In this document: positions 1 to 64,000 of the stretch, piece after piece
How positions within the stretch are numbered: position 1 is the stretch's first letter
Layout: each line of letters begins with the position of its first letter
NCBI RefSeq assembly: GCF_035083965.1
Contig: NC_089739.1
Coordinates: 5,028,198 to 5,092,197 of the forward strand
Length of the DNA: 64,000 nt
Source of the DNA: Branchiostoma lanceolatum
Taxonomy: Eukaryota; Chordata; Leptocardii; Amphioxiformes; Branchiostomatidae
Reading direction: 5' to 3'
Made by a program: the position numbers and the translations under genes
Notes under the pieces: model-generated
What the model saw: the letters and a program-made list of their open reading frames with translations, nothing else
The model's database searches: none
Told to the model about the DNA's origin: nothing

Positions 1-206
1 TGGTCACCGAAGCGTCGGTTGAATAAATATTTTGGTTGTGTAAAAAGAAAAAAAGAGTCTTATTATTCATCCTATTTCATAGATTTGAAAGTATCGACGT
101 TGCCGTTCGAAAATATAAGGTCAGTCATTGAAAACTTTTGTGAAGGTTGGTCAAGACATCTTAAAGTTTAATTACTTACCTTCAAGTAACTTCTTTATTT
201 TCCTAG

Positions 207-3200
207 ATAATCCGTTGGTGCTCCTTGAAACCATCAAAACGTTCATGTTCCAAGTCGTCCTCCAGACCATGTTACCTGTGGACACTTTCTTCTTCCTCAG
301 GCGAGTGTTGGTCTTCTTTCCGTTTGCTGGTAGAGTCAAACCTGTCTAGAGTGACCACGCAAAGAAATTAAAGAAAATGGTAGCAGTTGGTTAGCGACCA
401 TCATAGAATAGAAAGCATGAATGATTGAGTCAATGGGAAAAATAGTACACCTAAAAAGTGGCCACTGTGAGCAGGTGGTCATTATGCAGATCAAGAGGTG
501 GTTAATAGACTAAGTACTGATCAATGTAATTACCTGGTGGAAAGAATCAAAAGCTGGAGGTATGATGTCTTGATAGTTCGATGTTCAATAACATCCGAAG
601 TGCTTATATTTTGTGCAAATGTCTATTTTGTTAAACAATATTATTATGGTTTATATAATTTCAGGAGATTCTTAATTTTGAGGTCATTGGTGTCTTATAC
701 ACTATAGACATTAGAATTCTATCCAACAAACCAGAACATGAATGATTATCGTGCGGTTTATCACCATCATAATCATCAGCTTATATCTGCTTGAATACGA
801 ATCTTATTGCTTGCAGTGGGCTGCTTATGACATACCTCCTGCTGAAGCGATTGGAAGAAGCTCTGGAAGAAGGACAGTCGGTCAACTTCTGGATGCTGTA
901 CGTCCATAGATACCTCAGGTGAGTAGCTGTACTATCCCGCAAAGATTTTCGTAACATTTTAGCTGGAATCCTCTATATAAATCACGGCTAGGGTTATGTG
1001 TATTCATATTGGTGAAAAGTGATATATACGGCTATCATTGAAGCTCATCTGTGTTAATAGTGATCATGTAATAAAATGCTAAACTTCCTTTTAACAATAA
1101 GTTATTCACGGATCAAATTTTCAACGACCACTGTCGCCTCTTCAGGATCAATTATTGGTCATTATTGATCCTGAAGAAGGTGACAGTGGTCGTTGAAATT
1201 TTGATCCGTGAATACCTTAGTGTCATCATCAGTATCATCATGCCAAGGTCTCTGTGATCAAACATGCAATTGTTACCGTTACGCCACGTTGTGGCATTAA
1301 ATTGATCTATTCTTTGATAAAGGCAGGTGAAAATCGCTGAAACGTTGGGGTAGAAAATTGACTGCTTGTCTTATTTTCCGCTTACGAATACAGGCTAACT
1401 CCGGCGTTACTGTTTGTGATAATGGTGACGACGTGGGTGATTCCCCAGCTGTTCATGGGGCTTCTGTGGCACTCGCGGATGACTTCTGATCTGGACGCCT
1501 GCCGGGCAAACTGGTGGACAAACATCCTCTACATCAACAACATCGTCCACACAGACCATGGCGTAAGGACCCTGGGGCTTTTTAGCCTCCATAGAGTCAA
1601 GTTAAATTTTATTGCACAACGATATCGATTGTAACAGGTACAATGTAGGACAAAATACTACTGGTTACTTATATCAATCTAGTACAAACTACAGGAAGAT
1701 TCTGGGCTATACCATGTTGTCAATGGTAGATGATATCAACAGGAGGTACAATAGGGAGTCGTATATGTCAATTATACAGTTACATGATGAGGAATTGAAT
1801 GTCTTATACAGTTAAATCGCTATTTCACGGATTCTTTTTGCATCGATGTATATATATATTGGCCTAGATATACAAATATGATGTCGGGACATGACATAAG
1901 AACACGATGACTTTTGGGCTGTGGGGGCGGGGGACTCATCATATGCTATCTTCCATACCTGGCCAGCCCAGCCTTCTAACAAAGCTGTTACAACCAGAAA
2001 GAGGCACATGAAGATATCGAAGAATTCATGGCACCGTTGAATATACAATCTGTAGTTCCGGTATAGTTCCAATTCATGATTTCCTAAGAAATAGCAAATG
2101 GTGTAGCGAAACGTTAGTAGATATAGATAAAACTCTTGTGGGCCTGGGATACGTCACAAATCATTATCATCTATTGTCATTTGTAGTGCCTCGGTTGGAC
2201 CTGGTATTTGGCTAACGACATGCAGTTCTTCATCATCGGAGTGCCCATAGTGTACATTCTCTACAGGTGAGAGTATGACTGTGAGCATTAGACTTAAGTC
2301 CCGATTGTCAATTACGATTTGCTTACTTTACTGTCCATCGTTGTGCTTTTTTGGATCCTCTAATGGCTGATTAAACCGGGCTGTCAGCACTCTACCGCAG
2401 ATGTCGCATACAAACTCGCCCTGCCATTGGCCAGGTTGTGATGCCGCTTTGCTCTTCTGGCCTCTGCTTTTGTGTTGTAGTTAGCTGCAAAGGAGACACT
2501 GCCTGCTGTACACCTCTGCCTCCATTGGCATCTACCTGTTGCCAGTCCTTCAAGCTCACGTCGCTAGGTTTAATACTAAACTCTTTCAGCTTAACGACCT
2601 AACGTGTGCAGTTATGACGGAAGTTACCTACTGCCTGTATCTCTATGTATGCTATACCATATTCAGTATTACGTTTTTGTCCGCAGGTGTTTTTACGCTG
2701 GGCTTGCTATAAAACTGCTACTCCGCATTGCCAACTTTGGTGCTACAGCTGTGGTGGTAGCAAAATACCACATTAGAGCTGACTTTTTCCTTGCCGAGTG
2801 AGTATCCAGCAATGCTTTATATTTACTGATTTGTTGATTGATAATAAGGGGATACGTAAATGACCCGCCCCTAGGCGTACACGGTGCCGTAAGGCATGGT
2901 CGGTTCCTATAAGCACCCAATAAACACCCTATACACCGATCGCGATGGAAAGCATACCATTAACGTTATTAATGCTTGAATAATGGATATGGTAACGTTA
3001 TCAATGGTTATGTTAACGTTATTAATGGTTATGTTAACGCTTTTTATGGTTATGTTACAAAAAGTGAACCAATTGAAACATTAAAATACGTGGTCAGTGT
3101 ATGGGATATTAATGACCGGTGGTTTTGAGAACTTGAATTTGAGTCTTCTCATTGGTCGACGTCATCTGGCTATAAGAAGAAAGTCCTCCATTGTCTGCCT

Positions 3201-5359
3201 CCAATTCCCTTTGCCATATCATCTTTGTAAATGACGGTTGATATTTGATATATCAAATATCCTTTCGGAAGTTCCTCCGGCATGAACGTTTTAGGGTGAC
3301 AGCATAACGATATGTAATCATGGACTATGTTATGTTTCATTCGCAAAGAATACAGGAGAGAAGCAAAAAACCCGACGTTAGGTATACGGAGTACTACATC
3401 AAACCGTGGGTCCGCATCGGCCCGTACCTCATCGGCATGTTTGTTGGGTGGGTCTTGTACAAGACAAGAGGGATGCGTGCAAGCGACAGATGTGATGGGA
3501 AGATGGTATTGGTAAGCACGTCGTCGTAACGCATCTTCATTACCACTACCGCGTATCATTGGTACATATATTTACTTGATATCACTTTAAATTAGTACAT
3601 CTAACAATATTTGTAAATAGTTTCACTGTAGTAAATCACTGATTAACAAACCTTTTTTTGTATACTGTACAATCAAATAGTTGATACCTAGCCAACGTTT
3701 TGGTTACCGTCCGTCACTAACAAAGTTCATTGTACGTGGAATTTGGTACCGCATTCTTCATACTGCAGCAGCGACACCTAGCTGCAGTGCAAAGTAGAGC
3801 AGGTTACTTAGTAGTATGGCCCTGACGAAGGTGACAGGCGGTCACCGTAACCTTTACTAGGTATAAAGGTTTCGGCTGTGTACTTTGATCAATGGACACG
3901 CATGTTATGTTAATCAAAACATTATTTGAACAATGTATTAACTGCAAGAATGGTGTTAATCATGTCCGCTAACAGTTTGTTTTTTCCTGTTGTTCAGTGG
4001 TTGGTCTTTTTTGGGTGGTGCAGTGCCATAGCGAGCGCCCTTGCTGTAGTTTTCGGACTGTACGGGGTCTATAACGGGGCCGTTCTGAGCTACTCCGTCA
4101 ACATGTTCTACATTGCCATTCACCGATCTGTGTGGGCCATGGCCTTGGGTTGGATGGTGGTCGCCTGTTACCATGGATATGGAGGTAATAACGGCATCGT
4201 GTTGGAAACTATTTGCACTCACTGTATTTTAGTGAATACAATGATGTACGTGGGAATAATGATATCATCAATAAACTAGTCATACAATTCGCCTTTTTGG
4301 CGACACGTCAGGCACGAGCCTAATGGTATACTTTAAGAGGAACTGGCTACTAGGCAGCGGAATTTACAACACATTTTCATTACATGAAAATCCTATCGAC
4401 AGTCAAAAAATGTTATTCAAAGGAGCATCCAGTCAATTTTTGTCCAGGTTTGAGTCTTTTTGTGTTCACTGTCGCCATGGCAATAATGGGTTTGCGCCAA
4501 TCTTGTTCCAAATCCTATCGTCTGCAGGGGTGGTGAACACTGTCCTCTCCTGGACCTTCTGGGTGCCGCTGAGTCGTCTGACGTACTCCGCCTACCTGAT
4601 ACATCCCATCGTCATGTTTCTGACTTACCACACTGCTGAGAGTACACTGCACTTATCCACCTTAAACGTGGTACGCTAGATATCTGACTTGCAACTAATT
4701 GATGATCTGTGGTTATCTATGTTCGTAGGATTATATGCATGTTTAAGTTACAAACGTTAGGGAAATTCGCCAATAACTGTTTGCGGGCAAATTGTAGATG
4801 GCAACATAGGTTCTCTATCATTTAGGAGCTTTTGGTTATCGAGTGTGATCATGTCCCTTCGAGATTCCCAGCCGTGGAAACTGAAAATAATGAGGCCGTG
4901 GAATTCATCAATCCATGGTCTCCGGATATACTTGAAATAGTACAATGACGGTGAACAGGCACTAACCAGCAAAAAAAACGTATTCTCATTGTACCATTAC
5001 TATCACTGTTTTCTCATCTATGGTTATGTGAAAGTTCCTTGTGTCAAAATTAATCTTTCAGTTCTTTTTATGGATGGTTCATTTTGTGTCAAAGAACTGG
5101 CAGATAGATCTGCACGGAATATATATATATATATATATACATAAGATTTGCTAGCGCCATCATCACTCTTACTCTTCGTGTTTTTTATTTGTTTACATAG
5201 ATCCACTACTTCCTGGGCCACCTGATGATGTCGTACGGCTTGGCCGTCGTGGTGTTTGTAACCGTTGAGAGTCCTACCATGAATCTGCTGAAGATCACCG
5301 CTGGAAATGATGACACATCAAGCAATCGCCGCCCTTCAGATTACAATAGGTTGCCGTGA
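207..5359 (+). CDS. NRF-6-like acyltransferase-3 family membrane protein, 5' partial
   Basis: This is the 3' part of a gene for a multi-pass membrane protein of the acyltransferase-3 / nose-resistant-to-fluoxetine family. These proteins are thought to transfer acyl groups to lipids or sugars; the substrate here is unknown. Exons are 207-300, 817-918, 1394-1562, 2187-2266, 2687-2797, 3349-3511, 3998-4184, 4528-4670 and 5201-5359, and all phases join, giving 401 residues before a TGA at 5357. Family signatures are FFFLSGLLMTY across exons 1-2, LYVHRYLRLTP across exons 2-3, ANWWTNILYINN, WYLANDMQFFI and RIGPYLIGMFVGWVLY. About eight hydrophobic segments are visible. The signal-peptide and N-terminal NRF region lie outside the window. 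The first intron uses a GC donor at 301. The start of the exon at 3349 is the least certain border, because its acceptor is weak. Confidence 0.9.
333..520. repeat. Short pogo-like MITE remnant
   Basis: After a TA at 331-332 the sequence reads GAGTCAAACCTG, matching the terminus of the element at 26437-27785. Further in it shares the same internal motifs (GTCAATGGGAAAAA, AAAGTGGCCAC). It lies in the first intron of the acyltransferase gene. The right end is not clear. Confidence 0.5.
1104..1213. repeat. Hairpin MITE (110 bp palindrome)
   Basis: Two arms of about 50 bp are inverted copies (ATTCACGGATCAAA at the left end, TTTGATCCGTGAAT at the right), separated by a short loop near 1153-1162. 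The element sits in an intron of the acyltransferase gene. It looks like a non-autonomous DNA element; no clear target-site duplication was found. Confidence 0.8.
2951..3057. repeat. AT-rich minisatellite, about 24 bp unit
   Basis: Four to five imperfect copies of a unit close to AATGGTTATGTTAACGTT run in tandem within the intron between acyltransferase exons 5 and 6. Confidence 0.75.
5118..5140. repeat. (AT)n microsatellite
   Basis: An uninterrupted alternating AT run lies in the last intron of the acyltransferase gene. Confidence 0.9.
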
Positions 5360-6416
5360 AGATAGTTAAGAATTATTCAAAGACACATTGTCAAAAGGTT
5401 CATTTTATTTGATTTGCATTCAAATCTAAGGGAAGATGCACAGTTGGACGCAATTCTTTCTCATTTCTCCTATTGTTATTATTTGATGACTGAATGTGGA
5501 TATGAAACGTTCGATGATGATAGTCTAAAAATGTTCGTTTCATTCGATATTGCATGGACAAGTCTTGGTGATGATGTAAAAGCCGTCGGTAAACAATCAA
5601 TGATGTGTTTTTTTTACATTGTGAAATGTCCATTCTATACAGAGATTAAGCTATATCGGAGCCTAAATGTGTTCCAATCAAGCACGAGATTACATTGCTA
5701 GCTATAGTCTAGCGGCATAGCTGAAATTTTTTGCAAATATTCTGTTACGTAAACTATATGTAAGCTAGGAGATAGAAATAGATTGGAACTGACAATCGCT
5801 TAGTACATTAAAATGGTGTCAGGGTAAAAGTTTTCAAAAAACGAGAGTCTCAAGAGCATTTCACATTCTTGAATATACTTTCTGGTTCTTTCAAGCATGA
5901 CAGATGAGAGATTTCCATTTTGTTGGACAAAATAAACATCAACTAATGTACGCAGCAGGTACATATACATCAATAGCGACCATACGTATGTTTATTACAC
6001 CTGAACCCTGATTCGTGCTTACCATCAAAGTCTGTGTGTCCTAAAGCAAAAGTTATGTAATAGTTTTTTTTTTTTAATTACCATTCAATACCCCCTCATT
6101 TTGTCATTTTTGTCTCTTATATTCCAAACTATTGAGAAAAAGCAGAAATGTCAGGAGGGGACAGGTACATCATCAGGTCTCAATTCAAGAGCATTTGTTT
6201 CATTTGTGAAGCTTATAAAAATAGTTCAGGTGTTGATCACCAAGCGGACAAGGACTGAATTGTGTTAGAATTTACTTCTTTATATTTTACTCGAGTTCGA
6301 ATCGTGGAAGTCTTATAAGTGTTGTGACTGATTTCCATCCATCATGAAACTTCTCCTTGATACGAACTTTTTTAAGTGGCAGAAGTGACTTTATCCAGGC
6401 TTGCTTCGGTTGGGAA
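5360..6416. other. Convergent intergenic region
   Basis: This holds the presumed 3' UTRs of the upstream acyltransferase (plus) and the downstream TRIM-RanBP2-like gene (minus). Open frames here are short and show no family similarity. No gene is supported. Confidence 0.6.
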
Positions 6417-9400
6417 TTAAGAAGACGTCTTTGCTTTTTCGACACACTGATCGAAGCATGTCTTGAACATGGCCGCGGTTTCAGGGAGTTTGAACCGAAC
6501 AGCGAAGTGCTCTGTCTTCGGTTCCTCTTCTGCCGCGTCCACGGCTGTCCAGACCCAGGAGCGGTCTGACCCAGAGTTGGGGTGCAGCGACATCGCCCCC
6601 GTGATGAGGTGGTTCGCACACAGCTTCAACACCTGTTCACGCCTCATCAGCACACGGGAACGGTTTGTCGTCTTGTGTCGTAGAATCTTGATGTCTCCAA
6701 CTCCTCGCTCTTTCCACTGTGTTGAGTCTGCATCCCAACGGAACAACTTTGCCCGGAACTTGAACAGCTGTTCCTCCTCCTCTTCTCCCGTTTTGAGTTC
6801 GATCTTCTCCCTGTTGAGACTCGTCATGGGGCGTTTTGCACTTGCCTGAGAAGCTGGGATGACCTGTTCAGGACTAAACTTGAAGCCTGTAGCTGGCCGA
6901 CTTCTCGCACTGGGGACACCGAAGACAAACCCTTTGGAATCTAGCGGCTTGGCGGGACTACTGAAAGAAAAGGCCACACCAGTTCCTGACGAGGCCTTTC
7001 CAAAAATCGGCCCACTCGAGACTGCCGGACGCCCAAATGTTGATCCCGACAGACTGTTGAGGCAAAGCCCCCCGGACGTTTTCGCGGCTTGCCCCGACGG
7101 TTGTTTGAAAACGAACGCTGATCCGGATATTCCCGAGATGCTTGCTGTTGATGCCTGTGCGTTTCTACCAGGTTTAGGCGTGCTGCACGCGAGACATAGT
7201 CTCCAAGCAGACCTACGGGTTGGCAAAGACCGTATCCAACAGGCAGAAGGAGTTTTCATAGCCAACTATAAGCTCCTTCTTCCAGTTGGATACGGTCTTT
7301 GCAATCTATTGGGTCTGGTTGGAGACTACGCGAGACATGCGGTCTTGTCAGCAGGGTTGTTAACCATGCACACACTACAATCCCACGTATCAACTTTTGG
7401 TTTGAACAAGGCAGCGAGATTCTTGCTCCCTCCGTCTGCTGTGCTGCCAGCTGCTGACGTTCCTGGCTTTGGAGTAGAGCAAGCCAGGCAGTTTGTTTTG
7501 TCTCCGGGGTTGTTAACCATGCAGACTTCACAGTCCCAGGATCCTGGTTTGGTCTTAAACAGGTCACCAAAACCCTGGAGGAAAAAAAGGAATTTCGTAA
7601 GCATGACCTATCTAAACTACATATTGCTTAATATATATGTGTGCCTCAAGAGTGAAGAATAGCAAGTGAACATGTACTATCATGTGTCATACACGAAATT
7701 TGATGATATTTAAGATCTATTTCTGGTCCAGATATGATTTTAGCTCTGTAAGTGTACGTGTACATCTATGAAATGTCATCCTGAAAAGGGTACATCTTAC
7801 GGCATCGGGCAGATATTTTTCTGTAATAGGTCTATCTACAAGACGAGTCTTCATAATCAATATTGAAAAGGCAATAAGCTTAACAACCACCTTATGCGAT
7901 TCTGTCTGAGATTTCTTCAGGAATGTGGCGGGAGTCTGTAGCGCCGAAGCCTGCTGCCTGTATCCTTTCGCAGGAGAAGGTTCGGGTGTCTGTGACGCTG
8001 AGGTATCCTGCTTCTTTTCTTTTTCAGGTGAAGGTTCTGAGCTAGCTGGCTGGGCGAACGTGAAGGCAAACTCAAACTTGGGCTTCTCTGTAGATCAAAA
8101 TGTCGGTAATATTAATACATGTATGGGAAAATTGCCACTGTCTCAGAGGTGAGGTCAACTGGCACATGTCAAGTATAAAATTACAACCATTTACCTCAAA
8201 GAATTATGCCCACACCTAAGCAAATATCAATTATGCGAATAACAGCCTAACTTACATGATTTAGTCCTTAGTGGTTGGTGGTGGGAATTACATACTAGTA
8301 CTTAGTCATTTGCATAATCTATGTTGAAATAAAAACATGAACTTTCATACATACAATATACGTAGATCTGTTAGTAAAGACCATAAGTTGAAATAGATTA
8401 TGCTTAATTACAGTCTCATTTGCATAATCAATTAAACAAGATGAAAAATGAATATGCAAAGGCTCTAAATGTTTCATTGAGGTATGAGGTCTCCGGACTC
8501 TTGTTGCTACATGTTTTGCACATTGTACAGCTTACCTTCAAATTCCTTTGTCTTAACTTCTCCCAAGTGAGGCTTAGCCAATCCTGATGTCTTGTCCTCC
8601 TCAAAAGCGACGTAAGCCTTCGCGGGCAGTCCCTCTGTAATATCGGCAAGCTCTGCCTGTAACAGTTTCTTCAGCCTACCGCTCACTTCCCCACTGACCG
8701 CCATGATGTCAAACTCCGACCCGTGTTCCACGATGTTCCGTCCGAACTCTGCCGCGCTCTCTAACGCCACAGTCGCCGTTTCTATCTCTTCTATAGCGGT
8801 GGAGAACTCCTTACTCCTGGTCTGGCTCCCAGTGGTCACAGAATCCAGTAACTCGGTCTCGCGTTGATTAACCAGTGCAGCCAACTCCCTTCTAGTTTGC
8901 TCTGCCTTTCTCTTGATCTTTTCGACACTTTCCTTGACATTTTTCTCTAACTCATACTTCTGTGAGTGCGCCTGTTGGTCAGCATTCTTAAGATCACCCA
9001 CCTTCTTCTCTGTTTTCTCCAGAATAGCGATTATGTCTTCTTTTGCCTTCACAGCCGTGTCGGCGAAATACTCGTACTCGTGCTCCTTGTGGGACAGCAC
9101 GGTACACAACTGACAAATAGCCTCGCTACAGTCGACGCAGTACAACTTGAGAGTCTCCTGTGGGTGGATCCTACACCTCGGCAGGGGACGAGGCTTGATC
9201 TTACTGAGGGTGTCGGATTCGGCCTTGAGTTGCTCTAAGCCGATCACCTGGTGACCTTTGAAGGCCTTTATACGACGGTGAATTGCTACACATTCGTCAC
9301 ACAGAAAGTAGCCACATTCCGTACAGAATGACTCCGCACCTGACTTCGTCTCACAGCTACCACAGAGGAGACTTTCAGCTTCTTCATTACTCAACTTTTT

Positions 9401-9667
9401 GTGGACGTCAACCGTGTCCTTCAAGCTCTCCACGAAGAAATTATCTTTCAGTTTCGTGACCTCGCCACCCGGAAGAAAAGTCTTGCTGCGGCAAGTGGGA
9501 CAATCTAGCTCTGTTGTGGCCTCCTGCTTCTTAAGAAACTCCTCAAGACACTGCTGGAAGAAGGAATGAAGACAAGACAGTACCTTGGGCCGGCGGTAGG
9601 GCTGCAGGCAAATCTGGCACTCGAGGAAGTCTTCTGAGAGCCGACTCAGAAGTTTCGATTCCGCCAT
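6417..9667 (-). CDS. TRIM-type RBCC protein with RanBP2 zinc fingers and Ran-binding domain (interrupted by MITE)
   Basis: Exons are 9667-8536, 8087-7891 and 7574-6417; phases (1, then 0) join without a gap. Exon 1 encodes a RING (C17, C20, C32, H34, C40, C56, C59), two B-boxes (about 102-140 and 165-200) and a coiled coil (about 205-320), as in TRIM ubiquitin ligases. Exon 2 is a polar linker starting FEFAFTF. Exon 3 encodes two RanBP2-type zinc fingers (W-x-C-x2-C-x10-C-x2-C), an FG-containing linker (STFG, PIFG, FVFG) and a C-terminal RanBD1 domain with an acidic lead-in (EEEEEQLFKFRAKLFRW). The second half matches nucleoporin RanBP2/Nup358. Without the insertion the product would be 781 aa; as read it stops after residue 525 inside finger 2. 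The fifth RING ligand is Phe37 instead of Cys. The joining of the two halves is an inference from splice sites and phase. The alternative is two adjacent genes, but the second half has no good start of its own. Confidence 0.82.
7188..7337. mobile_element. 132-bp MITE with 9-bp target-site duplication inside a coding exon
   Basis: The element runs 7197-7328 with terminal inverted repeats TAGTCTCCAA and TTGGAGACTA, and longer internal inverted arms (GCAAAGACCGTATCCAAC and its complement). The 9-bp sequence CGCGAGACA flanks it on both sides (7188-7196 and 7329-7337). It splits the second RanBP2 zinc finger between Leu-Ala and the fourth Cys. Element plus one duplicate is 141 bp, so frame is kept, but its first triplet in the gene's frame is TAG. 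Confidence 0.93.
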
Positions 9668-9699
9668 CTTGAACGCTTCGAGAGGTTGAAGTACGAAAC

Positions 9700-9759
9700 A
9701 AGCCGTAAGAAATGAAATGTTTGATTTCTAAGCCGTAAGAAATGAAATGTTCGATTTCT
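9700..9759. repeat. 30-bp tandem duplication upstream of the TRIM-RanBP2-like gene
   Basis: Two adjacent 30-bp copies beginning AAGCCGTAAGAAATGAAATG differ at one base. They lie 33 bp upstream of the start codon, so probably in the 5' UTR or core promoter. Confidence 0.9.
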
Positions 9760-12259
9760 AAGATACACTGTACTGCCCAAAAGTGGCAAACGGCGAATTC
9801 TAACTTGGATGCCTTGAGCTTTAATAGCAGTTACCGTAACTTGGAAGAAACCAGTGTGAACAAATATCGGAGGGACTGCTGACTTGTCGACTTAGAACTT
9901 TCACCTAGGATACCCAAATATGGTGAGCATGCAAATGACGTTGCCTTTGCTTACGTGTCGCACACGTCATGTGGTTGTGTACCTTAAAACAACAAAGGTT
10001 TTGCTCATCTTAGAATTAAACATTGTCCTTCCAGGGGCACATGTATAACTATTCCTAGACGTTTTACATAATACATGGCTTACTTTATGACAGGACAATC
10101 AGGACAATCACCAAAGCACTACCCTAGGAGCCAGACTGGGGATCGGGCCGTCAGTCAGAGTCCTTTGGTGGCCCAAGGCAGTAAGCCCGCCGATTTAATT
10201 TGGCGCTACGGGCGAGTTGTAGCCCCGGGGAGTTGACCGGGCCGGTCAACTCGAGGGCGCAAACTAGTATATACTGTTTTGTGGTGAAATTATATCACTA
10301 CATCCATAAAGTTATTCCTAAAAGAGTAAAATTCACAGAAATTTAGCAAATGGGTAAAAGTTTTATTATCTTTAAGTATGCAACTAACTAACTATCGAAA
10401 CGCTAGGGGTATGGTTAAAAGTTGCGGCTGTTACATGGAAACATCCCCTAGGCCTCTTCACCACCTGTCAAGGTGTCTAATAGCTATAGACAGACTGGTC
10501 TGAATACTAGTACTTCAACGGTCCAAAATCTTCAATGTTTGATTGCAAAAAGTATCTTGTCGACATGTAACAGGGCCGGCTATTAAAGCTCTTTGATGTC
10601 TTCCCGGCTACGGAAGACGGATGTCTCAGGCCTGACCTCGGTCCACGTCGTGGACTCTGACTTCGTGGCTTTTGACCGGAACGTACTAGGCTGGGCCTGG
10701 TCAGTTACTCGTAAGCTCCTTGGGCTAAGTGATAGTCAGCAGCCGTACGCGTGGACTTGATAGTTGTTGAGTCCGCGGTTGTTGACGAGCCCTACTTAAT
10801 ACCGGAGCCGTGGACTCCGGTTACCGGCGGGTATACCGTCCGCAGCCGTGGCCAGTCGTCGACCACGCCGGTGACGAACGAGGCGACTGTCTCGGTCGTG
10901 GACGAACCAATTACTAAATCTTGTACTAGTCTGAGCCGTGCCCCATTGAGATTGAGATCGCGATCTCTGCCAGTACTATTGATTCTATCAGCAGTGATCC
11001 CGATCGGAGTCACTGCCGACAAAAACACATATATCATATATTTGACGCAGGGCTGAGCAATTATAGAAACGGATAGAATTCGTAATCCTCGTGATCTGCT
11101 AAGAGAAAAATGTTCTTTTTTTTGGTATTTTTGCATTGAACTATTACAATGCATTTCCTTTAAACATACCCGACTCGCAACTTCTGCATTACAGTGCAAG
11201 TTTTTTTACAAGTTTACCCAATAAACTCGCAACAAGCTCAAGTAGGCCTGACTAAGCATTTTTCAAACAATCCCACTGTGTGTCATTACATGACATGGCA
11301 AAACACGTTCCCCACCTGTATCAATGTATGACGTTGCAGAACAGTACAAGGTTAAACTAACCGACCACGCCCCTTCAGCATGACTTTGCTCAAAATAAAT
11401 AGACCCAAGGACAAAGAACCGCATGCGCGCAACAAAACGTAACGATATATGAATTGATTGCGAGCTGGCTTCATATTCAGTCCATATGACCTCGATATTT
11501 AGTCATTTTACTAAACACAAAGTATATTCATTGTAACTGACTATATAATTTGTCATAATGAGAATTCTTGGTTATATAACTGTAGTCTAGTTTTAAATCT
11601 ATTCCTTTCTGATGCTGTCAAACCCGGAAGTGAGTTGACATTTGAAAAGGCCCGGTTCTTCGAGCGGCATCGAGCCTGAGTTCACAACACTGGAAGATTT
11701 TGAGAGAATAGATCCAAGGAAAGCCACTACCTGCACCAGCTCTGGTCTAAGACGTTCTACCGACTTCTTAGTACTTCGTAAGTATGAACAGTTTACTTGG
11801 GGATTTTCTCTTTTCTGCTAAATCTCACGCTTCAACCGTGGCGACTCTTTGTTTATATCAAGGTTTAGTTGTTTATGATTGTAAGCAAAGAGTCTTCAAC
11901 CTGCTTGTTGCATGATCAGTTAAAAGACGCACTCCTTCATAAGGCTAAGGTGTGCATATATACGTCTTGCAGTGTCAGGTGAGTTTTTAAGAACATAGGT
12001 AAGGTGAATTCTTTACGTTTTTCTTTTTGATTGGCGGTGCACTCAAATTTTCAAAATATTCTCGAGGTTCTCCAATGCCGGGGGATATATTATAGGGGAG
12101 ATACTTTTGGGCCGCGAAAACATTACGTATCTCGTGGTATACTTTTCAGCACTTAGGCAAGAAGCATGCACAAATGCTCTCCTTTGTGCATTTGAGAACA
12201 TGGCCCATTTCAAAACGCAAATCGAAAAAATACCAGCCGCACCAGTAGAAGGAGCCTAG
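9760..12259. other. Intergenic region between divergent genes
   Basis: No protein family was recognised. The stretch 10560-11000 is GC- and CpG-rich and has overlapping open frames on both strands, but their translations look like nothing known. A strong splice donor (GTAAGTAT at 11778) follows a purine-rich stretch from about 11640 and may end a 5' non-coding exon of the FMN reductase gene. Confidence 0.4.
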
Positions 12260-12464
12260 GATACGAACCGCAACCATACCATGCCATGCGTGCCACGCCC
12301 ATATTGACACATTAATTACTAGTCGACTACTAGTTGTATGGTTTAGCCTTTAGGGGGCGTGGTATGGTTGCGGTTCGTATCTTATCTTGTGCCACGCCCA
12401 TATTGACATATAAACTACTAGTCGACTAGTATGGTTTAGCCCTTAGCTATATAGGGGGCGTGGT
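12260..12464. repeat. Nested inverted and direct repeats around a CCACGCCC hairpin
   Basis: A 22-bp perfect inverted repeat (GATACGAACCGCAACCATAC...) has arms at 12260-12281 and 12360-12381. Between and after it, two direct copies (12290-12362, 12389-12464) each begin GTGCCACGCCCATATTGACA and end GGGGGCGTGG, so each is itself a small hairpin element with an ACTAGTCGAC core. Confidence 0.8.
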
Positions 12465-13065
12465 GAAGACAGTTTAGCAACATCATGAAGTGAAGGGAAT
12501 TATAGCATTACTTAAAAAGCAAGCATTTATTTGATAAAGTTATAACAAAGTTTTTTGTCACACCAGAATTCCCTGGCACAAGATAAGATCATCACAAAAC
12601 GTCAGGTATTGTTTGTTCTGCAGCTTTCCAGGTAAATACTTACACAAGCCTTGAGGCACCTTGGATAATAGCAGACGTGCAAATGTGGAAAGAACTGAAT
12701 ATCGATGTGAATCAATCAACATTCTTGCCACCATTTTATGATTTTCTTTTCAGAAAAAGACAATATGAATCTGATAAATGGGAAAGATTAGCAGAGTTTG
12801 AGAAACTCTCATGTGAAAATGTGGCATTACATTTTTTGGTTACGTTAGGAAATAACTTCTTTGCTGACCACAAGTTTCAATTGAAGACATGGCCAGCTGT
12901 GGACTGGCATGGTCAATAGTGGTCAATATCAATTTTCTACTTTTGGTAGAATCAGAGTGCTCCTAATTAGTGACTGCTTATGCTGACTCCCCCCCCCCCC
13001 CCACAATGAATACACAAATGATTATTTACACCAATTAATATCTATATTTTCCCTACAGGTCCACC

Positions 13066-15502
13066 ATGTCGAGCCCGTTGAAAATTGTGCTGTTCCTCGG
13101 CTCCGTTCGAGAAGGTCGGCTGGGCCTGAGAGTCGCCAAGTTCATGGTGAATCAGCTGAAGAAGAGGGGCCACGAGGTTTCATTCTTTGGTGAGTTGAAT
13201 AGCCTCTCCTTATTTGTTCTTCTGTTAGACACTTGAAGCCCTAAGAATATCAATTTGCCAAGGGTGGAAGACTACAATATGTTACTTATTTATCTACTTT
13301 TTAAAAAATACCTCACTTAAGGTTAGACATGCAGGTAGAAAATGATGCAAAATACATACTAAAAAGCATTTAGAGAAAGTATAAGCTAGGCCCAACAAAA
13401 TTAATTTTGTGGATGACATCTTCTTCTAAAGATAAAGGTAGACAAAGCCTTTTTGAGACTGTAGGGACAGCGGGTTGTTATCCACTGTGTCTAGGGCACA
13501 GTATTGGAAGGTGGAGCCCATCCCTCTCCTTCCATTGCCTTTTACCTCCCAAAGTTAGGTACCCATTTTTACACCTGGGTGGAGTGAAGAACATTGTATA
13601 AAGTCACCTCTCCCAAGGACACAACGTCTAGATAGAAATACCAGGAATTGAACCCAGGACCCACCAATTTTGAGTCCTCTAGCGTAGCCAATCAGCTATT
13701 TGTCATCATGATAATCTGAGTGTGCTATTTTTGTCCTGTTTCATCCTGTTCTTAGATCCGGTGGAGATGCCGTTTACCCTTCTCCACAGACCCATCTTCA
13801 TGTACAAAGACAAAGCAGAGATCCCAGCCTGGCTCAAGACAGCTGATGAGCAGGTTTGATGGATTTCAAGTTTATATAAATTTCTTATGCATTGAAATAC
13901 AGGAGGCCAATTATCAAACTTGACCTTCCTTTTCCTAACTCTTCCCACTTATTAGATTTTATGACGATCCATTCAAAGCATCTTGAGTTATCCTGATAAC
14001 AAACAAATGGACGAACAAAAGGTTCGCTGTAGTAGCATAGGAAGACACCAGGAGGCTCAGTCTTGAACTTGATCTTGACACCTACTTGCCTACCAAAAAT
14101 CATGAGCTTCTAGAGTTATCTGTCTACATCTACAGTCACTCCAACATTAGCCTCTACCAGGCCCCACGGATGGCTGGAAAAATAGTAGAAATTGGCCAAA
14201 TAGAGTGAAGTATGCTAAGGGAGTTGGCTATGGAGAGAGGGTCCAATGTGCCATCCACAAATCGCAAACCAGAGGTCGCAAACTGTACCTTCTATTATAG
14301 CGGACTAACTTCTTTGGCCGATTTCCATGATTTTGCCAGTGACCTGTGGAGCCTGGTATAGGCTACTCCAACATAGCCAAACCAAAAATATAATCTTCTA
14401 GCGAATGTTATTATCAATGATAATATCATGCTAGTGTTCCTGATTTTCTGTGTTATCTTGCCAATTTCAACCCCAGATCCGAGCTGCGGATGCCTATGTG
14501 GTGGTGTCTGCGGAGTACAACCATTCCATCCCCCCCGCCCTGTCTAACATGTTGGACCACTTTGGAGGCTCAGCCTATGCCTTCAAACCTTCTGGTATCG
14601 TCACATACTCAGCTGGTGAGTACAGACGGGGTAACACCCAGGTACAGGGTGGCGGACAGGGAGTAGCGCCCCTGCCCTTTGAATTCTTCCCCTCTAGAAT
14701 TATACTTTGAAGTCAACCTGCTCCAAAAAATTACTACTATAAATAAAGAAATAATGATCACCTTCAAATTCATCCTCAAGGTCAGTACGGTGGTATGCGG
14801 GCAGCCATGCAGCTGCGGGCTATGTTAGGGGAGCTGGGAATGCTGAGTGTCTCCAACATATTTGGTGTTCCAGTGGCACAGGTAAGTTCTATACCCCCCT
14901 CCCACACTTTTCAACTCAACATGCATTGACTGGAACTGTTAACTGTAGGGGAATTTAGAATGTCTTTAACCTTCTCCCTGCTGCGTAACCCCATAACCAA
15001 TACACATTCGGTGCCAAAAGGCTAACTTAGCAGGCTAAGGTTAAAATCTTTATGAAGCTCCTGCACTTATAAAAAGATGTTAATCAAAAGCATCTTTTTA
15101 ATTTTCATAATGGTTTGAATTTTGAGACTTGATACAACATTTTCATTTCTTTGATAAAGGAGTTTTTCATTGTTTGAGATAAACAGTTTTTAGCTCATCA
15201 TCTGTTACAGTGTTGTAACCTTCAATGCGTGATAACTTGAGGACAACATTGTCCTCTTTTGATCACAATTTGCTTTAAACTGGTCACAGCTTATAAAAGA
15301 ATCAATGCAGTTGGTTTATCAAATACAAAAGTCAATAATGAAGAAATTTGTCTCTTTTTCCGTGTAACAGAAAAGCCTTTCAGAGGACGGGGAACCGCTC
15401 AACGAACACATGGAGCGCGGTGCCGACCGCCTGATCTCCCAGCTGGACTGGTACGCAAACGCCCTCCGCAACCACCGCAACACTGCTGGGATTCCATCCT
15501 AA
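13066..15502 (+). CDS. NADPH-dependent FMN reductase-like flavoprotein
   Basis: Exons are 13066-13189, 13756-13853, 14477-14615, 14781-14881 and 15371-15502; every phase joins, giving 197 aa, normal for the family. The start has a good context (CCACCATGT) just after an acceptor at 13058, so the 5' UTR is spliced. Residues 12-18 (GSVREGR) form the N-terminal phosphate-binding loop for FMN, and [18 protein letters not shown] (from residue 85) is the diagnostic second flavin-binding segment with the Tyr-Asn pair. These flavodoxin-fold proteins reduce flavin, quinone or azo substrates with NAD(P)H in the cytosol; the substrate cannot be told from sequence. A SINE sits in the first intron and a palindromic MITE in the 3' UTR. 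It is convergent with unc45. Confidence 0.93.
13424..13700 (-). mobile_element. tRNA-derived SINE in FMN reductase intron 1
   Basis: Read on the minus strand, the element has a tRNA-like head with a B-box-like GGGTTCAATTCC near 13635-13655. Its body and a tail close to TCTACCTTTATCTTT match the element at 43085-43372, which shows these are copies of one family. Confidence 0.7.
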
Positions 15503-15526
15503 GCAAAACTGTTTTTCCTTCTCTTT

Positions 15527-15698
15527 AAGCAGAGGAGTGGTTCCGGATGGTTTTTGACGTGTTTTTAGGCGTTTTTGTTAGGCTTTCTACTTTCTACATG
15601 TTTTTTTGTCTCTATAAACCAAAAAACATGACAAAGTAGAAAGCCTAACAAAAACGCCTAAAACACGTCAAAAAACAGCCAGAATCGCTCCTCTGCTT
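15527..15698. repeat. 172-bp palindromic MITE in the 3' UTR
   Basis: The termini AAGCAGAGGAG and CTCCTCTGCTT are inverted, and the arms continue as a long inverted pair (GGCTTTCTACTTTCTACATG and a near complement) around a loop near 15608-15620. It begins 24 bp after the FMN reductase stop codon, so the mature mRNA could form a long hairpin. Confidence 0.88.
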
Positions 15699-16109
15699 GG
15701 AGAGTATGTTTTTCGCAGCTAGCTGTTAACTGCCAATGTGCTTTGATCGTTGAGAAGCTATGGGTGACAATCAGTGATGATATTCAGTTGGTACTTCAGT
15801 CTGTGACTGAACAATATCTGTAGCATATATAAAATTAGACTTTTAGCAAAGTGTTTTGTTTTTTTAGATAATACTGGTAGTTACATTTAATGTTTTTAGC
15901 TACTTTTAATTGTACCTTGTATACTTGTATTTTGGTATATTTGTAACAAGAGTTGTTTGGTTGAGTAGAAACGATGAAATGAACAAGGGTTAAGAACACT
16001 CAAGGAAACTGCCAGAAATTGACTTAAAGCTTTAAGAGTTCATCATATTTTAATCCCAGTAGTCACATTATTATCTATGACTAGTATGAGTGAAATTTAG
16101 TCCTAACTG

Positions 16110-16163
16110 AATAAAAGAACAATATTCATTGCAAATCATGAGATCAGGTGTGACTATTTTATT
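16110..16163. promoter_or_regulatory. Opposed polyadenylation signals of convergent genes
   Basis: AATAAA at 16110-16115 is the first good signal downstream of the FMN reductase stop. TTTATT at 16158-16163 is an AATAAA on the minus strand, downstream of unc45. Their use as real 3' ends is an inference. Confidence 0.45.
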
Positions 16164-16804
16164 TCCTTGTTTGGTTTCTACAGCCAGTAATTCATTAAAA
16201 GGCTTGTCTCCACTCTACTTTAATTTAAAGGCACACACAGTATATAAAGAACATAATAATACATAGTTTACATTTGATTCATGCAAATTACTAGTCATGA
16301 TTGATTTCAAGATGCAACAAAACTGTTGTTGCAATGTCTTTCAAAAGGTAATCATTTCGATTGATGTACACAATCACAATGTAAAGGCATTAGAAAAGGC
16401 ACTGTCTTCATGATTCATACTCTTTAACATAGTTTACTATAAGTATAAATTGCTATTAACAGTTTTCCCTCACTATTTGACTCACTGACATTATTTTACT
16501 TTTAGGCAAAGAACATGTCGGTACTTTGATATTTCCAACTAGTATCATATCAGGTAGAAGATTTTTCTGTGTACCTCCACCTGAAAATGAGATAAAAGTT
16601 TGACACCCCAAACTCCTCAGCCGGGACTTACAATGAATTTCTGAATATACCGAGTCATGTGTTCAATCCGCATAACGTGGCATCAGAAGCTCGTTCCTTG
16701 ACAAAAACTGGAGTTGGACTGTCAAAAACTTGTGTAAGTCCACTTTTCGAGTTGGAAATTACAGTTCAACTCTGCTTCAGAATGATTTCTTCCAAGTTGA
16801 ACAT

Positions 16805-17300
16805 AGACGAGCTGTAATGCTGGATTTGAAGTTCACTGCATTAGTTTGTACAGAAGGTGGGGAGGGAGTGAGGGGGGCTGGATGAAAGTTTGTGGTCTCA
16901 CAGAATTATAAGAGGATCTAGCTCGGAATACGAGCTTGAAGATTCATCAGAAGTCCTGCTCCTTCAGGAAGAGCTTCTGATTCCTCAAAGAACAGTCCTG
17001 GCAGGTTTGATCAAGTCTAGCTGCTTACAAAGTGGATTTGAAATTCACTGTAATTAATAATATATGTACAGAAAGTGGGGAGGGGGGCGGTGTGAGACTT
17101 AGCAAAGCCAAACCATCTAGCTCGTTCAGAAGTTGTGCTTGTTCAGGAAGAGCTTCTGATTCCTCCATTAGTACAGTCTTGGCAGGTTTGATCAGAACAA
17201 AGTCTATAGCTGCTTACAAAGTGGATTTGAAATTCACTGCAATTATGTACAGAAAGTGGGGAGGGGGGCAGTATGTCAGACTTTGCATACTTAGTCAAAC
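16805..17300 (-). repeat. Tandem decayed copies of the unc45 C-terminal coding sequence
   Basis: Beyond the unc45 stop at 17304 the end of the last exon is repeated at spacings of about 190-200 bp, with copies anchored at CTA positions 17116 and 16918 and a partial copy from about 16810. The nearest copy still reads [13 protein letters not shown] against the real [12 protein letters not shown]. The next copy has an in-frame TGA. They probably lie in the 3' UTR. Confidence 0.85.
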
Positions 17301-17303
17301 CAT

Positions 17304-20300
17304 CTAGCTTGCATTCATAAGTTGTGCCTGTTCGGGAAGAGCTTGCTGTTCCTCCAAGTTGCTTGCGGGTTTGATCAGACCGAAGTCCGTAGCGGATTTC
17401 AAAGCGGCGTCCACGCACTTCCTGACCTTCTGTCTCGTTGGGTCAGCGTCGTCCCTGAGCGAGATGCGAACAGCCATGACCACATCCAGGATCTTCGTCT
17501 CTACGATCTGAAATCATAGAATGTGTTAGAATTTTGAAAACTAGTGAAAAAGTTTGTTACAATCAAACCTGTATTGGTGGTGACCTTTGCATAGCAACCA
17601 CCTGACCATAGTGGTCACTTTTTTCCAGTCCCTTAGATTTTCTCATTTTATATTTATAGCAGTCAACTGTAAAATGCAGTCACTGTAACTATGATTCTGA
17701 TCCCACCTGTCCACAAAGACCAGATTTTATCAGTCCACTGAGTGGTCTTCTTGGGCAGTTTTGACTGTACTAAGTAAATTTACCTATTTCATCTGCTTAA
17801 ATGTATTCACTATTATTAGCATTCAAAGTTTACCTAGAAAGTCAAATAGAGACATATAAAAGTTCCCCACCTTGGTAGCGAGTTCCTTGCTGGCCATCAT
17901 CATGTTTGTGATGACCACCATCATGCGATGCTGGATGTCTGGCAGTGGAGAGGCCCCCACCTCACACAGGATGTCTACCCATGACTTCACCTGGGGGAGG
18001 GGGGTAGGAATAAGATTAACAACTTCAAAATAAGGTTTAATTCTTTGTGCCCACAAGCATACTAGTAAATGTCTAGTAAAGGTAAATAGTACCATACTAA
18101 GTCTTATTCTTCTAAAAGAAGTAAAAAAATCAGTATTATTAATGGAATATCTCAATCCCCAAAGATACCTGTGTTCAAAATACATGATTATTAGCCCAAT
18201 TCTTAACCAGTTGGCATGTGTTCAATAGGAAGACAATTTTGGGATGATTTATAATGTGCCCACCTCGTTTGGTATTCTCTCACACATGTCCTTGTCTGTA
18301 GTGAGTTGTGCCAGCGTGCCCGCTGCAGCCTTCACAAGTTCAAAGTCATCCTCCCCACACAGCAACACGATGTACTTCAACCTGTCGTTCCCCGTCGCCT
18401 GGTACTTCTCCAACCACTGGAGATGGGAAACAAACAAACAAACAAACAAAAGTCTGTCAAAGATCTTACACCACAACATTCACATTCATATCAAGCCCAA
18501 TAAGGCAGTTCACAGTTTGAAGTGTGCATGCGCAATGTGATGAGTTGTTGGAAAATTTGTCAAAGTTGAAGGTCCCTGGTAGCACAAAAAGAATGTAAAG
18601 ATGTAAATACAAATGGTTGCTGTCCTTAGGACAGAACGTTAAGTCGTGGTCCACCGTTCATTGTACTCGTCGAAACGAGCTAGGGGAATTTCCCTAGTAC
18701 AATGAACCCATAAATACAAAAATGTACTGTACATGTATGGCATCTGTCTTCTCTGTCACCACCAGTGGAAGAATAGCTCTTCAGTGATCTAAACTGGTTT
18801 GAGATCAGTTCCACTAGAATGTTCACAATGACACAATGTTGGAAAGTCATGGACGCACCTTTTTACTTGAGACCAGGTTGCAGATCAGTTGTATAGCTGC
18901 CCGCTTCAACATGTCATGGTCCTCGAACATGTAGTGTTCAATCAAGGCAAAACCACTGTCCTCAAAGATACGATTCCTAGAAAAAAATACAAATTTTACA
19001 GTTATTCACAGTCTCAGAGTTTGTTTGTTTTGCATAACCAGTAAATCGCCTTTAGATGTCATGTAACACAACAGTTTTGAAGGTACAAGCTACTGTATGT
19101 AAGACCAGACTGTAAGGTTTTATCCATTTAACACCAGGGTAACCCCCTACTCTTTTCAAAAAGTGTGGTGGGATCTTCAACATGCTCGAAGTGTGGCTCT
19201 CCTCATAGTTTTGTATAACACCCTACAAAACAATGGTACTGTCCAAATATTCCCCGAATGTCTACAGTGCACAGACAATCCCATTACTACAGAGGGGTGT
19301 TGCTGTATTTACCTGACACTCTCACTCTGACTGGCTAGGTTGGTCAGCGCCATCAAGGCTTCAAAGTTCTGCAGCGCGGACGCGTCCATGTCAAGCAGCT
19401 TCTTCATTGGTCGAACCATCTCCAATGCCTATATAAGTATAAAAGAAAGGAGTGCACGTCATACAAGGTACTAGTAGGTTTGTTCATACTTATTTAGCAC
19501 CAGAGGTTCTGCTGCAGTACCAAAGTCACACACCAGGGGGCCCAAACGTGACGTTCACCTTCGTCTTCCCAAGATCACACACAAAATACTTTCAAACAAA
19601 ATAATAAATTATCATCACAATCCCATGTTGACCACAAATATCGTGAAACACGAACAAGTACCGGTAAGCAAACAAACACACAGACACGCCAAAAACAAAA
19701 CCTCCATTTTTTAACAATCTTAAGCTGAGCCTCACAGTAATAAATGACAAACGTCTACCACACTGTATAAAGACATGGCTTCACCTTGCTTGCAAACTAT
19801 TTCATTGAGTTAACAATGATAAAACACACTAACCATTATATCCAGTTATCCCCTGAACTTTCTATGGCCATCACTGAGCCACCAACAGATATGCTGATTG
19901 ACTTGCAAATTATAGAAACTGAAAAACCTACCCTCTGTCCAGGAAAGGCGATCTCAGGGTTCGTTGTGATGCCGATCTTAGCTAAGGCCTGGCCTGCAAA
20001 CCATTTCCCCTTGTCCGAACCCTCATTGGCCATAGGGATCAAAACCTGCATTGTAGAAGAGAGTACCTTATATTAGATTCAGTAAAAGAAGTTCACTGGT
20101 TCATGACTATGTAACCGTAAGACTTAAAGTGAAGTAGACATGTTGTAAGGGATAGCATTCGTCATTTCGGATGGTGGCGTAAAGCCGGCGGCCCCGTGTA
20201 TGAGGGAGCTTCAGGCATTAGCCTCAAGCGTCAAACCTCTGTATGTAAAAGAACCAAACACACTTGAGAAGAGTAGGGGTGACCCGGTGTGCTTGGCCAA

Positions 20301-23300
20301 AAACGCCAGCAATAGCAAAGCCGCATTGCACTAACAGAGCTACTTGTAAAAGCGTCAATTGAGGATGACTGCTTTACCCCTTTTTTTTAGACACAGTATT
20401 ATGTTTTCCTTTAGAATATATTTCTGAATATATGAGTCTAATATATAAATATATAATTGTATCATTAGCCAAGGTTGCAAAACAGCCATCAATATCATCT
20501 AATGATAACAGTATGCTTTGTCACCTGTTATGTGCAAAAGATGTGGGGTCGTGTTGCGTAAAGGCAACCTGTTAGGTTATATAGGGTACAGAATCTCCAG
20601 CAAGTTGAAGTTGGCAGCTTAAGAAATAGAGAATAAGAAGAAAGATAAAAAAGGAATAATTTCCGCTGACCTTTGCCCCTCCCTGTGCAACCGTGATTCC
20701 GCGGTGCGCCTCCCGTTCCGTGATGGCGAGGAAGATGCGGGACAGCAGTTCCCTCTCTGCGTTACTCTCGGTCTTGGACAACGCGACCAGACTGACGACC
20801 ACGCCCTCCTTCACCAACTTCTCAATCCTGATGTCAACATGGTCTCTGGAGTCCTGAAATACACGTTAAGATGATATATCTATATTTATCATAAATTATG
20901 ATATAAATTTATCATAAATCATGATATAAATTTATCATAGATTATGATATAGATTTATCATTCATCATATGTTTTTATCATAATCTATGATATAAATTTA
21001 TCATAAATCATGATATGAAATGATAAACAACATTTAAAAAACTGCTATCCACTTAAACCTATTATTGATTATTGCTAAGAAATCCCAAGATACGAGCAAG
21101 TAGTTTCCATCTAAAATGTAAAATTTACATACATGTATTACATTGTGGACATTTTCAAGACAAGTAGCTAACATTCAGTACTAAGGACAGGACCACCAGT
21201 TTTGTTGTAATGTTGATGTTATTCAGCACCAGGGACAACGCCATATATGCTTTCCCCCCTCCTCCAGCATATTTTTTTATTGTTTATTGTATTATGTAAT
21301 TTCTTCTTGTTGTGCAAATAGATAGAATTAGAAGGAAAAAGATAAGAAGAAACCTCACCAGTTTATGTGGCTCGGGGACGTGCTGTTTGGCGAACTTGGC
21401 GAGCTTTTTCATCTCCGGTAGCTCCTCCTCCTTCCCGTACTCGTAACCGTTCACCATGTTGTTCAGGGTGGTGCCGACACCGTACACCACGTTCACGCCG
21501 CCTTCCTGTTGTCATGGCAACACAGCATTGTCAGAATACAGCGTTCACAAAATGTGCATTATCCATTCAACATTTCAAACCTACAGATTAATAGCACACT
21601 GTCACATAGTAGAAGCGATATGTTAAACTTGACATTTGTTGGATTTTCCATATACTTTCATGTACAGTTGTAGAAGACCTTACTGTACTTTTGTTGCGTC
21701 AATAAAGACTGTCCATAACAATACCTTAGCAAGTTCTACAATGGCCCGGATAGTCTGGGGATCATCCACTAAGAACTCCTTGACGTCAGCGTCCATGGTG
21801 AGGTACGCAAGGCCCTCTGCTGCCCAGCGCTGCAAGTCTCTTTCTTTTGAAGTTAGCAGAAACCTGTAACAGAAATGATTACAATGTCTGGATTTTGGAT
21901 CATTTCCTGTAGCAGAGACATATCGCTATACAATAATGACATCTAGCAGGTGCCGTACGTACTGCAGTTTGTTCTTTGCCTGCAACAGAAGAGATTTATA
22001 CTGTAGTACAATGTCTGCATTATAATCATATCCTGTAGCAGACTCATAGGACTATATTCAATAGTGACACCAAGCAGGTGGTGTAGGCACTGCAATATGT
22101 TACACAAGCTATTGCAGTCAGGGTCTGATCTTAGTAAAAAGTCACTAGCAGGTAAACATTTACTAACGGTTCTGTTTCAGCACCTGAGACAGGACCACTA
22201 GTTTTGTTAGTGCACCATTCAGTACCAGGGACAGGTACATGTCTGTACACCAATCTCAAAATTAAAACCAAAGCTATTCAAAAGAATCTAATTGTTCTAA
22301 GCATCATATTCAAACATGAGATATCTGTATATAGCTGGTACGAACGCCCTTCGGCATAGCATACCAGTTTCACAGGCATGCGGCACACCATATGGCCAGG
22401 TCAGGTAAAAATTGACTAATTATGTATTATATAACTGTACTGTTTCTTACTTCCTGCAATGCTTGGCCAGTTTGAGGGTGGAGCCTTCAGCAAAAGCCTT
22501 CCTGGTCCCATCTGAACCATAGATAGAACCCAGCTTACTCAGACCCTTGCAGAGAGACGAAAGGATACAGTTAAGGTATGTTATACTCACAACCTGTTCT
22601 ACTGCAAGGCAGCAAAGCAACAGTGACACCTAGCAGTTTATGGAAGTACTGCAGTACTTCTTAGTGTCTTACATAACATGTCGCTCAACAAGTGACTGCT
22701 AGTATCATTTATCCATCTTAACAAATCCCCAAACCTGTCTCATAGCTGCAAGAAAGCAACACAGCAGTGACACCTTGCAGGTAAAAAAGGTACTGCAGTT
22801 TGAACATTTCCACCCACAACAATCATTTATTCCTTACACCCTGTTGAAAGGGCATTCAAGCGCAATACAAACCATCCGTTTTTTATAGTGCATGAATCCC
22901 TAGACCTGCCTTACAGCAAGGAAGCAATACAGCAGTGACACCTTGCAGGTCGAGTAAGAACTGCAGATATTTTTATCAGCACTACTTACCACCAGTGCGC
23001 GGACTTTAATGGGATCGTCAGCAGACTCGGACTTGTAGATCTGTTTCAGTAGCCCCGCCCCGTGACTCAGAATAAATGTGGAGCGGTTTTTCTTTGACAT
23101 GGCGGCAATCATGGCTTCCACCGCTATCATCTGTCAAAGGATGATAAACAATGGATTTAGAATCGATGCAGGGCAAAAACAGAAGACATTGTATTGAGAA
23201 ATGTTGATTATTAACAGAATCAAATCAAAGAAAATATAGACATATACAATACATAAAATATAGACATATGCAATACATATAGTATGCGCTTTCAAAGTGA

Positions 23301-26300
23301 GGAAATAGCTATAGGTACCTTAACCAAGGGCACAACACTGGGGCCTGCTAGGGATTCGAACACAGAACCTTTAGATTCAAAGGCAACAGCCCTAGCCACA
23401 AGACCACCTTGCCACCTTAACTATACTCATATACTAGAAGATGATGGACCTGTTAGTTAAAATCCTCCCACACCATAAGGTGTATAGGGCGGTGCCCATC
23501 TCCGTTTCATAGCCCTGGGCCACACTGTGGTGCAATCACTGCAGCAGGGGGCTAGTCCACTGGCAGTGGAGTGTGTTTAACTTCCATGCTGTTTCAGAAG
23601 TATGTACCATTTCTATGAAGTCTTTGGTATGACTCAATGCGCCTCTTGTCCAGAGGTGTCCTACCTGGGGCTTGAACCCCGGTCCTTCTGGTCCAAGTAA
23701 TTTGAACCAGATGTGGGGAGAGACAGAAGCGCAGACCACTACACCACATGGACACCCCCAATGGACATGTAAAGATGTTTAAATTTGCATTTCTTACCTG
23801 CATATCAGGTTCCTCCACTGCACACATGGCGATCATGTTATTCATGATAGCCTGGACACCAAGGATGATGTTCCCCACATCAAACGGGCCCTGAAAATAC
23901 ATACAATAATTTCAATTAATCTCCATTAACATCAATCCACTGGGTTTCATAAATCCGCCACTTTAAAAAAAACAGTGAGTTTTAGAGATCTCTAGTGCAT
24001 CACATTATACTGGTGGATGTTGGGTTGAAGATCTGTTTGGACGAATCTTTTCTGGGTGGCAGAATTATGTACCCTGGTGGAATTATCTTTGTAGATGCTA
24101 TAGTTAGAAAAAGACAATAAAGTCGAAACCGGTCGAATACCAGTCTCTGCTGTCAATTTCCCAAGAACTACAAATGATGCTATAGTTAGATTACTTTACA
24201 CACCACAGCCAAAAAGATTTTTCTTTGTGAAAAAAAAGCACCAATAACAGAATTTGTCTTTCTACGAGATTGTGCACAAATTTGAATCACAAACTAGGAT
24301 GCAAAATTTAGCAATGAATGGAAATATTATGATAATGATACTTGCTGTGCGTTAAGTTCTTGGATGCAGAAGAAAAAAAAACAAAAGATAGCAATACAAT
24401 GATTGAAAAGTTGAACATACATGTAAGATGGTAGTCAGGGCTTGGATAGCCTCAAGGTTTGCTACCATGCCTCTCCTTTCTACATCTCCCAGCAAGCCTC
24501 TGGAACAGAACATCAAATACAGCATTTTACAAACTGTGTCATGATTTTTCAAACCACAGTGTCACTGCATTATGAAAACAGTAATATTGCAGACTACAAT
24601 AAAATACAATGACCTGACAATAAAGTTTCTTTACATTCATAAAATCTAAAATGTTTCAAGCAATTCAACTATCAGTTGTTTTATTCTTATAGCAAAGAAA
24701 TAACAGAATGTACTCCAAAGCGCAAGCCCTAGCGAAGTCGCATTGCACCACCACTAGTTACTTGAAAAAGCATCATGCTTAACCTCAAATGAGGATGCCT
24801 TGAAACGAAAAAAAAAAACAACTCCATAGACCTCTCTGCTACACGGAGGCAACTACAAAATTTAAATTACAAGCCTTTTTTAAAGGTTTCACTTACAGAA
24901 TGTTGAGACAAGTACTGTAAATCATCAAACTTTTGCAGTGGTTTTATTTCCGTGGTGACGCAAATTCATGACACAGCAAATATTTCTCCTTTGTATGACT
25001 GCTGTACTACAGAATTGCTTAAAAAATGAATTTAAAACACAGTAAAAGCCTCTTTTTTCCTCCTAACATGAAATAAAAACACCGCAAAAGTGAATGAATC
25101 TACAGTAATTTATGTCTGTGAACTTACTGAACGGTTGATTGGCAGATGTCCTTGTATCTCCGCACGGCCTCGTCGTGGATGGCGTAGTCATCGTAGATAC
25201 GGGTGAGACAGACGGAAATGTGCATTCTGGTTTCGTCGGTCATCGGAAGGCTAGGGTCGGAATCTTTCACGTTTCCGCCAACAACAATCAAGTCCTTCAA
25301 ACCTGTTGAAAAGGCATTCAGGCATACATGTAAAACAAACGATTTATAAGAGTACTGCAGTTTCCACTAACAACAATCAAGTCCTTCAACTCTGCAGCAG
25401 GGACCCCTTGCAGGTCAAAAAAGAACTGCAGTGATTTTCTTCTGCCACCATAAGAAACCACCTGTGGTCGAACTTGGTCTCAAATTGATCAAGTCTTTTG
25501 AAACCAAAATCATACTAATAGAAGTACTCAAAGCCAACTTTCCTAAATTGGGAGGAAAAAATTTTTTCCCTGCTTGATTTTTTTTCAACTTTATTTCACG
25601 TCCATCTAGAAGCGATTTCAGGAAACAATGCATTCAATGACAATGATACATGCAGATTTAACACAAAAACATATTGTAATTGTTTCTTTCACAGTGACTG
25701 TAACTTTATGTTCACTGTTTTCATGTCTGTACCGTGAACTTTTCATCACCGTGAAAAACCTGTTGTAATTATCTATGATTCCTTCACACATCGGTTCTGT
25801 AAAATTCCCTTGGTGCCACCGTGAAGTTAAAGTACAGCGAAAATGTCCATTTTCCTTACAAGATACGTCGTGAAATTTTGCTACCGTGAAGATAAAGTGA
25901 ATTAACGTACCTCCCATGTCGATAAACAGCTCGGAGCAGCCGATGCCATCCTTGTATTTGCTCTGCGCCAGTTTAGTCTTGATGATGATGCCAAGGCCGC
26001 CCTTCTTGGGCACGTTCTTGATGATCAAGTCGATGACGTTGTCGCGCCCGACACCGGAAACTCGTCTGTCCTTCAGCATGACAATTAGCGCCTTCAGTAG
26101 CAGTTCAAGGTCGGCCTCGTTATCTGTTCAAATACAAAAAGATAAGAACAAAAAGTCAATAAGTCTAACTATAGATGTCTTGTGAAAAAGTGTGCCTGAC
26201 TTTTAAGTAAACTTATTATCCATTCATAATAAAATTATCATTTCTATTTTGATTGAATACAATAATGGAGAGAAAATGATACCCAGTCAAAACTACCCAA

Positions 26301-29300
26301 AAGAAGAACACTGTACTACTAGTAGTAGTCATAATAGACAGGATTCTTAATGCTTGTGTCAATGGGAAAAATTATCTAAGGGACTAAACAAAAAGTGGTC
26401 ATAATATGGCCTAGTGCATGGTCCTTATAACATATACAGTCAAACCTGTATTAGCGGTCACCTTTGCATAGCGGCCACCTGCCCATAGTGGTCACTTTTT
26501 GTCGGTCCCTTGGATTTTTCCCATTGACATAAGCATTAAGAATTAGGCTATAGCGGCCACCTGTCCAACGCGGTCGCGGCCCGATGATTTTCAGTCCCGC
26601 GAGTACAGTAACACTGTCGGTAACGGTCACGGCGCGCCGGTAGAAGCCGCATCGCCACCGCACGCCGGGTTCAAAATCTTCATTTTTTCACGCAGTTATC
26701 AAATTTATGTGGACTCAACTGGATAGGATGATAATAAAGAAAACCAGAAAGTTTTATCTTTGTTAGAAAATCCATGGTTTGACGCGAAGTCAGTATAATT
26801 TTCTTCACATGGCTTGCGTTTGTACATCGTAGCAAAATTGACCATTTCTGTGCATTTCGACTGGACAAATATTACGGCAGCTTTTTGGAAAATACAACTC
26901 GCACATGTAGCTGATGCGGTAAGTTCGGGAAATGTTTGAATGCCGGCCCAATATCCGTTTTCCCCGGTGCTCAAAGTCAAAACGTGTTTCGCGCGATGTT
27001 CAAAATGGCGCTGATAGTCAGCAGCACAAAAGTCAACGGAAGACACCACTGTTTCGGAGGTATAATGCGCTAAATTTATTTTGCTGCAAAGTATCACTGA
27101 GGATAATTACTTTACCAAAAGCTTCAAAAGAAATATGAATAACATTAATATGATGTAAAATTTGGGCTATTGCAATTTTCTGAAAAGAAAAAAGCCATCA
27201 AAAGAGCGACTTTCTTTTGAGTACCTTATTAGCATAATGGTAGAAGCTGATAATGACAAGCGGGAAGCGAAACAACAACAGACTAAGGAAAACTATCGCC
27301 ACGATTTTATGTTTCAAAACAGTCGAAAACGAACAGTAAGTGGCAACTGAGCAACTTGTATTTTGTTCTTAACTAACTAGGTGGCATTTTGCTGCGAAGG
27401 ACTTTGTTTCATATGATTGAAACTCGTTGGTGACGCGTGTGCCTGCAGCGAAGCAGTCGCGAAGGATCAAGAGTAGAGTATGGCGATGCTGGTCTGTACA
27501 AACATGAAGCCCGAGCAAGCCGTGGATTTTGGAGTTGGCAGATACAATAATCCTTTTTTCAAGCCCATAATAGAAGTAAAAGAACAACAATCGACTTTCT
27601 AAAATGTGACTTACCTATGCAATGTTTACATGTGTACTGTACAGTGAATAAATGTATCTCAGTGGGTACTGAAAATATGTGTCACTCGTGGTCAATTAAT
27701 CAACATTTTCTCCATAGCGGCCACCTGTCCTTAGCGGCCAGTTTTGGCCAGTCCCTTGAGTGACCGCTATAGACAGGTTTGACTGTACATATATGTAGAA
27801 GTGGTTACTTGTACAGGTTTGACTGTATGAAGTATGATGACACCATAGATTGCCATAGCTTTTCTTGTCTAAAAATAACTGTATTTGAATCTAAAAAATG
27901 AAATTCCCCGGTACAATGAACCTGTAAATACTGTACATAGCGTCTGTCTTCTCTGTCACGACCAGTGGAAGATAAGCTCTTCAGTGAGCTAAACTGGATC
28001 AAGATTTTTAAGAAAAATTCTAACTAAAGGTACCACCAGAAAGCGGGCACATTGGCAAGGTGGTCCTTACAGTATTTAGAGGTGATCACTTGCAGTTGTA
28101 TAGGATTTACTGTACACATGTGATATAAAGATTCCACAGATTGCTAATATAACTTTTCTTTAATTTTTCTATAACTTTTTTGTCTAAACAGAACTAGAAA
28201 TATTCAAAAATTTGAATAAGAACACTGACCAATCACTACAGCCTCCTCAGCTCCACGGTGTATGACCTTGTCCAATCCCGTCACAGCGCGGATCGCGGCT
28301 TGAACCAATGACGTTGCTCCGTTGGACACTTTCACGTCTGGACGCGCGACAAGTTTGCAGATTTTGGGTAACGTGATGGTGTCCAAAAGTGCCATTGTCT
28401 GGAACAAAAAGGAATTTATGTTGATTTTGTAAACTGATCCAAATCCTGACCTCTAGAAAATAGTTTACAGAGACATTGCAAACAAACTGTATTACATCCT
28501 AATATCTTTCTTTCTGCCCTGACATTCACTAACGATGTATGTATATAAGTGAAAGTAGTGATTGCAATCGCCGATTCTGCCTTTAGATATCTGAATCACT
28601 GGTTGTTGTTAAATTCTGACTGTCTTTTAAGGGGAACATGTTTAGATTTAAAGACTCCAATCAGGAGCTCTATCAACGATATCATACTATTAGTATGATA
28701 TCATGATATGATTCATAGTGAGTGTGATTCTGCCAGATTTCAATCTCTACCGACAAGTTTTATCATATTCAATACCTCTATTTTGAACTATGTTTAATAG
28801 TTGTTGCCATATATTGTACCGTGTACATATGTCATGCAATAAAGTTCTTCTTCTATGATCCACTCCCCAGACTTACCCTAGACCTGTGTCCGTAACATAA
28901 GTTGGTGAGGGCCATCAGTGCGTTCAAGAGGATCTCTTCATCCTGGTGATCCAGAAGAAGATCCAGACCCTGGATCCCACCCTCTCGGAAGATCAGCTGA
29001 GCGCCCGCCTCCTCGCGAGACAAAACGATCAGGTTGCTCACAGCCTGGAGGGAGGGGGAATGAAAACAAGTTTTATTCAAAACTTATTGTCCTGCTTGAT
29101 TTATAAAATGAATCTATATAGCAAGGGTATAACAATAATTCTCTTACCTTTCTCTTGTTTTCCAAGGACTCCTCCTTACCAAAGGCGATCTTTAACATCT
29201 GATCTACCTTGTTGGTGGTGGTGTGTTTTTCATTGCTCTGGGGGTCAAGAAATAGAACAAAGTTAGAATAAAATGAAGTTGATAAAATTTTCACCTACGT

Positions 29301-31869
29301 GAAGCTAGTAAAGCTTAGACCCTCTCTGAGAAAGAGGGACAGGTCCTGCAGACAGCCGTGGCTAAAATTTTTGCAGAATTTCGTCCTCACCAGTTTCATG
29401 ACCCTGTCCTTGAGGCGCACCAGCATGGCGCGCACCTGGGCGTCCTTCGGCTCCATCTGCAGCAGCTGCATGGCGTCCTTGTACGCCGTGGTCAGGTGCT
29501 GCGGGTTCTCTTCAGACAGGTGCTCCAGGGCCTGGCACTTACGGAACAGAGCCTTCGCATCGTTGCCTGAGATGTCCAGCGCTGGAATGGTAGGAATGTG
29601 TGAGAATTTCAAGCACAAATTTCAAACACTACGAAAACCTTCTTTCTTCTTCTAATACAAAATCAAGTCCCAGCAAAAGTAAAGGAATCATTGAATACAT
29701 GAAAAGAATAGTTGCCTGAAATGTCCTGCTCTGGAATGCTAGGAATGTGAAAGAATTAAAAATATGGAAAACAACTTTGAATAAGGGAAGCGGGGAAAAA
29801 GGGAATTTATCATAAAGACAGCTTACCTTTTGAAGCATCTGCAGCTGCTTTTTGGTACTCCTCCTGTATAGACATAGACAAAACAATTGCTTTCAGTTCA
29901 TTAATACATGTTTATGACAAATGATAACAAAACATAGAGTACTTTCTTTGATACCTTGATCTAACTGAGTCTATCTTTGCCTTTTCTTTTCTTATATTAT
30001 TATTTTCTGTTAGAGGACATATTTGAAAAGAAAGGATATTAAAACTCCTTACCAGTTTAAGATGACATGCTACCCTGTTCTTGTACTAGTAGAACACAGC
30101 TATCTTTTTTTCTCTTAGTGTAGGGTATCCCTAAGACAACTTGACTCCTTGCTAGCTAATAGCCTGCCCTTAGTCTTAGCTTTGTCTTCTTTCTCAGACA
30201 CCCCCTTCTACTAGAGTAAGTACTTGGTAATATTCTTGTTTGTTTGCAATATATTTGAAAAGAAAGGTTGTCCAGACTCCTTACCAGTTTGATATGACAT
30301 GCTGCCCTGTTCTTGTAGAACACTGTTTTTTCTTAGTGTAGGGCGTCAATAAGAGGACTTGATACCTCGCTAGCTACTAGTGATAGCTTGCTCTTTAAGC
30401 TTTGTCTTCTTTCTCAGCCAACCCCTTCTACATTGTAATTGGTGTTCTTGTTTCTTTGCCAAATATTTGAAAAGAAAGGACGTCAACACTCCTTACCAGT
30501 TTAAGATGACATGCTGCCCTGTTCTTGTAGAATACTGCCTTGCCCTTGTCTCCCTTCTCAGACAACTTGAGTGCCTGTGTGTAACAGCTGATAGCCTCTT
30601 CATACTCTCCTGCTTTAAAGTGTTGGTTTCCCTGCTCCTTACTGAGCTCTGCTTCTGTCTGTAAACATAAACATAAACAAAAACATAAATAAGAATAGTA
30701 AAACATAAACACATGTAATAAACATTAGCATAAACAGCAAATGGCCTCCTCATAGTCCACCATGCTAAAGTTTTTGTCTGTTCATCACTTTGATGGCTCA
30801 GATTTTTGTAGAGAATACCAGGGTAGTTATTTTGAACAAGTTCTTAAAATCTAAGTTGTAAATGCCTTTGCCGGGATTTTATTTTTAAGTAAGGAGAAAA
30901 TAGAGTGTTTGCAGTGGTGTTTTAATTCACAGTTTAATTTTACTAGGCAGAACAGACAGACAGAACAAGTATTTTCATGGTGGTTTTAATTTTGTAGTAA
31001 AAAGTGCAGACATTAAACGACAGCAAACATGTCGAAATTTATATAGTATTTCAAACTTAATTATGACAACAGCCTAGGTCCTCATCAAAGACAATGGGCC
31101 GGTGATTAACAACTACCTTCTGCAGTGTAAAATTAGATTTAGATGAATTATGAATGGCAAGCCAGCTGACACAAAATTATGATGCACACCTGTCACCATC
31201 TATCATATGTAGTGAGGCAGTCTGCTCTCTTGTCTTCTACCCTATCTCCAAGCAGATATGTGGAAGGGATAAACCTCTCTTCTTACGTTCTCTGATTTTA
31301 CACGTTTTTCTGACAACCGACCCCCTCCAAAAAGAAAGTGAATAGTTAGTCTAATAGGGAATATTTTCTTCCCATATCTGCTTGGAGATTTATAAGTCTC
31401 TCCGAACCAAAAATAGCCTCGCGCCGGCCGCCCTGGTATGCACGGAATGTGTCACCACTGCGCATGGAGCCTCGGTTCTACGGACCATGTGCAGCTGTCT
31501 AACGGTCCCTAGAACGTTCTAGTAGCTTCTCGAACAATCTTAGATCATTTTAGCGACATTTCTAACCCTTAGAAACACTCAGAACGCTTGAAATCGGACG
31601 TACACTCAAGTTCTACTCGACACACGTATCAAAACATTTCGGTTCATCGTTTTGTTGACCATGTTTGGTTATAAACGCGCTGAAAACTTCGCGCTGCGTC
31701 CCCCTTGTCGTGTGACGTTTTTCTCAAGTTCAAAATCAGATCGTTGAGATTCTTGTCTTCTCCTAATGCGGGAAGAAGTTTTTCAGCTACTTTGATGGTT
31801 TAGGACACGAAATAATTCGTAAAATTGTGAAAAATGGTTGTTTTTACTCACCATCCCTGCTTCCGTCAT
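17304..31869 (-). CDS. unc45: UNC-45 myosin co-chaperone (TPR + UCS)
   Basis: Exons, in order: 31869-31852, 30658-30497, 29863-29827, 29581-29391, 29237-29148, 29044-28877, 28398-28230, 26123-25911, 25302-25128, 24499-24421, 23890-23798, 23130-22990, 22545-22451, 21863-21725, 21505-21359, 20853-20671, 20045-19932, 19428-19313, 18976-18859, 18416-18264, 17990-17871 and 17507-17304. All 22 phases join, giving 974 aa (vertebrate and worm proteins are about 930-960). Residues about 7-110 are TPR repeats ([32 protein letters not shown]), which bind the Hsp90 tail. The rest is armadillo-like, ending in the UCS domain that folds myosin heads ([12 protein letters not shown]-like segment in exon 14; [20 protein letters not shown] in exon 17). 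The start MTEAGM is an 18-nt first exon. Introns carry SINEs, MITEs and partial exon copies. Confidence 0.97.
17560..17767. mobile_element. 208-bp pogo-like MITE in the last unc45 intron
   Basis: It runs from CAATCAAACCTG to the inverted end TTTTGACTG and is flanked by TA on both sides (17558-17559, 17768-17769). Subterminal motifs (CCACCTG, GTGGTCACTTTTT) match the larger element at 26437-27785, of which it looks like a short derivative. Confidence 0.8.
18427..18450. repeat. (AAAC)n microsatellite
   Basis: About six tetranucleotide units lie in an unc45 intron, immediately upstream (in gene sense) of the acceptor of exon 18416-18264. Confidence 0.85.
18655..18800. repeat. Dispersed intronic repeat, copy 1
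   Basis: The segment around GTACAATGAACC, TCTGTCTTCTCTGTCAC and CCAGTGGAAGA is repeated at 27895-28000 in the same orientation. Both lie in unc45 introns. Confidence 0.65.
20881..21028. repeat. AT-rich palindromic tandem repeat
   Basis: Alternating units of TTTATCATAAATCATGATATAAA type are each near-palindromic and repeat about six times, with an inversion near 20975. The array sits in the unc45 intron between exons 21505-21359 and 20853-20671. Confidence 0.8.
23290..23425 (-). mobile_element. tRNA-derived SINE fragment
   Basis: On the minus strand the sequence reads GGTGGTCTTGTGGCTAGGGC (A-box-like) and, 35-40 bp on, GTGTTCGAATCCCT (B-box). It lies in the unc45 intron between exons 11 and 12. 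Confidence 0.65.
23600..23760 (-). mobile_element. tRNA-derived SINE fragment
   Basis: On the minus strand the head reads GGGGTGTCCATGTGGTGTAG then GGGGTTCAAGCCCC, matching tRNA A- and B-boxes but with an over-long spacer. It lies in the same intron as the preceding SINE. Confidence 0.65.
26437..27785. mobile_element. 1.35-kb non-autonomous pogo/Tigger-like DNA transposon
   Basis: The ends are CAGTCAAACCTGTATTAGCG and its inverted counterpart at 27760-27785 (CAGTCAAACCTGTCTATAGC on the minus strand). Both are flanked by TA (26435-26436, 27786-27787), as for Tc1/mariner-superfamily elements. Repeated TAGCGGCCACCTG modules lie inside each end. The interior has short open frames but no recognisable transposase or DDE motif. 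It sits in the unc45 intron between exons 28398-28230 and 26123-25911. A related short copy (CAGTCAAAACTACCC) abuts it at 26284-26436. Confidence 0.82.
27895..28000. repeat. Dispersed intronic repeat, copy 2
   Basis: This is the partner of the copy at 18655-18800; shared blocks are GTACAATGAACC, TCTGTCTTCTCTGTCAC and CTCTTCAGTGA. Confidence 0.65.
30008..30345 (-). repeat. Two decayed partial copies of unc45 exon 2 in intron 2
   Basis: The last part of the TPR exon (30658-30497) and its flanking intron recur twice downstream, with splice-donor positions at 30285 and 30053 (spacing 212 and 232 bp). Translations are [11 protein letters not shown] and [11 protein letters not shown] against the real [11 protein letters not shown], and both keep the GTAAGG donor. 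Confidence 0.88.
31243..31390. repeat. MITE of the TCTCCAAGCAGAT family
   Basis: Inverted ends TATCTCCAAGCAGATATG and CATATCTGCTTGGAGAT enclose about 110 bp. The family is the same as at 7197-7328 and 56991-57147. It lies in unc45 intron 1; no target-site duplication was recognised. Confidence 0.8.
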
Positions 31870-32152
31870 GTTTGCTGTCTGCTAGGCACGACTTCCTGCC
31901 AACCTCTAACCTTTATCTTTTAACCTTTCCAAGGCGGAGGTTTGATTTTCTTACCTTTCCTGTGATTGGTCAGAATATATAGCTTCACAGTAAACGACCC
32001 AATCATAGGAGCTATAACAAACTTATTAATGTAATCAATCTAATTGGCTGGCTTTCGACCAATCAACGCAGAGAGAAGGTTCAGGAAACTAGCAGAAGAT
32101 TCGTTTCCTCGGATTCAAGCCTATTTTGGGAAACACTTCTGGAGATGAAGTG
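31870..32152. promoter_or_regulatory. Likely bidirectional promoter of unc45 and CZIB
   Basis: The unc45 ATG on the minus strand is at 31869. A probable 5' non-coding exon of CZIB ends at 32152 with the donor GTAAGC. The interval contains an ATTGG box at 31965 and further ATTGG/CCAAT motifs near 32000-32060, and no TATA box was identified. Shared promoter use is inferred from spacing and orientation. Confidence 0.5.
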
Positions 32153-32756
32153 GTAAGCCACGTTGTATTTTCTGTTTACATGCATTTATGAAAATAATCC
32201 AGCTTTTCACTGTAATAGCTGCTGATTTTAGGGATGGTCTAACTTAACACGATAAGTTAATACATTTAGTTAGATACCTATGGCATGTAATTGACATGTT
32301 TCCTTGACCCACAGGTAACTGTTACTAAGTGTTAGCTCAAAATATAACATTCAAATTGAATATTATATCTTAGCTAGATGCATTAAGAGCCCATTGGGCT
32401 CATACTGAAGTACTCAAATTTATTAGATATGTATAAAAAGATAGAACAAAGGACAGTCGTTTTGATGAAATGTCTTTTAAAGCTACTAGAGGTTTCTGTT
32501 CTATCAATGATGTTCTATGAAAGAAAAACAATTTTGAATCTTTGCATCTATCTCATCTCATGCCTCCGTAACCTCTTTTTGAGTCTTTATTCAAAGTACA
32601 AGCTTTGAGTCCCATCTAAGAGCAGGGGAATCTCTCAACATATGCAATGTGGATTGAAAATGAACTAATGAAGAAAGATTGATTGCAACTGTAGGATGTT
32701 ACGGATGTAGATGTACTTGAACCCAGATGATGACCATGAGCCCCCACTTGATGACT

Positions 32757-32906
32757 TCTGCAGTTTGTGTTAATTCTGCTATGTGGCATGTAATGTTTTC
32801 TGTATACAGATTGTTTCAAATTGTGTAAAAAGGGTCCACCATAGTGAAAATTGCTCTCCAATTGAAGGTTGTGCTGGTGAATATTGCCAACGTTCATGGG
32901 GTAATA
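32757..32906 (+). pseudogene. Decayed tandem duplicate of CZIB first coding exon
   Basis: A 150-bp unit copies the acceptor region and start of the real exon exactly 150 bp upstream. The start codon is ATA at 32841 (real ATG at 32991), and the acceptor CAG has become CAA. Similarity continues through the segment coding for VKIALQLK. Confidence 0.88.
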
Positions 32907-32990
32907 TCTGCAGTTTGTGTGAATTCTGCTAGATGGTGTATTTTACTCCTATCCATACTATTGTTTCAGATTGTCTAAAGAGGGACCACA

Positions 32991-34010
32991 ATGGTGAAAA
33001 TCGCTCTCCAGTTGAAGGCAGTTCTGGAGAACATCACCAACCTCCGTCCCGAGGGTGAAGACTTCCGCTGGTACCTGAAGCTCAAGTGTTTGAGTTGCGG
33101 AGAGGTCAGCGAGAAGTGGCAATATGTCACCCTGCAGGTAGAGATCGGTGTTCTGTCTTTTTAGCTAGCTTGGGTACCGTCCTTTGTAGTAACCGATGGC
33201 TAAATCTTTTTGTGGTTAGCGAGCGAAAAGACTATGCCAGCGGTTACTACGGAGGATGGTACCCAGGCTAGACTGTTGCAAGGCTTCCCTTGCTTGCAGT
33301 CTTATAAATCATAATATAGCCCATACAACAGAGCTGACTCATCAATTGATGAACGAAATGGCACTGGTTTGACCGTTTGACCAGATATCATGCATGGGGA
33401 ATGGGGATCAATCACAAACATGTACATTGACGTTATGGCTAGTGTAAGGGTTTGCAGATGACCAACTCGATCTGGAATTTTAAGTAGGCATACAATATTT
33501 TCCTCTGTTTCCAGTGCTAATTGTATACATATTCATCTTTGTGGTAGGAATAGCAAGTTTTTAACCTTGTCTTCATGCAGGTAGCTGAAGTCACATGCAG
33601 ACATCCTATCAAACTAGAGTACCTGAATTTCAAGTCATTCTGTATGGCTGAATCTCAACCAATCGTTTTTCTAGGAATCTACGCCACTGAAAGGAGGGCG
33701 CGGCCACGCCAACTTGGTCTCCAAATGTAAACTGTGCGGCCGCGAGAACAATCTCGACATCCTGCAGGACAGCATCCAACCGTACTGCGCCGAGAACACC
33801 GAGGAGTTCCGCACCGCGGTCGTGTTTGAGTGTCGCGGGGTGGAACCCGTGGATTTCTCGCCCAGGGTGGGGTTCGTGGCGGAGGGCGCGAATTCCGGGA
33901 TGAAGTTCGATGAGGTTGAGCTAACGGAGGGCGAGTGGATGGACTACGATGAGAACGCGCAAGAACCCGTGGGAATCACGGAACTGGAGCATCGCTTTGT
34001 GAAAGCGTGA
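32991..34010 (+). CDS. CZIB: CXXC-motif zinc-binding protein CZIB (C1orf123/UPF0587)
   Basis: Coding exons are 32991-33137 and 33675-34010, giving 160 aa, the same length as the vertebrate protein. The two zinc-binding knuckles are CLSC (C33, C36) and CKLC (C67, C70). The N-terminus MVKIALQLKAVLENITNLRP and the acidic C-terminal half (GVEPVDFSPR, EGEWMDYDENAQEP) are typical of the family. The protein is a small soluble zinc-binding factor conserved across eukaryotes; its cellular role is poorly defined. The ATG is 21 nt inside the exon, and the 5' UTR is spliced (probable donor at 32153). A MITE lies 28 bp after the first coding-exon donor. A likely polyadenylation signal is AATAAA at 34601, downstream of a SINE. 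Confidence 0.96.
33166..33270. repeat. 105-bp hairpin MITE of the TAGCYTGGGTRCC family
   Basis: Inverted ends TAGCTTGGGTACC and GGTACCCAGGCTA extend into longer arms (GTAGTAACCG and CGGTTACTAC). It is related to the element at 61477-61569 and lies at the start of the CZIB coding intron. Confidence 0.85.
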
Positions 34011-34120
34011 AAGTAGCTACATCAGCTATGCTGCAAAACTGACTGCCCATAAGACCAAGAAAATGCTGATATTTTGTAGATACAGCAATTGTAATTATGA
34101 CTCTGTTCCACTGAGCTGAA

Positions 34121-34143
34121 ATATATCTCTCTCTCTCTCTCTA
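34121..34143. repeat. (CT)n microsatellite
   Basis: A short CT run lies in the CZIB 3' UTR. Confidence 0.85.
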
Positions 34144-34159
34144 TCCAATTTAACGTCTT

Positions 34160-34455
34160 TTGTTCCCCATCATCTGGGGGTTAGACGTGCTTGCACATTG
34201 ATGGGGAAGCCCCAGAACTCCTCATCAAGTGCAAGTCCTTTTTGTAGCAAGAGTTTTTACGGCTGGATGCCCTTCCTAACGCCAACCCAAACCCTATTGC
34301 TGGGCTTAGGACATGGGAAATGTGTGTTAAGTGCCTTTCCCAAGGGCATAACGTCTGGGTGCATGTCCGGACATGTCTGGGTACTCCACTGGGGATTGAA
34401 CCTGGGTCTTATTGGTTCATAGCCGGATGCTCTGCCACTGTGCTACACAGACGCC
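34160..34455 (-). mobile_element. tRNA-derived SINE in CZIB 3' region
   Basis: On the minus strand the head reads GGCGTCTGTGTAGCACAGTG (A-box) followed about 40 bp later by CAGGTTCAATCCCC (B-box); a SINE-like body follows to about 34160. It probably forms part of the CZIB 3' UTR. Confidence 0.75.
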
Positions 34456-34828
34456 ACAGCCAATATGATTCTTATTATTTTTCACTCCTTTTACATTTTG
34501 TTGTTTGCTCAGAAAAAATTATTCCAAGCTTCTGACAAATTTGCCAGGTGATTGTGCACATCTAAATAAGACATAAAATGTCTTGTATAGAAAGTACATT
34601 AATAAAAAAAGATGTCCTGTTATTATACAATTTATGTCAATCGAATTGTTGAATGTTATTCAATTTTCAAACCTTTTTGCTTTGTCTTCTTCTTATGTCA
34701 AACTGCTTATTTTTGTTGTACAAGTCACAAGACCATGATTATAATGATAGAATAAGGAGTTCAAAATGAGACCATATATTTCCCACTCTTTTCTAGGGAA
34801 GAATTAAATTCTATATATGCCAAACATT

Positions 34829-35016
34829 GTTACTCAAGCAACTGGATAAAATTTTGAAACGGTCAGACGTTTCAGACAGCATCCGCGCTATCTTTCGTCA
34901 GTGACTAAAGAAGGATCTGGTAGAACTAGGTTTTATAGCAAAACTCTGAATAGATATGTTAATGAAGTGAAGACAATTTCAGATGGTTCGATAGAAAGTC
35001 CAGTTGCTTGAGTAAC
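34829..35016. repeat. 188-bp MITE with TTACTCAAGCAACTGGA termini
   Basis: Perfect 18-bp inverted ends GTTACTCAAGCAACTGGA and its complement enclose a region with the motif CAGACGTTTCAGACAGCATC. The same terminus occurs alone at 62692-62717, showing a family. Confidence 0.82.
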
Positions 35017-37057
35017 TATTCTTGGCGTATCTTATTACCTGGATATCTAACCTTCATCAACGTAAATTCTACTTAGTTAATATAATGCAAGACAGAAGCA
35101 TTAATAAGACAACAAAATCTGTTTTAATGACAAATAAGTAGAGTCGATTATTGCATCAGTTTGTACATCATGTTCTATAGATAAAAATAAGAACTATTGC
35201 ACCCTGTTTGTCTTTGAGAAATTCCTTTAAATGTTCTAAAACATTAATCCTTTTACAAACTTTCCCCTACTTTTTACTGTCTTATTATATGTTCCTTTAG
35301 AGCTTCTTCAACTTGCAACATGTTCAAGTCTTAAAACTTGAGGAAAACTGAGTCTTAACTAGAAAGAGACTTAAGTATACAAGGACACTCCTCTGACAAT
35401 TTCACCATCATCATATAAACACCGCCACTTTTATCAAAACATAAACGTACCATTTCAATACTTGAACAATATTTTATAAGCACATTTTGTAATATCACAA
35501 TAAGTGTCTTTGCAAATTTTGACAGTATTTTCAGTTTCTTTCGAATGGCAAAGAGAGTAAGGGAGGTACATGTCAGTCAAATTTACAGTCAAAGGGGTAA
35601 CTCTACAGTGTCGAGTTATGTTTGTTTTTCATTTCCATACTTTTCACATGTAGCTTTCAAGTGAAATCTGTACACGTCTTTTTCCAGCAAAATTTGGCAG
35701 AAAATTATGGTCCACTAAACTAGTCTCTTTAAAAACGAAACCAATCACTTACAAATAACACTGTCAATCAAAAACTTGTACGAGTTAACATCACCCATAT
35801 ATAACTCCAAACATTCTCATACAACAGTTCCAAGTTGTTCTTGATACTGTGTCATTTGGACAATGTCATTTGAAAGAAAGTTTGGTCAATAATGTTTCCC
35901 AGAGCACTGGATATGTGAGACTGTATCATTGCCATACCGTCTACCACGGCACTAAAATGGCATACGTTGTATAGTGTACTATGTATTGTTGATATGAAAA
36001 TCGCATCTACGGTACCCTGCACGACAATTCTACACACATGGCCAGTGCTCTGTGACACTTTCTTGACCAACTTCCTCCCTGTTTGTTCCCACAAACAGTT
36101 GACTGTCTCCAGGTGTACCATACCAGTTGTGTACAGTAGGTACAAGCTGTGTAAGACTGGACTGTACGGTTTGATCCACTCACACCAAAATGGACCCCTA
36201 GTCTTTTCAATAAATATGGTGGGTTCTTTAACATGCTTGCGGTGTGGCTCTCCTCAAACACTGGACCTCCGGCTTTACGTCACATCCAAGAGGACATCCC
36301 TAACCGGATTTGAAGCTAGGTAATTCATTTTCACAATTCAAGTGAGGAAATAGGTATCAAGTTCCTTTCCAAAGGGCACAACTCTAGCCTGCTAGGGATC
36401 TGAACCCAGGAGCGTTTAGTTCTAAGCCAACAACCCAAATCAGAAGAACATCTGCATGATTATGACCTTGTCCAAACCCCACCCTTGGTACTGTATTGAA
36501 AACATGACTCTGAACCTTGCCATGGGTGAAAGGAGTTAGATGGGGAGTAACAAATGACACAAAACAGGACTTTGGCACTTCATCTAAACTAAGTGGGCAA
36601 TATAACACTGATCGGTGTATGATTAAAACATCTGTAATTCTCAATCACAGTTGAACTGTATAATTGCCAACACAAAAAAATTTTACCCAAATTTTCAATA
36701 AGTCTTGGTCAAGGAATGAGCAATTCAGTGCTTCTGTGATGTCATGTTATGCAGATAGAACATGTGACACGGTGAGCAGTGGATCATAGAAGTTGCAAAA
36801 AGTCTATGGCGCCCCCCTTCATGGTTGTAAAGCCCTCATGTAAATGGATTCTTTTAACCTGTTTTATTCCTCTTGCAAAGAAAGTCTGGTTATGTGTCCA
36901 AGATTTTTACTATCATTAATTTTGCATAACGTGAGGTCACAGAAGCAGTGAATTGCTCATTCTTTGTCAAATGTTTTGTGTTGGCAATTAGAGTTCAACT
37001 TTGATTTCAGAATGTCTTCAATCTACCAACACAGATGATCTTTCAAGTGCCCATCTG
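35017..37057. other. Intergenic / 3' UTR region with repeat fragments
   Basis: No gene was recognised. It contains a repeat block at about 36130-36300 (GTAAGACTGGACTGTACGGT, GTGTGGCTCTCCTCAAACAC) that recurs at 19080-19210 and, inverted, near 42690-42810. A SINE-like fragment at about 36340-36460 reads CAGGAGCG and CTAGGGATCTGAACCCAGG. Part of it is probably the 3' UTR of the hydrolase-fold gene. Confidence 0.55.
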
Positions 37058-40000
37058 TCATTGCTTCTTGGCCTCCCTGTTGGAGAGTTTCCACTGCTTG
37101 ACCAGTCTGAGGACGGGGTTGACCACGGAGCTGGGGTTCTTGTAGAGCATGTGTCGATCGGCGCCGTTCACCACGATGTGCTTACACCCCGGGTGGACGG
37201 TCGATATCAGGTGCTGCTGGGATTTCGCCCACGCCTGTGAACGAACGGCGTAAAAACGTTCAAACAGAACAAGGTTAGAATGGGTATCCTTAACTATGTG
37301 GGTGTACAATGTAGTTATTAGTCCTCACTTCCTGCCTGTCTACAACATTAGAGCTGAGCCGGAGTAGACATCCAATTTTCCGGTTATCCTATAACACCAT
37401 TTTTGCCTTACATCCTGGTAGGCTGCCCAACTGCGGACAAACACCAGGACAAACAAGAAGACACGCCACCTGATTACACTACCTCCATTTTCACAGAAGT
37501 ACTGTAATGGGAAGAAATAGGCATGCCTTTCAGTACCAGAGTAATCAGATACACTTCAATCTATAGAATAAGTTGTTTTTTTCAACTTTATATTCTTTAC
37601 TGTAATCTCAGCAGATGCAGAAGGGGAATGATGTTTACATGAAGAAAAAGATCTAGAACACATTTGAAATCAACCCTTAGCCAAGCTGGGTTCAGCCATT
37701 ATGGCAGGTGACCATGATTCTGCACAAAAGTAAGAGATGCGATGGCTTTTAGGTGGAATTGGTGTTTTTGAGACTTACCCTGTTCAGCTCAGGTGGTAAC
37801 TGTTCATCGTAATAGTTACCGTTGATGACAGTTACTGAGATGTTTTGGGGAAACGACTTCATCGTCCATAAAGTACTGAAACAGACAAGTGAAGACTGGT
37901 AATGACTTAACAGAAAACAATGTTTGCACAGTTTGCTATCTAAGACTTAAGGCCGCACCAATCTATTTTCATGGTTAACGGAATAAAAAAAAACGCTAGA
38001 TTGGAAAAACAACATGAAAACAGAATCTAAGAGGATTGTTTTTAATTTGGTGCACACAGTTTCAGGGTGTGAATGAACAGGGTCAGGTGCAAGTTGTCAC
38101 CCCAGCCTTCTGTTTTCATGATTTTTTTTGTGGCTAAAATCAAACATCAAAATCCGTTAACCAAGATATTAAATTGGTGTGGCCTAATTCTAAAGAAATG
38201 AATCACATTCTGTTGAAAACATCACTGTGTCTTGGTGGTGATGATTATATTTTGAAATGTAATAATTATAAACTCACCTTATTTGAGAGAAGCTGTTGTT
38301 GATGAAGTAATGTTCGTCCACTGCAGCACTGAGGTGTCGGGGCTGGCATAGCAGATATTTCTGTCATAAACAACAAGTGATAAGTTATTATGATTTGTAT
38401 CATTGGTTTATTCGTTTTACATAATTATAGTACAATAAAATCGTACAATGCCATCACTTTGCATCCATTACAGACCCCAGAATTGTGTGAACAATGGCAT
38501 TATAAAACAATGACTGTCACAGTACAAACATAACTTCACTACAATAAAATTCTTATAAAATCTTGGTAGGCCAACTAGACGGGGTTCTTTAAAAGGTGGA
38601 CAAGGTATCTTTATGGTAATTTGCAAGGCTAAAGATATATTGCACCCTTACTCTGTTGAAAAAACATGCTTGAAGTTCAAATATATGTTTGGTAAATGCT
38701 AGAGGACTCTTTCATTGACCCCATCACCTAGAATCTCTTGCAGCTGTCACCATAAGGTTGAGAACTTATTCTGTCAACTCTGAGCTTCACTTCCTGTCAC
38801 TCTGGTAACTCCTGTCATCTGCAGCGAACGTAAATAGCTTATGGAAAATACATAACATGGAAATAAAGATTAAAAGAAAGATGAAGTTTTAGACACAGAC
38901 CTGTCTGATTTTCACACTGCTAGATGTAAACTCCCCTGTGATTGGCTGGTCAACCATGCCCACAATGAGAGCAAACCTTGTGAAGCCAATCGCAGCAGAG
39001 AACTGAAGAGCTTGTAGGGACATCAGCAATTGGTTGTACCTAAAAAGACCAAAAAAATATTAAGTCTGAAGTGAACTGTTTTCAAAATTCTGATACTAGA
39101 ATACTAGCAACATATGAATGTATTTTCAAATGCAACTGACACTGCATCCAAATGTTTAACCAGCAGAATCCAATATGTTGCTTGTCCAAGAGCCAAATGT
39201 ACTGTTGGTAAAAAGAAGGACCCAAATCTAGATCTATAGGGACGTCCCTGGAGCTTTCAGAAGTAAAATGGGGTTTCTGTGTTCGAGGAGGTGCCTCTAG
39301 CATGTTAAAGGGGAAGGGCAAGCAACCCCTCCCTGTAAAAATATACCCTGCTACTGAAACAATAATCTAGATCTTAATATCTCACCAGTACTGTACCCAC
39401 ACCCCTCCATCCACAATGAAGATGTTCTCCACTAGTGGCTCTATCTGCACAAGGCCTAGGATGTCTCTGTGGTGAAATGATATAAAAATATTAATACAAA
39501 CTGTGTCAATGTCATAACGGGTAATATGTCAAATTTCTATAATGATTACTAATTCAACAGTTTGACATAATGTTAAAGATTTACCCAATGGATTGTTACA
39601 CAAATCTTTAGGATAAATTTCAGTTAAATTCAATTTTGCAGTGTTGAATGTTGTATGTCTACACAATGACTTTCTTGTCGAGAGAAAATTTAAAGGATAG
39701 TAAAACCATGCAGAAAACAGCATGTTTTCCTTTAATTTTGGGGAAATATATGTTGACCTTTAGCACACTGAAGTAGCCATTTGGCACCCAATTCTCTATT
39801 GGTTACAGAGTTATGCAGCAGGGAGAAGGTTAAGATTTGTTACTTACGCTTCGTACAGCTGCGCGTAGAACCTTGCGACAAGAGCGCCGATCTCTGCACC
39901 AACCAAAATCAGCGGTTTTCTGATCTCCTTCTTCTGCTGTAGGACTTGGTGCAGGTTTTCCGCCATCCTGTTCATGATAATAACTTTATTGCACAACAAT

Positions 40001-43000
40001 CGTACAAGGTACAAAGTATGGCATCTCTAGTACATAACTACAGTTCCATAAAGCTAATCTACCTAAATACAATAGTGTGTAGTATGAGATGAGAATGGGC
40101 TTTTACAATCATTCATGTAACATGTCAGGGTAGTCAATTAATAAAAAACTCTTTGTACACTAGGGAGTGTTTTAATCACACCACCAACGTATCGGTAACC
40201 GTCTGTCACTTTCCTCAGGGTAATTCTGACTGGTTCATATTGCACTATAGGTGTTGCTGCTTATATGAGACCACATCTATATTTGACAGCCATGCAGCCA
40301 CTCTCTCATTGGTCAAACCACTAATTGCCATTCTCTCATTGGTTGAACAGTTACTGCTACATGTGAAATTGTGATGGACAGTCCGGATCAGTCTATTTGT
40401 CAAATGTAAACAGGGCACCATATACATAACACTTAAAATGTATCTGCAAGAATACAAGCCTACTCAACAAAAATGTTGGTTTCAAACAGTAGCTTTACTG
40501 AGAAAAACATAACATAGCATTTCTGAACCAAATTTTAAAGCTGCATTTTTAGTTAGATATCATAATTTCTACAAACAATGCAGATGATAATCTTACATTT
40601 CAATTGTGTATGGTTGGGACCTGCTTTCCACACCCTGAAAAAAATCTTTCATTATCAAAATGTTTTTAAAAATTCTGATCATGATGAAATGTTGGTTAAA
40701 TCCTTGGTGGCGAAAGATTATCACATGGTTATCATAATTTTACAAAATATCAAACTAAATTCCTTAATTCATCACAGTTTTTAACATATTTCTTGAATGT
40801 TGGTCATGTCCTTAGTACTGAAGAATTATCACATGGTTATCAGCAATCTTCAACATATCAAACTACATTGTACATGTATATATTGTTATTCTTCATAACA
40901 TTTGTTAACAGTTCCAATGCTTGTTTATCACAATTCTACAAATTATGAAACTATATACCTTTAGTTATCAGATTAAACACTGTTAAATAGTCTGATAACT
41001 TGAATATTTGTTATGTCCTTGGTGCTGAAGTATTATCACATGGTTATCACAATTCTACAAATTACAAGCTATATGCCTAAAGTCATCAAAGTTTTTAACA
41101 GACTGGACAGTTGTTAACAGTTCCAATGCTTGGATACTGGTTATATCTGTGGTCAGCTTATGTACTATATCATAGTCATAAGTCACTATTCATCTGTTTT
41201 CCAAACATTTCTTGCTTTAAATCTTTATGCATGCAACATACCTGTGGTGGAACATCACTATATCCTAGCCCTGCCCTGTCATACACACATACCTGCAGAA
41301 ATTATAATAAAGTTATCAATGTCAAATATCACCACAATAGTTCTTTAAAATAGATCTGTATAAGGTTCCATACACCTGTTTAAGGTTCCAACAATAAACA
41401 AAACACATCTGAACATACATGTATCTTAATCAAGCATGGTCTAGACAAGAACTGTTGACAAGACAAGGCCCCAATGGGTTCTTTGGATTAACAATTGCCT
41501 GGTAGCTTTGCATGAAGTCAATCTACATGCTCTCTTAGTGTCTGGTATGAGGAAAAAAAAAACAGTGACAGTGTGTGTGTGGGGGTGGGGCACATGTACA
41601 TGTAGATGTAATTGCCAAGGAAACAGGGCGTCCTCTCGGTGTCCCCTGCAAAAGGGGTCATCTAATTTCTTTGTTTTCTTAAACTATAAGTAAGGCATCC
41701 AGAAGACGCCCTCCTAGCTTATAGCCTGGACACCAAAGAAAAAAAGATCCACATACCCTGGTACTTTTGGCCAGTTCTAGCTGTATGGATTCCCATACGT
41801 CAGACGTCATTCCAGTTCCTGCATCCAAAAGCACTGAAAAGAAATTGGAGGAATCATTTAGGGTTAGGTGTGACAGGTTGTCCAGCATAAAGTACTAGTA
41901 ATATAACCACTGCTGCTGCCGCTCTGCATGCCTGCAAAGCTTGTGTGTTACACTGAAGGGAGGTTGCCCCAGTTATACTGATACAGAATGCAGAAAGTCT
42001 GTAGACCTCTACAACACAACTATTCACTACTGCACTACAGAACCCCAAACTCAAAACACAGTAAAAATGTACTTTCCCTTTCTACAACAAAATCAAGTCC
42101 CAGCGAAAATAGATGAATTCACAGACTAATCTTCCCTTTACCAGTTCTTTGACAATCAATCAAAAGATCACTTCCTGATTGGTTGTCCCAGCAAAAAGAA
42201 TAACACCTCCAAAGAGGAGAACAGAGGTACAGAGGAAGATGAGGTCGGAAGGCACCACTCCTGAGAAGTTGCCAAAAAACATTGACTGATCAAAGTTACC
42301 TGTTGGGGCACCTTTTCCTTTACAGTTGATGAACATCTTCTGTCCCTCCCCAACGTCAACAAAGTCTCCTGCAGAAATATAAGAGAGAAAACATTCTGTC
42401 GATGAGCTAAACTGCGTACCAACACAACAAGCAATGATTGCAAAGTTTTGCGTAATTTTCGTTGTCCGTACAGTAGCCTTCTTCAGGTTCAAAGAACCAG
42501 TCAGGTGTGGCTCTCCTCAAACAGGGGACATCTAATTTGAAATGATCTAGTGGTTAGGGTTGCTCACTTAGAATCTAAAGTTTTTGGGTTTGAATCCCTG
42601 GCCCATTGTGCCATTGGGAAGACACTTAAAAACCAATTTCCTCAATCCACTCAGGTGAAAATGAGTATGTAGTTTCAGTCAGGGTCATCCTCTCCAGTGG
42701 GACTTAAGGTTGGAGGTCCTGTGTTTGAGGAGAGCCAAAATTGGAAGAACCCACCGAGTAGGGGTCCTTCCCGGTGAGAGTGGATCAAACCTTACAGTCT
42801 AGTCTGTGAAGCAGATTATCCTACTAGTACTGGTGTGTTACGCCTAGAGGCTGTTTACCGGTTCTGCAAACAAACAAATAAACAAACCCTCTGGTTGCAT
42901 GATCTCCTGTTCCCTGAGTAGAGCGGTGTAGTTGAGAAACGGTGGCAGGAACAAGGCAAACAGGATGTACTTGGTGATGTTCATACACCGCGACAGCCAA

Positions 43001-44005
43001 CCACGCGGCTTGGTGCGTCTCCGTGGGTCAAAGGTCTGCAATATGGCGGAAAAAATAAAGTTACAACACTAGTGGCTCCATGTTGGCATTTAACGGTTAG
43101 TGTGTTTGGCCCAGAACCCAGAGGTCCTGGGTTTAAATCACCTGACATGCCACCGATGTTACTAGTACATGACTCTCCTCACTCCACCCAGTTGTAAAAA
43201 TGGGTACCAGATTTTGGTTGGGGAGGTAATATGTAGTAGAAGGTGAGGGTTGGGCTCCACCTTCCAATAATTCCTTAGATACAGTACTTAAGAGGATAAG
43301 AACCCACTGCCCCTACGGCCTCAAAAAGGCTATGGGACTACCTTTACCTTTACCTTTTACAACAATAGAATGAATGTCTACAATTGTGGAGGTCCTATCT
43401 TTTGTGTTCTAGGTGTTTATAAGTTGGAATTTTTGTTTCATGAATAACTTTTGGGAAATTACACACTGGTATCTGGTCTATACAAAAACATAAAGGAGGG
43501 GGGTAAGTAGATTGCATCTTTTTTTATCAATCTAAATTCCCTCTCCTCTTTCTGTTGTGCCCCCTCCCCACTTCCTCTGGATACGACCTATCCAACACAC
43601 TTTCATCTTACAATACAAACTCATCGATTCTTATAAATTAAGAAAAATATTCATCGAATCAAATAAAAATATAATGTCCTTGATCGAATTTATAATCTCA
43701 AACAATCATATATTTGCTACAGTACATGGATACTAATTTGAACTTACACTCGCCTCTAGCGGCGTACATTCCTAAACCAATAAATCGTTCAATATCCAAC
43801 TGATCTATTATTTTTGTTACATTTAGTTTGGGCCATACAAACGTTATACGCAAGGACATGCATTTAAACATGTTGTAACGTTATACAAAAACACAACATC
43901 GTTGTTACAAACCTCCAATGGGCCTTTCGGAACATTATTTTCCCTTTCAGCAGTCGGCTTGGGAGTCTGGGGATTCTGTCCTCTTCTTTTCCTTGCGCTA
44001 GACAT
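37058..44005 (-). CDS. Membrane-anchored alpha/beta-hydrolase-fold protein lacking the serine nucleophile
   Basis: Exons, in order: 44005-43913, 43035-42888, 42368-42300, 41833-41757, 41292-41242, 40634-40597, 39967-39848, 39466-39386, 39039-38901, 38360-38278, 37875-37779 and 37234-37058; all phases join, giving 390 aa. A basic N-terminus (MSSARKRRGQ) precedes one membrane segment around residues 51-66 (ITKYILFALFLPPFLNY). The fold is recognised from LLDAGTGMTSDVWES, VCVYDRAGLGYSD and LILVGAEIGALVARFYAQ. The nucleophile elbow, normally G-x-S-x-G, reads G182-A-E184-I-G186, so the catalytic Ser is Glu. A candidate acid (YYDE) and His (GADRHML) remain. It may be a pseudoenzyme or use different chemistry; no specific orthologue name is claimed. 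The 38-nt exon at 40634-40597 is supported only by phase and splice signals. Confidence 0.92.
40680..41135. repeat. Complex tandem repeat in hydrolase intron
   Basis: Blocks such as TTATCACATGGTTATCA, CAATTCTACAAATTA and TTGTTAACAGTTCCAATGCTT recur three to four times in the intron between exons 41292-41242 and 40634-40597. Confidence 0.7.
42535..42830. mobile_element. tRNA-derived SINE plus inverted repeat fragment
   Basis: On the plus strand, TCTAGTGGTTAGGG (A-box-like) and GGGTTTGAATCCCT (B-box) form a tRNA-like head at 42540-42600. The following 42690-42810 matches, in inverted form, the repeat block at 36130-36300. Confidence 0.65.
43085..43372 (+). mobile_element. tRNA-derived SINE with CTTTAC tail
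   Basis: A tRNA-like head (AACGGTTAGTGTGTTTGGC, then CCTGGGTTTAAATC) is followed by a body and the tail ACTACCTTTACCTTTACC. Its body and tail match 13424-13700. It lies in intron 1 of the hydrolase-fold gene. Confidence 0.72.
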
Positions 44006-47000
44006 TATAAAAACACGGAAAGAGACGTTTTTCACGTGATTTCTATGATTTTCTGTTTTGCAAAGGACGTATGACCGCCATGTGTTATACGGTGACCTTT
44101 GACCGACAGAATAGTCCACTCCGGAAAATAGGGAGAGGAAATGTAGATCGATTTATGTACTGTGAGTGTAACTTGATACTTCATATGGGCTGTCTTTATA
44201 AGCCACCAAAATCGCCCGGTAAGGCCTGCTAGAGAGAAATACACTGAAATGAAAAGCCTTGAAGGTTTACATCAAAATATAAGTTTCTGCAACTTTCCAA
44301 TGAGACCATATTTTTTGGTCATAAAAATTATGAAAATTAAAAATGATGACTCTTAAAATGATGAATAACTGGAGATAAACGTATATTCGAAGACTTTCGC
44401 ACAAGTACCAGACATACGCATACCTTCTTTCCAACCGTCACTCAGTGAAGGACAATATATTGGATGTCCTTGTTTTGATACTCTTACTGAGGTACTCAGA
44501 ATTTTTTCTTCCATTCACTGTTCAGAAGTACCGGACGTACCATCCTTTCAACCGTAACTTTCAGTGGACCAATGAGGTATGAAATGACAAATTTGAATTA
44601 CTTTCAAAAGTAGGAACCATGAAATTACTCCCAAGGTAGGCAAGAATCTTACCTCGGAGACTTGCCTTAATGAGGGAAACATAATCAGCTACTTAATTAT
44701 AATCACTATTTGATTGAGGCACAAAATTAAAGTTTAAACCGCTGGGAATTAGAGCTACAGAGAATCTTGGAAGTTTTAATCATCATTTTGGTGTTTTCTT
44801 TTTCGAATTAACCGAATACTGTCGACACGAATTACACCAATTATTTATTCATAGAATGCATATTAAGCAAATCTCGTATATTTGAAACGTTACTATAATA
44901 GATATATTCTTGTGTGTTTGTATTTGGCAGACAAAACGAGTGCCATCATGTGCAAGCCTTTTCTTTAATTTATCCGATGATGTTTCAATCATGATAAAAC
45001 CTCGTTGATGTATCTATCTGTCTATCTATAATTTATACTATTCATCTCGTATCTATCTATCTTGTATCTATCTTTCTAGTAGTACCCATCTCTGATAGTA
45101 AATAAAAACTACTACGCTTATGTCCTTTTTTAGTCTCCGGTAACAAACTATTGAAAGCTTAATTTTATCTTATTTTATTTCATTTTTGTGGAAAATTACT
45201 GTCGTACTTTTGACAATTTCGAGGTAAACAGTGCCCATTCTGTTTAATGTTTTAAAAGTGTAATGCAGGGTCATAAAGTACATATTTGATAACCTAACCG
45301 TATGATTATCAAATCATTCCCTTCTGACTGCGCTGTTGATTGATGATATAGAACCGACTAAGGCCACTCTGACTGGATTATATCGGGATGACATCCGCTC
45401 GCACTAACTTTTGTCCGTTTAAAAAAAAAAAAAAAGTGCGACCAAGCTGTAAATCATACAAAGAAACTGCAAAATGAGCAGATATATACCGTAAATTGAA
45501 AAAAAAACAATATCAGAAAATGAATACTAATGAGCGAGGTCTTCCAAAGTGAAAGGAATATATATAGAAGGAAAGAAAATAAAGAATTTATTTTACCATA
45601 AATATGTATATACATTGTTGTGTGTATAGTTTTTATGAAGGTACAGCTGTTTTATATGGGCATTAATAATAGATCAAGAAAGTCATTCATTCACGTTCTA
45701 TTTGTTCCGTTATTTCTTCAACCTTCCTGCCCACTTAGATTTCATAATGAAGGTAACCTTTTTTTTACCACTCGCATCAGTTTTGGAGTGCCCAAAAGAT
45801 GTCAATCATTTAATCAAATCGATATGGCTTAATTATGTGCAAAGATTGTATGTCAGTTATTAGATATTGAGGCCTTGATAGCAATAATTCCCCTTTAACA
45901 TCCTAAGTCATCATTATCTATTTCCCATGAACTTAGCAAGGAAGAACAAAACATTGTAACATTTTATCATTTTATTTTTGTATTCCATGTACACATTCCA
46001 TGTATAAACATCGACACTTGAAAAGTACGTTTCCTTTACATTCATTGATTGTCACATTTAGCAAACAAAACTAAGTCCTCTCGCTGAGAACTATGATATA
46101 AAAATCAACATGAACGTGATATTGTTGCAGCTGTATCTTGTGATATGACATTGTAGTTATGTCAATCACTTAAGCCAACAGTGAAACAATGTAATCTGTA
46201 ATATAGTTATTAGTCAAACCAATGAAACGCATACGAAACAAAAACAGAATTGAATGAAATTATAAATGAAAGATCCAAAAGATTCTGTCACAACACTGTA
46301 TACACGATCCAATATATCACATTACGTACATGATTTACACTTTACAATATGATTGTCATTCGGCAAAAGGGGAATCCAACTTTGACTCGTCTTGATAATT
46401 CAACACCTTATTCACAGCTTTAAGTCTCTAGGCGATGGTGGTGACATTTGTTTATCTTAAAGTTTACAAACTTAAAACTTTTTGTAACACATCTAGCTTC
46501 TTCATAACCGTTTTCCAACCACCTCTCTACAAAAACTGACGACAGTCGTAAACGAGCAGTTCTTGAGAGCATAGATCACCATTTCTCTCATAGTCTAATC
46601 AAGTGTAACACTTCAGACCAGCGACTGTGGGTCCAACAGTTTGTGAAATACTCAAATAACACAGGATTATATCAATCTTCCTATATTGTGTTCTATGTAC
46701 AAACGACCATTTCTCTCGTATTGTCATATTTTCCACCAAAACACTGAATACCTTACAGACAATATCATAAACATTATTCATATGAATTTCACATTTTGTA
46801 TAAATAGTGCTAAAAAAACAACGATATTACACCGAATCATTACATCGCGTCAACGTCCAAGTACATAGTAAATGACGATGTAAGCGGTTCCATATATGGT
46901 GATAGTTTGCAGTTATAGCGTAACCAATCAGAGCACAGATCTTGTTAATGAAGCGCACTGGTTGGTCCAAATATATCTTTAAGATTTCTCTAAATGGGCA

Positions 47001-47940
47001 CGAGACGTTCTACCATAGTCCCTCACTATCAATTGAAATGTGAAATTTCTTTGAGTAAAATCATATGAATCCAATGAAGTTTTACAATATCTCATGAATA
47101 GACAACTTTCTAACCGTTCGTCAAAGTCGTATTACAGCCAAACATTATTTTGAGGCCAAAAAAAAAATGATTAAAGTAGCACCGTTCTTATTAACAGTGT
47201 GCGTTAACCAGTTTTTTTGCCTAGTTCCCATTTTATAATATGTTACTAATATCAGAACATCTTTTTTGAAACAGAATAACATACAATGAAATCCTGATTT
47301 GAAATCAATTATGGCCACTTATTCCAGAAATTTTCAGTGCTGTACTTGAAAGATTTTCAGTGCAAACGTTATTTTTCAGTGATATAATGGTTAGATGTTT
47401 TTAGGGCGCAGTCATATTCGACGTAGACTGTCTTACAATTTTGATGTCTTAAACTTTTCAAGCAACTTTTTACAAAACCAACTGCCGACAAGCATGTAAG
47501 ACAGCCTTTTCGTGACAAACAGCTAAATTGTGTACTACACTTACACGACTAGCCCAAGAGTTACCTCTTGAGTTGGTGATCGTACGAGGATCGTACGAGG
47601 AACATACGGCGATCGCACGACGATCTCACGACGAATGTGACCATGCCCGAATATCAGGTAAGTATCAATGGCAACAGAGGTAACTATGTAGATTCTTATG
47701 TTATGATAACAAAATTCCCAAATATTCTTTGACGTTTTGGTTGCCTAAGATTTATTTTATGGCCGTGAGAAATTACAAAACATTCCCTGAGATGTTTTTG
47801 GCGTTTTGATAATGGCACAAAATGGTACTACGTTCAGTCTTCAAACGATTCAAGAGATAAAAGTTACTCTTGCCTGTTTTCCACGATCGTGTTCCACTTT
47901 TAACACATCCCGGAAGATCACTTTCTCTAATTGCGCATTT
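44006..47940. other. Intergenic region, no gene seen
   Basis: AT-rich sequence with short open frames lacking family similarity. TATC-type simple repeats lie at about 45010-45085. A degenerate cluster of CGTACGAGG/CGCACGACG motifs lies at 47578-47640. The part nearest 48735 may be the 3' UTR of prdm14. Confidence 0.6.
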
Positions 47941-47951
47941 AGTAAATCATC

Positions 47952-48090
47952 ATTCACGTAATTTTGTGTTAACAATCATAATATACTTGTCACAAAATGT
48001 TCACGTGGTTCTGTGTTAGAGATCACGAAAGGTTCACGTGATTTTGTGTTAGCGATCACGAATGACTCACGTGATTTTGTGCTAGCGAGT
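47952..48090. repeat. CACGTG-containing minisatellite
   Basis: Four imperfect units of the form TTCACGTGATTTTGTGTTAG plus CGATCACGAA run in tandem, three of them carrying the palindromic E-box CACGTG. It lies about 650 bp beyond the prdm14 stop codon. Confidence 0.78.
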
Positions 48091-48734
48091 ACAAAACACA
48101 ATGTTTCATTGAAACTTTCTTCGATGGTTAAAAAAATTCAGTCCTGCTAAATACGCATCGTCAAGTGGACAACCGAGAATTCGTCGGCATCCATAGTCGA
48201 AACAGACATAACAACTGGTAAAAAATCACTTTGAATATTCACACGTATTTCATTGTATATATTTGTACATACATGTTGTACTAACATGTCAACTGTAGGC
48301 AAATAGCTTTACTACGCCAAAAGAACCAAAATTAGCTTGCGGCATAATGCCAAACTAAGAAAGGGTTAATAAAGACTATGCCACTACTTGTGGCAATTAA
48401 ATCCTACCCACTTTTGATTCTTCGAATTTTCGGCCAAAGCAATTCAAGGTATTTCCCACTGGCTCACATGCCTTGTTTTTTTAATGTTATATTTGTATTC
48501 ATAAGCCCATTCAAGGATACAACTGCACATGAGCAGGTCAAAGGTGAATGCCACTGACTTGTAAACAGTTCTTGTCTCGACAATGCTTTACACATATACA
48601 GATATATTTGGCCACCGTCGGTCAGTTTGTTATGTCTCAGCTGCCTTCACATTTGACCTACGCATGCGCAGTTGGATCCGTGAATGGACTTATTGTCAGT
48701 TACATTCTTAGAAAAAAAGAAAACTCTTCAAGAT

Positions 48735-56158
<7,424 letters not shown>

Positions 56159-56981
56159 TTTTCAACACTGTGCTCTCTTTACCTCTGTGTCAAAAAACGA
56201 GAAAAGAACTTTTCAGAAAATAGTACTGATGAATTTGTTTCTTATATTACCGCCTCATTCCTAGCTAATAGAGATAAAAGATAAACTGTAAACCATGCAA
56301 ATTCGTAGAACGTGGTTAAGGACAGGAATGCTGTCCCAGCAAATTGAAGTCAATTGTGCAAAGACACTAGATATTTGAAATTTCTAACAAATTATTGAGA
56401 CAAATACCTCTATTACTTCATGACTTCTAAATGTACAAAAATACAATTATATAAAGGAACTGCTAGCTATAACAAATTCTTCATATTATACTTAAATATG
56501 TATGTCGTTACGTTATCACACAAAGGCGTAATCCATCAATAAATCTATCACTACAACGAGTCTTTTGCAAATAATCTTTAAACTATGATATTCAATATGA
56601 CGATGACCCGACCTATAGATTATTGAGGTAATACTGGTATACTATTACTTGTGATCTACTTACTACTTATTCATCAATGCAATTCACACTCTTATCCCTC
56701 CTGGCGCCAAGTGGGCATGCCCCCTTGTCATGTCACAAAGGATAACTTAGCGGGTCAGACTAGTGTAACTCACAAATGAATATCTGTATTACCTTTAAAA
56801 GGTTGTAGAAACTCCAGCTAAGCCTTTATAAGCGGACCATCACAATGTGCATAGCTAACTGTATGCTTTTACGGGACTTTATGTATTTGTATCGCTCCAC
56901 ATACCAGTGCTTGTACAATATGAATAGATAAAGTGGTTATCATCTATGAGGCGAAGTTTGAGGCTTTTATGTTGGCTAGCC
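56159..56981. other. Upstream region of prdm14
   Basis: This is the presumed promoter and 5' UTR of prdm14. No TATA box or other clear element was picked out, and no gene is seen. Confidence 0.4.
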
Positions 56982-57156
56982 AAACCCGGTTAATCTCCAA
57001 GCAGATCCAACGGTTGCAAAGACCGTATCCAACTGGCAGAAGGAGTCTTTATTGCAACCGACTTTGACTGACAACTTCCCTGACTGACTGGAGCTTCTCT
57101 GGCTAGCTTGTACGATTTTAGCACCGTGAAGATCTGCTTGGAGATTAAAACCCGGT
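56982..57156. mobile_element. 157-bp MITE with 9-bp target-site duplication
   Basis: The element runs 56991-57147 with ends TAATCTCCAAGCAGATC and GATCTGCTTGGAGATTA. AAACCCGGT flanks it on both sides (56982-56990, 57148-57156). It shares the internal block GCAAAGACCGTATCCAACTG with the element inside the TRIM-RanBP2-like gene. Confidence 0.92.
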
Positions 57157-59479
57157 TGCCGGCTCCCTCTCAACAACCGCCGGGCCCTCTTACGATCCAG
57201 CCCGCCTAGAACATCATACTGGGTCTGCTGATACCCCTACCCCAAACTAAGATAAAAGTCTAAGCACATATGTGAGCGTGTTCTCATACCGAACTCTATG
57301 TAATTTGACGTTAATAACGTGACACTGTGGCTCAAAATGTATCTTTTTAGTGATTTCACTACCAGTGTCCGGATACATTTCAGTTTTACATTGTTAAACT
57401 GTATTGGTTCGGTCATTTTTGCTAAATTTCTAAAAGAAAAAAACAAAGAGAATACCTTTCTACCGATTCAATTTTTCTCAATATCGGAAACACAATATTT
57501 TTCTCTAGGCCTAAGTGTTAAGACACAGATGTCTGTAACACAGAGATTAACCTCTGACCTCTCAGACAAGTGAGAGACCTCCGTGTTAATTATCCGTGGT
57601 GGCGGACTACATTCCTTGTCTTCATCCTGCGTAAATAATTATGAACACCTCTAATTCCAGACCAAAAAAATGGAACAGAAACTTCAAAACATACACTGCA
57701 AAATGTAAAGCATGACATCACTACTATACCATACTTAACATTTCCTACAAGAAAGGCAGTGTTCAAATTAATTCCTCCAAAATATACTTTAAGAGTTTGG
57801 TGGCATTTTAAGACACTGTGTTTTGAATTAATTATCAACACTCGAGAATGAAATAGAAAGTTAATTGTAATTGGAAATCGAATGAGCAATACTTTTACAC
57901 TGTACTGTACATTAGAAACGATTTTTCCAACAGCAGACGACATTGCTTGAGCTGATATGAGATGATATTTCAATACCCCGCCCCTTTGATATGTAATGAA
58001 ATGAGTTTGTCGAAAACTATGGCAGTACAAAGAAAGTTGTGCATAAACTAGGTGTTCGACTGAGAATAGCTATACACCAAAATCTTCACCCCAACCAAAT
58101 TCTATGTCAAGAAGCTTTCCTGTCTATGTTTCTAATAGAAAGCTAGACTGAGCAAGTCGAACTGTCTCTAAGTTTCAAGGCCATAAAATGTTGTGATTAC
58201 TTGCAGTTGTCTTAACCAGGTCATCGTTTTTGGAGCACACAAATACACACATGCAGTTTTTTTAACGTCTTGGAAAAAATAAGGGTAACTGAAAAGAAGT
58301 CAAGCAAACTAGACTCAGTACCAAATCTCTTTTCGTGGAATCTTTGTATATGTCTACTTGTAGTGTGCCGAACATTGCTACAGCACGTAAGACATGCTAT
58401 GAAACGAAAAGGTTAAAGTACTAGCAAACATACCTAGAAAGTGGATACCTCCTTAGAACAGCGTCTCAAAACCTCCTCATACACTCGAAGACAACGACGT
58501 ATTGCTTCAAGTATCGGTATTGAAATGTTTTCCCGTGAATGTCAACGCATGTCTTCAATGTTGTCTGTTAGTAAAAAAGAATGATGTTTACCGAGAAGCC
58601 TTTGTGAAAGTTGTCTTAGGCCACGCCCCCAACAAACACCAACCTACCCTACTGGTCTATAGAGAGAGACTTTCTATCAACCATCCAACCGTATTGTTTT
58701 TGATGGTTTTAACAGTCATGCACACTAGGCAAACTGTGCTGTACTTGAATAAAAAGTACCAGCACAGTCGCCATGTTCTCCATTAAAGGTGCATAGGATC
58801 CATACTTTTATAATTAAGTTATTAACGAGTAGCCTGCGAAAAAGTAGAAATACAATTCTCAAGACAAATCATGGTTGCTATGAAAAGACAACTTGACAGA
58901 GAATATCTGGCGGTCAAAGGTCACTGACGGCGGACTCAGTATATCCGACAATTAGAGACATTGTCTAAAACACGTTAATTTCTATGGTAAAGTTCTGTAG
59001 AACAATTTTATTTTTCAAAAGAAAAGGCACACCAACTGTGACATGGTACTCTTTGCCTTACGCCCTAGGCATGAATGGGTATCTTTCTACAAGAGTTCCC
59101 CTCTATCTGATTTAAGAGCAGTTAAGACAAGTACAGGGACAAGAAGTTTCCAATTCATACGTCTTCCGATTCAGGTTGACTTTTTTTTCATATAAGGTTA
59201 CTCAGATTATTTGACAAATCTTTTTTTTAGGGTCCGTCGGCCCATGCAGAACCGGTTTTCAGTCCGCTGTACATAACATCTAATGTTACCAATTAACGTC
59301 TTACATATGGGTTACAGCCATTGGAAAGTGATACCTTTTTCCGCTTAAGGCTATTTTTGTTTTTAGTGGTCTTGTATGAAGGAGGTAGTTTTCAGATAAG
59401 CTTTACTTGGAAACGAAATGGAAAAATGGGTTATTTCATTAAAGTCATTGAGTTTTATCATTCGAATAAACTTTCAGCA

Positions 59480-59730
59480 GAGTGACAGGAAGTCAGTGAA
59501 TCATGACAGGAAGTCAATGAATCAGAAGAGGAACACAAAGAAGTGACAGGAAGTGGTCAGAGGTAGTAGAGCCAGTCGTAAATCCGACATGAAAGTTCAG
59601 GTCATGGGGTCAATGGAAGAGGCGACTAATTCCTGGGGAGGCATTGTTTTTGTTTTGTCTGTTTGTGTTTCCTGTTATCCTTTTTTCTTCAATATACTAG
59701 TCACATTCACCGTAGAGTGACAGGAAGTGA
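59480..59730. promoter_or_regulatory. Cluster of ETS-type CAGGAAGT motifs in repeats
   Basis: GTGACAGGAAGT occurs in related context at 59486, 59507 (as ATGACAGGAAGT), 59547 and 59721. The core matches the ETS consensus. Regulatory function is an inference; it could be a decayed minisatellite. Confidence 0.3.
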
Positions 59731-60395
59731 TTAAAGGACAAATGTTAACCTTATTCGCATAGTTGAGAAACTACAATTGAACAAGAACTACAAGATGCGT
59801 GTAGCTTTGTTTGTTAAGTTGTTTTTCCTCACATTTATTATCTACGCCTGTTACGTTAGGTTAATAACTCGGAACGTCTTCGCTTTGCATGACCCGTATA
59901 ACCAACCTCGAAACTACATAGAATACCTTGTAAGTCTTATACTTGATAAGCGCCGTTACATGATGTACCTCATAACTACTTGTACTTTATTTTGTAATAA
60001 TAATAATAATTGTATTTAACAACAATTGTACAAGGCACAAAGGTTAGCATCTACTGATACATAACTATATAATGTATTGTTCAGTTACGAGGATCAACCC
60101 TTTGTAATAGCTAGCTTTCGCTAGTTGGGCAGTCCTGGCTGTACGGTTTGATTCAGCCTAATAGATAAATCAAATCTAAGACGTATATGATGTTTTCCTG
60201 AATATGCAAATTGCCGCCAAAGCATCACATCTATCAATGTCTGTCTGTGAGATGGCGTGATAAATGACGTCAATCTGAACTTCTGTAAAACCAATTAACT
60301 CCGGTATAACCCCAGACCCCACGGGATGTAGAGCCCCACCCCCAGGTGGAAAAAAACAAGAAAAATTCAATGGACTGGTTAGAAACAATTAATCT

Positions 60396-60555
60396 TATTT
60401 GTACAGCACTAGAGGGTTTGGTTGACTACATGTATACTATATACTATACATATTGTATGTTAGAAGACAATGTATCTTGTTTGCACAGCGCTAGAGGGTT
60501 TGGTTGACTGCATATACACTTTATATTGTACTTATTGTATAGTTAGAATTTAATG
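60396..60555. repeat. Tandem duplication of about 85 bp
   Basis: Two copies share CTTRTTTGYACAGC, GCTAGAGGGTTTGGTTGACT and TATTGTATRTTAGAA blocks. Confidence 0.75.
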
Positions 60556-61468
60556 TCCGTAGTTAGACTAGAGTAGTCACATGCTATAGTATTCCCCATT
60601 GGCTGTCCGTCCTTTTACTGTACTGTACTTCGGGCAAGAACTTGCAATAAACTTTCACTTATATCACAGACTTACTGTAATATTCCTGTTTTTTATAAGA
60701 AATGTGCTCTTAGTATATCCGCCCAGCATAATTAAAAACGAGAAATAGATTTAGTTCCAGTGTTTTTTGGTGTAGATGGTCTACACCACATTTTTTTTCT
60801 GAGAATATAGTCCCGATGAAGTCGTGTACTAGTATTATATGTTGTAGAAACGTTTATGTTCGTTAAATGATACATTATTTTTGTTGAATACAACTAAGAA
60901 CTGTTGTATTTTAGTACCATTGGTGTCAAAAGCGTTTATATTAGATGACAACAGTTAGGATGAGGGGTCTTTATTCATCGAATAAAGATATCGACTGATC
61001 CTGTTTTGAATATCATCGTACCTCGACGCTTCTCTATCAATTGACCCATCTGTCACCAAGGACGATCTTCAAAAAGACGACCACACACAAAAACAGACAC
61101 AAAAAGTACAAGTTGCATTACAAAGTGAAACAAAAACCCCGTGGTGATAATTATAAAGACAGTACACCAATGTGATAATAGAGTTAGATGGGTGAATAGA
61201 GGTGATAATTGTCGTACATCTTACCACGGTTGCCATTGTGTCTTAGCTATTATTCTACGGTTTCTTCTCGAGAAAGAGACAATGGCATTAGAGTTTAGGA
61301 GACAGGCGTGTTCTTCAAGAAAAGGGAACCTGACAGAAGAACGTGTTAATTACTGCCCATGGTAGAATAATTGACTGGATCAGTGAAATTAGCATAACAG
61401 CACGACGTGTTCGTTATATGGTTTCTTTTGCTCATGAATGTCTTGACATAAGGTCCTTTTCTCTGACT

Positions 61469-61577
61469 GTTTTCTTAAGCCTGGGTGCCATCCTATTTCT
61501 ACCGGGGCTCCTACATTCGCTACCCTAAAATGTAGGAGCCCCGGTAGAAATAGGATGGCACCCAGGCTAGTTTTCTT
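61469..61577. mobile_element. 93-bp hairpin MITE with 8-bp target-site duplication
   Basis: Arms AGCCTGGGTGCCATCC... and the inverse are perfect for about 40 bp around an 11-bp loop (61477-61569). GTTTTCTT flanks both sides (61469-61476, 61570-61577). The 8-bp duplication suggests a hAT-type source. Related to 33166-33270. Confidence 0.92.
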
Positions 61578-62378
61578 TTCATAGTCTTAGAAATTGGGTA
61601 ATACTCTTTTGTCTTCAGAACTATCAGTGGTCGAACTTTAATAATTTCACTGTACTGAATAGAATAAACATACTTCGGATGAGCCTCAGCTAAATCATGG
61701 AAAATATGTCTACGCAAAACGTGTATGTTTCTTTCGCCATATGATATCTTTCACACAGTTTTCCTCGCATTCATGGCGTTGTAATAAGCTCGCTAGAAAG
61801 ACTTAGAGTTGTCAAGCATAGCATACTCTTAACACAAAAAGACAATCCTTTACGGAGTTGGAAATGTACGTAACTGGCTGTTTATGGCAACGGATATGGG
61901 TTCGAAAACAATGTCGTCTGTATGCCTCCATACTTTGAATCAGTGACGGTTTGTTCTCTACTTTTATATGATTTTTTTTGATAGTACAGAACTTGAGAAA
62001 GAATAGATGACCACAATGCAATACAGTCTTATCAAAAAGCCTCCCATGACTGTCTAAAGGAAGAAAGCTAGTCCTGCGACTGTTCTGTTGGTCTATTTGG
62101 TCCATTTTCTGTTCCCAAAAAACTGTAGCGACTTCTTGCAAAGTGTATGTTACGGGAATTTTGAAGCGTACCAACAAATATACGATATTCTACGAAGACG
62201 GTATCATGATATTCTTGAGCGGGTCCAATTTGGCAGAAAAGAATGGGTGGGAAATTTGGTACAACTCGGAGATTTCCCTAGCATTCGTCGAGATGTTTTG
62301 ATAGTTTTGAATTTAGTATCGAATTTTTTCGTTGCTTTATTTTTTTCGTATTTTCGAGTGAGCTTTCAACGCTCACCT

Positions 62379-62568
62379 CACTGCACGAAATGGCCTCGTA
62401 TCCCGGCGTATACGTACAGGGATTCCTCCGGAAATATTCCATATCCCGGTGCGGATTTAGCGTATCCGTTAGTTTTAACGGATACGCTAAATCCGCAACG
62501 GGATATGGAATATTTCCGGAGGAATCCCTGTACGTATACGCCGGGATACGAGGCCATTTCGTGCAGTG
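62379..62568. mobile_element. 190-bp near-perfect palindromic MITE
   Basis: Both arms of more than 90 bp run from CACTGCACGAAATGG to a tiny loop at about 62470-62480, with a single clear mismatch (CCCGGTGCGG against CCCGTTGCGG). A 3-bp CCT flanks each side. No coding capacity is believed, although the palindrome yields mirrored open frames on both strands. Confidence 0.92.
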
Positions 62569-62689
62569 CCTGTTTCATATTTTTGCTTACTTGGAGACGG
62601 CAAATTCATATACATTCCATACTCAAACGTAGAAAGACCAAATTCAATTTTCTGACAACAAATGTTTCAAAATACCTCGATGAAAGTCC

Positions 62690-62717
62690 ATCCAAAATCT
62701 ATCCAGTTGCTTGAGTA
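62690..62717. repeat. Solo terminus of the TTACTCAAGCAACTGGA MITE family
   Basis: ATCCAGTTGCTTGAGTAAC matches the end of the 34829-35016 element; the other end is not visible nearby. Confidence 0.6.
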
Positions 62718-63870
62718 ACTGTTACCTCTGTATACATGGCAACAGACAAGTATATAGCGGTAGGAACGGACAATTATTTGTACGGGTGCGTTGTCTATAG
62801 CATAATCTTCAGTTTAGAAATATAGTTGATTTCCTTGATAAATCGAATATATGTCCGAAAAAGCTTTAATAGACAGCACACTGAAATGGGTACCTAATAC
62901 GTGTATTTATATATAAATGCAGCAGTAGATAGCTGATCTGACAACACATAGTACACAATCCACTCGTGCATGTACTCGTCGAGTCTGTTACCGCCAAGAG
63001 ATAGGATTTTAACGGATACAACAGAAGGAAGGTACAGCAATAGTCTCGAATTTCAGAAGAGTGGTTAAGCTGGTAACAATGAGCGAGTGGTCAATCCAGT
63101 GGGCATTTCCACGCTAAAAGAGGGCCGCGAAAATGGCTGGATACTGGTTACGATTTTCCCGTGCCTCTGAGTGCAGATGTTGACTTCGAACAGAAAGTGA
63201 CTAACTTTGTTTTCAAAAAGGCCAACAAATACGCCACATTGCCTGTGCGCTTTTGTACATATACACATGTATGCCCTTTTTGGTGGGCTGTGTTCTTTTT
63301 CCCTTCTGTCATTGTTAATTATTTCTACTACATGTACAATGGAGACAATTGATTGAGGTGGTACGATTTACATATGACGTTCAGCTAGATTTGTAACACA
63401 GAGGCGAGGAACAAGACAACAACACGCGGTGACAAACAAACCCCGCCCCGCTTAGAGTCCGTGTCTTAGCTTGATTCAAAATCGCCATTTTTCTTTCTTT
63501 TCGATGTCACTGAGATATATAGCACCGTTAAAATCTTGAAGCCAGCTTCTAAAATGGATTATGTAATGGTGATATTGTTTTCATTCTTCTTTTCAGCGAG
63601 GTACAAGTCTTTGAATCTGTTAACGTTTTCAAACAATGGTTTAAAAAATCGTCATGTATAATCCAAGAACACTCCAATACGCTTTTTAAATTAATAAAAA
63701 AAGTAGCAACTAAGGAAAAGACACGTAAACGTGTAATTATATTATGCATATGGTTTTATGTTGATGAGGATAATTATCTTATTTCTTTGGTATAGAGAGC
63801 CGAGCGACTCAATAGACAAGGCACGGAGTGTGAAATAAAGAGAGAACATCCGAGCCCAACTAAATCGAAA

Positions 63871-63969
63871 ATGATGGAAGCGCCACGCAAAAAACGACCG
63901 CAGAGAGACTTTAACCCCGATCGAAAAATGGCCACAGAAACGACAGCGCGTCCGAGCGTGAAGGAATAA
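63871..63969 (+). other. Possible first exon or short ORF, 32 codons, near the window edge
   Basis: ATGATGGAAGCGCCACGC opens a small, very basic frame (MMEAPRKKRPQRDFNPDRK...) in CpG-rich sequence unlike the surrounding AT-rich DNA, closed by TAA at 63967. A possible donor (GTGAAG) lies just before the stop. It could be the 5' end of a gene continuing past the window, or chance. Confidence 0.25.
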
Positions 63970-64000
63970 ACTGATGAAGCGGAGAGCTAATCCTTATTTC

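Follow-up and report, generated by a model that had tools for sequence, protein, structure and literature searches.

On the reverse strand of the window, by which we mean the whole 64,000-nt stretch of Branchiostoma lanceolatum DNA analysed here, three predicted exons together encode a TRIM-type RBCC region followed by zinc fingers, an FG linker and a Ran-binding domain (RanBD) of nucleoporin type. We consider it probable that they represent a single exon-shuffled gene, composed of a TRIM2/3-like RBCC part and a Nup358/RanBP2-type piece, and that the allele present here was later interrupted by a MITE-type transposon in the second zinc finger. As a gene model read from the DNA, the fusion architecture is well supported, and we infer that it corresponds to one transcription unit; the copy in the window may no longer yield the full protein.

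Gene model and splice signals

The gene model starts with the RBCC region and ends right after the RanBD. Its exons are as follows:

8536-9667, minus strand: exon 1, with ATG, a RING that has Phe in place of one Cys ligand, two B-boxes and a coiled coil; phase 1 at its 3' end
7891-8087, minus strand: exon 2, a 65-aa linker
6417-7574, minus strand: exon 3, with zinc finger 1, an interrupted zinc finger 2, the FG linker, the Ran-binding domain and the stop codon

The three exons measure 1132, 197 and 1158 nt, respectively, which gives a sum of 2487 nt. The ATG of exon 1 lies at 9667 in the context AAGATGG, and upstream of it the frame is closed after 20 codons (ORF start 9727). The initial annotation had described an RBCC exon that ends in phase 1 at GAAG/GTAAGC and a following exon that supplies the two missing bases. 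This anatomy was confirmed on translation; exon 3 begins at 7574 in phase 0, and the intron borders are GT-AG at both junctions (8536/8087 and 7891/7574). When the region 9800-6200 was scored with approximate splice weight matrices, the exon 1 donor ranked first of 219 GT sites and the exon 3 acceptor first of 298 AG sites, while the exon 2 donor ranked 12th and the exon 2 acceptor 21st, the latter being only moderate.

Exon 2 has no domain match in Pfam. In a codon-use test for which exon 1 and the RanBD part were the only training sequence, it scores 0.43 in frame, and the two other frames give -0.30 and -0.28. Of 696 overlapping stretches of 65 stop-free codons from the rest of the window, 13 score as high; a ranking of ORFs by codon use is circular for the TRIM-RanBD gene itself. 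No further TRIM, zinc-finger or RanBD exon was found in the window, the best tblastn match outside the gene (E 0.046) lying inside the second transposon copy described below, and Rfam searched over the window at gathering thresholds gave 0 matches. Immediately 5' of the start codon, at 9700-9762, there are about two tandem copies of a 30-bp unit with 96% matches.

The RBCC region and its RING

Pfam detects zf-B_box (1.6e-15, two stretches) and zf-C3HC4 (5e-7, above its cut-off) in exon 1. The B-box that the TRIM/RBCC class requires is thus present, with an ANCHR-like B-box at residues 101-141 (Pfam), and a coiled coil following the B-boxes is indicated by the alignment of residues 15-273 to the RBCC of TRIM28 and of residues 153-335 to TRIM3, to which residues 10-86 align as a separate stretch. 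Among solved structures, the RBCC part has its best matches in TRIM3, TRIM2 and TRIM28. TRIM2 and TRIM3, which belong to the class VII TRIMs, provide the nearest solved RINGs and the best RBCC matches; they carry NHL repeats, whereas Pfam finds NHL neither in the exon pieces here nor in the 6.4 kb downstream.

9458-9640, minus strand: RING region, with Phe as the fifth zinc ligand (CLHSFFQQC, versus CLHTFCERC in TRIM2/3)

Of the eight zinc ligands that characterize a TRIM/RBCC RING, seven are present. The ligand site occupied by Phe is Cys in all five alignments compared (TRIM2 three times, TRIM3 and TRIM56), which were taken from the 26 matches listed. Because of the Phe at the fifth ligand, ubiquitin ligase activity of the predicted protein is doubtful. 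The initial annotation had overlooked the loss of this Cys when it called the protein a ubiquitin-ligase scaffold, and that description cannot be kept for a RING with seven of eight ligands.

The nucleoporin-type module

7329-7574, minus strand: the whole of zinc finger 1 and the initial portion of zinc finger 2, with GFGDLF at the start as in a Nup358 repeat unit
6435-6800, minus strand: Ran-binding domain, 62% identical to RanBD1 of human Nup358 (74/119)

Searched on parts of exon 3, Pfam gives the zinc ribbon RanBP at 8.2e-16 (two stretches) and Ran_BP1 at 1e-51, so that the four families named in the initial annotation (zf-C3HC4, zf-B_box, zf-RanBP and Ran_BP1) are all matched on the exon pieces. 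Its account of exon 3 as two zinc fingers, an FG linker and a RanBD is correct for these parts, but not for the open frame, which an insert in zinc finger 2 closes with two TAG codons. Zinc finger 1 is complete; in zinc finger 2 the break comes ahead of the fourth Cys. Three FG dipeptides were counted in the translated linker.

The RanBD is closest to RanBD1 of human Nup358 (62.2% identity), followed by RanBD4 (59.7%) and by RanBD2 and RanBD3 (54.6% each). It retains 41 of the 42 columns that are invariant across seven vertebrate Nup358 RanBDs, a set that excludes Xenopus RanBD2; these comparisons are based on identities. The zinc-finger units align to the Nup358 repeats, the GF..F leader included. 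Single fingers, however, match Nup153 better (up to 49.2 bits, 2k0c) than they match single Nup358 fingers (up to 38.8 bits, 7mnr), and for this reason a Nup358 origin cannot be established from the zinc fingers by themselves; the putative origin rests on the RanBD together with the domain order. Nup153 also contains FG sequence, but to our knowledge it has no RanBD, while the Ran_BP1 match here is strong.

The order of zinc fingers, FG linker and RanBD is that of Nup358/RanBP2 (human chain positions). The gene model differs from Nup358 in its RBCC front, in the single RanBD that tblastn finds in the window and in its stop right after this domain, at 6417, with no Pfam match, and hence no cyclophilin, in the 6.4 kb downstream to the window edge. 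Pfam searches of the minus strand at E 0.1 over 1-6414 and 9731-16730 matched nothing; neither a TPR front nor a cyclophilin end was found in these segments.

A MITE-type transposon in the second zinc finger

Exon 3 is interrupted by an insert that has a relative elsewhere in the window:

7197-7328, minus strand: palindromic transposon of MITE type, 132 bp, within zinc finger 2 and carrying two in-frame TAG stops
7329-7337, minus strand: target-site duplication, gene-upstream copy, TGTCTCGCG in the gene sense
7188-7196, minus strand: target-site duplication, gene-downstream copy, TGTCTCGCG
56991-57147, plus strand: related 157-bp element outside the gene, with ends 85-88% alike and its own 9-bp duplication, AAACCCGGT

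The 132-bp insert is an inverted repeat with 59-nt arms that are 83% complementary, and its predicted RNA fold has a z-score of -13.6 (200 shuffles). It is situated just ahead of the fourth Cys of zinc finger 2, and its stops precede the Ran-binding domain. The 9-bp duplications that flank the two elements are each perfect but differ between them (TGTCTCGCG and AAACCCGGT). The presence of two such copies therefore identifies the 132-bp and 157-bp elements as members of one MITE-type family of transposable elements; in keeping with this class, the insert is a short non-coding palindrome with a target duplication, present in two copies in the 64 kb searched. Judged by the 9-bp length of the duplication, the family may be Mutator- or Merlin-like. 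At 7257-7259 (minus strand) the transposon contributes an ATG whose frame runs on through the remainder of exon 3; translation beginning there could yield an FG-RanBD protein of 280 residues.

As read, the allele encodes 525 residues, which comprise the RBCC region, zinc finger 1 and part of zinc finger 2, and the present copy probably makes only RBCC and one zinc finger. Message decay would not be expected, because the truncating stop falls within the model's final exon. The initial annotation had given a model of 781 residues; this length is reached only when 141 bp, i.e. the element plus one duplication, are left out of the exon sum (1132 + 197 + 1158 - 141 = 2346 nt, or 781 aa and a stop). 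The insert must therefore have been omitted from that model, which did not say so.

The frames that flank the insert are open over 377 and 259 codons. In a simulation of neutral decay that assumed one indel per ten substitutions, the chance that the 259-codon frame stayed open and free of frameshifts was 0.39, 0.17 and 0.03 for divergences of 1%, 2% and 4%, respectively. These chances suggest either a recent insertion or a frame on which selection of some kind still acts.

One gene or two

The initial annotation had proposed a TRIM front joined to a nucleoporin-type Ran module. The joining is borne out by phase, splice sites and homology, but a full-length product is not, given the two stops: in the predicted model, RBCC and RanBD fit in phase with both stops between them. 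An alternative that we regard as rather unlikely is that two neighbouring genes have been joined, namely a truncated Nup358-like gene and, apart from it, a short RBCC-only TRIM whose frame runs into the intron and stops after GKLYNVQNM. The RBCC frame does end soon past the exon 1 donor, and some fish TRIMs lack a C-terminal domain, a loss often seen in co-orthologue pairs (PMC3137616). There is also reason for care with lancelet gene models. In one lancelet genome study, new domain combinations were reported at very high rates (PMC4284660), and a published reply ascribes much of this to gene-model errors, documents the joining of neighbouring genes as one class of such errors and gives as an example a lancelet fusion model disproved by ESTs (PMC4967905). 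Against two genes, exons 2 and 3 need an upstream exon, because exon 2 contains no Met and its frame is stopped a few bases upstream of its acceptor, and exon 3 offers no Met until halfway through zinc finger 1; going upstream, the first ATG found in phase with them belongs to the RBCC exon. Moreover, exons 1 and 2 are only 448 bp apart, the exon 1 donor is the best in the region scored and the phases agree at both joints.

Relatives of the RanBD and of the RBCC were also sought in viral contigs, where 14 and 7 pattern matches were obtained, respectively, of which 0 were confirmed; no relative with a TRIM-RanBD architecture was found there.

Proposed origin of the fusion and possible fates of the allele

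The single interrupted gene that we favour would have arisen by exon shuffling, in which a TRIM2/3-like RBCC exon was spliced to the zinc fingers, FG linker and one RanBD of a Nup358/RanBP2-type gene; a MITE would then have landed in the second zinc finger of the allele in the window. RanBDs bind Ran-GTP in Nup358 and RanBP1. The ancestral protein may thus have been a coiled-coil dimer that presented two RanBDs to Ran-GTP, and a TRIM assembly could by this means have been held near Ran or the nuclear pore. Such holding is made plausible, by analogy, by the complex of TRIM5alpha with RanGAP1, Ubc9 and RanBP2 reported at the pore (PMC6237768). On the tie to COPII that the initial annotation had also suggested, no feature observed here has any bearing. 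The protein would have acted as an oligomeric scaffold or decoy and not as a strong ubiquitin ligase, a reading that we prefer because the RING is incomplete, with seven ligands. The present allele would make the 525-residue RBCC and zinc-finger-1 protein without a RanBD, or an exon-skipping form.

Three possibilities for the disrupted allele were weighed. The chance is only slightly short of even that the insert is polymorphic and that haplotypes with an empty site make the full protein. The perfect 9-bp duplication and the open frame downstream of the insert are in line with this, and since amphioxus heterozygosity is 3.2-4.2% (PMC12500494) and transposon-made indels are frequent, a polymorphic insert is quite possible; transposable elements are held responsible for 65-77% of large amphioxus indels (300-10,000 bp), a size class above that of the insert here (PMC4284660). 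The RING lesion, however, persists on this haplotype whatever the state of the insert. That lesion, together with the insert and its two stops, makes two separate defects, as would be expected of a fixed pseudogene, i.e. a once-working fusion whose RING decayed and which the transposon ended in all individuals. This fate, which is compatible with the favoured origin, is conceivable, yet on balance we are inclined to doubt it: both flanking frames are open, with the 0.03 chance of survival at 4% neutral divergence given above for the shorter one, and the RanBD has kept its invariant positions (41/42). It is unlikely, in turn, that a new intron or alternative splicing bypasses the insert and lets the allele still make a Ran-binding TRIM. 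As many as 127 in-frame GT-AG pairs would avoid both stops, and the exon 2 donor could be joined to an in-frame acceptor at 6845 that ranks fifth of 298, above the exon 2 acceptor, to give an RBCC-linker-RanBD protein without zinc fingers. But among the best 15 of the 127 pairs the bypass donors score 2.6-3.8, whereas the two accepted donors reach 11.0 and 5.7, the donor at the edge of the element ranks 119th of 219, the exact 141 bp cannot, on reading the sequence, be removed by a GT-AG intron, and a rank of five or better among the eight in-frame acceptors between insert and RanBD would arise by chance in about 13% of cases (arithmetic).

Two candidate routes were accordingly set aside. An intron made from the transposon is not favoured, as the candidate donors are weak and no convincing intron removes the insert. 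For exon skipping to 6845 there is one fair candidate, which does not go beyond chance (about 13%).

Comparison with known TRIM fusions

In TRIM5-CypA (TRIM-Cyp) of primates, cyclophilin A (CypA) was captured by retroposition, and the fusion binds retrovirus capsid. The gene described here resembles it in joining an RBCC region to a domain captured from an unrelated gene; it differs in that a retroposed CypA was acquired there and an exon block with introns here.

According to the initial annotation, no TRIM with a Ran-binding C-terminus had been described. One has: zebrafish ftr52 is a finTRIM with a RanBD and cyclophilin A, in the order RBCC-RanBD-CypA (PMC3137616), and it is the one TRIM-RanBD gene that we found in the literature (open-licence PMC papers). 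As its authors describe it, the ftr52 cDNA is correctly spliced and has a premature stop, which occurred in all products, from several fish and two strains, and an origin in one step with a RanBP2-like gene is considered possible (PMC3137616). In ftr52, as in the gene model here, the RBCC region continues, across several exons, into a RanBP2-type Ran-binding domain, and both genes contain premature stops. They differ in their fronts, which are of finTRIM type in ftr52 and TRIM2/3-like here, and in what was added: a RanBD with CypA in ftr52, for which the relevant parts of its description mention no zinc fingers (PMC3137616), as against zinc fingers and an FG linker here, with cyclophilin absent within 6.4 kb downstream. 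The stop of ftr52 lies in the RING exon, while the stops here are borne by a transposon. A survey of TRIM genes reports gains of MATH domains in Branchiostoma TRIMs, and the word RanBP is absent from those portions of its text that were available (PMC3503706).

Stop codons are present in both TRIM-RanBD genes compared, although two cases prove nothing. One might speculate, improbable as we judge it, that TRIMs have captured the Ran-binding module of Nup358 at least twice in animals, with interrupted alleles each time, and that a Ran-directed scaffold is under on/off selection, working and transposon-broken haplotypes segregating as in restriction factors that are costly in the absence of their target pathogen. 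Should transcripts confirm the gene model, it would be a second and differently built TRIM-RanBD fusion, with another TRIM front and another slice of a Ran-binding nucleoporin. Nup358 would then be a repeat donor to TRIMs, alongside cyclophilin A in primates, which would fit the complex of TRIM5alpha, RanBP2 and RanGAP1 reported at the pore (PMC6237768). The case also calls for caution, as an attractive domain fusion drawn from raw sequence was held together by omitting a transposon.

Neighbouring genes in the window

Scattered coding-like stretches occupy 17325-30661 on the minus strand; six pieces of them were scanned, and only the TPR piece has a Pfam match. We take these stretches to be a UNC45-like gene. 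The Pfam-matched neighbours are:

30536-30661, minus strand: TPR match (Pfam), about 21 kb upstream of the TRIM-RanBD gene
33675-33989, plus strand: exon of a CXXC motif zinc-binding protein (PF05907, 1e-36)
49727-49939, minus strand: C2H2 zinc-finger exon (zf-H2C2_2, 5.2e-13)

These three (the CXXC zinc-binding protein, the TPR exon and the C2H2 fingers) are the neighbouring ORFs with a Pfam match, out of ten, and they represent general animal genes.
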